Origin: Candidatus Schekmanbacteria bacterium
GTDB taxonomy: Bacteria > CSSED10-310 > JACPHN01
NCBI GenBank assembly: GCA_016188575.1
Contig: JACPHN010000149.1
Span: forward strand, 1 to 47,921
DNA length: 47,921 bases
Reading direction: 5' to 3'
Shown: positions 1 to 47,921 of the stretch, piece after piece
Position numbering within the stretch: the first letter of the stretch is position 1
Layout: each line of letters opens with the position of its first letter
The notes under the pieces: model-generated
The model's input: only the letters and a program-made list of their open reading frames with translations
Database searches by the model: none
What the model was told of the DNA's origin: nothing
Translations under genes and position numbers: made by a program

Positions 1-1
1 C

Positions 2-292
2 GAGCAGGGCCAGGCGGACGGCGTGCAGGTGACCGTGGATTTCGCGGACGACGAGCTCGCGCCCGCGATTCGCCTGGCGCCGGATCAACCCCTCGACCTG
101 GCGGCTGGCAACGCCGTGCTCCTCGACCTCGAAAGCCTGGACGTCGCGGAGCCGGCGCCGGAGTACGACTTCCTCTGGCGCGGTGTCGCTGACCCCGATC
201 CGGGAGCCGCGCCGACACCCGGGGTCGCCGAGATGTACCTGGACCACGTGCGCACCGCGCACCTCCCGGAGGTGGCGGCTTATGGCTGGTAG
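2..292 (+). CDS. 3' end of an unknown protein (partial)
   Basis: The reading frame is open from the first bases of the window to a TAG at 290-292, so only the last ~96 residues are visible. The tail is acidic and hydrophobic with no membrane segment, cysteine motif or repeat that I recognise, and ends VAAYGW. The next gene starts 11 nt before this stop (ATG at 282), which suggests translational coupling. A GTG at 23 could serve as a start, but the frame continues upstream, so truncation by the window edge is more likely. No function is assigned. Confidence 0.6.
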   Translation, partial: EQGQADGVQVTVDFADDELAPAIRLAPDQPLDLAAGNAVLLDLESLDVAEPAPEYDFLWRGVADPDPGAAPTPGVAEMYLDHVRTAHLPEVAAYGW

Positions 293-1331
293 ATGCAAGG
301 CCCGTTCTGTTATCGCCGCTCTCACAGCCGCAGGGATGACCGTTTCCTGGACCTGTGATGACGACCCGGAAGGTCGCGGGATTACGCTGAACGGCCAGGG
401 AAACTATTCACCCATCCAGGCGGCCGTGAATGACGCCAAGCAGGGCGACGTAATTTTCCTTCCTGACGGGCGGTACGGGGAAAAGACCGACGCCCGAGAC
501 GTCGCCGATCTCACGTTTGTCGGAGAATCCAATGACGGGACAATCATAGAACGTGGCGTGGACGGAGGGTCCGGTTTTGTTGCCAAGAACCTGGGCTTCG
601 AGCATGGCGGATTATACGGGGTTGTGTCCGTCAGCGCGTATGGTTGCCATTTCACAGATACTGGCGTTGAGGCGAACATCGCCTGGATACTCGAAGGCAA
701 CGTGTTCGCGTGCGGAAGCGGAGGAGCCGCCCGAAAGAAGGGCGGGGGCTTCAGTCGTCTTGGGTATAACGACATTCTCGGGTGCGGCGTCACTGCCGTC
801 ACCGCCTACTTCGGCATCAGCGAAGTCGTAGCCAACCGCATCAACGACACGGACGGGCTGGCGATCGACTACTGGGTGGACGGCGGGGGCTTAGGGCTGG
901 TCGAGGACAACGAATTTCGCAACAACGGTGGTGGGGCGCTGGCCGGCGGCCACCCGATGCGCTACAGCGGCCCCGGCGACCTCGGCGGAGGCACCATTGG
1001 CAGCCGGGGTCGCAACATCTTCGTCGGCAACGGCATCCCCGTGATTCACGGCGTCACCGGCTCTTATCCGGTCAAGACTTTCGCCAAATTCAACTACTGG
1101 GGCACTACCAACCCCGCGGAGATCGCAGCGATGGTGCGCGACTGCTCCGACACCCCTTATCTCGGCTGCATCGACACCTCCGAGCCGCTCGCCGAGGAAC
1201 CGCTCGTCCCGCGTGGCGCCGATGCCTGGCCGGGTCGCCGGGCGCTCGACGAGGAGGTGGCGGCCCTGAAAGCCGCGTCACTCGCGGCCGGCGGCGGCAT
1301 CACGCTGTTTACCCGGGACGAGGCGCCGTGA
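282..1331 (+). CDS. secreted right-handed beta-helix (pectate-lyase-fold) protein
   Basis: A 349-residue protein with a basic N-terminus and short hydrophobic stretch (MAGRCKARSVIAALTAAG) ending at a cysteine, a possible but non-canonical lipoprotein signal. The mature start has the usual opening of periplasmic or surface beta-helix proteins: a segment like PIQAAVNDAKQGDVIFLPDG followed by short rungs rich in G, N and V (for example EDNEFRNNGGGAL). Near residue 270 is the NYWGT motif often seen at the end of such solenoids. The C-terminal ~70 residues look like a non-repetitive cap. I chose ATG 282, inside the end of the upstream gene, because the frame further upstream reads like a shadow of that gene. 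The substrate is unknown and no catalytic residues are evident. Confidence 0.7.
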   Translation: MAGRCKARSVIAALTAAGMTVSWTCDDDPEGRGITLNGQGNYSPIQAAVNDAKQGDVIFLPDGRYGEKTDARDVADLTFVGESNDGTIIERGVDGGSGFVAKNLGFEHGGLYGVVSVSAYGCHFTDTGVEANIAWILEGNVFACGSGGAARKKGGGFSRLGYNDILGCGVTAVTAYFGISEVVANRINDTDGLAIDYWVDGGGLGLVEDNEFRNNGGGALAGGHPMRYSGPGDLGGGTIGSRGRNIFVGNGIPVIHGVTGSYPVKTFAKFNYWGTTNPAEIAAMVRDCSDTPYLGCIDTSEPLAEEPLVPRGADAWPGRRALDEEVAALKAASLAAGGGITLFTRDEAP

Positions 1332-1476
1332 TCGGACCGCGAGCACCTCGGCGCCGCGGTCCACCAGGTCGCGGTCGCGGCGGTCTCTGGCTCGAGCTCC
1401 GGGTCCACAGTCACACAACGACCGATCCATCACGAGGGAATGCGTACCAATAAGATCCCCGCCGCGCGAGTGGCGA

Positions 1477-1630
1477 AGCGCCAACGCACTCCGGAAGTGG
1501 CCGGAACGTTCGGGACGGAGCGCTAACGGATTCCGAGATTGGCCGCGCCGCGCGGAACGGGGCGCTGGCGGATTCCGGGATTTGCCGTCGCCGGAATGCG
1601 GGCGTTGGCCGAATCTGCTCTACACCTGAG
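1477..1630. repeat. 42-bp tandem repeat in a convergent intergenic region
   Basis: The 329-bp gap between two convergent genes (1332-1660) contains no convincing gene. It does contain a 42-bp unit repeated at 1477, 1519, 1561 and, degenerately, 1603. The shared core is GCGCTNNCGGATTCCGGGAT followed by NGCCG. Because 42 is divisible by three, the minus strand reads as a 14-residue repeat, but that frame overlaps the downstream gene out of phase and has no credible start. I read it as a non-coding tandem array. Confidence 0.7.
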
Positions 1631-1660
1631 GCTCCCCGCAGGGGCGCGACAAGTCGTGCC

Positions 1661-2650
1661 CTATTCGACGGCACCACCCCGGATGACCGCCGCGTCGCGC
1701 TCCGGCCCGCGCACCAGGACCTCGCCGGACTTTTCAAGATACGCGCCCTCGCGCCCGTCGAGCTCGCTCCAGCCACAGGGCGCGAAACCGTCGAGAAAAA
1801 ACGTGTCCAGCACGTGCGCGCCGCCCGGGTTGGCGCGGAGGTCGCCGGTGAGCTCTTTGGCGAAGGCGGCGACGACCTCGGGAGGAGCGCCGCTCCAGGC
1901 GCACACACCGCCGTACGAGAGCGGCGGACCTCGGTAGATTTCCTGCAGCGCTTGCCATACCCGGGAGGCCTTCAACTTCATGCGCGCGATGACCTGCTCC
2001 TGAACGATCGCGACATCCGCTTGCCGATACATCAAAGACATCACGGCCGAGATCGGTCCATCGGTCTCGACGAGCGTGCCGAAATATTCCTCCACGCGAA
2101 GCGTCCCTTCGAAGAGGGTAGCGCTCAACCACGCCGCCCGGTCATCACCCACCGCGGTCAAGGCCAGCGCCCTGCCGCGCGCGTCCGCCAGCGATTTGAT
2201 GCCGCTGGTGCGGGTGGTGACGATCACAAAGCGGTAGGTGCTCAGGCCGCCTCGCTGTGCGCACAACAGAGGCGAATAGCCCAGCTTGTATCCTTCTCTG
2301 AGGAGAAAGGGAATCGGGAGCGAGGCGAACCAGGGCGGATCTCCGGCCTGGTGGGCGCGGCGCAGATGCGCGACGGCGTCCGGGTAGCGCTTGAAGAAGG
2401 TCGGGGCCACGTCGACGATCTGCCGGGCGCGGAGATAGTCCGTGAATTCTTCGATGGCACCAAGGATGTGCTCGGGCGCCAGCGGCGTCGTGTCGGGGTT
2501 GTGGAAGAAAAAGACGGATTTCGGCAGCTTGCCGGAGAGCGGCATGGCGGCGGAGTGCCGCTCGTCCGCCACGGCGTCGGGTCGGGCGCCGCCGGCGGTG
2601 ACAAGTGCAAGCAGCGAAAGCAGGACGCCGAACCGGGTCAGCGGGGGCAT
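1661..2650 (-). CDS. PhnD-like periplasmic substrate-binding protein
   Basis: A 329-residue protein with an N-terminal signal peptide (MPPLTRFGVLLSLLALVTAGG). The body follows the PhnD/transferrin-type binding-protein pattern: an N-lobe with FFFHNPDTTPL, then YRFVIVTTRTSGIKSLADARG, which is the usual hinge-region segment before the second lobe, and a C-terminal lobe with VAIVQEQVIARM. Such proteins bind small anions such as phosphonates or act as sensors. No ABC permease or ATPase gene is adjacent, so a sensing or envelope role is as likely as transport. ATG 2650 was chosen over upstream starts because it opens a signal peptide and has AGGAG 11 nt before it. It is the last gene of a minus-strand block, 226 bp after the giant gene. 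Confidence 0.7.
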   Translation of the reverse strand: MPPLTRFGVLLSLLALVTAGGARPDAVADERHSAAMPLSGKLPKSVFFFHNPDTTPLAPEHILGAIEEFTDYLRARQIVDVAPTFFKRYPDAVAHLRRAHQAGDPPWFASLPIPFLLREGYKLGYSPLLCAQRGGLSTYRFVIVTTRTSGIKSLADARGRALALTAVGDDRAAWLSATLFEGTLRVEEYFGTLVETDGPISAVMSLMYRQADVAIVQEQVIARMKLKASRVWQALQEIYRGPPLSYGGVCAWSGAPPEVVAAFAKELTGDLRANPGGAHVLDTFFLDGFAPCGWSELDGREGAYLEKSGEVLVRGPERDAAVIRGGAVE

Positions 2651-2816
2651 GGTGCAGGCTGCTCCTGGGGTGGGTTTCCGGAAACCACAAGGCTTGGAGG
2701 CCGCTCGCGGCAAGCTCGCGACGCCCAAGAGAGGCATGATCCGTCGCCGCCGCACGGCAGTACGCCGGCGTCAGTGTATCGCGTCGGCGGGCGGAAGTCA
2801 CCTGAAACCACTGCCC

Positions 2817-2911
2817 CGAATCCGTCGCCTGCTCGGCTGAAGCTGTGCGGAAAGCGCATCCCGAAGACCCCGCACCTCACCTGCCCCCGCCCGCGGGGGG
2901 AGGCACGGAGG
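2817..2911. repeat. dispersed hairpin repeat, copy R1
   Basis: This copy has the 5' module (GAATCCGTCGCCTGCTCGGC, then AAGCTGTGCGG) and a GC-rich hairpin (CCCCCGCCCGCGGGGG) flanked by CCTCACCT. It overlaps the 3' end of the giant gene: its CCTCACC supplies that gene's TGA stop (2877-2879 on the minus strand), and the hairpin encodes the low-complexity C-terminus SVPPPAGGGR. Confidence 0.65.
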
Positions 2912-5900
2912 GGGGCGCTGGGCGGAGGTCGTACACGCGCGACAGCACCGCACCGTCCGCCTTTACCTCATGGGCCGGAGCTAGCGCCGCGTAGGGATTT
3001 GGGGCGAGGCTCTCGCGGTTCAGGACGATCGCGAACGCGGGGAAATCGCCGGTGACGACCAGGTCGCCGCGCAGTCGCGCGAGCCGCTGTAGGTCCAGAA
3101 CGACATGGACGCGGCTGCCCACCGGGGCCACGGTGTTGACGTATGCTCCTGCCTCCTGCAGAGAATTCCCCCAGTAGTCGAGCTCGTAGCGCCCCATCGC
3201 TCCCGCGCCGCCGCCGACAAGCGCGTTGAAGTAGGTGGTTTCGTACGGATGGATCCGCGCCACGCTCACCACCGCGACTCCGAGGACCGCGGCCGGGATG
3301 AGCCCCGCCACGATGCGGCGCCGGCGCCCTTCGCCGCCGACCCGCGCGACGACCGTATCGAGGCCAAATCCGACGAGGCACGCGAGAAATGGCAGCACGG
3401 AGAGAATGTGTCGGAGCCCGTCGTAGATGGGGGTGCGCAGCACGAGCCGCGTCAGCAACGGCAGGGCGAAGCCGGCCAGAACCAGCACGGCCAGGAGCTG
3501 TCGCCGCCTCGCTTCGACGCCTGCACGCACGAGCCCGGCCGCGGCAAACGGCAGCCACACCAGCGGCAGGGTGATGACCAGGTACTTCGGGGCGTACGAC
3601 CACGGCATCGCGTGAGCGCTCGCCATCCGGCCCTCATAGAGCACGTTGCCGTTCCACGGATGGTTCCCGAACCAGACAAACATCTCGATGAAACGATGGG
3701 CGGCATGCTCCCAGAGCCAGGGCCAGCACACCACTGTCGTCGCCAGCGCGGCCGTGCCATACAGGAGCGTCGCGGGCACGGCGAAGCGCAGGCGGCGCCC
3801 GCGATCGTCCGCTTCACCACTCATGCCGAGTACCGCAAACAGGGTCATGAGCAGCCCCACGATCGGTGCCAGAAAGGCGGCGCTGATTTTCGTCGCGAGC
3901 GCCATGCCCGAGATGATTCCAGCGCCCGTCATGCGGGCCAGGCCGCGCGCACGCAGGGCCGCGTGGAACTCCATCAGGGCGATCACCATCAGCACCGTCG
4001 CCGGAAAGTCCTTCGGGTTGTTGTGCGCATGGCCGAGCAATCGCGGCATGGCGAAATACGCGACCAGACAGAAAAACCCCGCGCGGGCGCCGAAATCGCG
4101 GCCGACCACGCCAAACAGCAGCCACCCCGAAAGCGCGTAGAGCAACAACAGATGGAGGTACCGCGCGTCGTGCGCCGCCATCCAGCCGAGCCGCACGCTC
4201 AGCGCCTCCTCGGAGACCGCGCCGAGCAGATCGGAGAAGGCGCCGTAGTACCGCCTGGCGTCATGGCCGTACAGGTCGGGGATCTTGTGATCCCCGAACA
4301 GGAACCTGAAGTACTCCTGCCCGTTCAAGCTCAGATCGACTTCGTCCCACGTTTCCCCGTACTGGTGCTGAACGGCCAGAAGCAGCGCCGCGAAGGCCAG
4401 GCAGAGGCCGATTGCGGCGCGACGCCAGGAAGTCGCCGCAGGACTCGAGCCGGCGTCCGGAAGCGGCGGCCGGGGCTGCCGGCGGGAAACGAGCATGGCC
4501 GCGGCGACCGTCGCCGCCAGCGTCGCCAGCGCCAACCACAGGCCGAGAAACGGCAAGCTCTCCAGCGGCCCCAGGTCTCGGTCAGGGAAGCGACCAAGAA
4601 CGTCAAGCTCGTTGATCGACCACCAGTACCGCGGATCGCTGCCAACTTGGATCAACTTGACGGCGCGACAGCGCTCGGGGGGGTCGAAAGCGATGGACGT
4701 GAGCGGGGCCGCGCCGAACACGGTCTTGACGGTCCGCCAGGAGACGCCGTCCGCAGAGGTCAGGACCTGCAGCTTGCGGGGATAGTCGAGGGGTGCTCCG
4801 AGGACATGAAGATCCAGGCGCGCGAGATCCCCCGGGCCGGGAAAGTCGATCTGGAACCACAGCCCGGCAAGCTGCGGCACGCCGCTATTCCAGCGCGTTG
4901 CCGGCATGCCGTCAATCGCTTGCTGCTCGAGGTAGGGATCGTTCCGGAACGACGAGACGCGGAGCTGCTCTTTCGCTACGGGCACGGCGCCGCCGGCAGG
5001 CGCCGCTGGTGCAGGGGCCGCCGGTGCCGGCGCCGCGGGTGCAGCCGCCGCCGGGGTTTGTGGCGCAGGGGCAGGCGGCGCGGGTGCAGGCGCCGCGGGT
5101 GCAGCCGCCGCCGGGGTTTGCGGCGCAGGGGCGGGCGGCGCGGCGTTCGCGGGCACTTCCCGGGGCGGCGCGGACGCCTGCTCTTCATTTCTCGGCGGCG
5201 CGGGGGCAGGCGGCGCCGGCCGCTCCGGGGACGGCGCGGCGGCAGCGACATCGGCAGCGACATCGGCAGCGGGGGCGGCTGTGGCGCTGGCCATGCCGAA
5301 AATCTCGAGCTCGCCGATCGTCCACCAGTAGATGGGATCGGCGCCTTTTTGCTCCAGGCGCAGAGCGCGACACCGCCGCGGCGGGCTGAGGGCGAGCTCC
5401 ATGTCCGGCCCCGTGCCGAGCACCTGCCCGGTGGGCTCGAAGTGCTCCCCGTCTGGAGACAGTGACAGCTCCAGGACGCGCGGGTAATCCTGAATCGCAC
5501 CTGCGAGGCGCAGGCGCAACCCCGCCAGCTCGACAGGCGCCGGGAAGGTGACGCGAACCCACTCGTCGCCTTGCTGCGGCGCGCCGGTTTGCCACAACGT
5601 GGTCGGATCGCCGTCCGTCATGCGCCCGACCGCATCGGTGCGGCGGTTTGCCGCGAGTGCGAAGCGCTCGGGGGTGATTCGGGGCATCTGTGCCAGCGTT
5701 CCAGGCGCCGCGGTCGCGACGCGACCTACCGGGGTCGCCTCTCGCTGGTCCGGCGTCACTGCCGCCGCGGCGCCCGCGGGTGCCGGTGCGCCGCTTGCGG
5801 GCGCCGCCCCCACCTGCCCGCTTTCCACCCGGACGCGGTTATCGGCGTTGCGCTCCTCGATGACAGCTACGTGGCTGCCGAAGCGGATGTCGGCGAGCTC

Positions 5901-8900
5901 GATGAGGCGAGCTGTCGCGGCGCCTGCCCAGTCACCCATGACCACTTCTTCGACGGTGACGTCGCGCTGCCCGAGCGCCCGAAACAGGTCGAGCTCGACC
6001 GCATGCCACTGCCCGTCCTGAAGAGCGTTGAAGCTGCCGATCAACATGTCCGACGGCCGCCGGTCATGCTCCAACCGCATTGGAATGGTTTTCCACTGGC
6101 CTTCTGCGTCCCCGGTCACGCGCAGCAGCATGCAATACGCGGTATTCGCGGCCATGCGATAGGCAAGGTGCACGAGGGGGCTTTCCTTGACGCGGAGCGG
6201 ACCGGGCAGCTTGACGGCAATGGCGCCGGGTTCCGCTCCGGGGTCGCTGATCACGTAGATCGGCCCTGCCTTGCCGTTCGCCGCCGGCGCCGCGAGCGCG
6301 ACGCTCCGGCCCATTTCGATGGCGTCTTCGCCGTGCAGCCGGCGCCGGTTCACGACCTGGTCGGGCGCGGCGGTCACGGTTGGCAAGCCGAAGCTGCCGA
6401 GCGCGAGCGGCGCAAACGCTCCGGCGCCCCTCTTGACCTCGGCCTCAAAAAAACTTTCTCCGCTGACCTGCGTGTACGTCACATACAGACGGTGGCGCCC
6501 GGGCTCGAGGATGATCGACCCCTCCTTGCGCGTCCGTCCCTGGCTGTTGAACATGCGGTTGTCGATCACGGTCCGGTCGTCGACGACGACCCCGGACCCG
6601 TCGTCCGAAGTCGTGGCGAAGGTGACCGTCTCGGGTGCTCCGATCTGGAGCTCCGCGGACCAGTCGACGCACGTGTCGCTGACAACCGCCTCGCCGAGCT
6701 CGACCACTCCAACTACCGCGCCGGCGGTCGGTTCGTTTCGGCACGCAGCGCCGCGATAGCGGTGCATCTGGAATCCGGCGCGCTTCACGCCGGGGCGCCG
6801 GCTGCGGGGGTCGACCTCGAGCACCGCCAGGGGGAACGCTTCGAGCCCCGTTGCGATGGCGCGAACGTCCGCAAAGACCGATCGAAGCAGCGCTTCGTGG
6901 CCCGCCATTGCCCCGACCAGAACCACGAGGTGCAGACCCGGCGCCAGCGCCGCGTCCGGGGCGAAAACCCGCATGAGCTCGCCGTCGTCGACGAGTCGCA
7001 CGCCCTCGAGCCCGCGGTGAGCGGCGGGGTCGGCGTGCTTTAGCCAGGGCAGCGCCAGGATGCGGTGGTGCGTGGCCCCGTATTTCGCGAGAACGTCGCG
7101 CAGCCGCGGCAGCGCGTCGCGATAGAAGCTCGGGATCTCGCGAAGCTCGTGTTGCCCGGTCACCCGAAAAACGCGGCGCGTAGGGTATCGGGAGATAAGC
7201 GCGTAGTCTTCCGACGGGCCGAGGTGGATCGCGTGTACGATATCCCCATCCATCGAGACCTTGCCGTCGCCGTCGACGCGCGGCTCATTGTCGGGTAGCC
7301 GCTGGGCGAAGCCCTTGTTGACGTCCGCATAGAAGAGCAGCGCGTCGTGGATTTCCTGACTTCTGAGCAGCGCCGGCAGCTCGGGGTCGATGCCGTTGTA
7401 AGAGGCATATTCGGAGCGCAGCCGCTCGCGCTGGTCGTAGACGACGTTATGGAGCAGGAAACCCGTGCACAGGGCCACCCCGACCGCGGTCCCGAGGAGA
7501 CGGCGCAGCCGGCCGCCGCGGGCCAGGAGAAAGGGCACCCAGAGCCCCAGCGCCGCCAGCAGCACCGTAATGTGCGTGATCTCGAAGAGCATGCGCGGCT
7601 CCCACATCCACCCGTGCCAGTGGAGGAAACTGTGCACGACCCAGAAGACGGCCATCGTCGCGTAGGCGAGCCGCAACCACAGCACCTGGCGCATGAGCGC
7701 GAGCGGCAACAGCACCGGCAGGAGATTGCCGGCGACGCCGAACCCAAAGATGCGCTGGCGATAGAGCGCGTAATTCATGAAGAGGTTCTCGAATCGCCAG
7801 GGCCAGCCATGCCCCCACCGCGCCGCCAGCGTCGTGCCGGCCTCGGGTCCTTTGGCCGAGTAGCCGAGCCCGAAGACGCCGGCCGTCAGCCAGGTGCGCC
7901 AGAGCTCGACGGAAGCGATCGCCAACCCGATCGCCATGGCAATCGCAACCGTACGGTGAGAAAATCGCCCGGCCCGCCACGATCGCAGGCACCAGATCGC
8001 CGGCACGGCGGCGGTGAGGACCGCCGACATGGGTCTCATGAGAAATGCCAACCCAAAGCACGCCGCCGCGGCGATCAGCCATTCCTCCCGCCCGGAGCGC
8101 GCGAGGCTCACCACACACAGCGTGCCGAGCTCGATGAACAGCAGGGCCGAGCCGTGGGCCATAAAGGAGGCCAGCAGCGTGACCGCGTATTGCGAGCTGA
8201 GCAGCACGGCGACCGCGAGCCATGCGAACGCGGCATTCCCGGTGAGCCGGCGGGCGAGACCGAAGAGCGCGGCGGTGACGCCGCCCGCAACGAGGATCGG
8301 GCCGAGCGAGCGGGATCCGAGCAGGTAGGCGGCGGCGAGAAGCGCCGAGTTGCCGATCGGGTGGAAGTTCCACAAGCGGCCATCGCCGGCCATCAAGTCC
8401 ATCCAGGAGACGCGGAAGAACGCGGCGAGCTGTGGTTCGGGGAGAAAGAGATGGCCGCCGGCGAGAATGCGGGCCTGGACGAGATAGTTGATCTCGTCGC
8501 CAAAGCCCGGGAGTGCATGAAACACGGAGAAGTGGACCCATCCCACGACGGCGGCGCCGGCCGCAAAGGCGCCCACGACCTGCCAGCGTCCGAGGGCAGC
8601 GAGGACCTTTCGCCCGATCATGCCGCCCGGCCTTCCTCCGCTCGAACGCGGGAGGGAGTGAGGTGAGGGGTCTGCTTGAGGACGGGCAAGCCCGCCCCAC
8701 CGGAAACGGGCGGCGCGCCTTGGAAGCGGCGGCACGCGGGGCGGCCCGAGGCACAGGCTCAGGCACAGGCCGAGCGCCGCCGCGGAGAAAAGCGCGCCGC
8801 CGAGTCCGCCGAGGATTACACGGCCCAGCCCGGGATCGTAGTCGACCGCGGTTTCCGTGCCGTGGCGTTGCAACTCGAGCTTGTGCGCGTAGAGCCGAAA

Positions 8901-9347
8901 CCGGACCTGGCCGAGCGTCTGGTCGGCGTCGGTGCGAATGTCCACGGCCGGATGGTACGGGTTCCAGAAGTAGAAGCGCGCGCCCGCGGTCAAATCCTCG
9001 CGGCGGATCGCCAGCGGTTTTTGCAGCGACTTCTCGTCGAGGTCGAGCTCGCGCAGAAGAAAGAGGGACTCTGCCCACAGGTTCTCCTCGCGCACGAGGT
9101 AGGGCGCGGCGCGAGGAATGTTCGGCCCGGTGTTGTACAGGTAGAGCCACGTCGTTTTCGGGAGGGAGCCGAGCTCGATGGTGACGCCGTTGGCGGTCAG
9201 CGCGAGCAGCTCACCGCGAGCGCGCAGCGTGAAGGTCACGCGATCCTCGCGAAACGCGGCGGCGGCGGCGACGAGGCTGAGGGCGAGCGCGGCGGCGCGC
9301 GCCGGCCAGGGCGAGCTCAGAACCGCGCGCCACATCGGCGTTACCAT
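2877..9347 (-). CDS. giant membrane protein: two GT-C glycosyltransferase-like halves joined by PA14-like and discoidin-like modules
   Basis: A 2156-residue protein. ATG 9347 has GGAG 7 nt upstream and lies 16 nt after rsmA. Modules in order: (a) residues 1-242, extracytoplasmic segment with TM helices near 10-28 and 205-235; (b) 243 to about 700, a polytopic GT-C (ArnT/PMT-like) region with an acidic pair D284-E285 in the first loop; (c) 880-970, PA14-like, with DDGSGVVVDD; (d) about 1010-1165, a beta-sandwich of galactose-binding type; (e) about 1223-1353, discoidin (F5/8C)-like; (f) 1355-1456, Pro/Ala linker; (g) 1458-1590, second discoidin-like, clearly related to (e): both contain DYPR and end in YWW-I-EL; (h) TM 1597-1620; (i) 1640-2150, second GT-C-like half with D1668-E1669. 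GT-C enzymes use polyprenyl-phosphate sugars and carry an acidic residue in loop 1. Transfer to lipid, protein or surface glycan is inferred. A second start at 8621 (MIGRKV) may mean two ancestral genes were fused. Confidence 0.75.
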   Translation of the reverse strand: MVTPMWRAVLSSPWPARAAALALSLVAAAAAFREDRVTFTLRARGELLALTANGVTIELGSLPKTTWLYLYNTGPNIPRAAPYLVREENLWAESLFLLRELDLDEKSLQKPLAIRREDLTAGARFYFWNPYHPAVDIRTDADQTLGQVRFRLYAHKLELQRHGTETAVDYDPGLGRVILGGLGGALFSAAALGLCLSLCLGPPRVPPLPRRAARFRWGGLARPQADPSPHSLPRSSGGRPGGMIGRKVLAALGRWQVVGAFAAGAAVVGWVHFSVFHALPGFGDEINYLVQARILAGGHLFLPEPQLAAFFRVSWMDLMAGDGRLWNFHPIGNSALLAAAYLLGSRSLGPILVAGGVTAALFGLARRLTGNAAFAWLAVAVLLSSQYAVTLLASFMAHGSALLFIELGTLCVVSLARSGREEWLIAAAACFGLAFLMRPMSAVLTAAVPAIWCLRSWRAGRFSHRTVAIAMAIGLAIASVELWRTWLTAGVFGLGYSAKGPEAGTTLAARWGHGWPWRFENLFMNYALYRQRIFGFGVAGNLLPVLLPLALMRQVLWLRLAYATMAVFWVVHSFLHWHGWMWEPRMLFEITHITVLLAALGLWVPFLLARGGRLRRLLGTAVGVALCTGFLLHNVVYDQRERLRSEYASYNGIDPELPALLRSQEIHDALLFYADVNKGFAQRLPDNEPRVDGDGKVSMDGDIVHAIHLGPSEDYALISRYPTRRVFRVTGQHELREIPSFYRDALPRLRDVLAKYGATHHRILALPWLKHADPAAHRGLEGVRLVDDGELMRVFAPDAALAPGLHLVVLVGAMAGHEALLRSVFADVRAIATGLEAFPLAVLEVDPRSRRPGVKRAGFQMHRYRGAACRNEPTAGAVVGVVELGEAVVSDTCVDWSAELQIGAPETVTFATTSDDGSGVVVDDRTVIDNRMFNSQGRTRKEGSIILEPGRHRLYVTYTQVSGESFFEAEVKRGAGAFAPLALGSFGLPTVTAAPDQVVNRRRLHGEDAIEMGRSVALAAPAANGKAGPIYVISDPGAEPGAIAVKLPGPLRVKESPLVHLAYRMAANTAYCMLLRVTGDAEGQWKTIPMRLEHDRRPSDMLIGSFNALQDGQWHAVELDLFRALGQRDVTVEEVVMGDWAGAATARLIELADIRFGSHVAVIEERNADNRVRVESGQVGAAPASGAPAPAGAAAAVTPDQREATPVGRVATAAPGTLAQMPRITPERFALAANRRTDAVGRMTDGDPTTLWQTGAPQQGDEWVRVTFPAPVELAGLRLRLAGAIQDYPRVLELSLSPDGEHFEPTGQVLGTGPDMELALSPPRRCRALRLEQKGADPIYWWTIGELEIFGMASATAAPAADVAADVAAAAPSPERPAPPAPAPPRNEEQASAPPREVPANAAPPAPAPQTPAAAAPAAPAPAPPAPAPQTPAAAAPAAPAPAAPAPAAPAGGAVPVAKEQLRVSSFRNDPYLEQQAIDGMPATRWNSGVPQLAGLWFQIDFPGPGDLARLDLHVLGAPLDYPRKLQVLTSADGVSWRTVKTVFGAAPLTSIAFDPPERCRAVKLIQVGSDPRYWWSINELDVLGRFPDRDLGPLESLPFLGLWLALATLAATVAAAMLVSRRQPRPPLPDAGSSPAATSWRRAAIGLCLAFAALLLAVQHQYGETWDEVDLSLNGQEYFRFLFGDHKIPDLYGHDARRYYGAFSDLLGAVSEEALSVRLGWMAAHDARYLHLLLLYALSGWLLFGVVGRDFGARAGFFCLVAYFAMPRLLGHAHNNPKDFPATVLMVIALMEFHAALRARGLARMTGAGIISGMALATKISAAFLAPIVGLLMTLFAVLGMSGEADDRGRRLRFAVPATLLYGTAALATTVVCWPWLWEHAAHRFIEMFVWFGNHPWNGNVLYEGRMASAHAMPWSYAPKYLVITLPLVWLPFAAAGLVRAGVEARRRQLLAVLVLAGFALPLLTRLVLRTPIYDGLRHILSVLPFLACLVGFGLDTVVARVGGEGRRRRIVAGLIPAAVLGVAVVSVARIHPYETTYFNALVGGGAGAMGRYELDYWGNSLQEAGAYVNTVAPVGSRVHVVLDLQRLARLRGDLVVTGDFPAFAIVLNRESLAPNPYAALAPAHEVKADGAVLSRVYDLRPAPPSVPPPAGGGR
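4985..5143. repeat. 60-bp internal repeat encoding the Pro/Ala linker
   Basis: Inside the giant gene, the block starting at 5041 recurs at 5101 (period exactly 60 bp, only a few mismatches over about 45 bp). It encodes 20-residue units of the type APAPQTPAAAAPAAPAPAPP between the two discoidin-like domains. Additional shorter Ala/Pro units flank it. In-frame copy-number change here would vary linker length without disrupting the domains. Confidence 0.8.
8627..8700. repeat. dispersed hairpin repeat fragment, copy R2, inside the giant gene
   Basis: On the minus strand this reads as CCCCTCACCTCACTCCC, then a GC-rich CCTCCCGCG arm and AGCGGAGGAAGG, matching the hairpin module seen elsewhere. It lies in frame and encodes residues ~217-242, a low-complexity Pro/Arg/Gly stretch (PPLPRRAARF..., ending SSGGRPGG) between the N-terminal module and the first GT-C half. 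It ends just before the internal ATG at 8621. Confidence 0.5.
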
Positions 9348-9363
9348 GCGCGCTCCGATCCGC

Positions 9364-10299
9364 TCACCGCACGGGCTCAGGCGCCGCCGCTTCGCAGAGC
9401 TGCAGGGTGAGCGCCGCGAACTGGCCGATGGACAGCATCTCGGGGCGCTCGTCGGGGAGCTCGGCGCGCTGCAGCGCGGCGGTGGCGCACGCGCGGGAGG
9501 CGATTCCCGCAAGCGCGATGCCATTGCTCAGGCGCTTGCGGCGGTGGGTGAAGGAGCCGCGCACGAGGCGGTCGAAAAGGAGGTCGAGCTGCCGCGGCGA
9601 CGGGGCGGCCGAGGTCGTTGCGTGGCCTGCCGCCGACCAGGGCAGAGAACCTTCAGGGCACTCGCCAAAGGTCGCCTCGACGGCGACGGAGTCGACCTTG
9701 GGTTGAGGCCAGAAGGCGGAGCGGCCGACGCGAAAGAGCACCTGCAGTCGACAGCGGGTCTGAAACAGCACACTGGGCGCGCCGCGCGCGGGGGAACCCG
9801 GGGGGGCGCCGAGCCGAGCGGCCAGCTCGAGTTGCACCAGGAAAATCGATCGCCCTACGCCCATGCCGGTGCGGCTCAGCATGACCAGCAGTGGAACCGC
9901 GATGTGGTACGGAAGATTACCGATAAAGCGCGCACCGCAGCCGTGGCGGGGCAGCGGTGGGAGCATTGCGTCCGCGACGACGAGCGACACGTTGCCGCCC
10001 GGGTGGGAGCAGTCGCGGGGGGTGGCGCGCTCTGCCCGGAGCTCCGCGGCGAGAATCGCTGCGGCGCGGCGGTCGCGCTCGATCCCGACGACGCGCCGGA
10101 CGTGGGGCGACAGCGCGCGCGTGAGGAAGCCGAGGCCCGGCCCGATCTCGATCACGACCTCCTCGGCCTGCGGCGAGAAGCAGCGGACGAGGCGCTGGTG
10201 AATGTTCGGGTCCACGAGGAAGCATTGCCCGAGCGCCCGCACCGGCGCCGCGCCGGCCGCCGCCAGCAGCGTCTTGGCCTCCTGTCGCAGCGTCGTCAT
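9364..10299 (-). CDS. rsmA: 16S rRNA (adenine1518/1519-N6)-dimethyltransferase RsmA (KsgA)
   Basis: A 311-residue SAM-dependent methyltransferase that dimethylates two adjacent adenines in helix 45 of 16S rRNA during small-subunit maturation. Visible motifs: LGQCFLVDPN at 23-32 (the usual LGQNFL has Cys in place of Asn), the SAM loop EIGPGLGFLT at 51-60, and NLPY at 128-131 with preceding IG. The C-terminal helical domain contains the conserved FTHRRK segment. It is longer than E. coli RsmA (273 residues), mainly through an Ala/Pro insertion around residues 210-230. It starts 6 nt after pdxA, an arrangement shared with many Gammaproteobacteria, and its GAGGA ribosome site lies in the end of pdxA. 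Confidence 0.95.
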   Translation of the reverse strand: MTTLRQEAKTLLAAAGAAPVRALGQCFLVDPNIHQRLVRCFSPQAEEVVIEIGPGLGFLTRALSPHVRRVVGIERDRRAAAILAAELRAERATPRDCSHPGGNVSLVVADAMLPPLPRHGCGARFIGNLPYHIAVPLLVMLSRTGMGVGRSIFLVQLELAARLGAPPGSPARGAPSVLFQTRCRLQVLFRVGRSAFWPQPKVDSVAVEATFGECPEGSLPWSAAGHATTSAAPSPRQLDLLFDRLVRGSFTHRRKRLSNGIALAGIASRACATAALQRAELPDERPEMLSIGQFAALTLQLCEAAAPEPVR

Positions 10300-10305
10300 C
10301 CGATC

Positions 10306-11436
10306 TTATTCCTCGGCGGGCGCAGTCCGGCGCCTCCCGGGTCTCACCCGGCGAGCTCGGCAATACGCTCCGGCAAGCCTCAAGGCCAGCACCAGACTCT
10401 CCGCTCGCGCCTTGAAGCTCGCGGCGATGTCGAAGCCAGTCCAGTGATCGACGGACGTGCGCACGAAGGGAAGCCCGAGTGTCACGTTTACCCCGCCATT
10501 TCGCGTGAGCAGCTTCACGGGAATCATCCCCTGGTCGTGATACAGCGCCAGGACGTAGTCGAATTCGCCATCCAGCGCGCGGCGGAAGACGCTGTCGGCG
10601 CTATGCGGCCCGGTTGCGTCGATGCCGGCCGCGGCCGCGTCCGCGACGGCGGGACCCACCACCCTCTCTTCTTCCGTCCCCAGCAGACCGCCCTCGCCAG
10701 CGTGCGGATTCAGGCCACACACGGCGATGCGCGCCCGGCCACCGGTGTCGGCGAATACGTAGCTCGAGGCGTGGACAATCTTGAGGGCCCGCAGGATCGC
10801 CTGCCGCGTTACGCGGCCCGGAACCGCGCGCAGCGGGTAGTGGGTAGTCAGCACCCCGATGCGCAGGCCGCCCCCCACCATCGTCATCACGACGTGGCGC
10901 TTGCGCGCAGCGGCGGCGAGGAATTCCGTATGGCCGCGAAAGGGAGCGCCAGCGCGGCTGGTCCAGTATTTGCTCACGGGGGCGGTGACCATCCCTTCCA
11001 GACGGTGCGTCAAGACGAGCTGGGTAGCGACCTCCAGATACCGGAGGGCCGCGGCGCCGGTCGCGTCGGAAGGGGAGCCCGCCGGGACCGGCGCGGGAAT
11101 GCCGGCGCTGCCGGCCGACAGCAGCAGCACCTCGCCTGGCCCCAATGCGGCGGTGGCGGACTCCACGGTGAGGTCGCGCTCGGCCATCGCCACGAAGCGC
11201 ACGGGCGGACCCGACAGCGCACCGCGCTCGGCGAGCTCCCCGCAGCGGTGCACAAGCGTCGGCTCGTGGCCGATCACGACGATGCCGCGGCCGTCGACGT
11301 CGGGTCGTGAGAGCGCCTTGATGACGATCTCCGGCCCGATTCCCGCAGGATCTCCGGCGCACAGCGCCAGTGCCGGCGCCGCGGGCTCGCGGTGAGTGGG
11401 TAGAAGCGGTTTCTGTGCGGGACGCCGTGCAGTCAT
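10306..11436 (-). CDS. pdxA: 4-hydroxythreonine-4-phosphate dehydrogenase PdxA
   Basis: A 376-residue enzyme of vitamin B6 synthesis that oxidises 4-phosphohydroxy-L-threonine with NAD; the product is condensed with deoxyxylulose phosphate by PdxJ. Family signatures: GDPAGIGPE at 28-36, APVSK at 152-156, GHTEFLA at 168-174, NPHAGEGG at 243-250 and LYHDQGMIPVK at 298-308, with metal-binding histidines in the second, third and fourth. The length is somewhat above the usual ~330 because of an N-terminal extension and an Arg-rich tail. Its ATG overlaps the stop of the upstream flippase-like gene (ATGA, 11433-11436), so the two are probably translationally coupled; AAGGGG lies 8 nt upstream. Confidence 0.95.
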   Translation of the reverse strand: MTARRPAQKPLLPTHREPAAPALALCAGDPAGIGPEIVIKALSRPDVDGRGIVVIGHEPTLVHRCGELAERGALSGPPVRFVAMAERDLTVESATAALGPGEVLLLSAGSAGIPAPVPAGSPSDATGAAALRYLEVATQLVLTHRLEGMVTAPVSKYWTSRAGAPFRGHTEFLAAAARKRHVVMTMVGGGLRIGVLTTHYPLRAVPGRVTRQAILRALKIVHASSYVFADTGGRARIAVCGLNPHAGEGGLLGTEEERVVGPAVADAAAAGIDATGPHSADSVFRRALDGEFDYVLALYHDQGMIPVKLLTRNGGVNVTLGLPFVRTSVDHWTGFDIAASFKARAESLVLALRLAGAYCRARRVRPGRRRTAPAEE

Positions 11437-12479
11437 AGGACTTCCCCTTCGCCCCGGGCGATGAGCTCCTCGGCCCGGTTCTGCTCGTTCGCGCTCCCCA
11501 AGTCGCGGATGCGCAGGTGCTCGGTGTGCAAGAAATAGAGACCCAACAGCAGTATCGGCACGAAGCTCGAGGCGTGAATGACGATGGCGGCGCTCTTGGC
11601 GGTGGCCACCGGGCTGCCGAAACGCTCCAGCACCTCGGAGACGACCATGTGCACGGTGCCTACGCCTCCGGGTGAGGGGATAATCATCGCCAGTGCCGAG
11701 GCGCCGACGAGGAATGTCGAGCTCCACCAGGGCAGCGCGGAGAGACCGGCGCCGAGCAGCACCGCGTGCGCGGCGCAGATAATCGCGATCCACATCATCG
11801 TCGACTGAAAAAGGCCCCAGAAAACGTCGCCGGGCCGCCCGAGCACGCTGAGGCCCTCGACGAAGGTTCCCAGCAACCGCAACACAGCGTCGCGCGCGCG
11901 TTGCGGCAGCGGGGCGCACACGGCGCGCGCCAGAGCGACCACCGCGCGGGCTCTGAGGCGCAACGCCACGAGCAGGCCCAGGCCGCTGATGGAGCAGGCC
12001 GCCAGGATCAGGCCCCCGCGGCGCAGGTTTGCGGTGGTCACCAGCCCGTCGCTCGCCGTCGGCACCGGCGCCAGCAGCGAAATCGCTCCAAACAGCAACA
12101 ACACCACCAGAAAGTCGAACACGCGCTCGATGACGACGGTGGCAAAGGCGGCGCTGGCGCTGACCTGCTTTTCGCTACGGCCAAGCAACAGCGGCCGCGC
12201 GAGCTCGCCCGAGCGAGGAACCAAGTTGTTGGCACAAAACCCGATGACGACGAGCTTGAACAGACGCGAGAAGGGGAAGCTGCCGAGCGGGGACAGCAGC
12301 CGCCGCCACCGCACCGTGCGAATCCAGAAGCTGACCATGTTGATGGCGACCGCGGCGCCGATCGCCAGCGGGCTGACCATGGCCAGCGCCGCCCCAAGCT
12401 CGGCAAAGTCTACCTTGCGCAGGAACAGATAGAGGAAGGTGAGCGCGACGAGATTGGCAAGGAGGATCTTGATCTTCAC
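11433..12479 (-). CDS. LPG-synthase-TM / YbhN-family flippase-like integral membrane protein
   Basis: A 348-residue polytopic inner-membrane protein with about eight hydrophobic segments. It begins with KIKILLANLVALTFLYLFLR, followed by the family pattern: INMVSFWIRTVRWRRLL, then NNLVPRSGELARPLLLG, the characteristic N-P-R-x-G-E segment, and later IIPSPGGVGTVHMV, the second signature. Members are flippase domains of lysylphosphatidylglycerol synthases or stand-alone proteins linked to glycolipid or polyprenyl-sugar handling. The GTG start at 12479 overlaps the stop of the kinase gene (GTGA), so this start is well supported. Proximity to the GT-C giant gene suggests lipid-linked sugar export, which is inference only. 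Confidence 0.8.
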   Translation of the reverse strand: MKIKILLANLVALTFLYLFLRKVDFAELGAALAMVSPLAIGAAVAINMVSFWIRTVRWRRLLSPLGSFPFSRLFKLVVIGFCANNLVPRSGELARPLLLGRSEKQVSASAAFATVVIERVFDFLVVLLLFGAISLLAPVPTASDGLVTTANLRRGGLILAACSISGLGLLVALRLRARAVVALARAVCAPLPQRARDAVLRLLGTFVEGLSVLGRPGDVFWGLFQSTMMWIAIICAAHAVLLGAGLSALPWWSSTFLVGASALAMIIPSPGGVGTVHMVVSEVLERFGSPVATAKSAAIVIHASSFVPILLLGLYFLHTEHLRIRDLGSANEQNRAEELIARGEGEVL

Positions 12480-14713
12480 GACGCGAGCTCGGAAGAAAGG
12501 TCGCCGCGCTCGATCGCCAGGATTTCGACTACCGCAGAGACGTCTGCGGAAAGATTCTTCAGCAGTAGGGAGGTCGCAGGCGCATCGAACCTGCTCTTGC
12601 CATTTTCGACATTGGCGAGGGTGAGGCGCTGCCGAGCGTTGGCAAGGCCGGCGTCGATCGCGAGCAGGCGAGTCACCGCGCGGTCGCGACCACGGCGCGC
12701 CTGCTCGACGCGCTCCAGCGTATCGAGCAAGTAGCGGTGGCGATCCATCAGCGCCTGCGCGTCGTCGGACAGCGCGGCCTGGTCCACGCGGAGCTGCAGA
12801 TCTTCCAGCTCGCCCATGATCGCGCGCTCGTCCACGGCGGCGATGGCATCCTCGAGGTCCTGAGCCGCCGCGGCGAGGCGCACGACCTGGTCGCGAAGCG
12901 CATGCACGTCTTCCCCGAGCTCCCCCGGAGAGCTTTGCACGGGCATTGCGTCGTCGCGGCCGAGGGCTGCACCCATGGCGACCTCGAGGTCGAGCGAACG
13001 TTCGAGAATGCCCTTCAGCAGGCCTCGCAAGTACGGCGATGAGACCTTCCGCAAGGCGTCGCGGGCCTGCTTCGCAAGGCGGTTGGACGACGGAAGCATG
13101 GCCCAGGGCGCGGACAGGTGGGCGAGCGGTTCGACCGACCGCGATAGCAGGGCGACGGCCGCCAACAGTACCAAGGGGAGGGTAATGCTGGTAGCCGGAT
13201 GAGCCAGGCTGACCAGAACGCCGACCATGACCAGCACGCGGGTGAAGACGCGCGCCGCGCGCCGGCCTGTGAAGGTCACCTTGAGCAGGAAACCGAGATT
13301 CCACGGCGCGACGGCAGCGGCCGGCAGGCCCTGCTCGTGCAGGTAGCGCATGAGGCCGGCGGCCTGTTCGCGGTCGACGCCGCTCAAGAGGACCGTCGGG
13401 GGTTCTTTGAGTCGCGCGTCCGCCACGTCGGGATCGATCGGCGCTTGCTGGAGCTGCTCCAAGATAGACACGAGGCGCGCTTTTTCATCGTAGGTCAGGT
13501 AGTCTCGGCTGCGCCGGTGCCTATTTCGCCGCTTGCGGCCGTGCCGCGACCGCGACGGGATCACCACCAACCGCCGGCGCATCCACGCCGGGGGGCGTTG
13601 GCCGGCGAGGACCAGGGCCCGCTCGGGAAGGGACGTCGCGGAGGCTTCGCGGGCGTCGCCGGGGGCGGCGCTGGAGATCAGCTCGAAGCGCTCGCGGCCG
13701 CAGCTCAAGCAGATGGGAAGGTGGGTGGAGGAGGTTTCCGAGCAGCTCGGACAGGCCCAGGTGTGGCGGCTCGCGGCCGCAGGTTTCGCGCGCGTCGCGG
13801 GCTGACGGGGCAGCGGCGGCGGCTCGGAGTCGCCGCGGGCGCCACCAGGGTCAGGCAGCTCGGCGCGGGAAAATGAGCCGGTGGGAGCGTCCTCAGCGAA
13901 CCGCGACAGCTCGGTCGCCATGCGCTCCGCGGTCGAAAAACGGTACTCGGGCCGCTTCTCGAGCGCCGTCAGCACGATTTCACACAGACCGGCGGGCACG
14001 TCCTGCACCAGCTCGCGCGGATCCCGTGGCGCCTCCTCGGCGTGCAGGCGGATGAGCTCGTAGGGGGCCCGACCCGCGAACGGCAGCCGACCGGTGAGCA
14101 GCTCGTAGAGCACCACGCCGAGACTGTACACGTCCGACCGGGGGTCGAACGGCAAGTCGAGAAACAGCTCGGGCGGGGCATACTCCGGGGTGCCGAGAAA
14201 CGTGCTGTGGGACGTGAGGCTGACCAGCGACTGGATCTGCGCCAGGCCGAAGTCGGCGATGCGGATGCCGCCGTCCGTCCCCACGAGCAAGTTGTGAGGC
14301 TTGATGTCGCGGTGGATGATGCCCGCCTCATGCGCAGCGCACAGGCCGCGGCAGGCGTCCAGACCGATGCGCGCGACCTCCAGTGGCGGCACGACGCCGC
14401 GTTGCCTCAGGAGCTGTCGGACGCTGCCCCCGGCGACGTGCTCCATGGCCAGGAACATCGCCTCGGGCGTGTCGTAGAGGTCAAAGACGCGCACGATGTT
14501 CGGATGCACGAGCATCCGGGCCGCGACGGCTTCGCGGCGAAACCGCTCGGTAATGGCCGGATCCCTGCGCAGGTGCGCGAACAGCACTTTCAGCGCTACT
14601 TCGCCTTGCAGCAGGCCATCGAAGCAGAGGAAAACTTCGCCCATTCCTCCCTGCCCGATGCGCCGGCGCACTTCGAAGCGTCCATCGGCGAGTCGGTCAC
14701 CGCTCTCTACCAT
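12476..14713 (-). CDS. Ser/Thr protein kinase with zinc ribbon and C-terminal membrane/coiled-coil region
   Basis: A 745-residue Hanks-type kinase. Residues 13-280 form the kinase domain: glycine loop GQGGMGEV at 20-27, Lys42, Glu61, HRDIKPHN with catalytic Asp136, DFG Asp154, and activation/P+1 segment GTPEYAPPE. A four-cysteine zinc ribbon (CPSC...CLSC, ~318-340) follows. After a basic region come two adjacent hydrophobic segments (VLVMVGVLVSLA and ITLPLVLLAAVALL) and a long C-terminal helical region with heptad character that probably forms a coiled coil. All kinase catalytic residues are present, so it should be active. The start at 14713 has GGGGAGA 7 nt upstream. It lies 108 bp after a PhnD-like gene and overlaps the flippase-like gene by 4 nt, so a signalling role for this envelope block is plausible. 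Confidence 0.85.
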   Translation of the reverse strand: MVESGDRLADGRFEVRRRIGQGGMGEVFLCFDGLLQGEVALKVLFAHLRRDPAITERFRREAVAARMLVHPNIVRVFDLYDTPEAMFLAMEHVAGGSVRQLLRQRGVVPPLEVARIGLDACRGLCAAHEAGIIHRDIKPHNLLVGTDGGIRIADFGLAQIQSLVSLTSHSTFLGTPEYAPPELFLDLPFDPRSDVYSLGVVLYELLTGRLPFAGRAPYELIRLHAEEAPRDPRELVQDVPAGLCEIVLTALEKRPEYRFSTAERMATELSRFAEDAPTGSFSRAELPDPGGARGDSEPPPLPRQPATRAKPAAASRHTWACPSCSETSSTHLPICLSCGRERFELISSAAPGDAREASATSLPERALVLAGQRPPAWMRRRLVVIPSRSRHGRKRRNRHRRSRDYLTYDEKARLVSILEQLQQAPIDPDVADARLKEPPTVLLSGVDREQAAGLMRYLHEQGLPAAAVAPWNLGFLLKVTFTGRRAARVFTRVLVMVGVLVSLAHPATSITLPLVLLAAVALLSRSVEPLAHLSAPWAMLPSSNRLAKQARDALRKVSSPYLRGLLKGILERSLDLEVAMGAALGRDDAMPVQSSPGELGEDVHALRDQVVRLAAAAQDLEDAIAAVDERAIMGELEDLQLRVDQAALSDDAQALMDRHRYLLDTLERVEQARRGRDRAVTRLLAIDAGLANARQRLTLANVENGKSRFDAPATSLLLKNLSADVSAVVEILAIERGDLSSELAS

Positions 14714-14821
14714 GGTCTTCTCCCCGGAAACCGTGAGGTCGGAGCATGGCACGACGCCGGGGCAGCGTCAAGCAGCGCTGCCTGACGCCGCGGTCGGCGA
14801 TAGGGACGCCCACGACGCCTG

Positions 14822-15856
14822 CTATTGTTGCCTGGCCACGGCTCGCACGGCCCATTCTGGGCGTCCGATGCGATCCAGGAGCTCCTCGATCGACGCCACG
14901 GGCGCCAGATGGTGAGCGCCGAGCACGACGAGCGTAAACTGGCCAGGCGGAACCTTGTGCATGCGCCCGAGCTCGCCGCGGTACTCGACGATGAGGTCCG
15001 GCGTGCACGTCTTGCGAAAGGCCGCAAGCACCGCATAGGACGGGACCTGACGCGTCTGATAGAATACCTTCATCTTCTCGGAATGCTCCGGAAACATCTC
15101 GCGGAGCACGGCGAGGTTGACTTCCGTCGAGACTCCGGCCACGGCCTTCGTCGCGATCATCGCGTTCAGGGCGTCCTCAGGCAGAGATTCCACAGCAAAA
15201 TCGATCTGGTCGAAAGCGACGAGGCCGGCTTCCGGAGTTTCGTCAAAGAGAACGGACCAGAGATAACCGAGGCTACGGTGCGTGAAGCCGGGAACCGACA
15301 CCTTCTGGCCAACGATGTCCTTGATGGAAGCGATCTTGCTATCCCCATAGGTAAAGAAGGAGAATCGCTGCACGCTTGAGCCATCTTCGTCCTCTGCCTG
15401 GAACATCACATCCAATCCGAGGTCTTTGTAGTGTTCCAGGAAATACAGGGTATCGAAGACTCCGAAATGGGGCGTAGTGGATTTCAGGTATTCTTCCAGG
15501 GGGGCCTGCTTGAAAAAGACCTCGTAACTGTGTTTCCGCGCGCGTTCCTTGTTCATGTACTCGACGTAGGGGTCAACGACGAACCTGGCAGCGTCCTCGT
15601 CATCCACGGCCAGGCCGGGGCTGAAGATAACGATCTTGACTTCGTCCACGCCCGCGGCCCGAGGAATGACCTCTGCATCGCCGGAAGGTTCGGGCGCACC
15701 GGTGGTCGCCGTTACCTCGGGCGCGGGCGCGGGGTCGGGGGGAGATGCCGCGTCCTGGGCGCGAGCACTGGGCAGCATCACCGCGAAGAAGAAAAGGACA
15801 GCCGCAACCGTCGACGAATACACGTCCGCGCGCGACGAGCTTCCACGAGTCAGCAC
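14822..15856 (-). CDS. PhnD-like periplasmic binding protein (second copy)
   Basis: About 344 residues. The N-terminus is a signal peptide (hydrophobic STVAAVLFFFAVMLPSARA, predicted cleavage before QDAA) followed by a Pro/Ala/Glu linker of about 40 residues, longer than usual, as if the binding domain stands off a surface. The core has VKIVIFSPGLAVDDEDAARF, FGVFDTLYFLEHY, FTYGDSKIASIKDIVGQKVSVPGFTHRS-type hinge features and C-lobe YAVLAAFRKTCTPDL, as in PhnD/TAXI-like binding proteins. I prefer the GTG start at 15856, with AGGTGA just upstream; GTG 15862 in the same frame is an alternative. It is immediately upstream of the kinase and 51 bp after the zinc-ribbon gene, so it may be the sensor of a ligand-responsive kinase module rather than a transporter component. 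No permease is nearby. Confidence 0.65.
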   Translation of the reverse strand: MLTRGSSSRADVYSSTVAAVLFFFAVMLPSARAQDAASPPDPAPAPEVTATTGAPEPSGDAEVIPRAAGVDEVKIVIFSPGLAVDDEDAARFVVDPYVEYMNKERARKHSYEVFFKQAPLEEYLKSTTPHFGVFDTLYFLEHYKDLGLDVMFQAEDEDGSSVQRFSFFTYGDSKIASIKDIVGQKVSVPGFTHRSLGYLWSVLFDETPEAGLVAFDQIDFAVESLPEDALNAMIATKAVAGVSTEVNLAVLREMFPEHSEKMKVFYQTRQVPSYAVLAAFRKTCTPDLIVEYRGELGRMHKVPPGQFTLVVLGAHHLAPVASIEELLDRIGRPEWAVRAVARQQ

Positions 15857-15906
15857 AGTCACCTGCCGGGAGGGAGAGGAAAGGAAGGGCCCGATGGGAG
15901 AGGAGC

Positions 15907-16095
15907 TCAGTGTCGAACCGGGACGTTGGTCCCGCAGGTGCACTTCCAGCGCATCTGGCGGCGCTCGCTCACAAAAAGCGTAGCGACCATGTTCTTGCCA
16001 CACTTCGGGCAAGCAGGGGTGTTGATCGCCATGGCGGCGCGCTTCTGAGCGGTCTTGGCGGCTTTTTTTCGTGCTCCACCTGCTGGTGCAGCCAT
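15907..16095 (-). CDS. small zinc-ribbon protein
   Basis: A 62-residue basic peptide. After a Lys/Ala-rich N-terminus (MAAPAGGARKKAAKTAQKRAA) comes CPKCGKNM, a spacer of about 17 residues including FVSERRQMRWK, then CTCG, giving a CxxC...CxC zinc-binding knuckle. ATG 16095 has GAGG 9 nt upstream; longer starts would extend into the promoter region. It heads the minus-strand block. The function is unknown; small proteins like this may bind nucleic acid or ribosomes. Confidence 0.6.
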   Translation of the reverse strand: MAAPAGGARKKAAKTAQKRAAMAINTPACPKCGKNMVATLFVSERRQMRWKCTCGTNVPVRH

Positions 16096-16253
16096 GTTTA
16101 ACCTCACGAAACGAGTTGGAAAAAGACGAGGCGGGCGAGGCGAGATAGAGCGCATTATGTACTCGCCGGCGGGGCGGTGTCAAGAACGAGCTTGCGCGCT
16201 ACAATACGCCGTGCCGGCTGCGGCGCTCACAGCGAAGGGAGGAAAACGGCGGC

Positions 16254-16802
16254 ATGCGCACGCTCAAAGATCAGCTACTCAGGGCCCAGCTCATCTCGGA
16301 GAGGGAGGCGATTGACGCAACGCGCAAGCAGCGCACCGAGAAGCGGCAGAGTGACCAGGCGCTTTCCAAGGAGGAAAGGGAACAACGGCGGCACGCTCAG
16401 GTGCAGCCCGTCGATCCCCAGGAGGCGGAGCGGCGTCGCGTCGCCCGAGAAGAGCAGCTCGCGCGCAACCGCGAACGCGAGGCGCGCGAGCGACAGCAGC
16501 GGGTGCGCCAGCTCGTTGCCGAGCATCTCATCGCCAGCCGCGGCAACCGCACCTTCTACTTCGTCAGCCGCGCCCGCAAGGTTCCGTGCGTCACCATCTC
16601 CGACGAGCTCGCCAAACGTCTCGAAAGCGGCGGAGCGGCGATCGTCGAAGCCGCCTCGGGTGGGGGCTTTGCCGTCGTCCCCAAGGAGGCCGCGCAGCGC
16701 ATCCGCGAGATTGATCCAGAGGCGATCCGCTTCTTGGTGGAAGCCCCGGCTAGCGGTCAGGATTCGGGAGATGGGGCAGCGCCGCGGTCAGGCGAAGGCT
16801 GA
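16254..16802 (+). CDS. DUF2058 family protein (YaiL-like)
   Basis: A 182-residue protein. The first ~90 residues are a highly charged helix (EEREQRRHAQVQ..., AREEQLARNREREARER) and the C-terminal half is the conserved DUF2058 part: LVAEHLIASRGNRTFYFV, KVPCVTISDELAKRLESG and GGFAVVPKEAAQRI. The family is typical of Gammaproteobacteria and has been described as nucleoprotein/polynucleotide associated; its biochemical role is unsettled. GGAGG lies 10 nt before the ATG. Its last 53 bp overlap the end of the convergent CPBP gene. Confidence 0.85.
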   Translation: MRTLKDQLLRAQLISEREAIDATRKQRTEKRQSDQALSKEEREQRRHAQVQPVDPQEAERRRVAREEQLARNREREARERQQRVRQLVAEHLIASRGNRTFYFVSRARKVPCVTISDELAKRLESGGAAIVEAASGGGFAVVPKEAAQRIREIDPEAIRFLVEAPASGQDSGDGAAPRSGEG

Positions 16803-17331
16803 TTACCATGGCGGCTGCATTGTTTACCACGTGCGCGACGATGGGAACGACCAGATTGCCGTGGCTTGCCAGCAAGAGGCCGGAAAAGAGCATCCCCGCG
16901 CCAAACGTCCAGAGCGTGTAGGCGAGGTGCCGGCGGCCCATGAAATGCAAGGCCGCGAAGATGGCGTTCGCCATCAGCAGCCCAAGCTCTGCAGCGAGCA
17001 ACCAGCGAAACACGACCTCCTCCACGATTCCGGACAGCAGTGCCAGGATGGGAATGTCTATCGGCCGCAGCCGGGACAGGAGCTCGCGTTGCAGCCACGA
17101 GACCGAGTCGCCGAAGGCCGGCCACAATTCGGCCAGGCCCCAAGCCGATGCCGAAAGCAGCGCGCCAGCGGCGGCGCCGCAGAGGACCGCCGCGGCGCTC
17201 ACCCGCACCGGGTTGTTGGCCGCAGGCGAAGCACAGCACGCGATCCACACCGCCGCCAGAGCGATGAAAACCAGATATTGACCGACGAAGACGCTCAGAA
17301 GGCGCCTGCGGCTCATGCCGAGACCCTGCAT
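16750..17331 (-). CDS. CPBP-family intramembrane metalloprotease
   Basis: A 193-residue membrane protein with about six hydrophobic segments. It has the three CPBP (Abi) signatures: EEVVFR at 104-109 (EExxxR), FAALH at 125-129 (FxxxH) and HVVNN at 167-171 (HxxxN). Members are Rce1-like proteases of unknown natural substrate, some linked to bacteriocin self-immunity. An alternative start at 17316 (MSRRRLL) is equally possible. It overlaps the DUF2058 gene tail-to-tail by 53 bp, so read-through could produce antisense RNA. Confidence 0.85.
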   Translation of the reverse strand: MQGLGMSRRRLLSVFVGQYLVFIALAAVWIACCASPAANNPVRVSAAAVLCGAAAGALLSASAWGLAELWPAFGDSVSWLQRELLSRLRPIDIPILALLSGIVEEVVFRWLLAAELGLLMANAIFAALHFMGRRHLAYTLWTFGAGMLFSGLLLASHGNLVVPIVAHVVNNAAAMVISLRLTAALPHLPNPDR

Positions 17332-17414
17332 GCCGTCTCTTTCGCGCGCCGGCGATACCGGCAGCGCAGCGAGCGGTCCGCGATCAACGACTTCATTGGG
17401 GAGGAGAACCGCCG

Positions 17415-18242
17415 ATGGTGAGCTCGTACTGGAACAGAAAAGTAGCCGTGATCACGGGAGCATCCCGCGGCATCGGGCGCGCCGTGGCGCTGGAGCTCGG
17501 ACGTCGCGGAGGAGCTGCCTGCCTTGCCGCCCGCTCGCCCGCGGAGCTGAACGCGGTGGCGGCGGAAATCGAGTCCCTGGGCAGCACCGCGCTCGCCGTG
17601 CCTACCGACGTGACCTGCGTCGAGCAGGTCCGCGCGCTTGCCGACGCCGCCGCACGCCGCTTCGGCCGGGTCGACGTCCTGATCAATAACGCCGGCCGCA
17701 CCATGCGGGGCCGTTGCTATGAAACCACTCCCGCCCAATTTCGCGAGCTCTTCGAGCTTAACTTCATCGGTGCTCTGCACTGCGTGCAAGCCTTCCTCCC
17801 GCTGCTCCGCGAGAGTAAGGGTGCCATTGTGAATGTTTCCTCGCTCGCAGGCAAGCGCGGCAGCCCGCTCATGGGCGCCTATCCTGCTACCAAGGCGGCC
17901 CTCAATGTGTTCACCGAGCAACTGCGCGTGGAGCTCGCCGAGCTCGGTGTCTGGGCGGGGGTAGTCTGCCCTGGCCCCGTCGACACCCGGCTCATGGATA
18001 ACGCCATGGTCGCTGGCGACCTACCGCCGGACGCCCTCCGTCCCGGTGCCAGCGCCCGACTCCAGATGGCGACACCGGAGACGGTTGCGCGGGCACTTCT
18101 GCGAGCCGTCGAGCGACGCCGTCCCGAGACCATCTTGCCGCGCAGCCTACGCTACGCCTTCGCACTCGGCGCCCTCGCGCCGCGTCTCGCCGACCGCGTT
18201 ACGAAGCGTCTCACTCAGCCCACGGCGGCCACCGAACGGTGA
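17415..18242 (+). CDS. short-chain dehydrogenase/reductase
   Basis: A 275-residue classical SDR. The dinucleotide motif TGASRGIG is at 14-21, NNAG at 91-94, catalytic Ser at 142-143 (VSS) and Tyr156/Lys160 in YPATK. The substitution of Ser by Pro in the usual YSASK-type motif is common. The C-terminal 70 residues, rich in Arg and Leu, resemble membrane-associated SDRs of the DltE/YqjQ type. GAGGAG lies 7-8 nt before the ATG. The substrate cannot be deduced; the neighbours give no pathway. Confidence 0.9.
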   Translation: MVSSYWNRKVAVITGASRGIGRAVALELGRRGGAACLAARSPAELNAVAAEIESLGSTALAVPTDVTCVEQVRALADAAARRFGRVDVLINNAGRTMRGRCYETTPAQFRELFELNFIGALHCVQAFLPLLRESKGAIVNVSSLAGKRGSPLMGAYPATKAALNVFTEQLRVELAELGVWAGVVCPGPVDTRLMDNAMVAGDLPPDALRPGASARLQMATPETVARALLRAVERRRPETILPRSLRYAFALGALAPRLADRVTKRLTQPTAATER

Positions 18243-18255
18243 CCGCCTCGCCGCT

Positions 18256-18552
18256 CTACTCTTCCCAATATGCGTCGAACCAGCTCGAAAAAGGCTCCGC
18301 GCAGTTGTTGCAAATGAAGTCGGGAAATTCGAAATCCTCCGCTCCATTGGCGCGGAACTCGGCAATCAGGTCGGGATAGGTGTCTTCATTGTTCTCGAGC
18401 TCGCTCTCGAGAAGCTCCCCGACTGTGGACTCCTCCCCCATCCGCCAGCCCGATTCCTCGTCGTCATCCGCATCGTAGTCGTCGGGCTCGCAGTTTTGGC
18501 AGAAGTTGAGCCGTTCCTGCATCGCCTCAAGAATCTCTTCCGGTATTTCCAT
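18256..18552 (-). CDS. acidic CxxC...CxxC protein of unknown function
   Basis: A 98-residue very acidic protein (many Asp/Glu, with runs such as DDDEESG) with two cysteine pairs, CQNC near 18-21 and CNNC near 82-85, the latter followed by AEPFSSWFDAYWEE. This suggests a single zinc site. ATG 18552 is preceded by a near-perfect GGAGGT 6 nt upstream, which decides the start. Residue composition and the short length fit a regulatory or chaperone-like small protein; I do not recognise the family. Confidence 0.65.
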   Translation of the reverse strand: MEIPEEILEAMQERLNFCQNCEPDDYDADDDEESGWRMGEESTVGELLESELENNEDTYPDLIAEFRANGAEDFEFPDFICNNCAEPFSSWFDAYWEE

Positions 18553-19217
18553 CTCGCTACCTCCGAAAAGCGCTCCCAAGGGGCTTCGAGGGCGCAAGGT
18601 ATAGATGGATTTCCGAGCGGAGTCAATAGCCGCGCGCCGCCTGAATCCGCCACCCGTGAGGCGCCGACGCCACCGCGCCGCCCTCCGTGCATCGCCCCGC
18701 TGGCGGGAGGAGGTGAGCGGAGGGTGCGTTGCGCCAGGCCTGTCCTTCCCCCCACTTGCGGAGGAAGGTGAGGTGGGGGGTCGTCGTGAGGCGCATGGCG
18801 TGCAGCTAGCAGTCGGACAGGCGGTAGATCCCGGGGACCGAACAATATTGAAAACGGCCAGGGGCGTCTTTCGACGTGCGCCGGAAAAACGTGCCAATCT
18901 TCCACCGCCAACAGCATTGACCAGCGCCGTGGAAAATGATGCCGCAGTGGCGAGGCGGGTTCCTGGCCCCCTCCGGCGCGCCGCCGAACCCGCAAAACCG
19001 CGCCATCAGGCGCCTTCTCGGCAGAAGCCGAGGGCGCCCCTGCGATTTTCCCCGCCGGCCACCGAGGGAAGCAATTGTGGCATCAAATTTGCATTGAAAA
19101 CGCCAGTGTCGGATGAATCGGCAGATTTCGGAACCGGCGGCACCGCTCCACGGAGTCCTCGCAAGGCCACGATCTGCCGAGCGAGTGTAGTAGCTCATTG
19201 GGACGTCGGAGGAAACC
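18553..19217. other. 665-bp divergent intergenic region with hairpin repeat
   Basis: This lies between the minus-strand CxxC gene and the plus-strand fimbria-like cluster, so promoters for both should be here. A copy of the dispersed repeat (R3) begins at 18642 and runs to about 18800. I see no credible gene in the remainder; the stretch 18800-19217 is unremarkable GC-rich sequence with occasional AT-rich spots (for example near 18890 and 19080). Confidence 0.5.
18642..18800. repeat. dispersed hairpin repeat, copy R3
   Basis: It starts TGAATCCGCCACCCGTGAGG and continues into GCGGGAGGAGGTGAGCGGAG and CCTTCCCCCCACTTGCGGAG with GGTGAGGTGGGGGG, i.e. two hairpin modules in tandem. It matches R1, R5, R8 and R9. 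Confidence 0.6.
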
Positions 19218-19721
19218 ATGACGCTCAAGACTGCCGGAATTCTGGGATTGGTGCTTACTGGTTCGCTGCTTTTGGCCGCTTCGACAGCGCGCGCTGCGAA
19301 CAACGACTCGATCGTCGTCAACTTTCAGGTCAACGCGTTCAGCGAGATCCAGTTCCAGGAGGCAAGCGTCCTGCTCGTTGCGACTCCTCCAGCGCCGGGC
19401 GCCAACCCCGCGCCGGTTACGCAGACCGCCCACTACGACATCTCGACAAACGAGGTTGGGCGCAAAATCACCGGCAACATCGACTCCGGCATGCCCGCCA
19501 ACACCGCGCTCAGGCTCAATCTGACGCCACCCGCTGGCGCTACCGGCGGCGGCAACCTGATCTTGCCCCCAACCCCCGGTGCGGTGGACCTGGTGACCAA
19601 TATCGGCCCAAACGCGACGGTCGGCCTGAACGCCGTCTTCGAGTTCGCCCCCAATGCCACCGCGGGCGTGATCAATCCCTCCCAGTCGCGCACGTGCACG
19701 ATCACCATCATCGCCCAATGA
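19218..19721 (+). CDS. secreted pilin-like protein, first of the fimbria-like cluster
   Basis: A 167-residue protein with a classical signal peptide (MTLKTAGILGLVLTGSLLLAA, cleavage after ARA). The mature part is beta-rich, Asn/Pro/Gly-rich, with alternating hydrophobic strands such as SIVVNFQVNAF and a final strand TCTITIIAQ, as in donor-strand-exchange pilins and DUF4402-type coat proteins. There is only one cysteine in the mature part, so no internal disulphide. GGAGG lies 5 nt before the ATG, and the stop overlaps the next ATG. As the first gene of a cluster with a chaperone-like and a barrel protein, it is a good candidate for the major subunit. Confidence 0.6.
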   Translation: MTLKTAGILGLVLTGSLLLAASTARAANNDSIVVNFQVNAFSEIQFQEASVLLVATPPAPGANPAPVTQTAHYDISTNEVGRKITGNIDSGMPANTALRLNLTPPAGATGGGNLILPPTPGAVDLVTNIGPNATVGLNAVFEFAPNATAGVINPSQSRTCTITIIAQ

Positions 19722-20245
19722 TCAGGCTCGCGGCGGCCGGAGCCCGCCCGCGCGGCAGCGTCCGGGTGCCCCTCCTTATTGGTGCGGTCGCCGTCTGCGC
19801 GGCCGCTCTTGGCTCCCTCGCGCAAGCTGCCATTTCCATCACCGCCGACGCCGACTGGTCCCCCTCGGTGGGCGCCGCCGATCTACAGGCAGGTCCAGGT
19901 AGCAATCTCGCCGCTCTGAAGCTCTCGCCACCTGGCCATGTCGTTATTGAGATCACGGGAACTACCGGCAATTTCGACTTCTGGCAGGTCGACGTGCATC
20001 GGGTCAATTTTGGCTGGCATCCAAGCCTCGGCATCGCGGTCAAGCGAATGGGCCCCGGAGCCGGCCCCGGAGCCGTCAATGGCGGCCTGATCCCCGTCGA
20101 CGTGACGCTCACCCCGACCAACTTCTTCAGCGGCAGAGGCGACCGCGTGGCGATCCCGATCGAGGTGTCCATCAACGGCATCTCCGTTGCCATCCCCCCG
20201 GCGACCTACACCACGCGCGTCGTGTTTACCGTCATCGACATATGA
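19718..20245 (+). CDS. secreted pilin-like protein, second subunit
   Basis: A 175-residue protein with an N-terminal signal (hydrophobic LLIGAVAVCAAALGSLAQA, cleavage before AISI). The beta-strand pattern resembles the preceding protein and ends with the C-terminal strand TRVVFTVIDI. It begins with an ATGA overlap with the upstream stop and ends with another ATGA overlap with the chaperone-like gene, so the three genes form a tightly coupled operon. I infer a minor or tip subunit. It was not recognised as a named family. Confidence 0.6.
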   Translation: MIRLAAAGARPRGSVRVPLLIGAVAVCAAALGSLAQAAISITADADWSPSVGAADLQAGPGSNLAALKLSPPGHVVIEITGTTGNFDFWQVDVHRVNFGWHPSLGIAVKRMGPGAGPGAVNGGLIPVDVTLTPTNFFSGRGDRVAIPIEVSINGISVAIPPATYTTRVVFTVIDI

Positions 20246-21072
20246 CCCACGCCCTGACTCCCGTGCTTTCGCCCACCCTGGCCATCCTGGTGCTCGCCTT
20301 CGTGCCCGCCGCTCAGGCGCGCGGAGTCAGCGTGATCGGCGATCTGGTTCGCGAGCACACAGTCTCACCTGGCCAGACGGTCGAGGCCTCCATGGACCTG
20401 CGCAACGACCTTGAGCAGCCCGTGACCACTCGCATCTACCAGACCGACTACACGTTCACGGCGGGCGGTGAGAACCGCTACCCGGAGCCTGGCACGCTCG
20501 CCCGTTCCAACGCCCCCTGGATCGCAGTCACTCCGTCCCTGGTGCGCATTGCCGAAGGCAGCTCGGCGCACGTCGAATATCGAATGACGGTCCCGAACGA
20601 CCCCGGGCTCGCCGGAACCTACTGGAGCCTCCTGATGGTCGAACCCCAGGCGGCACCGACCGCGGACGTGCCGGCCGCCGCGGGCGAACAACCTCGCGCG
20701 CGGTTCGTCACGGTGGTCCGTTACGCCGTCATCATCATCACGCACGTCGGCGACAGCGGCAAGGCCGAGCTTCGCTTCACCGACAAGAGAATCGTCACCG
20801 ACGAACGTGGCGGGCGGGTGCTTCGCCTTACCGTGGAAAACACCGGCGAGCGATCGCTGCGGCCGGCGGTTTGGGCCGAGCTGTACGACGACTCGGGGAC
20901 GAAAATCGCCCGTCTCGAAGGCCCCCGGAAGTACATTTTTCCGCAGTGCTCGACCACCTTTGACATGGACCTCTCCACGGTCGGCCCCGGCCCCCGCAAG
21001 GCACTGGTCATTGCAGATGCCGGTGGCGAGGCGCTGTTCGGCGCGCAATATGACCTGCAAATCGCGGAGTAG
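20242..21072 (+). CDS. fimbrial-chaperone-like periplasmic protein
   Basis: A 276-residue protein with a signal peptide (MTHALTPVLSPTLAILVLAF, cleavage near AQA-RG). Two Ig-like domains can be followed: domain 1 with VREHTVSPGQTVEASMDLRN and the IAVTPSLVRIAEGSSAHVEYRMTV strand pair, typical of PapD-like chaperones, and a C-terminal domain with LRLTVENTGERSLRPAVWAEL. The canonical chaperone positions are not obvious, so this may be a chaperone analogue. It shares overlapping starts and stops with both neighbours. Confidence 0.6.
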   Translation: MTHALTPVLSPTLAILVLAFVPAAQARGVSVIGDLVREHTVSPGQTVEASMDLRNDLEQPVTTRIYQTDYTFTAGGENRYPEPGTLARSNAPWIAVTPSLVRIAEGSSAHVEYRMTVPNDPGLAGTYWSLLMVEPQAAPTADVPAAAGEQPRARFVTVVRYAVIIITHVGDSGKAELRFTDKRIVTDERGGRVLRLTVENTGERSLRPAVWAELYDDSGTKIARLEGPRKYIFPQCSTTFDMDLSTVGPGPRKALVIADAGGEALFGAQYDLQIAE

Positions 21073-21970
21073 CGCCGCCTGCCTCGTCGCGGTCATGGCC
21101 GGCGTGGCGCTCGGGTGTGCCGCCTCGGCCGCCCGCGGCGAGGCCCCGGCCACGCCTGAGGCGCTCACCGCCGCGGCCGCCGCCGCGCAGCCGGTGGAGG
21201 TGATGCCAGGTGACGTCTTGCCGCTCGGTTTCCTGGTCACCTGGCACCGCGTTGAGGCCGGGGTCGTTAGCGATGTGCTGCGGCTCCCCGCTGCCTGGGC
21301 TGGCGCGATCGAGTCGGCGCCACAGCGCTTGACGACCGGACAAAAGGCGTTGCGGCTCAAGGTCCTTCGCGTTCCGCGGCAAGCGCGGGCCGGCCTCTAT
21401 GAGGTGAGGTATGAGGCGCGGGGAGAAAGCGAGACCGGAGGCGTCACGGCGCACGCCACCGCCACCGCCGAGGTACGCGTCGCGGCGCGGCCCGGGCTCA
21501 CCCTCGAGCTGCGCTCGCCGCCGCCGATCGTGGCAGCGGGGACAGAGGCGGAGGCGGCGCTTCGCATCACGAACAGCGGCAACACCGACCTCGTCGTCGA
21601 GCTGCGCGACGAGCGCGGGGGACCCGACGGCGTCGCGATCTCCCCGCGCCGCGTCGCGCTGGCGGCAGGAGCTGCAAGCAATGTCCTCGTCACCCTGCGA
21701 ACGCCGCCTCATGCCGTCCGCGCGGGGCAGCAGGCGGTGAGGATCGTGGCGAGGGCGGCCGGTGATGGCGAGGCGCCGATCACCCAGGCGATCGCGGTCC
21801 CTTATGAGGTGATCCCGACCGTGGATCCGACCGCGGACATGTTCCACCTGCTGTCCGGCAGCGCCCGCGCGGTTTACGCCAGGTCGCACCGCCTTGCGGC
21901 AGTCCAGGCCGAGGTGGCTGGTGAGTCGGCGACGGCAGAGGACGAACGCAAGCGCTTCTCTTTTTTCTGA
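21050..21970 (+). CDS. N-terminal (zero-frame) part of a split outer-membrane barrel protein: signal peptide plus Ig-like domains
   Basis: Zero-frame product of 306 residues. A signal peptide (SSAACLVAVMAGVALGCA... cleavage near ARG-EA) is followed by an Ig-like domain around 145-243 of NEW3 type: AAGTEAEAALRITNSGNTDL then SNVLVTLRTPP. The ATG at 21050 overlaps the end of the chaperone-like gene. The frame ends ...KRFSFF-stop at 21968-21970, in the middle of a coding region whose continuation lies in the -1 frame. Fused through the T6 run, the product would be ~963 residues. Confidence 0.65.
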   Translation: MTCKSRSSAACLVAVMAGVALGCAASAARGEAPATPEALTAAAAAAQPVEVMPGDVLPLGFLVTWHRVEAGVVSDVLRLPAAWAGAIESAPQRLTTGQKALRLKVLRVPRQARAGLYEVRYEARGESETGGVTAHATATAEVRVAARPGLTLELRSPPPIVAAGTEAEAALRITNSGNTDLVVELRDERGGPDGVAISPRRVALAAGAASNVLVTLRTPPHAVRAGQQAVRIVARAAGDGEAPITQAIAVPYEVIPTVDPTADMFHLLSGSARAVYARSHRLAAVQAEVAGESATAEDERKRFSFF

Positions 21971-21994
21971 GAGGCCCCGGTGATGAGTCGGGGC
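21961..21994 (+). promoter_or_regulatory. candidate programmed -1 frameshift signal
   Basis: The heptamer T TTT TTC at 21961-21967 has the X XXY YYZ form in the zero frame (TCT TTT TTC TGA); both tRNAs could re-pair on TTT TTT in the -1 frame. The stop codon TGA follows directly. A 6-bp all-GC stem, GCCCCG at 21974-21979 with CGGGGC at 21989-21994 (9-nt loop), begins 6 nt downstream. An AGAGGA stretch lies about 18 nt upstream, which is farther than the stimulatory Shine-Dalgarno of dnaX. Homopolymer indel error is the main alternative explanation. Confidence 0.45.
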
Positions 21995-23940
21995 GGCACC
22001 TGCTCCTTGCTCAAGAGGAGTATTGGCTGAGCTATGCGGCCCCTGGGACCGCAGCACACCTGGGGGATGGAACCTTTACACTGTCTCCGCTGAGCGCTGC
22101 GAATCGCACCGGGACGGGCGGGAGCATGGATTTTTCGCGATCCGCCGGCGGCCGCTCCGTGGACTTCGGAGCCTATGTGCGCCGCACGCGGCTGGCGATT
22201 CCCGGGGAGCGGGAGCTGGCCGCATACGCGAGCGTGCTCGTCGGTCCCACGACAACCGTGCGCCTCAACAGCCTGCGCTATCAGCATGATCCCTACCTTT
22301 CGGCCGGGGCGCAGGACGGCTCGCTGTGGAGCTGTAGCGTGGAAGCGAACCCCTCGCGCTATCTCGATGCCGCGGCGGAGCTCGCCTACAGCCGGTCCTC
22401 CCGACCCGGCTACGAAGCCGACTGGGGAGCCCGCCTCGCTGCCACGGGCGAGCTCTCGCGCGACGCGTTCTATACGTTTGAGCACATTCAGGCGCAGCCG
22501 TCTTTCTGGGGTAACTTCAAGGATACCCGGTCCACCCAGCTTTCGACCGGGCTTCACCTGGCTCACGCGATGTATGCGCAAGTCTCGTTGCGCGCCTCGA
22601 GCCAGAATCTCGAATCCCGGCCGGAGCGGTATGTGGCGCCGCGCGACCGGCGCCTGGAAGCGCTGGTGAGCTACTCGCCATCGGCACGCTGGTACCTCAC
22701 CGGGCAGTATGCCGCCGGCCGCAAGGAAAACACCCTGGCGGTAAGCGGATATCGCGAGAACGAGCAGGTCCTGGGCGGATCCGCGGGGTATCAGTCCGAC
22801 GCGTCGTCCGCCCGAATCGAGACACAACTGACCTACCGGCATGACCGGCCGGGCGGGAATCGCGTCTACGCGGCGCGCCTCTACGGCAGCGGTGACTGGA
22901 AGCCGACCGACGACCTGCGCGTGGGCTTGGCGGCCGGCGTCAGCGAGCTTCCCCTCGGCGCCACCAGCGAAGGCGACGTGCGCCGCCTCGAGCAAGGTGA
23001 GATCACAATCGCCTGGCGAGCACCGAAATGGTTCGCACTTTCGGCGCGGCTGGGGCATTATTCATTTCCGAGTCAGCGCGCTCGCGATCGCGATACATGG
23101 GAGCTCAGGGGCACCGCATCGTTGCCGAAAGTTGGCATCATCGAGGCGGCGGCGTACAGCCATGCCGCGCAAGTGGGCAGCGCGACAGAAACCGCGGTGA
23201 TGGTGCGGCATACGCTGCCGTTTGCGGTGCCGTTCATCCGGAGAACCTCCGTGGGCGGCGTCGAGGGGTTCGTGTACGATACAGAGGGCGGCACGCAGCG
23301 AGGCGTTCCGGGAATCCTGGTCGAGATCGCGGGCCGCGCCGGCATCTCGGACCACGCTGGCCGCTTCGCCATTGCTCCGGTTCCGATCGGCCGGCACGTG
23401 GTCTCGATCGATCCGCGAACGATGCTCCGCGACCGCGTAGCCAGGCAGTGGAACGACTATCGCGTAGAAGTGGGAGCGGCAACGGTCGCGCGACTGGAGA
23501 TCGAGCTGGTCAGGCCGGCTCGCGTCGTCGGGCGGGTCACGCTGGCGACTGCGAGCTGCGCGGAAGCAGCATCACGAAGATCCCCCACCTCGCCTCCGCC
23601 CGCCCAAGGCGGGCGGGATGGAGGGGCGGAGTGTCAGACCGAGATCACGAGTGAAACGGATGGCGATGGCGCGGCGGCGGACATCCTGGTTGAGCTTCGC
23701 AAGGGCGATGACGTGGCGGAGCGCTTCACAGGCCCGGGCGGCCGCTTTGTCTTCGAGCGCCTGCCGCCCGGCCCGTGGGTGCTCAGCGTGCGCCGCGACC
23801 CGCTGCCGCGAGGCTACGCCAGCCCGCGGGAGCCGCTGCCCGTCGTGCTCGCTCCGGGGCAAGAGCTGACAGTCGACGTGACGCTTGAACCGGCGCGGCG
23901 GCGTGTGCGCATGATCGACTCGGGAACTATTTCGGAGTAA
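21967..23940 (+). CDS. C-terminal (-1 frame) part of the split barrel protein: beta-barrel plus two carboxypeptidase-regulatory-like domains
   Basis: The frame is open from before the T6 run to TAA at 23938-23940, giving 657 residues after the frame change. It begins LRGPGDESGRHLLLAQEEYW and continues LGDGTFTLSPL, a pattern I associate with the start of outer-membrane barrels of this type, so the frame upstream of the first ATG (22126) is coding. A ~410-residue barrel follows with many aromatic strand ends (for example RWYLTGQYAAGRKENTLAV). Then come two CarboxypepD_reg-like beta-sandwiches, ~433-518 (GVEGFVYDTEGG) and ~558-645 (FVFERLPPGPWVLSVRRDPL). The second is preceded by an in-frame hairpin repeat (23572-23632). 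It is probably the surface export or anchor component of the fimbria-like cluster. Confidence 0.65.
   Translation: MRGPGDESGRHLLLAQEEYWLSYAAPGTAAHLGDGTFTLSPLSAANRTGTGGSMDFSRSAGGRSVDFGAYVRRTRLAIPGERELAAYASVLVGPTTTVRLNSLRYQHDPYLSAGAQDGSLWSCSVEANPSRYLDAAAELAYSRSSRPGYEADWGARLAATGELSRDAFYTFEHIQAQPSFWGNFKDTRSTQLSTGLHLAHAMYAQVSLRASSQNLESRPERYVAPRDRRLEALVSYSPSARWYLTGQYAAGRKENTLAVSGYRENEQVLGGSAGYQSDASSARIETQLTYRHDRPGGNRVYAARLYGSGDWKPTDDLRVGLAAGVSELPLGATSEGDVRRLEQGEITIAWRAPKWFALSARLGHYSFPSQRARDRDTWELRGTASLPKVGIIEAAAYSHAAQVGSATETAVMVRHTLPFAVPFIRRTSVGGVEGFVYDTEGGTQRGVPGILVEIAGRAGISDHAGRFAIAPVPIGRHVVSIDPRTMLRDRVARQWNDYRVEVGAATVARLEIELVRPARVVGRVTLATASCAEAASRRSPTSPPPAQGGRDGGAECQTEITSETDGDGAAADILVELRKGDDVAERFTGPGGRFVFERLPPGPWVLSVRRDPLPRGYASPREPLPVVLAPGQELTVDVTLEPARRRVRMIDSGTISE
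23572..23632. repeat. dispersed hairpin repeat fragment R4 within a coding region
   Basis: CCCCCACCTCGCCTCCGCCC followed by GCCCAAGGCGGGC and GATGGAGGGGCGGA forms a strong hairpin and matches the hairpin module of R1/R3. It is read in frame inside the barrel gene, encoding SRRSPTSPPPAQGGRDGG between two beta-sandwich domains. It has no stop in that frame, so it acts as a linker insertion. Confidence 0.6.
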
Positions 23941-24004
23941 TCAATAGAGGTAACTCGCGCTCGCGACCGGCCGTTCCGCTCGCGACCCGGCATCCAGCAC
24001 CTCC

Positions 24005-26503
24005 ATGAATCCTGACGCCGCACTGATGAAGCCGTCCAGGCCCTTTGCCACGCCCCTGGTCCGCGCGATCCTGGGCCCCACCAACACGGGCAAGACCTAC
24101 CGCGCGATCCAGCAAATGCTGACGCATCACACGGGAATGCTCGGTCTGCCGCTGCGACTTCTGGCGCGCGAGGTCTACGATCGGGTTGCGGCGCAAGTCG
24201 GCGAGCGCGCCGTCGCGCTGATCACGGGTGAGGAGCGGCGCGCACCGCGCGGCGCCCGCTATTTCGTGTGCACCGTGGAATCCATGCCGCTGGACCACCC
24301 CGTGGACTTCCTGGCCGTCGATGAAATCCAGCTCGCGGGCAGCCGCCAGCGCGGCCACGTCTTTACGGACCGCCTGCTGCGGGCGCGCGGGACGCGCGAG
24401 ACCATGTTTCTCGGCTCCGATACCATCGCGCCGCTTCTCAAGGCGTTGTTGCCGCACGTAGCGGTTGAACGGTACGAGCGATTCTCGCGCCTGAGCTACG
24501 CCGGCAGGAAGCGTCTGGGAGCAATGCCGCGGCGATCGGCCATCGTCGCCTTCTCGGCAGCGCACGTCTATGAGCTCGCCGAGCAGATGCGCGGCCGCTA
24601 CGGCGGCACCGCCGTCGTTCTGGGGGCGCTGTCGCCGCGCACGCGCAACGCGCAGGTGGCCATGTATCAGGCCGGGGACGTCCAGCACCTCGTCGCCACC
24701 GACGCCATCGGCATGGGGCTCAACATGGACCTCAACCACGTGGCGCTGGCAGGGACACAGAAGTTCGACGGCAACCGATTTCGCGAGCTCGAGGTCGACG
24801 AGCTCGCGCAGATCGCCGGACGCGCCGGGCGCTACAAGCGGGACGGCACCTTCGGCGTGACCGGCGCGCTCGAGGGCCTACCCGGTGATGTCGTCGCGGC
24901 CATTGAACACCACGAGTTTCCGCGGCTGCAGCGGGTTTATTACCGCAACAGCGATCTCGCCTTCGACACCCTGGCGAACCTGCTCCGCTCGCTGGACGCG
25001 CCCGCGCCGCGCGATTTCCTGATCGCGGTTCACGACGGCGACGATCATGAGGCGTTGCGACGCCTGGCACGGCTGGAAGACGTGCAGCGCCGCGCGACCT
25101 CGCCCAACGCCTTGCGGCTGCTGTGGGAGGTCGCTTCCATCCCCGACTACCGGCAGTCGCTCACCAACGACCACACTGAAATGCTGGCGGACATCTTTCG
25201 CCAGCTCACCGACAGCGCGGGCCGCCTGGACGATGAGTGGATCGCGCGACGCATCGGTCGCCTCGACAACTGCGAGGGGGACCTGGACTTGTTGATGACG
25301 CGCATCGCGTGGATTCGCACCTGGACCTACATCACCCACCGGTCGGGATGGGTGGCCGACCCGGAGCACTGGCAAGAGCGTTCGCGGGCAATCGAGGATC
25401 GCCTCTCGGACGCGCTCCACGCGCAGCTCACGCAGCGGTTCGTCGATCAGCGTGTGGCGCTGATCGCGGGGTCCGGCGGCGGGCGCGGTGCGGCAGTGGA
25501 GGCGGGGGTAACGCCGGACGGGACGGTGCGGGCGGGCGGCGCCGTGCTCGGGCGCTTGATCGGTTTTCGCTTTGAGCTCGACCGCGGCGGTGCCACGGCC
25601 CTGGACCGGGCGCTACAAAAAAGCGTGCGGCAGATCGTCGAGCCGCTTCTGCAGCGGCGGGTCGCGGCACTGGTAGAGAGCGAGCACGACGCGTTTGCGC
25701 TCGACGAGCACGGGAGAGTGTGCTGGCGGGGGGTCGTCGTCGCCCGCCTGGAGGCAGGACCGGAGCCGCTGCAGCCCAAGATTTCGCTGGTGCACGCGGA
25801 CGACTTGGACGCGGCGGCGCGCGGGCGGATCCGCGGGCGGCTGCTCACCTGGAGCCGGGAGCTCGCCGCCGAAGTGCTCGGCCCGCTCAATAGCGACGCG
25901 GCGTCCGCCCTGGCCGGGGCGGGCCGGGGCCTGCTCGCGGCTCTGGCCCAGTCGCTTGGCGTGGTGTGCCAGCGCACGGTGGCGGAGCAGGTCGGCGTGC
26001 TGCACAGCGCCGACCGCAAGACGCTCGCTCGGCTCGGCGTGCGCCTGGGCGTGCGCTTCGTGTATGCGCAGCCGCTGCTGCAACCGGTAGCCCAACGTGT
26101 GCGCCTCATTCTCTGGTGTCTGCATCGAGGATTGCTGCCGGCGCTGCTGCCCCCGATCGAGGCTGAGGCGATGATGACGCCGCCAGAATCGGCCACGGAC
26201 GCCTGGCTGCTGGCCGCCGGATACACCAGAGTCGGACCGCGGGCGCTACGGGTGGATGCCTACGAGCGGCTGACCGCGGAGCTCCGGGAGCTCGCGCGCC
26301 AGGGGCCGTTCGCTTTGGGCGAGGTGCCGTCGCGGTGGCTCGGGCTGACCGCGCCGGAGCTCGGCGAGCTGATGCCCTATCTCGGATTCGAGCGCATGGG
26401 GCAAGTGGAGGCCGCGGCGAGGGCGGGGAGCGGGCCGCCGGCGGGGTCGGCGGCGGCGGCGCCCCGCTATCGGCGGGCGCGGCAACCGGTCCGTTCGCCC
26501 TGA
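24005..26503 (+). CDS. SUV3-type (SUPV3L1-like) RNA helicase
   Basis: An 832-residue superfamily-2 helicase. Walker A GPTNTGKT is at 24-31, DEIQ at 106-109, LGSDT at 136-140 (in place of SAT), FSAAHVYELAE at 183-193, ATDAIGMGLNMDLN at 231-244, and QIAGRAGR at 269-276. This set, with GPTNTGKT and the DEIQ box, is typical of mitochondrial/alphaproteobacterial SUV3, which partners RNA degradation. A C-terminal region of about 430 residues, rich in Arg/Ala/Glu, contains the family continuation ALARLGVRLGVRFVYAQPLL. No clear ribosome site is seen at ATG 24005; ATG 24029 (MKPSRPF) is an alternative. The stop TGA (26501-26503) is also the first three bases of repeat R5. Confidence 0.85.
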   Translation: MNPDAALMKPSRPFATPLVRAILGPTNTGKTYRAIQQMLTHHTGMLGLPLRLLAREVYDRVAAQVGERAVALITGEERRAPRGARYFVCTVESMPLDHPVDFLAVDEIQLAGSRQRGHVFTDRLLRARGTRETMFLGSDTIAPLLKALLPHVAVERYERFSRLSYAGRKRLGAMPRRSAIVAFSAAHVYELAEQMRGRYGGTAVVLGALSPRTRNAQVAMYQAGDVQHLVATDAIGMGLNMDLNHVALAGTQKFDGNRFRELEVDELAQIAGRAGRYKRDGTFGVTGALEGLPGDVVAAIEHHEFPRLQRVYYRNSDLAFDTLANLLRSLDAPAPRDFLIAVHDGDDHEALRRLARLEDVQRRATSPNALRLLWEVASIPDYRQSLTNDHTEMLADIFRQLTDSAGRLDDEWIARRIGRLDNCEGDLDLLMTRIAWIRTWTYITHRSGWVADPEHWQERSRAIEDRLSDALHAQLTQRFVDQRVALIAGSGGGRGAAVEAGVTPDGTVRAGGAVLGRLIGFRFELDRGGATALDRALQKSVRQIVEPLLQRRVAALVESEHDAFALDEHGRVCWRGVVVARLEAGPEPLQPKISLVHADDLDAAARGRIRGRLLTWSRELAAEVLGPLNSDAASALAGAGRGLLAALAQSLGVVCQRTVAEQVGVLHSADRKTLARLGVRLGVRFVYAQPLLQPVAQRVRLILWCLHRGLLPALLPPIEAEAMMTPPESATDAWLLAAGYTRVGPRALRVDAYERLTAELRELARQGPFALGEVPSRWLGLTAPELGELMPYLGFERMGQVEAAARAGSGPPAGSAAAAPRYRRARQPVRSP

Positions 26504-26580
26504 AGCCACCGCCTGCTGGACTGCAAGCTGCGCGGAACGCGTATCACCTGGACCCCGGCCCCCGCTTGCGGGGGGAGTGA
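26501..26580. repeat. dispersed hairpin repeat, copy R5
   Basis: TGAAGCCACCGCCTGCTGGA, then AAGCTGCGCGGAACGCGTAT and the hairpin CCCCCGCTTGCGGGGG. It aligns with R1 over its whole length. Its first TGA is the stop codon of the helicase gene. Confidence 0.65.
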
Positions 26581-26735
26581 CGGCATACGCGTCGGATAGG
26601 ACGGATGTCGCTTCCTGCCCCTCCCGCCACTTGTGGGGCCCACTCGACCCGCAACGATGAGGGCTTCGTAGGGGTTTCGGGGAGCTGGCGAAGGGCATCG
26701 TCCGTGGTTTCGTCGGTGCCTGGGTGCGGGCCTCC

Positions 26736-26923
26736 GGACCGGCCAGACTTGCCGCAGATAAAACATCTGAGGCGATTCTGGCCGCCAATTCGCCTCAATT
26801 CGCCCCGTTACCGGCCACTTTTTGCGCAGATGGCCGTATCTGGGGCGATTATGGCCGGTTTTTCAGGAATTCCCCGGCCAAATTCTCGTTAGATGTTTTA
26901 TCTCATCGGAAAGTGGCCGGTCC
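26736..26923. mobile_element. 188-bp MITE-like element with 33-bp imperfect terminal inverted repeats
   Basis: The outer 10 bp (GGACCGGCCA at 26736-26745 and TGGCCGGTCC at 26914-26923) and the inner 13 bp (AGATAAAACATCT at 26756-26768 and its exact reverse complement at 26891-26903) are perfect. They are separated by the same 10-nt distance on both sides. The 122-bp interior is non-coding. No clear target duplication was seen. Confidence 0.55.
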
Positions 26924-27210
26924 ATCGTCTGATCATCGCGCCCCTGGATGGGAAGGCATATCAAGAAGGCTCAATATGGGGTCTATTGAGCTCATCGGAT
27001 GAGTCCGTGCGCGCGGTCAGAGGAATTCCTTGGCGTTGCCCCTTTACTGAGCCTGCCCGGGCGTGGCCGAAGCTACGGGCAGGTCTTTCGTCAGCTCCCC
27101 GAAACCCCTGCTGTCGGCATCCGCGTTCGCCACGCCAGACGACTTCTTGGGCAACTCCTGGGAAATAGGCTACCGGTTCAGTTGGTGCCCCGATCAGGAG
27201 AAGAATGATC

Positions 27211-27469
27211 CGCGAAGGACACGAAGGACACGAAGGACACGAAGCATGACGGAATTGCTACTGAAAAATGAAGTCTTTTGCGGTAGTCACAGCAAGCTTG
27301 AATGGAAGAGGTTCGTGAAATCATGGGCGTCGGCCAGATCTCCCTTACACGCTCATTCCCTACGGCCGGTCTAGCCTCCGTGCAAGCGCCACGGAAAGCC
27401 GCGACGCCATAAGATGCACGAAAGTTATTAAAACACACCAAGAAAAAAACCTTCGTGTTCTTCGTAGAT
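27211..27469. repeat. GAAGGACAC 9-bp tandem repeat and inverted partner
   Basis: About three and a half copies of CGAAGGACA occur at 27211-27245. An inverted, degenerate partner (CCTTCGTGTTCTTCGTAGAT) is at 27450-27469, about 200 bp away. This type of CTTCGTGTCCTTCGTG repeat is scattered in some environmental genomes. The interior carries no credible gene. Confidence 0.5.
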
Positions 27470-27538
27470 ATAATCTTTAGACCTTCAGCAGTCGTTCCTG
27501 ACGACTCGTTGTTGGTAGACTAATTCCCGGTAGTTGCC

Positions 27539-27865
27539 TTGGCTAGCGCCGAGAAGCTCGAAGACGCCTTCGCGCCGCACCAGGGCGGCGCCTGGGGGAG
27601 CTCGGCGGCGGCTCGCCTCGACCCGCTGCTCGATGACGCGGCGCGGGAGTACGCGGAGCAGGTTCACGCCTACCGCGCCCTGCAGAAGGCTGAGACGGAC
27701 CGCGCCCGGGCAGCGGACGAGGCGCGAAGAGAGCTCGTGAGCTTCCGCCGGGTCGTGCGGGTCATCTTCGGCCGCAAGTCTCGCGAGTACCGCGATCTGG
27801 CCGATCGCCGCCATACCGGCGAGCCCGCGGCGGCGCCAGGTGCTCAAGACCAGCCTCCCGCATGA
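27539..27865 (+). CDS. hypothetical helical protein
   Basis: 108 residues if the TTG at 27539 is used; an in-frame TAG just upstream (27530) limits extension. The product is Ala/Arg-rich and helical: AREYAEQVHAYRALQKAETD, then ELVSFRRVVRVIFGRKSREY. No ribosome site is evident and no family is recognised. The opposite strand also carries a similar-length open frame (27485-27847). Regular amino-acid composition favours the plus strand, weakly. It may be a remnant of a longer gene. Confidence 0.35.
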   Translation: MASAEKLEDAFAPHQGGAWGSSAAARLDPLLDDAAREYAEQVHAYRALQKAETDRARAADEARRELVSFRRVVRVIFGRKSREYRDLADRRHTGEPAAAPGAQDQPPA

Positions 27866-27995
27866 TCCCCGCTGGCGACGCCGATTGCTGACTCCGAGCT
27901 GCCAGCCGTGCGCCAGAGGCGGACAAAGAGCAGGACGCGGTCGAGGTCGTAGCCCTCAGGGAGGCGGGAATCCAGAAGGGCGTGGTCCGGACCCG

Positions 27996-28162
27996 CCTCC
28001 GGAGAGTGGTGGGACTTCTCCAGAGAATGGTAGCCCACCTCCGGAGAATGGCAAGACGGCCCCGGAGAATGGTAAGACGGCCGCGGCCAATAGTGAGATG
28101 CCCCCCGGAACGGTAAGACGGCCCCGGAGAATAAGAAGCGGCCTCCGGCGGTTGGGGAGACG
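27996..28162. repeat. 21-bp tandem repeat (about eight units)
   Basis: Units of the form CCTCCGGAGAATGGNAAGACG start at 27996, 28017, 28038, 28059, 28080, 28101, 28121 and 28142. The sixth is 20 bp, which breaks the phase. In one plus-strand frame the first five encode seven-residue repeats PPESGGT, SPENGSP, PPENGKT, APENGKT and AAANSEM. The surrounding frame has no convincing start or homology, so I annotate only the repeat. Confidence 0.7.
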
Positions 28163-28220
28163 CCTGGCGCGGGGACCGCGGACGCGGCGGTAACGCCAAG
28201 CAGGGACAGGGCAGGCGACC

Positions 28221-28256
28221 AGTAGGGATGCCGGCCTGAAGGCTGGCATTCCTACT
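28221..28256. repeat. REP-like hairpin between convergent genes
   Basis: AGTAGGGATGCCGGCCT, a GA loop, then the complementary arm AGGCTGGCATTCCTACT give a 17-bp stem with two G-U-compatible mismatches. It lies between the plus-strand hypothetical gene and the minus-strand GrpE-like remnant, whose TAG stop (28252-28254) is inside it. There is no T-run, so it is more likely a repetitive palindrome than a simple terminator. Confidence 0.6.
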
Positions 28257-28777
28257 GATCGGGCGTCGCGAGCTCCGGCGTCGGCCGCGGCGGGCGCGGC
28301 GCAGCGAGCTCCCAAAGCACGGCCGCGAGTGTCGCGCGGGTCTCGGGCTCGTCGAGGAGCTGGCGTGCTCGCCTTGCGCGTTGCAGCCCCGCGACCAGCT
28401 CACCTTGCCCCAAGTGCCAGAGGGCCTGGCGGCGCAGCGTCTCCGCGGCGGCGGAGCAGCGGCGGAGCGAGCTCCCTGTCGAGACGGGCGGCGGCCTGTT
28501 GGAGCTGCTCCTCTCTGGCGCGCTGGCGCGCGGTCGCTCCGGCCCTCTCCGCGCGGAGCTCGGCGAGCAGCTCGAGTGTCTGATCGCGGACGCTGCGGGA
28601 TGCCGTGGTCTCTTGCCTGACTTCGCGCCGCAATGCGGCCATTTCACCCAGAAGGGTCCGCAGGTCCACTTCCGGCGCCGGCACGAGCTCTTCCAGGGTG
28701 ATCGCCCGGCCCGCCGCGATTTCCGAAAGCACCAGACTGCGCATTCGGTCGTCGCCAAGCAGGTCGTTTCCGGTCAT
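28252..28777 (-). pseudogene. frameshifted GrpE-like nucleotide-exchange-factor remnant of an accessory Hsp70 module
   Basis: The start is ATG 28777, with AGAGGA upstream. The first ~100 residues read MTGNDLLGDDRMRSLVLSEI and, from about residue 40, VDLRTLLGEMAALRREVRQE, a pattern I associate with GrpE-like proteins of accessory Hsp70 clusters. At ~28442-28472 the coding signal moves to another frame (a +1 change), giving AAAETLRRQALWHLGQGEL and LDEPETRATLAAVLWELA, and ending in the hairpin at 28252. Either the gene is broken or the sequence carries a 1-nt error in a CCGCCG-rich stretch. Confidence 0.5.
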
Positions 28778-28805
28778 TTCGCTTCCTCTCCGCGAAGCTC
28801 GGCAT

Positions 28806-29108
28806 TCAGACCGCCTGCTGCAGGACCGCGGCAAGCTCGGTCGGCTGTAGCCTGGGGCGCTCCGTGGCGATGATCACATCATCGGTTGGCAGCAGCGCCG
28901 CCAACATTTCGGGAGGCATCAACAGCAGCCGGGCGCGCGACCACCGATCCCCGAAGAGCTCGTAGGCGCGCCGAATCACGGCGAACTGGGCGGGCGCCCG
29001 GTCTGGCGGGTAGAGCTGCACGAGGCGTCCATAGCGCTTCTCCACCTCCTCGTCGGTGGGGCAGGTTTGGCCGTCGAGCCCGACGCCGAGCACGAGAAAA
29101 GGGTCCAT
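28806..29108 (-). CDS. degenerate J-domain protein
   Basis: A 100-residue protein with the helical layout of an N-terminal J-domain: DPFLVLGV, DEEVEKRYGRLVQLYPPDRA and AQFAVIRRAYELFGDRWSRA. The catalytic HPD is replaced by PPD, as in the variant J-proteins found with accessory Hsp70s, so classic stimulation of Hsp70 ATPase is uncertain. The ATG at 29108 is preceded by GGAG. It lies 28 bp before the GrpE-like start and 30 bp after the end of the helical protein. No Hsp70 gene is present in the window. Confidence 0.6.
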   Translation of the reverse strand: MDPFLVLGVGLDGQTCPTDEEVEKRYGRLVQLYPPDRAPAQFAVIRRAYELFGDRWSRARLLLMPPEMLAALLPTDDVIIATERPRLQPTELAAVLQQAV

Positions 29109-29138
29109 GTCAAGGCTCCAGGATCATTGAGTCGGGCG

Positions 29139-29935
29139 CTACTGAGGCTCGCCCCGCTTCGTCGGCAGTCGATGCTGCCGTTGGCCACGCCCGGACGCGC
29201 CCGGTTTACGCGCGGCCGCGGATCTGCCCGCCCCGAGCAGCCACCTGATCATTTCCCTGAGACTCCTCAGCACGTTCGCGGTGCCGCCGATGCTGAAGGC
29301 GCTCAGCAGCACGTCATCCTCCGACACATCCGCGTCGCCGGAGGTAGCGAACTGCCGCGCGAGATCGACGAGAGTGCCCTCGTGTTTGCGAATGGCGTCG
29401 TCGAGCTCGGCGCGCGCCTCTGCAAAGTAAGGCGGGGCTTGCCGAGCCGCAAGGCCGTCTCGTACCGTTTCAAAGTGAAAAGGACAGCGTCGGGGTGGGC
29501 TCGCTGCGCTCGCTCGGCCCAGGTCAGGGTGGTCTCCGAGTCCTCGGCGCAAGCGAGAACCCGCAGGAGGAACGTCTTGTCGGTGATGGAGCCGTCCCGG
29601 CGGTCCATCACCTGGGTCATTATCCGCACCAGTCGTGCTGAGGGGCGTTCCTGGAAAGACGCCGCCTGGGAACAGGTGTCGGCGAGGTGCTTCAAATCCG
29701 AGCCTGTGGTTGCCGCCGCAATGAGGTCCTCCACGACAACGGGGGAAGCAGGCCGTGGCGCATCGCGAAAGGAGCTCGGCGGCGCGCTGCCGAAGCGATG
29801 ATCACAGGCGGCGCACAAGCTGGCGAGCCGCCACGCGGACTGCGGATGGCGAGCTTCGGCCTGCGCGATCATCTCGGGCACGCGCGCGCCCTCGCCCCAC
29901 CAGCTTTCCATGGAGATCCAGTCCGCCAGCGCCAT
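29139..29935 (-). pseudogene. frameshifted helical protein of the accessory chaperone module
   Basis: ATG 29935 is preceded by AGGAG. The first frame gives MALADWISMESWWGEGARVP and continues to a Thr/Leu-rich stretch ending RYETALRLGKP. Near 29430-29440, at a run of four C on the coding strand, the reading must move by one base to continue as PYFAEARAELDDAIRKHEG, FSIGGTANVLRSLREMIRWL and a Gly/Arg tail. The intact protein would be about 265 residues, all-helical. The function is unknown. It precedes the J-domain gene by 30 bp. A missing C is the simplest sequence-error explanation. Confidence 0.5.
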
Positions 29936-30741
29936 CAGCCGCTCCTGCTGGGGAGATTTCTGGCGTCGGCCGCTTGTCGGGTTTCGTCCTTTACACTTCT
30001 TCCCGCCGCAGGGTTCGGCGCACGAGGGGCGCGCTTCATCGCGCCCCAATGCCGGGCCGGGGATCATCTGGCAGAGGATGATCCGCCCCGATTACCGGCC
30101 GCGACGACCGGGCGCGATAAATCGCGCCGCTGCGTCTCGGCCTCAGGTGTAAAGCACATTCCGCCGACGGCAGATTTCTTGGGGTATGGAGGGCGCCCAC
30201 CAGCAGGAAAGGCGCGGCCAATGGCCTGCTGGCGGCTTGCCTTCGCCGGCGGGCCGCTGGCGCCGCGAATATCGAAATCGCAGCCGGATCATCCGGCTCG
30301 CCCTACTGGCGGCGCCGGAGATGTTATGTGTGGACGTCACGTTGAGCGTTTGCGCCCGCCTGGGAACGGCTCGGGTCGGCGGACCTGACAGCGCCGATCC
30401 TGGCAGCGGCTGAGGCGGCGCGACCCGCCTCCTCACGTTGAAGGAACCACCGCAGACCGTGCTCAAGCTATCGGCGACCCCATGTTTAGAGCGACGAGGC
30501 CGCGCTGACAAGTTGGCGGAAACTTGTCGACAAGTTGCGCTCCGCCCGCAGCAGAGGCCCTGACGCCGACGCTGGTGCCCGCGCTGACGAAACGGTCAGT
30601 GCGCCTTGGACGTTCCGCAAGGGCTCGAATCAACGCTGCCGCGCTGATTGGCGAGGTCCTTGCAAATCATGGGAGGGCCTGCCGACGGGACCAGCGAATC
30701 GACATGGCAAGGAGCCGCAGCGTCTAACGCGAGGACGAACT
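29936..30741. other. about 800 bp non-coding region with palindromes
   Basis: It contains the MITE at 29962-30171, a CCAGCAGG...CCTGCTGG hairpin (30200-30232), GCCGGATCATCCGGC near 30290, and the 16-bp perfect palindrome AACTTGTCGACAAGTT at 30521-30536. No credible gene was found. This is also the 5' region of the membrane-protein gene at 30742. Confidence 0.5.
29954..30179. mobile_element. 210-bp palindromic MITE with 8-bp target duplication
   Basis: The direct repeats AGATTTCT at 29954-29961 and 30172-30179 flank an element (29962-30171) with inverted ends GGCGTCGGCCG / CCGCCGACGGC (9 of 11 matches). Inner pairs CTTTACAC (29989) and GTGTAAAG (30147), and GGATCATC (30061) with GATGATCC (30077), make it an extended palindrome. 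It sits just upstream of the ribosome site of the helical protein gene. It encodes nothing, so mobilisation would need a transposase in trans. Confidence 0.6.
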
Positions 30742-31428
30742 ATGAATTTCTACGCAAGCACTGTCCGAAGCACTTACCTCGGCCTTCCACCCCGAGTAGA
30801 TGTCTCGCATGTTCTCCGGCAGCTCGACAAGAGGGTTTCCGAGCTACGTAGGGACCATGTGCTATTCAGCGTCGCCGCAATCCCGGTGATTGCCGTAATC
30901 TGCATCGTCTTTTCGCCGTTCCTCCTGCGCGCTGCCGCGGTCGGGGAGCTCCGCAGCGGAGTGTCTTCTTCTGGGCGCACGTTATCGGCAATAGCGATAG
31001 TTGCTGTCCTTGTGGGTTTCGTCGCCATCATCGGAGTTATTGGACGCCTCTGCAGGCGCAACCTGAGGAAAACGGTCAACTGCGAATCAGCATTGGACCC
31101 ACAGCGCGGTGCGCATAACGCCGTGGCGATCCCTCTGGTGCTTGCTGACTTTGCCCTGGAAGTCGCGCTCGCGATCTTTGATTGGCCGCGCCGATTTCGC
31201 AAACGCGAGGGCGAAATCGCGGCGAGCCTGCTCTTGCTGCTCGCCGGCCGGTCCCCATGGCGCCAAATCGTTGATCGCCTGACCCGACATGGGTACAGCT
31301 CCCGACAAGAGCTGACCCGACTCGCCAGGCGACTCGCAAAGTACGGTCTTCTGGCTGAGCTCACAGCGGACGGCGCCGCCGGTTTCTCGATCAGTGAGCG
31401 AGGCCTGGCGCTCATTAGCAGGCGCTAG
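30742..31428 (+). CDS. small two-TM membrane protein with C-terminal winged-helix-like segment
   Basis: A 228-residue protein. Two hydrophobic segments (FSVAAIPVIAVICIVFSPFL and AIAIVAVLVGFVAIIGVIG) are in the first 100 residues. A basic amphipathic region follows. The last ~60 residues (GYSSRQELTRLARRLAKYGL then AGFSISERGLALI) look like a helix-turn-helix/winged-helix end. ATG 30742 has GAGGA 7 nt upstream. Its stop TAG lies at the border of an inverted-repeat element (31422-31538). No family is recognised and it has no apparent operon partner. Confidence 0.5.
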   Translation: MNFYASTVRSTYLGLPPRVDVSHVLRQLDKRVSELRRDHVLFSVAAIPVIAVICIVFSPFLLRAAAVGELRSGVSSSGRTLSAIAIVAVLVGFVAIIGVIGRLCRRNLRKTVNCESALDPQRGAHNAVAIPLVLADFALEVALAIFDWPRRFRKREGEIAASLLLLLAGRSPWRQIVDRLTRHGYSSRQELTRLARRLAKYGLLAELTADGAAGFSISERGLALISRR

Positions 31429-31538
31429 TGCCTTGTAGCCCTAATTCGTTCCACAATTCGCCCCCCCTTTCATCCCCCCCACTTCGTGGGGGGGATAGAG
31501 GGGGGGCGGTACGGACTTAGGCTACAGCACACTAGCGC
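31422..31538. mobile_element. 117-bp inverted-repeat element (R6) overlapping a stop codon
   Basis: GCGCTAGTGCCTTGTAGCC at 31422 and the near-complement GGCTACAGCACACTAGCGC ending at 31538 form long imperfect arms. Inside is a G/C hairpin (ATCCCCCCC at 31472-31480 with GGGGGGGAT at 31488-31496). The left arm carries the TAG stop of the preceding gene (31426-31428). It resembles the hairpin repeats elsewhere in the window. Confidence 0.5.
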
Positions 31539-31860
31539 GAGTTTTCCAGAGTCGTCGCAGGTCCCCCCGGCAGTCGGCACCTGCCTGGCGGCGCGGAAGG
31601 CCTGAGTCCACCGCCTGATCGACTCTACTCGCTGGGCAAGTGCTCGTTCGCGCGCCAGCTCCCGTCCGACTGGTTGGCGCGCTACGGTTATCGACCCGCG
31701 CTGATCGCAACCTCGCCCAGAGAAGTCGTTCATCGTCGGTCTTCCCGGTTCTCAGAGAGTAGGCGCGAGCGCTTTGTTGCACCATTCCTAATCTCCACCC
31801 CTCTGTCCCCACCACAAGCTGATTGGGAAATGAACAGTTACCCATTCCTCGCCAGCTCAT
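31522..31860 (-). pseudogene. possible DUF559 endonuclease-domain remnant
   Basis: The open frame contains YSLRTGKTDDERLLWARLRS, which looks like the N-terminal RxxxTxxExxLWxxLR pattern of DUF559 restriction-endonuclease-like proteins. The region after it does not continue with the family and other frames carry only weak traces. I regard this as a decayed fragment in a 428-bp stretch (31429-31856) without a real gene. Confidence 0.25.
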
Positions 31861-32276
31861 GGACTTGTACTCAATATCGCTTCCAGGTCAGCCGGAGTGT
31901 GGACGAGCAAAGTCCCGGACGCGAAATCCTCTGGGTTTCTTGTTACAATCGCCTCAGCTCCTGCCAGGCGGCCTGCTTCATGCAGCACTGCGTCTTCGTA
32001 ATCCGTGAAGGCCGTTGCCGCCGCCAGTTCAAGCACTGCCCGATCTACTGAAGCGACTTTGAAGATCATCAGGACCTTCCTCACGGCCATTATCGCCTTG
32101 TCTCGCCCTGCAACCTTCCCTACCAGGTAGTGGATAGTCGTCAGCGTCGTCGCCCCGATCAGTCCGCTCAGCTCTCCTCTCTCCACTCGGCCTATCAGAC
32201 GCGCTGCTATCTTGGAGTATGGCTCTCGGTCCAGCAGCACGTCGAGCACGACGTTGGTATCAAAGAGAACTATCAT
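31857..32276 (-). CDS. PIN-domain toxin (VapC-like)
   Basis: A 139-residue PIN nuclease. It begins MIVLFDTNVVLDVLLDREPY, with metal-binding Asp6 in DTN. A second acidic cluster FTDYEDAVLHE is at 90-100 and the last motif IVTRNPEDF is at 110-118. PIN toxins cleave tRNA or other RNA and are held inactive by their partner antitoxin. Its ATG overlaps the stop of the antitoxin gene (ATGA), the usual order antitoxin then toxin. The upstream operator is described separately. Confidence 0.85.
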   Translation of the reverse strand: MIVLFDTNVVLDVLLDREPYSKIAARLIGRVERGELSGLIGATTLTTIHYLVGKVAGRDKAIMAVRKVLMIFKVASVDRAVLELAAATAFTDYEDAVLHEAGRLAGAEAIVTRNPEDFASGTLLVHTPADLEAILSTSP

Positions 32277-32506
32277 CGATATTTCTCTTCGAGATACCTG
32301 TGGTAATCCTCCTCTGAGGCGCCTCGTGCCAGACCGAGAAGCTGCTTGGTGGCCGGCGGAAGCTCCTCGGTCTGCTGGGGCAGCTTCTCCAGCGTCGCCA
32401 GGTAATCGCTCACCAATCCAGAGAGGGTCTTTCCCTGCTGCTTGGCCCAGCGCTTACCGAACTCGATCAAGTCATCCTCGAGTCGCAGAGTCAGTTTTGT
32501 GTGCAT
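32273..32506 (-). CDS. antitoxin of the PIN toxin (DUF6364-like)
   Basis: A 77-residue protein. It begins MHTKLTLRLEDDLIEFGKRW, an N-terminal beta-strand plus helix typical of ribbon-helix-helix antitoxins, then GKTLSGLVSDYLATL, and ends in a charged tail (EEDYHRYLEEKYR) that would bind the toxin. The ATG has AGGAGG 6 nt upstream and its stop overlaps the toxin start. The RHH N-terminus should bind the inverted repeat 8 bp upstream of the start. Confidence 0.8.
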   Translation of the reverse strand: MHTKLTLRLEDDLIEFGKRWAKQQGKTLSGLVSDYLATLEKLPQQTEELPPATKQLLGLARGASEEDYHRYLEEKYR

Positions 32507-32514
32507 GGCTGCCT

Positions 32515-32549
32515 CCTGACGTATGGTTCTTCCCATATTATACGTCAGG
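32515..32549 (-). promoter_or_regulatory. operator/promoter palindrome of the toxin-antitoxin pair
   Basis: CCTGACGTAT at 32515-32524 and ATACGTCAGG at 32540-32549 are perfect 10-bp arms with a 15-bp spacer. Read on the minus strand, one arm contains the -10-like TATAAT and the other overlaps the AGGAGG ribosome site of the antitoxin gene, so binding would block both transcription and translation. This is a typical autoregulatory design for RHH/PIN pairs. Confidence 0.65.
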
Positions 32550-32578
32550 AAAATCCAGAAGGCCAGGGCAGGATCTGG

Positions 32579-32635
32579 CCTGAATCCACCGTCTGTGCGG
32601 CGTCTGTGCGACAGCGCCCCCTCCGTGGGCACTTT
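32579..32635. repeat. dispersed hairpin repeat, copy R7
   Basis: It shows only the 5' module TGAATCCACCGTCTGTGCGG then GCGACAGCGCCCCC; the terminal hairpin is missing or degenerate. It matches R9, differing in a few positions. Confidence 0.55.
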
Positions 32636-32826
32636 CCGCGCAGCTTGCGGTCTCACGGGCGGTGGATCCAGGTGAAGCAGGGGACGTGGCACGGATCCAA
32701 AGCGGCCGCGACCAGTCGACCGATCTGCGTCCTGGCGCCGTGCTTTCCTTGTGCTCGCCGCCGAGCTATGCTCAAGGCGGGGCTGACCGCGCGGGTGCGG
32801 TCCGGCCATTGCCGCGAGGAGTCGCG

Positions 32827-34524
32827 ATGGACATGGAGCAAACGCTGGTTGCCGCGGTGCTGAACGGCCTGGACGAACCCGCTGTACTGCTCGGGAGTGA
32901 TGGGCGCATCGTGCTCGGTAACGAGAGCTTTGCCGCCACCGTCGGAAGACATCGGGGAGAGCTGAGCGGGCAGCGCTGGGAAGCGTTCATCGCCGCTATC
33001 GACGGTGACGCGCAGGCGAGCGACGTCGTCACGCGCAGCTCGGCGTCCGGGTCCTGGCGCGGCAGCATGCGACTGCGCACCGCAATGCAGGGCACGGTGG
33101 AGACGAGTGCGCACATCGTGCGGGTAAATGAGGCCAGCGAGCAGTGCTTCCTGGCGACGTGGCGCCCCAGCTCGGGCGCGCAGCCCGCTGGGGGTGAGCG
33201 GGAAACCGATGAGATCGCGGCCCCCAACCGCCTATTGTTCTTCGACCGCCTGGAGCACGCTCTCGCCGCCGCCGAACGAGAGCGTAGGTCGCTGCTGCTT
33301 CTCGTCGTCGGGCTCGACGGTTTCACGCACCTCAATGATTGGCTCGGCTACGAAGCCGGGGACGACATCCTGGCGAGGGTTTCCGCGCGGCTCATGGACG
33401 CCATTCGCCGGGCGGACTCCTGCACGCGGGTTGGAGGTGATCAGTTCGGCCTGGTCATGCAACTCGCCGAGGGCGGCGACGCGACAACCGTGATGGAGAA
33501 GGTCATGGCGAGCATGCATGAGCCGCTCGCGGTGGCAGGCGAGGAAGTGCGGCTCACCGCGACAGTAGGAGCGAGTCTCTACCCGCACGACGGCAGCGAC
33601 GCTCGCTTGCTTTTCCAGAAGGCGAGCAGCGCGATGGTGCACGCCAAGCGCGAAGGGCGGGATCGCTGCGTGTTCTTCTCGGCGGAGCTGAATGCCCGGG
33701 CCCGAGCCCGCATCGACCTGGAGAACCGCTTGCGGGGAGCCGTGACGCGCGAGGAATTCGTGCTCCACTATCAGCCGAAGATCCACATCGACACCGACAT
33801 GATCGCCGGGGCCGAAGCGCTGCTGCGCTGGCGCGACCCGGAGGGCGCCCTGATTCCGCCGAGCGCCTTCGTGCCGATCGCCGAGCAGTGCGGGCTGATC
33901 CATAGCCTGGGCACGTGGGCGCTACGCACCGCGTGCCGGCAGGCCGTGGAATGGCAGGCACAAGGCCTGCCCGGCATCCGCGTGGCGGTCAACGTCTCGG
34001 CGAAGCAGTTCCTCGCGCCCGATTTCGTGGAGCTGGTGGCTCGCGCCCTCGCCGAGTCCGGGCTGGCGCCCCACTGGCTGGAGCTGGAGATCACTGAAAG
34101 CGTGTTCATGGGCGCCGTGGAGCGGACCATCGAACGGTTGTCATCGCTGCGCAGCCTCGGGGTTTTTCTCTCCATCGACGATTTCGGCACGGGATATTCG
34201 AGTCTGAGCTACCTGAGCCGCTTCCCGATCACGACGCTGAAAATCGACCGCAGCTTCGTCCAGGACCTCGAGACCAACCGCACCACGGCCGAGATCGCCC
34301 GCGCCATCATCGCGCTTTCGGTCGGCCTGGAGCTGGAAGTGATCGCGGAAGGTGCCGAAACCGCGGGGCACGTCGCCTTCCTTCGCACCCACGGTTGCCA
34401 CCTGGTGCAGGGGTTCTACTACAGCCGGCCACTGGCGCCCGAGCACTTCGCGGAGCTATTGCGGCTCGGCAAGCTGGGAGGGCGGGATGTGCCGCAGGAC
34501 GTGCCTGGGCCGGACACCATCTGA
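32827..34524 (+). CDS. PAS-GGDEF-EAL protein (c-di-GMP phosphodiesterase with degenerate GGDEF)
   Basis: A 565-residue protein. Residues 12-110 look PAS-like (VLLGSDGRIVLGNESFAATV). The GGDEF domain has GGDQF at 203-207, where Glu is replaced by Gln, so diguanylate cyclase activity is doubtful. The EAL domain has EALLRW at 330-335, NVSAKQF, ELEITES, DDFGTGYSSL (Asp451, Asp452) and KIDRSFV (Lys472), with the final EVIAEGAET, so phosphodiesterase activity is likely and the GGDEF may sense GTP. GAGGAG lies 6 nt before the ATG. Flagellar genes lie 6.4 kb downstream, and c-di-GMP often controls them. Confidence 0.9.
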   Translation: MDMEQTLVAAVLNGLDEPAVLLGSDGRIVLGNESFAATVGRHRGELSGQRWEAFIAAIDGDAQASDVVTRSSASGSWRGSMRLRTAMQGTVETSAHIVRVNEASEQCFLATWRPSSGAQPAGGERETDEIAAPNRLLFFDRLEHALAAAERERRSLLLLVVGLDGFTHLNDWLGYEAGDDILARVSARLMDAIRRADSCTRVGGDQFGLVMQLAEGGDATTVMEKVMASMHEPLAVAGEEVRLTATVGASLYPHDGSDARLLFQKASSAMVHAKREGRDRCVFFSAELNARARARIDLENRLRGAVTREEFVLHYQPKIHIDTDMIAGAEALLRWRDPEGALIPPSAFVPIAEQCGLIHSLGTWALRTACRQAVEWQAQGLPGIRVAVNVSAKQFLAPDFVELVARALAESGLAPHWLELEITESVFMGAVERTIERLSSLRSLGVFLSIDDFGTGYSSLSYLSRFPITTLKIDRSFVQDLETNRTTAEIARAIIALSVGLELEVIAEGAETAGHVAFLRTHGCHLVQGFYYSRPLAPEHFAELLRLGKLGGRDVPQDVPGPDTI

Positions 34525-34588
34525 TCGGACGTGAGGCGAGCTCTTCTGATCGTCCCCGGATTGCCAACCTTACCCGTGAGGTATCGCC

Positions 34589-36004
34589 ATGAGCGAGCTG
34601 TTACCCATCGGCACCCGAGCACCCCGTCCCACTGGGCCCGCCCAGCTCGGACCGGAATCTCCGCCGGCCGTTCCCGAGCGAGGAGTCGCTGACCGCACCG
34701 TCGGCACGGCGGGCGCCGATAGCTTCGATTCGGCGGCACCGGCGGCGACGCGCGAGGCGGTGGGAGCCGCCCGCACGGCCGTCCCAGCCGCCGGCATGGA
34801 GGCGGACACCTGGGCGCGCGGCTCCGACCTTGCGGGGCTGGCCGATCGCGGGGGCGGAAGCGGCGCGGGCGCCGCTGGAGAACCCGGCGGCGGAGTTGAG
34901 GTCGACCTCGGCGGCGGCGCGGCCAGGACGATGCTCGACCTGAGCCAACCGCTCGACCGGCAGCTTCCGGCACCATTCCGCCTCGAGGAAGCGTCCTTGT
35001 CGTTTCGCATGCCGGGCAACGTCGAGCTCAGCGGCGACTGGTCACATGAGGTGCGTACGACCGGACCCACGCGAGTGTGGCTGACCGCCGAGCGAAACGA
35101 GCTGCGTGCCACGTTTTCTCCGCCGCTGTTGATTGATGTGCAGTGGCCGATGAGCAACGTGGAGGTCAGTGGCGCGACCTGGGATTTTCGCAGCGGGAGA
35201 GTGAGTGATGTCGAGGTCGCCAACACGCAAGCGGTCGCCTTCGGCTCCGAAGGCCTGGTGCGGGATCGGGTGGAGGAGCTCATGAGCTCCATACTCTCCG
35301 GATCGCGCCTGGGTCGTCCCGGCTACGACCCATTCGCGGACGCGGATCTGTCGGGGTCAATCGCCCAGGTGCAGGAGAGCTTTCAGCGCGCCGCCCACGG
35401 GCCAGACGCGGGCGCTACCGCGGCGCTGGACGCCGGGGACCTCGACGAGGTGGGACTTCACGCCAGCGTCCGCGTGACCGAAGAGCTACGGCTTGGCCGC
35501 GACGGTGGCGGAGTGCGCATTCCCGCGGGATCGACGCTGGACTTTGGGATCTCGACCACTGCGGATGTGGCGTCGCTGGCCCGAGGCGAGATGCCGGCTC
35601 TTTCAGCGGTCTCCGTGTCCAGCTCCGGGATTGTGCTCGAGGCAAATGGCGTGGCGGTGGCAAGACTTCAGCAGTTCCGCATTCTCCCGGGGGGGACTGT
35701 GGACGTGCAGCGTTTCGAACCGCTCGGGACTCTGGCTGACGTGGGTGCCGGGGAAAGCCTGGTACGGCTCATCGGCGTGCTCGCGGCAGTGCGCAGCGGC
35801 GATGCCGGGGTGCTTGGGCGGTCACCTGAGGACGTGCTGGGGCCGCGGATCACCACGGGCGTCGCAGAGCGGCGGATAGAGCGCGAGATGACCGACGCCT
35901 TGCGCGAGCTGGTGCGCGGGCACCGCTTTGCCGTCCCGGGAATCGATCTGGCGTCGTTGCTGCGGCTAGCCGACAGCGGCACGGAGGACACCGGCGAGCC
36001 GTGA
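34589..36004 (+). CDS. large protein of unknown function
   Basis: A 471-residue protein with no signal peptide or TM. The first ~110 residues are a disordered, Ala/Gly/Pro-rich tail. The remainder is beta-rich: PFRLEEASLSFRMPGNVELS, VWLTAERNELRATFSPPLLI, VEVSGATWDFRSGRVSDVEV and ARLQQFRILPGGTVDVQRFE. Possible glycan- or lipid-binding sandwiches are suggested by the strand pattern but not shown. The start ATG has GAGG 7 nt upstream and lies 64 bp after the GGDEF/EAL gene on the same strand, so they may be co-transcribed. I recognise no family. Confidence 0.5.
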   Translation: MSELLPIGTRAPRPTGPAQLGPESPPAVPERGVADRTVGTAGADSFDSAAPAATREAVGAARTAVPAAGMEADTWARGSDLAGLADRGGGSGAGAAGEPGGGVEVDLGGGAARTMLDLSQPLDRQLPAPFRLEEASLSFRMPGNVELSGDWSHEVRTTGPTRVWLTAERNELRATFSPPLLIDVQWPMSNVEVSGATWDFRSGRVSDVEVANTQAVAFGSEGLVRDRVEELMSSILSGSRLGRPGYDPFADADLSGSIAQVQESFQRAAHGPDAGATAALDAGDLDEVGLHASVRVTEELRLGRDGGGVRIPAGSTLDFGISTTADVASLARGEMPALSAVSVSSSGIVLEANGVAVARLQQFRILPGGTVDVQRFEPLGTLADVGAGESLVRLIGVLAAVRSGDAGVLGRSPEDVLGPRITTGVAERRIEREMTDALRELVRGHRFAVPGIDLASLLRLADSGTEDTGEP

Positions 36005-36045
36005 GGCGGCCGCGCCGCGGCAGAAAGGCTCTGGCCATTCCTCTC

Positions 36046-36150
36046 TGAATCCACCGTCTGTTCGGTTGAGAGCTGTGCGGTCGCGTCGACGTCGAACAGG
36101 CGGTGGTGCAGTCAGGTCCCCCCCGCCATGCGTGCGGAGGAGGAGGAGGA
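36046..36150. repeat. dispersed hairpin repeat, copy R8
   Basis: TGAATCCACCGTCTGTTCGG is followed by AGAGCTGTGCGGTCG and an inverted copy of the 5' module (TCGAACAGGCGGTGG), then CCCCCCCGCCATGCGTGCGG. It sits in the 151-bp convergent gap between the 471-residue gene and the protease gene. Confidence 0.6.
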
Positions 36151-36155
36151 TGAGG

Positions 36156-37685
36156 TCAGCGAGCGCCGACGGTCGCGCTGGCGGCCGCGAGCGTGGTGAG
36201 AAAATCCACCTGCCCGGCACCCGTCTCAACGTCCCAGCCCGGCGCCAAGAGGTCGCGCGCACCGCCGGTGATCAGGCTCGCAACGTCGTCGGGCGCAAGC
36301 TCGGGGCGCACCGACCGCACCAGCGCCGCGAGCGCCGCGACTTCCGGGGCGGCCATGGACGTGCCAATTGCCCCGCCATAGACATGCTGGCCGGCCTCGT
36401 ACTTGCCATCGCTCGCCGCGGCCGTGGCAGCGTCGATCACCCAGGTGCTCCAGATCACTTCGGTCAGCTCCAGGCGCGGCCCTGCGCCCACGAAGTCCCC
36501 ACCGAACGCAGTCACGTCCACCTGCGCGTGATCACCACCGTAATCGGAGTATTTTGACCGCTCACCCTGAAGATTGCTGGAGCCGACGGCGATCACATGG
36601 TCGAGCGCCGCAGGGTAGGAGACACCGCAGGAGCGGTCGGCCTTGGCCGCGTTTCCGGTCGCCGCCACGACGATCACGCCGCGCTCGTAGGCGTAGCGGA
36701 CGGCCTCGATCATCGCATCCGGAGCCGGGACGTCGATGGTGCACAGCAGCTTCTGCGGCATGCCCAGGCTCATGCTGATGACGTCGACGTTCTTGTTCGC
36801 GGCGTAGAAGATGCCGTCCACGATCCAGGCGAGCTCGCCGCTGCCCTCGTCGTCCATCACGCGCACCGGCAGCACGCCCGCGCGGTTAGCGCCGAGCCCC
36901 GCAACGCCAAGGCCGTTGTCGAGCTCGGCGGCGATCAGACCCGCGACGTGTGTGCCATGTGCAACGCCCGCATCGGCGTAGCCGTCGCGATTGTTGTCCG
37001 CGCCGTCGCCATTGGCGGGGTCACCCGGCGTGTCCGTCGCGGGATCGGCGTCGCCGCTCGCGAAATCGTAGCCGCCGTCGACAACGGCACGGTGCAGATC
37101 GGGGTGCGACAGGGCGACACCGCTGTCGAGCACGGCCACGGTGGCGCTTCGCGCCGCCGCACCGGCGGGAAGCAAGAGGTCCCAGGCATCCGGGACATTC
37201 ATGGGCCGCAGGAAGTACTGATCGGCGTGGGAATCTTCCGGATGGCCGTCGTCGATGGCGTAGGGGTCGTCCGGGAGATACGACGAAGTGAGCTTCCAGT
37301 TGAGATCGACGCCGGCGAAGGCCGGGTCGGCGGCCAGTTGGGCGTACGCGTCGAGAGTGCGGGACACCGCGTCGCGCGCACTCGGGGCGGACAGCTCGAG
37401 ATCGACGCGAAGAATGGCGCGCGCTGGGGCACCAAGCGCGGTGATTTTCCTCGCGTGGTGGTGCGAGGCGAGGAGTGTGTGCGCGGCGGCGGTAGCCGCG
37501 GGGTTCTGCAGACGGACAATGAGGGAGCCGGGCACGAAGGGGGGGTGCGCGAAGATCTGTGGGTGCTGGCGAAGCTGTCGGGAGAGGGCCGCCGCATCCG
37601 GCGTGGGCTGCGCGGCGAGCGGAGCGGCAGCGACGGCAAGTGCCACGGCGCAACCGGAGAGAAGTCGAGCAAATGGGTTTTTCAC
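36156..37685 (-). CDS. secreted subtilisin-like serine protease (S8)
   Basis: A 509-residue protein. The GTG start at 37685 (GGAGG 7 nt upstream) opens a signal peptide (KNPFARLLSGCAVALAVAAA). A propeptide-like region (about 30-160) precedes the catalytic domain. The triad is Asp187 (VAVLDSGV), His243 (AHGTHVAG) and Ser443 (GTSMAAPE). A Ca-binding-like acidic loop (DADPATDTPGDPANGDGADN) lies between the Asp and His. The C-terminus ends soon after the catalytic core, so there is no large accessory domain. It probably works extracellularly or in the periplasm. Two Cys residues around the Ser side may form a disulphide. Confidence 0.9.
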   Translation of the reverse strand: MKNPFARLLSGCAVALAVAAAPLAAQPTPDAAALSRQLRQHPQIFAHPPFVPGSLIVRLQNPAATAAAHTLLASHHHARKITALGAPARAILRVDLELSAPSARDAVSRTLDAYAQLAADPAFAGVDLNWKLTSSYLPDDPYAIDDGHPEDSHADQYFLRPMNVPDAWDLLLPAGAAARSATVAVLDSGVALSHPDLHRAVVDGGYDFASGDADPATDTPGDPANGDGADNNRDGYADAGVAHGTHVAGLIAAELDNGLGVAGLGANRAGVLPVRVMDDEGSGELAWIVDGIFYAANKNVDVISMSLGMPQKLLCTIDVPAPDAMIEAVRYAYERGVIVVAATGNAAKADRSCGVSYPAALDHVIAVGSSNLQGERSKYSDYGGDHAQVDVTAFGGDFVGAGPRLELTEVIWSTWVIDAATAAASDGKYEAGQHVYGGAIGTSMAAPEVAALAALVRSVRPELAPDDVASLITGGARDLLAPGWDVETGAGQVDFLTTLAAASATVGAR

Positions 37686-37974
37686 GAGTGACCTCCGGAA
37701 CGGGTTGAGGAACGACGCTCCGGGATATGCAACTGGCGCGCCAGCTTGGGATTGGGGGTCGAAGTGGGTGCAAGGCCATTGTTGCGCTGGCGGAGGGGAG
37801 AGGGGTGCGACGGCGACATGCCGCAATGCGTCACGATGACGCATGGCAGCGTGCCTCTTGCCAGCCAACCTCGCAAAGCGCTAGGGTCATTCGCGCGAGC
37901 TAGCCAGCGGGCCGGCCTGTTCTCGCGCGCCCAAAAATAGTGGACCACACGCGCTTCAAGGAGCTGCCGACGAA

Positions 37975-38397
37975 ATGAAACAGGACGCCATGACAGAAGC
38001 CACGCTGACGCGCCTCAAGATCGTCACCGCGGTGCAACTCTTCAGCGTGCTCAGCCTGATCCCGGTGCTCTGGATAGTCGACACCTATCTGGAGCTCAAA
38101 CCGCCCGCGCTGTCGTTCCCCCCGCTCATCCTTCCCGCTCTTGGCGTGGCGGCCGCGGTCGCATCTCTGGTTGCGCGCAAGGCGCTCATGGCGAAGGTAC
38201 CGGAGGCGAGGACCGATGACGAGCGGCTCCAGCGCCTGATGGTGGCGGGTATCGTGCCGCAGGCGCTGGCGGAGGGGTGCGCGCTCATGGGCGTCGTCGG
38301 GTACTTTCTGGGCACCGGTCACGGCGCGCCGGAAATCGCCATCGGCATTGCCGCGGCGCTCATTCTGCTCTATCGGCCGCAGCCGGACCAGAACTGA
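37975..38397 (+). CDS. small four-TM membrane protein
   Basis: A 140-residue protein with four hydrophobic segments (AVQLFSVLSLIPVLWIV, LILPALGVAAAVASLVA, IVPQALAEGCALMGVVGYFL and PEIAIGIAAALILLY). The ATG at 37975 has AGGAG 11 nt upstream; MTEATL at 37990 (AGGA 6 nt upstream) is a likely alternative. The family is not recognised; it may share the divergent promoter with the protease gene. Confidence 0.6.
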   Translation: MKQDAMTEATLTRLKIVTAVQLFSVLSLIPVLWIVDTYLELKPPALSFPPLILPALGVAAAVASLVARKALMAKVPEARTDDERLQRLMVAGIVPQALAEGCALMGVVGYFLGTGHGAPEIAIGIAAALILLYRPQPDQN

Positions 38398-38406
38398 CGC
38401 GACGCC

Positions 38407-38787
38407 ATGCGGCTTCTCTTGCTCGGAGCCTCGGGTGAATGCGGGCGCCGGGTGGCGGTGTTCGCGCGCGAGCGCGGCCACGAGGTGACGGCAATCGTCC
38501 GGCCCGCGGCGCCACTCACCGCAGCTGTCGCCGGCGGCTGCCGCGTGATTCGCGCGGACGTCGGTGCGCCGGGCGTGATCCGTGAGGCGCTCGCTGGTCA
38601 GGATGCCGTGGTCTCTTGCCTCGGGTTGCGGCGCCGGGCAGCGTGGAACCCGTGGTCGCGGCTGCTGTCGCCCGCGGATCTCACCTCGCGGGTGGCGCGC
38701 CTGACCGCCGACGCGATGACCCGTCGCGGTGTCGCCAGGGTCGTCGCCCCGCGCCTGGCGCTTGCGCGGTCGCAGGCGATAGCGTAG
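38407..38787 (+). pseudogene. truncated NAD(P)-binding (NmrA-like) protein
   Basis: A 126-residue Rossmann-fold fragment beginning MRLLLLGASGECGRRVAVFA (dinucleotide loop GASGECG) and continuing GHEVTAIVRP, DAVVSCLGLRR and a helical segment VARLTADAMTRRGVARVVA. Family members are ~200-230 residues; the C-terminal substrate half is missing and the last residues do not follow the family. It starts 9 nt after the previous gene and may be a broken remnant. Confidence 0.6.
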
Positions 38788-38857
38788 ACTGTCGCAGTGT
38801 AGCGCGTTCGCCTCGACATCGTCTCGAGGACTCGTATCTCCGCCTGGGAACGCGCGC

Positions 38858-40132
38858 ATGGGCAAGCGGAGCGCGATCCTGATCAACCAGATGCAAGCCA
38901 GCGTCCAGTACCTCGCCATCGGCGATGAGCTTCTGGCCGGCGAAGTCCAGGAGGGCAACGGTTACGCTCTCGCCTCCTACCTCAGCGGCCGCGGCCTGCG
39001 CCTGGCGGGGGTGCGTTTCGTGTCGGACGACCTTGACGCCATTATCCGGAACCTGCACGACCTCGTCACCGAGAAGGCGCTCGTCATCACCTCCGGGGGG
39101 CTCGGGCCGACCGACGACGATCGCACGCGCGCGGCCGTAGCCGCCGCCGCTGGCGTGGCGCTGCGCTGCGACGGCGCGATCGTGGCGGCGCTGGAGAAGC
39201 GGTATGAAGAGCGCGGTATGGCGTTCCCGCGCGCCAATGTGCGGCAAGCCATGTTCCCCGTGGGCGCGGACGTGCTCGCGAATCCGCTCGGCACGGCCCC
39301 CGGTTTTGCACTGCCCATCGGCGACAGTGTAGTCGCCTGTTTCCCCGGAGTGCCGCGCGAGCTCGCGGTGATGATCGAGGAGCACGTCCCCGCCCTGCTC
39401 GCGCGCCTCGGCATTGCGCCCAAGGACGCGGAGGAACGCACGTTTCGGATTTTCGGCATCGCGGAAAGCGCGCTCCAGGATCTGCTTTCGGGCCTTCCCG
39501 GCCATGCCGACATCGCCATTCGTTCCTTGCCATCGTTTCCTGAAATACGCCTCGAGCTGCGCGCGATCCATGGCGGGGCGGACCTCGATGGGTTCTCCGC
39601 CGCCGTGCGCCGCGAGCTGGGCTGGAGGGTGTTCGCGGAGAGCCGCAGCGAGTCGTTTCCCGCCTCGGTCGTGGCGGCGCTTCGCCGCCACGGGCGGAGC
39701 CTGGCCACCGCGGAGTCGTGCACGGGCGGATTGCTCGGCCATCTGATCACGCAGGCGCCGGGCGCCAGTGCAGCCTATATCGGCGGGGTCGTCGCCTACG
39801 CGGACGCAGTGAAGAAAGAAATGCTCGGCGTCCCCTCCACGGTGCTGGACGCTCATGGTGCCGTTAGCGAGCAGGTGGCGCGGGCGATGGCAGTAGAGGT
39901 GCGCGCGAGGTTTGGCACAGACCTGGGGCTCGCCACGACGGGAATCGCGGGCCCGACGGGCGCAGTGGCCGGCAAGCCTGTTGGCACCGTGCACATCGCC
40001 CTGTCCACGCCGGAGGGGGTCGTTCATGAGCACCAGCTCTTCTCCGGGTTCGATCGCCGCATGTTCAAGCGGTTGGTCGCCTACCGGGCGCTGTCGCGCG
40101 TGCGGTGCTGGCTGGATTTCCCGGCGGGATAG
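38858..40132 (+). CDS. cinA: CinA-family protein (nicotinamide-nucleotide amidase)
   Basis: A 424-residue protein of the competence/damage-inducible family. The N-terminal MoaB/Mog-like domain shows AIGDELLAGEV, VITSGGLGPTDDDRTR and FPGVPRELAVM. The C-terminal PncC-like domain carries ESCTGGLLGHLIT, GGVVAYADAVKKEMLGV and TTGIAGPTG. PncC/CinA deamidates nicotinamide mononucleotide in pyridine-nucleotide recycling. The true start may be ATG 38891 (MQASVQYLAIGDELL), which fits the usual family N-terminus; no strong ribosome site decides it. Confidence 0.9.
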   Translation: MGKRSAILINQMQASVQYLAIGDELLAGEVQEGNGYALASYLSGRGLRLAGVRFVSDDLDAIIRNLHDLVTEKALVITSGGLGPTDDDRTRAAVAAAAGVALRCDGAIVAALEKRYEERGMAFPRANVRQAMFPVGADVLANPLGTAPGFALPIGDSVVACFPGVPRELAVMIEEHVPALLARLGIAPKDAEERTFRIFGIAESALQDLLSGLPGHADIAIRSLPSFPEIRLELRAIHGGADLDGFSAAVRRELGWRVFAESRSESFPASVVAALRRHGRSLATAESCTGGLLGHLITQAPGASAAYIGGVVAYADAVKKEMLGVPSTVLDAHGAVSEQVARAMAVEVRARFGTDLGLATTGIAGPTGAVAGKPVGTVHIALSTPEGVVHEHQLFSGFDRRMFKRLVAYRALSRVRCWLDFPAG

Positions 40133-40252
40133 CGCAGCCGCACGGGGTGTAGGCGCGCGTTCCCGGTGCGCAGCGCTTGCCTGGAGGACACCAGGGAAGC
40201 AGTGTAGGTACTGGGAAGCAATAATAGTGAATAAGAGAAAGGAAAATCTGAA

Positions 40253-40699
40253 ATGACTTTGTTGTGGCTACCCGAGTACGCCGTCGACGTCTCGTCGATC
40301 GACGCGCAGCACCGCGAGCTCTTCGACCGCATCAACGAGCTCCGGGGCGCCATGAGGTCCGGCAAGGGTCGCGAGGCGCTCGAGAAAACGATGGAGTTTC
40401 TCCGCTCCTACATCGTCACGCACTTCCGGCACGAGGAGCGGCTGATGGTGGCGTCCGCGTACCCGGGGATGCCAGCGCACCTTGCTGCGCATCGGGAGTT
40501 CGAAACGCAGCTCGCCGAGCTGGAAAGTAGGGTGCGCCGGTCGGGATCGACCGTCGACGCAGTGATCGCCAACAACCACCTGCTGAGCTCGTGGTGGATC
40601 GCTCACATCCGGGGGCTCGACGTGGGGTTCGGAAAATTCCTGGTGGCGCGCCAGGCATTCGAGAAACCGGGAGTCTTGCCTGAGGTTGCGGTGCACTGA
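40253..40699 (+). CDS. bacteriohemerythrin
   Basis: A 148-residue O2-binding protein. Ligands in the family pattern: His20 (DAQHRELF), His57 and Glu61 (THFRHEE), His76 and His80 (HLAAHREF), and His118 with Asp123 (WWIAHIRGLDVGF). It follows a short AT-rich leader; AAAGGA lies 9 nt before the ATG. Such proteins carry or sense oxygen and are often linked to chemotaxis. It ends 267 bp before flgB. Confidence 0.9.
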   Translation: MTLLWLPEYAVDVSSIDAQHRELFDRINELRGAMRSGKGREALEKTMEFLRSYIVTHFRHEERLMVASAYPGMPAHLAAHREFETQLAELESRVRRSGSTVDAVIANNHLLSSWWIAHIRGLDVGFGKFLVARQAFEKPGVLPEVAVH

Positions 40700-40778
40700 G
40701 TCTTGACGACAGGCGGGTCACCGGGCAAACTTTTCCGCCCCGATCAGGGCGGAAGCGCTGGAAGGTGTGGGCCGAGCT

Positions 40779-40862
40779 TGAATCCACCGCCTGTTCGGCG
40801 TCGAAGCGACAGCGCCCTATCCTTCCCTCCCCCGTTTGCGGGGGGAGGTATGCTGGCGCAAG
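40779..40862. repeat. dispersed hairpin repeat, copy R9
   Basis: TGAATCCACCGCCTGTTCGG (the clearest 5' module), then GAAGCGACAGCGCCC and the hairpin CCTCCCCCGTTTGCGGGGGG. It lies in the leader of flgB, between the hemerythrin gene and the sigma-54-like promoter. Confidence 0.7.
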
Positions 40863-40903
40863 GAGGCGGGGGCGGTCGGGCCGCGTTGCATGCGCTCCGA
40901 TCT

Positions 40904-40919
40904 CGGCACGCGGTTTGCA
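40904..40919 (+). promoter_or_regulatory. sigma-54 (RpoN)-type promoter before flgB
   Basis: CGGCACG-N4-TTGCA, with GG at 40905-40906, 10 nt, then GC at 40917-40918, fits the -24/-12 consensus TGGCACG-N4-TTGCW with one mismatch. A start site would lie near 40930, 35-40 bp before the flgB ATG. RpoN-driven middle flagellar genes are common in Gammaproteobacteria. An RpoN activator would be needed and is not seen in the window. Confidence 0.6.
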
Positions 40920-40966
40920 ACATATTCTGCAGACACGCAATCGCACCCCCAGGATCGCTCACGACC

Positions 40967-41374
40967 ATGCTCGATTTGCCCGCCATTCAGCTCCTGCACG
41001 CCGCGCTCAACGGCGCGGCGCGACGCCATGACGTCATCGCCTCCAACCTCGCCAACATCGACACCAAAGGATACCGCGCCAAGGAGCTCGATTTTCAGAA
41101 CGTTCTGCGGCAAGCGATGGGCAGCAGCGATGAGGCGGCGGGCCTGGGAGTGCAGGTGACGGATTCCCGACACCTCCAGCCCAGAGAATCGTCACTCGAC
41201 TACGCCGGCGCCATCACCGAGCAGCCGCTGGGTGCCATGCGCGCGGATGGCAACAACGTCGACGTCGATCGCGAGATGCTTGCGCTGGCGGAAAACGGTA
41301 TGCTGTACAATACCATCGCGCAGCTCACCGGATCAGGGCTCAAAGGCATCATCGAAACCATCAAGGCGGTATAG
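40967..41374 (+). CDS. flgB: flagellar basal-body rod protein FlgB
   Basis: 135 residues, typical length. The N-terminal rod signature is seen at 13-34 (AALNGAARRHDVIASNLANI, with SNLAN then TKGYRA) and the C-terminal helix ends LTGSGLKGIIETIKAV. FlgB forms the proximal rod with FlgC and FlgF. The ATG at 40967 has only a weak ribosome site, but the conserved start fits. Confidence 0.95.
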   Translation: MLDLPAIQLLHAALNGAARRHDVIASNLANIDTKGYRAKELDFQNVLRQAMGSSDEAAGLGVQVTDSRHLQPRESSLDYAGAITEQPLGAMRADGNNVDVDREMLALAENGMLYNTIAQLTGSGLKGIIETIKAV

Positions 41375-41380
41375 ACCATC

Positions 41381-41842
41381 ATGAGCTTCTTCCGCAGCTT
41401 GGAAATCAGCGGCTCCGCGCTGTCCGCGGAGCGCCGGCGCATTCAGGTTCTGGCGAGCAACATGGCCAATGCGCACACCACCCGTACCGCCGAAGGAGGA
41501 CCGTACCGGCGCAAGGACGTCGTCTTCGAGCCGGTGCCGGCCAATACCTTCTCCGGATTCCTCGCAGAGGAAATGGCGGGCGACGCGAGCACCGAGGCGA
41601 CCAATGAGAAGCTCGACGGGGTTCGGGTGGCGGAAGTCGTCACCGACCCGTCGCCGCCGACGCTGGTGTACGATCCGAATCATCCGCACGCCAACACCGA
41701 TGGCTATGTCGCGTATCCGAACGTCAACCCCATCTCCGAGATGGTCAATCTCCTTTCCGCAACCCGGTCCTACGAAGCGAACGTCGCTGCCGTGCAGGCT
41801 GCCAAGCAGATGGCCCGCAGGGCGCTGGATATCGGTCAATAG
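41381..41842 (+). CDS. flgC: flagellar basal-body rod protein FlgC
   Basis: 153 residues. It begins MSFFRSLEISGSALSAERRR and the rod signature VLASNMANAHTTRT follows. The C-terminus SYEANVAAVQAAKQMARRAL is the usual FlgC end. It starts 6 nt after flgB; they are surely one transcript. Confidence 0.95.
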   Translation: MSFFRSLEISGSALSAERRRIQVLASNMANAHTTRTAEGGPYRRKDVVFEPVPANTFSGFLAEEMAGDASTEATNEKLDGVRVAEVVTDPSPPTLVYDPNHPHANTDGYVAYPNVNPISEMVNLLSATRSYEANVAAVQAAKQMARRALDIGQ

Positions 41843-41856
41843 TGGAGTGAACACCG

Positions 41857-42183
41857 ATGCGCATAGAAGATTTCAATATCGGCCGACCGCTCACGCTGCC
41901 GCTCGGACCGGAGACTGCGGCAAAACCTGCCGGGTCGCTGGCGGCGCCGCCTGACCCCAACCGTCCGACCTTCGGTGACACGCTCAAGAGCGCCATTCGC
42001 GAGGTCAATGAGGTCAAACAGGAAGCAGAGGAAGCGGTGCGCAAGCTCGCCACCGGGGAAAGCTCCGACATCCACGGCGCCATGATCGCCGTAAAGAAGG
42101 CGGATGTGCAGTTTCAGATGATGATGCAAGCCCGCAACAAGCTGGTTGAAGCCTACCGGCAGGTCATGCAGACGGGAATCTAG
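41857..42183 (+). CDS. fliE: flagellar hook-basal body protein FliE
   Basis: 108 residues. The C-terminal half carries the FliE core: FGDTLKSAIREVNEVKQEAE, then GESSDIHGAMIAVKKADVQF and MQARNKLVEAYRQVMQTGI. FliE joins the MS ring and the rod. The first 30 residues are Pro-rich. It begins 14 nt after flgC. Confidence 0.95.
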   Translation: MRIEDFNIGRPLTLPLGPETAAKPAGSLAAPPDPNRPTFGDTLKSAIREVNEVKQEAEEAVRKLATGESSDIHGAMIAVKKADVQFQMMMQARNKLVEAYRQVMQTGI

Positions 42184-42206
42184 GCGGGACGCGAGGATAA
42201 GGCAGC

Positions 42207-43916
42207 ATGGCCGAGCAGAACGAGGAGAACCGCGTCGCCGAGCGACCGATCCAGACCGTGCTCGGGCTCTGGGAACAGATGCCCTGGCGCGCCCAGGTCA
42301 TCGTCGCCGTCGTGGCTCTCGCCGGCCTTACGCTCACCATGGCCGCCGTCATTTCTCACTTTCACGGCTATTTCCAGCAGGCGTCCTATCAGCCGATCTA
42401 TCGCAATCTGACGCCGGAAGACCTGTCGCAAATGTCGCAGGTGCTGCAGCAGAACGCCATCGACTTCCGGATTCTTCCCGATGAGCGCGGCATCGCCGTG
42501 CCGCGCGAGCACGTGGATCAGGCCCGGGTCGCGCTCTCCATGCAACAGCTTCCTGCAAGCGCCGGCGGCACCGGCTTCGAGCTGTTCGATTCCATGCGCC
42601 TGGGAATGACGGAAGGACAGGAAAGAATTGCCCGGATCCGGGCGCTCGCCGGTGAGCTGCAGCGCACCATCGAGACGTTTCCCGAGGTGAGCTCGGCGCG
42701 CGTGCACCTGACGATGCCGGAGGAACGGCTTTTCAAGGAGCAGGAGGAAAAGCCGAAAGCGTCGATCATGCTCAAGTTCCACCCCGGCCATGAGATCAAT
42801 CAGAGCGCCGTCGGCGGCATCCGCCATCTGGTCGCCAGCGCCATCGAGGGCATGCGGCCCGAGGCCGTCACCGTGATCGATTCCAGCGGCCGCATGCTGG
42901 CGGGCGGCGAGGCGGAGGAAGGTGTCGGCGCTTCCCAGACCCAGCGGGAGCTGTCCCGCAAGGTCGAGTCCGAGCTCGAGCGCAAGGTGATCAATCTGCT
43001 TGAACCGGTGGTGGGCTCCGGCAAGATCCGCGCGGAGGCCACTGTCGAGCTCGACTTCACCAAAACCGAAACGCAAAGCGAAACCTTTGATCCGGAACGG
43101 CAGGTAGTGCGCAGTGAGCAGCGCACCGAGGAGAAGTCGCAGACGGGGGACGAGCCCGTTGGGGGCGTTCCAGGCGTGCCGTCCAACGTCGCGGGCGCCG
43201 ACCCCGCCGCGGGTGGCGGCGGGAGGTCGGTCACGACGCAGTCGCGCCAGAAGACCCAGGAGACGATCAACTATGAAATCGCCAAGACCATCGAGCGTAA
43301 GGTCGGGTCTGTAGGCCAGATCAGCAGGGTTTCGCTTGCGGTGCTCGTAGACGACGCCACCGTCCTGAACAAGGATACCGGCGCCGCCGAGCGGAAAAAG
43401 CGGGAGGATGCGGAGCTGGACAAGCTGCGCAACCTGGTAGCGCTGGCCCTGGGGCTGCGGCTCGGTCGCGACGGCGCCAACGGCGTCGACCAGCTTACTG
43501 TGGACAATCTCTCCTTCGACGTGTCCGACCAGATGCAGGCGGAAGTGGCGTTTCGCGAGCAGCAGACGCGGGACTTTTACACGCGGTGGATTCTCGTTGG
43601 CGCCGGCGTGGTCGCCGCTCTTGCCCTGCTGCTCATCGTGCGCAGGATGATGTTGTGGCGCGCGGAAGCGCCGCAGCCGCTGTCGGCGGAAGCGCGGGAG
43701 CTCGAAATGAAAACCGTTCGCGAGCTCGAACAGGAGCTCAAGCCGCACTATCTCGCGACGGAGCTCCACGAGGAGCCGGCCGAGTCGGTCGCGCCCGATC
43801 TCGAGCGCAAGCGAAACATGCAGCGCCGCGCCCAGATGGTCAAGTCGTTCCAGGAAATCGCCCAGCGCGATCCCAAGCGACTCACCATGCTGATCAAGGC
43901 CTGGATGACCGAGTGA
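42207..43916 (+). CDS. fliF: flagellar MS-ring protein FliF
   Basis: 569 residues. TM segments are at 30-50 (QVIVAVVALAGLTLTMAAVI) and about 459-480 (WILVGAGVVAALALLLIV). The YscJ/FliF domain lies between, with IYRNLTPEDLSQM, QARVALSMQQLP and ARVHLTMPEERLF, and a Gly-rich insertion follows (QTGDEPVGGVPGVP...). The C-terminal tail with AQRRAQMVKSF-type helix binds FliG. FliF forms the MS ring in the inner membrane. Confidence 0.97.
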   Translation: MAEQNEENRVAERPIQTVLGLWEQMPWRAQVIVAVVALAGLTLTMAAVISHFHGYFQQASYQPIYRNLTPEDLSQMSQVLQQNAIDFRILPDERGIAVPREHVDQARVALSMQQLPASAGGTGFELFDSMRLGMTEGQERIARIRALAGELQRTIETFPEVSSARVHLTMPEERLFKEQEEKPKASIMLKFHPGHEINQSAVGGIRHLVASAIEGMRPEAVTVIDSSGRMLAGGEAEEGVGASQTQRELSRKVESELERKVINLLEPVVGSGKIRAEATVELDFTKTETQSETFDPERQVVRSEQRTEEKSQTGDEPVGGVPGVPSNVAGADPAAGGGGRSVTTQSRQKTQETINYEIAKTIERKVGSVGQISRVSLAVLVDDATVLNKDTGAAERKKREDAELDKLRNLVALALGLRLGRDGANGVDQLTVDNLSFDVSDQMQAEVAFREQQTRDFYTRWILVGAGVVAALALLLIVRRMMLWRAEAPQPLSAEARELEMKTVRELEQELKPHYLATELHEEPAESVAPDLERKRNMQRRAQMVKSFQEIAQRDPKRLTMLIKAWMTE

Positions 43917-44028
43917 CGGGCGGGTGGGCAAACCGCGGGTCGCCTGCGCTTGCTCGGCGGCAAACGGCGACGTATAACTCTAGCAGCACCGCGGGGCCAA
44001 CGCCCCGTGACGATCGCGGGAAACACGC

Positions 44029-45060
44029 ATGGCCAAAGAGAAAGAAGAGGCATCGGGTCCCGAGCTCCCCGGTTTGAGAAAAGCGGCAATTCTCATGGTG
44101 CTGCTCGGCGAGGAGGCCTCCGGCGAAGTTTTCAAGCATCTTCAGGAAGAGGAGATTCAGCTTCTCAGCCGTGAGATCTCGATGACGGCGGCCATCGATC
44201 CGACCATCGCCGACACCGTGCTCGACGACTTCAACAACCTCATGAAGGCGCGCGACTACTACACCACCGGCGGCCTCGACTACGCCCGGAAGGTGCTGCA
44301 GAAATCGCTCGGCCCGGAGCACGCCCGGCGCATCGTCGATCGCCTGCAGCGGCTCATCGAGTCGTCGGCGGGTTTCAGCTCGCTCGAAAAAGCCAATCCA
44401 CAGCAACTCTCCAAGTTCATCCAGAGCGAGCATCCACAGACGATCGCCCTCATTCTGGCCCACCTCGATGCGTCACAGGCCGCCAAGTTGCTGACCAGCC
44501 TGCCGGAACGTCTGCAAAGCGACGTCGCCATGCGCATGGCCAGCCTGGAGGAGATCTCGCCGGAGGTGGTGCGCAGAATCAGCATGATCCTGGAGCAGAA
44601 GCTCGCGGCGCTCGGCAACTACGACGTCGCCGAATTCGGTGGCGTGCGCGCCGTCGCGGAGATGCTCAACCGCATGGATCGTACCGCGGGCCGCATCGTG
44701 CTGGAGAAGGTCGAGGCCGAAAACCCGGAGCTGGCGGCGGCGGTCCGCGACTACATGTTTGTGTTCGACGACATCCTGATGATCGACGACTCCGGCGTCC
44801 GCGACATTCTCAAGCGCGTGGACAAGCGCGTGCTCGCGACGGCGCTCAAGGGAACGGCGGCGGAGATGCAGGAGCTCTTTTACCGGAACATGTCCAAGCG
44901 GGCCGCAGAGCTGCTGCAGGTCGAAATGGACTACATGGGACCGGTGCGCCTGAAGGACGTGGAGCGCGCACAGCACGAGGTCGTCGAGATCGTCAGGCAG
45001 CTCGAGGAAGACGGGCTGGTGACGTTGGGTGGAGGCGGCGGCGAGGAGTTCGTCGTCTGA
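44029..45060 (+). CDS. fliG: flagellar motor switch protein FliG
   Basis: 343 residues. The N-terminal domain (GLRKAAILMVLLGEEASGEV) binds FliF and the middle domain carries EHPQTIALILAHLDAS. The C-terminal torque domain contains RNMSKRAAELLQVEMDYMGP followed by VRLKDVERAQHEV, with the conserved charged residues. It lies 112 bp after fliF. Confidence 0.97.
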   Translation: MAKEKEEASGPELPGLRKAAILMVLLGEEASGEVFKHLQEEEIQLLSREISMTAAIDPTIADTVLDDFNNLMKARDYYTTGGLDYARKVLQKSLGPEHARRIVDRLQRLIESSAGFSSLEKANPQQLSKFIQSEHPQTIALILAHLDASQAAKLLTSLPERLQSDVAMRMASLEEISPEVVRRISMILEQKLAALGNYDVAEFGGVRAVAEMLNRMDRTAGRIVLEKVEAENPELAAAVRDYMFVFDDILMIDDSGVRDILKRVDKRVLATALKGTAAEMQELFYRNMSKRAAELLQVEMDYMGPVRLKDVERAQHEVVEIVRQLEEDGLVTLGGGGGEEFVV

Positions 45061-45070
45061 CGGCCGAACC

Positions 45071-45931
45071 ATGATGAACAGAACGCAGCGCATCATCAAG
45101 AAGGGCGGCGAGAAGGAAGCAAAGTTCCGGTCGTTCGCCGCGGACATGGTGGAGCTCGAGGCGCCGCCGGCCGTGATCTTCCCGTCGGCGCCGGGCAAGA
45201 GTATCGCGCTGTCCGGAGCGGACGGCACGGCGGTGGACGTCCGCCGGGACCGAGTAGCGATATTCGAGGAGCCAGAAGCGTCGGAGGAGGTGCCGAACGA
45301 GCTGGCGACGCTGGCGCACGAAGAAGCCGAGCGGATCATCCAGCGGGCGCAGCTCGAGGCCCAGGCGCTGCGGATGCAGGCCGAAAACACCACCCTGGAC
45401 GCGCAGGCCAAGGCCGAGCGGCTCGAGCGCGACGCGTTTGTGCGCGGGCTCCGTGCCGGCGAGCTGGAGGCAAAGGAGGCGGCCGACGGCAGGTTGGAGG
45501 AAGCGCTCGGGAGAGTCGCCGAGGCGCTCAAGGAGCTGGCATTGGCCCAACAGCGCGTGTTCGATTCGTGCCAGCGGCAGATTCTGAAGCTGGCGATGGC
45601 GATCGCTCGCCGCGTGGTCCATCACGAGATCATGGCCAACGAAGAGGTGGTCGCGGCCGTAGCGAAAGCGGCAATTCGCCGGGCAACCGTCAGCGAAGAA
45701 ATGACCGCCCGTGTCAACCCCGCCGACCTGGCGGTGATCGAGCGCTTGCGCCCCGAGCTCCTGGAAATCGCCGAGACCGCGCAGACCCTGCGGATCGTGC
45801 CGAGCAACGCGGTAAAGCGCGGCGGCGTCATCCTCGAGACCGCGTTCGGTGACATCGACGCCCGCCTCGACGAGCAGCTCAGTGAGCTGGAGCAGGCCTT
45901 GCGCGAAGGCGAGGAAGCACTGCGGAAGTGA
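45071..45931 (+). CDS. fliH: flagellar assembly protein FliH
   Basis: 286 residues, ATG 45071 (45074 equally possible). The disordered N-terminus is followed by a long charged helix (EEAERIIQRAQLEAQALRMQ) of the stator-stalk type, and then the C-terminal domain LKLAMAIARRVVHHEIMANE and RVNPADLAVIERLRPEL. FliH regulates FliI in the export apparatus. It starts 10 nt after fliG and overlaps fliI. Confidence 0.9.
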   Translation: MMNRTQRIIKKGGEKEAKFRSFAADMVELEAPPAVIFPSAPGKSIALSGADGTAVDVRRDRVAIFEEPEASEEVPNELATLAHEEAERIIQRAQLEAQALRMQAENTTLDAQAKAERLERDAFVRGLRAGELEAKEAADGRLEEALGRVAEALKELALAQQRVFDSCQRQILKLAMAIARRVVHHEIMANEEVVAAVAKAAIRRATVSEEMTARVNPADLAVIERLRPELLEIAETAQTLRIVPSNAVKRGGVILETAFGDIDARLDEQLSELEQALREGEEALRK

Positions 45932-47244
45932 GCGCCCCGATCGATCTGTCACCGTTGATCCGCATCGCCGAGGAGACGCAACCGCTCAGAGCGCGGGGGC
46001 GTGTCAGCAAGGTCGTAGGCCTGGTCGTGGAGTCAGCCGGTCCGGCGTCGTCGATCGGGCAGGTGTGCACGATCATCACGTCGGATGCCGGCCGGCGCGA
46101 CGCGGAAGTCGTCGGATTTCGCGACCGCACCGTCTTGTTGATGCCCCTTGGCGACGTCCAGGGCATCAAGTCGGGCGATGTGATTTTGGGGCACGACAAG
46201 CCGGCCGTCACGCCGGTCGGTGACGCCTTGCTTGGACGCGTGCTCGACGCACGCGGCCGACCGCTCGACGATCGCGACTTGCCCCAGCTTCCAAAAAAAT
46301 ACCCGCTGATGCCCGCGCCCCCGAACCCCTTGCACCGGGAACCCATTCGCGCGCGCCTGGATACCGGCGTACGGTCAATCGACGGGCTGAACGCGTGCGG
46401 AAAAGGACAGCGCATCGGGCTGTTCGCCGGCAGCGGCGTGGGCAAGAGCACGCTGACCGGGATGATCGCACGCAACACGACGGCGGACGTCAACGTCATC
46501 GCGCTGGTAGGAGAACGCGGCCGCGAGGTGCGGGAGTTCATCGAGGGAGATCTCGGGCCCGCAGGCCTGGCGCGCTCGGTCGTGGTCGTGGCCACCTCCG
46601 ACCAGAGCCCACTGTTGCGCATTCGCGCGGCGTTCCTGGCGACCTCGATCGCGGAGTACTTCAAGGACCAGGGCAAGCACGTTATCTTGATGATGGATTC
46701 GGTGACCCGTTTCGCCATGGCGCAGCGCGAAGTGGGAATCGCGGCCGGGGAGCCGCCAAGCTCGCGCGGGTACACGCCGTCGGTCTTCGCGCTGTTGCCG
46801 CGCCTGATGGAGCGCGCCGGCAACTTCCGGAGCGGCGGCAGTATCACCGGCTTTTACACCGTGCTTGTCGAGGGCGACGACATGAACGAACCGATCAGCG
46901 ATGCGTGCCGCTCGATTCTCGACGGCCACATCGCGCTGAGCCGTGACCTGGCTCATCGCAATCACTATCCAGCAGTGGACGTGCTGGGAAGCGTGAGTCG
47001 ATTGATGAGCGCGGTCGCAACTCCAAGTCACAAGGCGGCCGCGGGCAAGGTGCGCGAGTGGCTGGCGGTTTACCGCGCCAATGAGGATCTCATCAACATC
47101 GGCGCGTACAAGCCTGGCGCCAATCCGACGCTCGATGAGGCCATCGCGCGGTATGAGGCGATCACCACCTTCCTGCGCCAGGAAGTCACCGACCGCGCGC
47201 CGTTTTCGGAGACTCTGGAGGTCTTGGAGGCGATCGCCACGTAG
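45928..47244 (+). CDS. fliI: flagellum-specific ATPase FliI
   Basis: 438 residues. GTG start at 45928 overlapping the fliH stop (GTGA). The Walker A loop GLFAGSGVGKSTL holds Lys173; Walker B is HVILMMDSVTRFA and the arginine-finger segment GIAAGEPPSSRGYTPSVFAL follows. FliI energises unfolding and export of flagellar substrates with FliH and FliJ. The next gene in many clusters is fliJ, but here unrelated DNA follows. Confidence 0.97.
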   Translation: MSAPIDLSPLIRIAEETQPLRARGRVSKVVGLVVESAGPASSIGQVCTIITSDAGRRDAEVVGFRDRTVLLMPLGDVQGIKSGDVILGHDKPAVTPVGDALLGRVLDARGRPLDDRDLPQLPKKYPLMPAPPNPLHREPIRARLDTGVRSIDGLNACGKGQRIGLFAGSGVGKSTLTGMIARNTTADVNVIALVGERGREVREFIEGDLGPAGLARSVVVVATSDQSPLLRIRAAFLATSIAEYFKDQGKHVILMMDSVTRFAMAQREVGIAAGEPPSSRGYTPSVFALLPRLMERAGNFRSGGSITGFYTVLVEGDDMNEPISDACRSILDGHIALSRDLAHRNHYPAVDVLGSVSRLMSAVATPSHKAAAGKVREWLAVYRANEDLINIGAYKPGANPTLDEAIARYEAITTFLRQEVTDRAPFSETLEVLEAIAT

Positions 47245-47463
47245 GGACCGGCCCGGCGGCGGGGGCGCGGGCGACGGCGGTAGAGCCGACCGGCCCGGCA
47301 TTTTGGCATCGGACGAATGTCGGGTGATGCTTCATTGCAAAGGATGGGGCATTGTGCCATTGGCCGCACGGGGTGGAGGGTCTGGGGGCAAGGGTCGCCG
47401 CTTGCGTCCTTCGCGGGGGCGAGGTAGCATCCAGGGCAACGGGTCTGATCGGAGGAAATCCGA

Positions 47464-47921
47464 ATGCCGCGGCGCGTCATGTCTCGCTCTTTTGCTCTGG
47501 GGTCTTGCCTTGCGGTGGCGGCGAGCCTTTGCGCCCTCGCCGTAACCGCCGCTCCGACCGTCGCTCTCGCTGTGGTCGAGTCGTTCGAGAGCGGTGATTC
47601 TCGGCGCTGCCGTGGCGGATGAGCCCCGAGGGAGGATGGCAGGTGGCCGCCGGTGACGCGGCCGACGGCACCTACGCGGCGCGTTCGGCGCCGCTTGCCG
47701 ATGGGAGCGCGGCGGTGTTGGATGGCGAGCTCGAGCGGCTCGCGTCCGGAAGCGTCCGCTTCTGGCTGAAGACCTCGACCGAGGCCGGGAGCGACGCGCT
47801 GGTGTTCTCCGTGCGGGGCGCTTCCGAAACGCTCTACGAAAAGGACCGCTGGTCCGGGGAAACGCCGTGGACGGAGGCGTCCTATCCGCTGACCGCCGGG
47901 ATCTGGACCTTCGTCTGGAGC
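47464..47921 (+). pseudogene. secreted surface-protein gene with a 1-nt frame break (partial)
   Basis: ATG 47464 has GGAGG 7 nt upstream and a signal peptide (MSRSFALGSCLAVAASLCAL, cleavage near ALA). The mature start VVESFESGD is cut at 47620-47622 by TGA. Moving one base back at 47597-47598 restores FSALPWRMSPEGGWQVAAGD and continues open to the window end, including SVRFWLKTSTEAGSDALVFS. This resembles Ig/ConA-like surface domains (SFESGD-FSALPW...). A missing T (GATTC for GATTTC) would explain it. ATG 47619 could be a secondary start. Confidence 0.55.

Follow-up and report, generated by a model that had tools for sequence, protein, structure and literature searches.

A single reading frame with two predicted GT-C glycosyltransferase halves and intervening PA14-like and discoidin modules in a CSSED10-310 bacterium

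The window analysed here is one whole contig of 47,921 bases from a 9.2 Mb, 275-contig assembly of Candidatus Schekmanbacteria, and it belongs to CSSED10-310, a phylum described as rare and uncultured (PMC8248873). On its minus strand, positions 2877-9347 hold a giant gene encoding a protein of 2156 amino acids in one continuous open reading frame, as the original prediction had stated. The longest version of this frame (P0001, 2877-9524, minus strand) would encode 2215 amino acids, its first 59 codons overlapping rsmA; the ATG at 9347, 16 bases after the rsmA stop, is the likely start, because the longer N-terminus would run into rsmA (9364-10299) and this ATG is closely preceded by a GGAG. 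Residue numbers below follow the 2215-residue frame, and subtraction of 59 converts them to the 2156-residue form. The gene is the last in a same-strand run whose members overlap by 4 bases or are separated by gaps of 6-16 bases. The upstream genes of the run and the domains of the giant protein are as follows.

12476-14713, minus strand: Ser/Thr protein kinase, head of the run (Pkinase, 170 bits)
11433-12479, minus strand: LPG_synthase_TM (flippase-like) membrane protein (133 bits)
10306-11436, minus strand: pdxA (PdxA, 291 bits)
9364-10299, minus strand: rsmA (RrnaAD, 113 bits), 16 bases upstream of the giant gene
8631-9347, minus strand: N-terminal unit of transmembrane segment, periplasmic beta domain and transmembrane segment, residues 60-298 (hydropathy; alignment with L076, L077 and L030; strands in a low-confidence model)
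6945-8630, minus strand: putative GT-C1 with C-terminal periplasmic part, residues 299-860, D343-E344 in the first loop (PMT_2, 36.1 bits; confident model; homologues)
6375-6842, minus strand: PA14-like domain, residues ~895-1050 (PA14, 17.1 bits, below the cut-off of 24; common to L076 and L077; Foldseek)
5679-6374, minus strand: stretch between the PA14-like domain and D1, residues 1051-1282 (no Pfam match; unreliable model)
5319-5678, minus strand: F5/8C (discoidin) domain D1, residues 1283-1402 (Pfam profile)
4980-5318, minus strand: Pro/Ala linker, residues 1403-1515 (single full copy in the genome)
4590-4979, minus strand: F5/8C (discoidin) domain D2, residues 1516-1645 (Pfam profile)
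2877-4589, minus strand: putative GT-C2, residues 1646-2215 and stop, D1727-E1728 in the first loop and an NNPKD motif (PMT_2, 29.6 bits; homologues; hhalign to GT-C1)

The giant gene and rsmA are probably in the same operon. Although the RrnaAD and PdxA matches agree with the earlier description of pdxA and rsmA as housekeeping neighbours, the run also contains the LPG_synthase_TM gene, which may be a functional partner of the giant protein. Elsewhere in the window, two phosphonate-type periplasmic binding proteins (1661-2650 and 14822-15823) flank the kinase-to-giant run. Positions 19218-23940 encode small exported proteins and one CarboxypepD_reg protein, a cluster that by eye resembles the chaperone-usher pilus type (Pfam was run on two of its proteins), and 40967-47244 appears by eye to be a flagellar basal-body operon in flgB to fliI order.

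For the two membrane halves, the PMT_2 profile (PF13231) scores above its cut-off of 26.1 bits in each, with 36.1 bits in half 1 and 29.6 bits in half 2. The AlphaFold2 model of half 1, built from 23 alignment rows, has a pLDDT of about 90 across the GT-C core, and its best structural matches by VIA-align are ALG12 (Z 28.6 over 410 residues, rmsd 4.6), STT3, PMT, ArnT (Z 24.6) and PglB, followed at a lower level by AftA, AftD and EmbB; matches to the AftD/Emb fold range from Z 15 to 18.5, the last being AftD 6w98. No AftD/Emb family profile was listed for the giant protein at E values up to 1, and a profile search of PDB sequences with the half 1 and half 2 families returned nothing relevant. 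The model of half 2, from a three-row alignment, has a mean pLDDT of 42.8, and this half is placed as a probable GT-C by its PMT_2 match, its DE and NPKD-type motifs, its homologues and a profile-profile match. Between the two halves, hhalign gives a probability of 97.9% and blastp an E value of 0.33. Since there is no significant blastp match, the halves appear to be two different GT-C families that were fused, related at the profile level only, and a tandem duplication of one GT-C is ruled out.

The first-loop Asp-Glu pair is found in both halves. In half 1 the Asp (D343, or D284 of the 2156-residue form) is invariant in 8 of 8 rows and in the 23-row alignment, with the Glu kept in 4 of 8 rows, whereas in half 2, 29 of 30 rows keep both the Asp (D1727) and the Glu, and the remaining row is truncated. 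Profile matches in both halves and the modelled fold of half 1 thus bear out the proposal of two GT-C-like halves, each with a first-loop Asp-Glu, with the qualification that the Glu is the less conserved residue in the half 1 family. The N-terminal unit, absent from the original prediction, is also present in half 1 homologues. Hydropathy fits a predicted topology in which this unit, the first loops of both GT-C halves and all of the modules would face the periplasm.

Among the modules between the halves, the discoidin domains are the most clearly recognised: the F5_F8_type_C profile (PF00754) scores 64.7 bits over two stretches against a cut-off of 28.2, each copy exceeds this cut-off alone (44.2 and 32.6 bits), and D1 and D2 are about 40-43% identical, in agreement with the predicted pair of homologous domains. 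The proposed PA14-like domain is less clear-cut, as the PA14 profile (PF07691) reaches 17.1 bits, below the cut-off of 24; however, single-gene homologues align across the domain, the same profile scores 19.2 and 17.0 bits in the homologues of loci L077 and L076, and Foldseek lists PA14 proteins at E values of 0.007-0.04 where the local pLDDT is 53-81. The galactose-binding-like domain that had been assigned to about 5679-6374 was not recovered, this stretch having no Pfam match and a pLDDT mostly under 50.

The window's own genome encodes other large proteins with related parts. P0002 (L009:6083-11875, contig C68 of G000; 1930 aa) consists of a PMT_2 membrane half, a DUF2298 membrane half and NHL repeats, an architecture that rules it out as a copy of the giant gene. 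P0003 (L071:4441-11202, contig C206 of G000; 2253 aa) is a secreted-looking subtilase with Peptidase_S8, F5/8C, purple-acid-phosphatase-N and weakly Ig-like matches, and is likewise ruled out by its combination of Peptidase_S8 with F5/8C. A 960-residue PMT_2 protein (L074:3365-6247, minus strand, contig C177 of G000) has a clear PA14 domain (46 bits) and no blastp match to GT-C1 at E 0.01, so that it is not a GT-C1 copy.

Homologues of the parts occur as separate genes. The N-terminal domain, GT-C1 and PA14 form one gene of 959 aa in locus L077 (Acidobacteria MAG-257; 37% identical over GT-C1) and one of 933 aa in L076 (a Roizmanbacteria MAG; 33% identical over GT-C1), and half 1 with the N-terminal domain alone makes up a 760-residue protein in L030 (CSSED10-310; 26%). 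GT-C2 stands alone in L029 (CSSED10-310; 507 aa, 33%), where it adjoins a membrane protein gene without a Pfam match, and has a homologue in L076 that is 26% identical to that of the window. In a GT-C2 tree of 21 rows, the window, L029 and L076 group together with 88/85 support, which is below the star level of the tool, and on long branches. Two GT-C2-family genes lie side by side in each of two other genomes (L154:6546-9658 and L152:6589-9902).

Locus L076 has strong members of both families, and the genes there follow the order of a homologue of the P0002 N-terminal half, GT-C1-PA14, a GT2 (Glycos_transf_2, 104 bits) and GT-C2, with short overlaps between successive genes (10 and 8 bases on the two sides of the GT2); an LPG_synthase_TM gene lies further along the island, making this family common to the window and L076 neighbourhoods. 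This separate-gene version points to the GT2 as the likely donor maker. A relative of the L076 GT2 is encoded in the window's genome on contig C210 (36%), not beside the giant gene, and adjoins a long membrane-protein frame whose likeness to DUF2298 was judged by eye. Strong members of both families were found together in 1 of 29 loci, all of which had been picked for holding one family or a weak module match, so that the near-adjacency is a single case; in each of four further loci (L032, L151, L158 and L160), both profiles, or the one for the other family, match a frame weakly.

A second fused copy was not seen across the 386 sampled genomes other than the window's own, and thus no homologue keeping the full architecture was found there; in these searches the best two or three candidates were scored per genome, and the absence of a fusion is therefore not proven. 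GT-C2 matched in 53 of these genomes (own included), and in the 52 others its stand-alone frames measured about 300-1000 aa, the longest being 998 aa and none fused. The profile of half 1 with PA14 matched in 84 (own included), where other frames longer than 1000 aa matched the PA14 part only. Half 1 matched in 11 of 145 genomes (own included), again with no fused homologue. None was found among 10 stretches retrieved by a short pattern or in the 29 loci that a scan of 84,980 species genomes yielded, whose longest frame was 1016 aa; both scans need the exact pattern and so leave absence unproven. Eight genomes of the window's phylum, searched with the module region, and 8 of the phylum of G141 yielded no fused homologue, and no relative appeared among the 37 and 69 stretches matched by pattern in viral contigs.

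As every homologue found is separate, the join might be a misassembly or misreading of two genes, an explanation to which the failure to find a second fused copy in the searches made and the 275 contigs of the assembly lend some weight, but which is very improbable on the other evidence. The frame is single and open, and codon usage is even: of 21 blocks of 100 codons, 20 favour it, and in the remaining one, which is the Pro/Ala linker, the score of -2 in frame is still the best of the three (-30 and -31 in the others). The 333-base linker matches in full at a single place in the genome, and elsewhere there are three partial matches alone, which are short and weak (32-56 bases, 80-89%). In L076 and L077 as well PA14 is continuous with GT-C1, so that a false join would be possible solely between PA14 and GT-C2, both of which are parts expected of membrane glycosylation. 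The giant gene is real, and is unusual in being double, yet it is made of known parts.

Much of the bacterial cell surface is made by GT-C enzymes, whose partners are difficult to identify; where two of them are naturally fused, the fusion suggests a working pair. The fusion, together with separate-gene homologues that are in one case near neighbours, suggests two linked steps of cell-surface glycan building. It is plausible, and on balance somewhat favoured, that the giant protein is a natural single-chain and probably bifunctional inner-membrane glycosyltransferase, in which two fused GT-C families would use lipid-linked donors while the modules hold the acceptor. On the periplasmic side of the membrane, each GT-C would transfer a sugar carried on polyprenyl phosphate to a glycan, or glycolipid, that is complete or still being extended. 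With PA14 and both discoidin domains on a flexible Pro/Ala arm keeping this acceptor close to the two active sites, one sugar would be added after the other. Acceptor binding by PA14 and discoidin is proposed because the modules of AftD, EmbC and GT136 bind the acceptor. We infer the activity of both halves, the lipid-linked donor, the binding of the acceptor and the order of the steps, and the service of one acceptor by both halves in sequence is the least-supported step of the proposal. A more specific form, in which the arm would carry the acceptor on from site one to site two without releasing it, as in a two-station assembly line producing a disaccharide unit or a backbone plus branch, is offered tentatively.

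Known GT-C complexes include several in which unlike subunits are paired, and it is conceivable, if rather unlikely, that sugar is transferred by one half alone, the other being a degenerate GT-C that serves as a scaffold or as a binding site for the acceptor or the lipid carrier. The loss of the first-loop Glu from half of the rows of the half 1 family would fit such a division of labour; however, the copy in the window keeps the invariant Asp and the family motifs in both halves, and each half has many stand-alone homologues. Both halves might instead be active on unrelated acceptors, with the fusion merely fixing their co-production. This option is marginally less probable again: the separate homologues are mostly apart, but the consecutive overlapping genes of L076 and the GT-C2 grouping suggest that the pair travels together. 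Discoidin and PA14 domains also occur in adhesins, and F5/8C is present in the secreted protease-like giant of the same genome; nevertheless, it is highly unlikely that the giant protein functions chiefly as an adhesin or sensor at the surface, with its membrane parts serving only as an anchor, as it has two GT-C domains with their motifs kept and its homologues are plain GT-C enzymes.

Among known systems, the combination of a GT-C with a carbohydrate-binding module is already represented by AftD, EmbC and GT136, whereas no protein with two GT-C catalytic units in a single chain appears to be described in the literature searched, which comprised titles and the starts of abstracts, with subscription journals mostly outside its scope; within the same scope, the earlier statement that no family with this domain order has been described holds. 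AftD, a mycobacterial and corynebacterial arabinofuranosyltransferase, resembles the giant protein in joining a GT-C fold to an extracytoplasmic carbohydrate-binding module, which in C. glutamicum lies in a long loop between the 10 first and the 4 final transmembrane helices (PMC6034362). However, AftD has one catalytic unit. In the giant protein the second membrane block matches PMT_2 independently and has homologues that stand alone, and it would be a complete GT-C from a separate family. GT136 ORF12 of Citrobacter youngae and EmbA/B/C are periplasmic GT-C enzymes that use a polyprenyl-phosphate sugar and have a module binding the acceptor polysaccharide (PMC11127046), but they have one GT-C unit each, and the ORF12 module has an immunoglobulin-like fold in place of PA14 and discoidin. 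The sugars of GT-C enzymes come from lipid carriers that are made by a separate synthase and moved across the membrane (PMC11127046, PMC11754754). Activity of GT136 did not require its binding module in the conditions that were used (PMC11127046), and acceptor modules thus need not matter for catalysis; the giant protein may offer a single system for testing the role of an acceptor module in GT-C catalysis, a question described as open for GT136 (PMC11127046).

Closer relatives cover the giant protein in parts. The N-domain-GT-C1-PA14 proteins of L077 and L076 match its first ~960 residues and lack the discoidin domains and the second GT-C, and the GT-C2 family (L029, L076 and others) has PMT_2 and the DE and NPKD-type motifs in common with it in stand-alone frames. 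A Chloroflexi MAG encodes, near a GT-C1 relative, a protein with PMT_2, two PA14 stretches and NHL (L079:8586-12020), and modular GT-C giants thus recur in other phyla. P0002, from the window's own genome, likewise combines two membrane blocks with a beta-rich module in a giant protein, but the families and their order are different; a separate gene homologous to its N-terminal half immediately precedes GT-C1-PA14 in L076.
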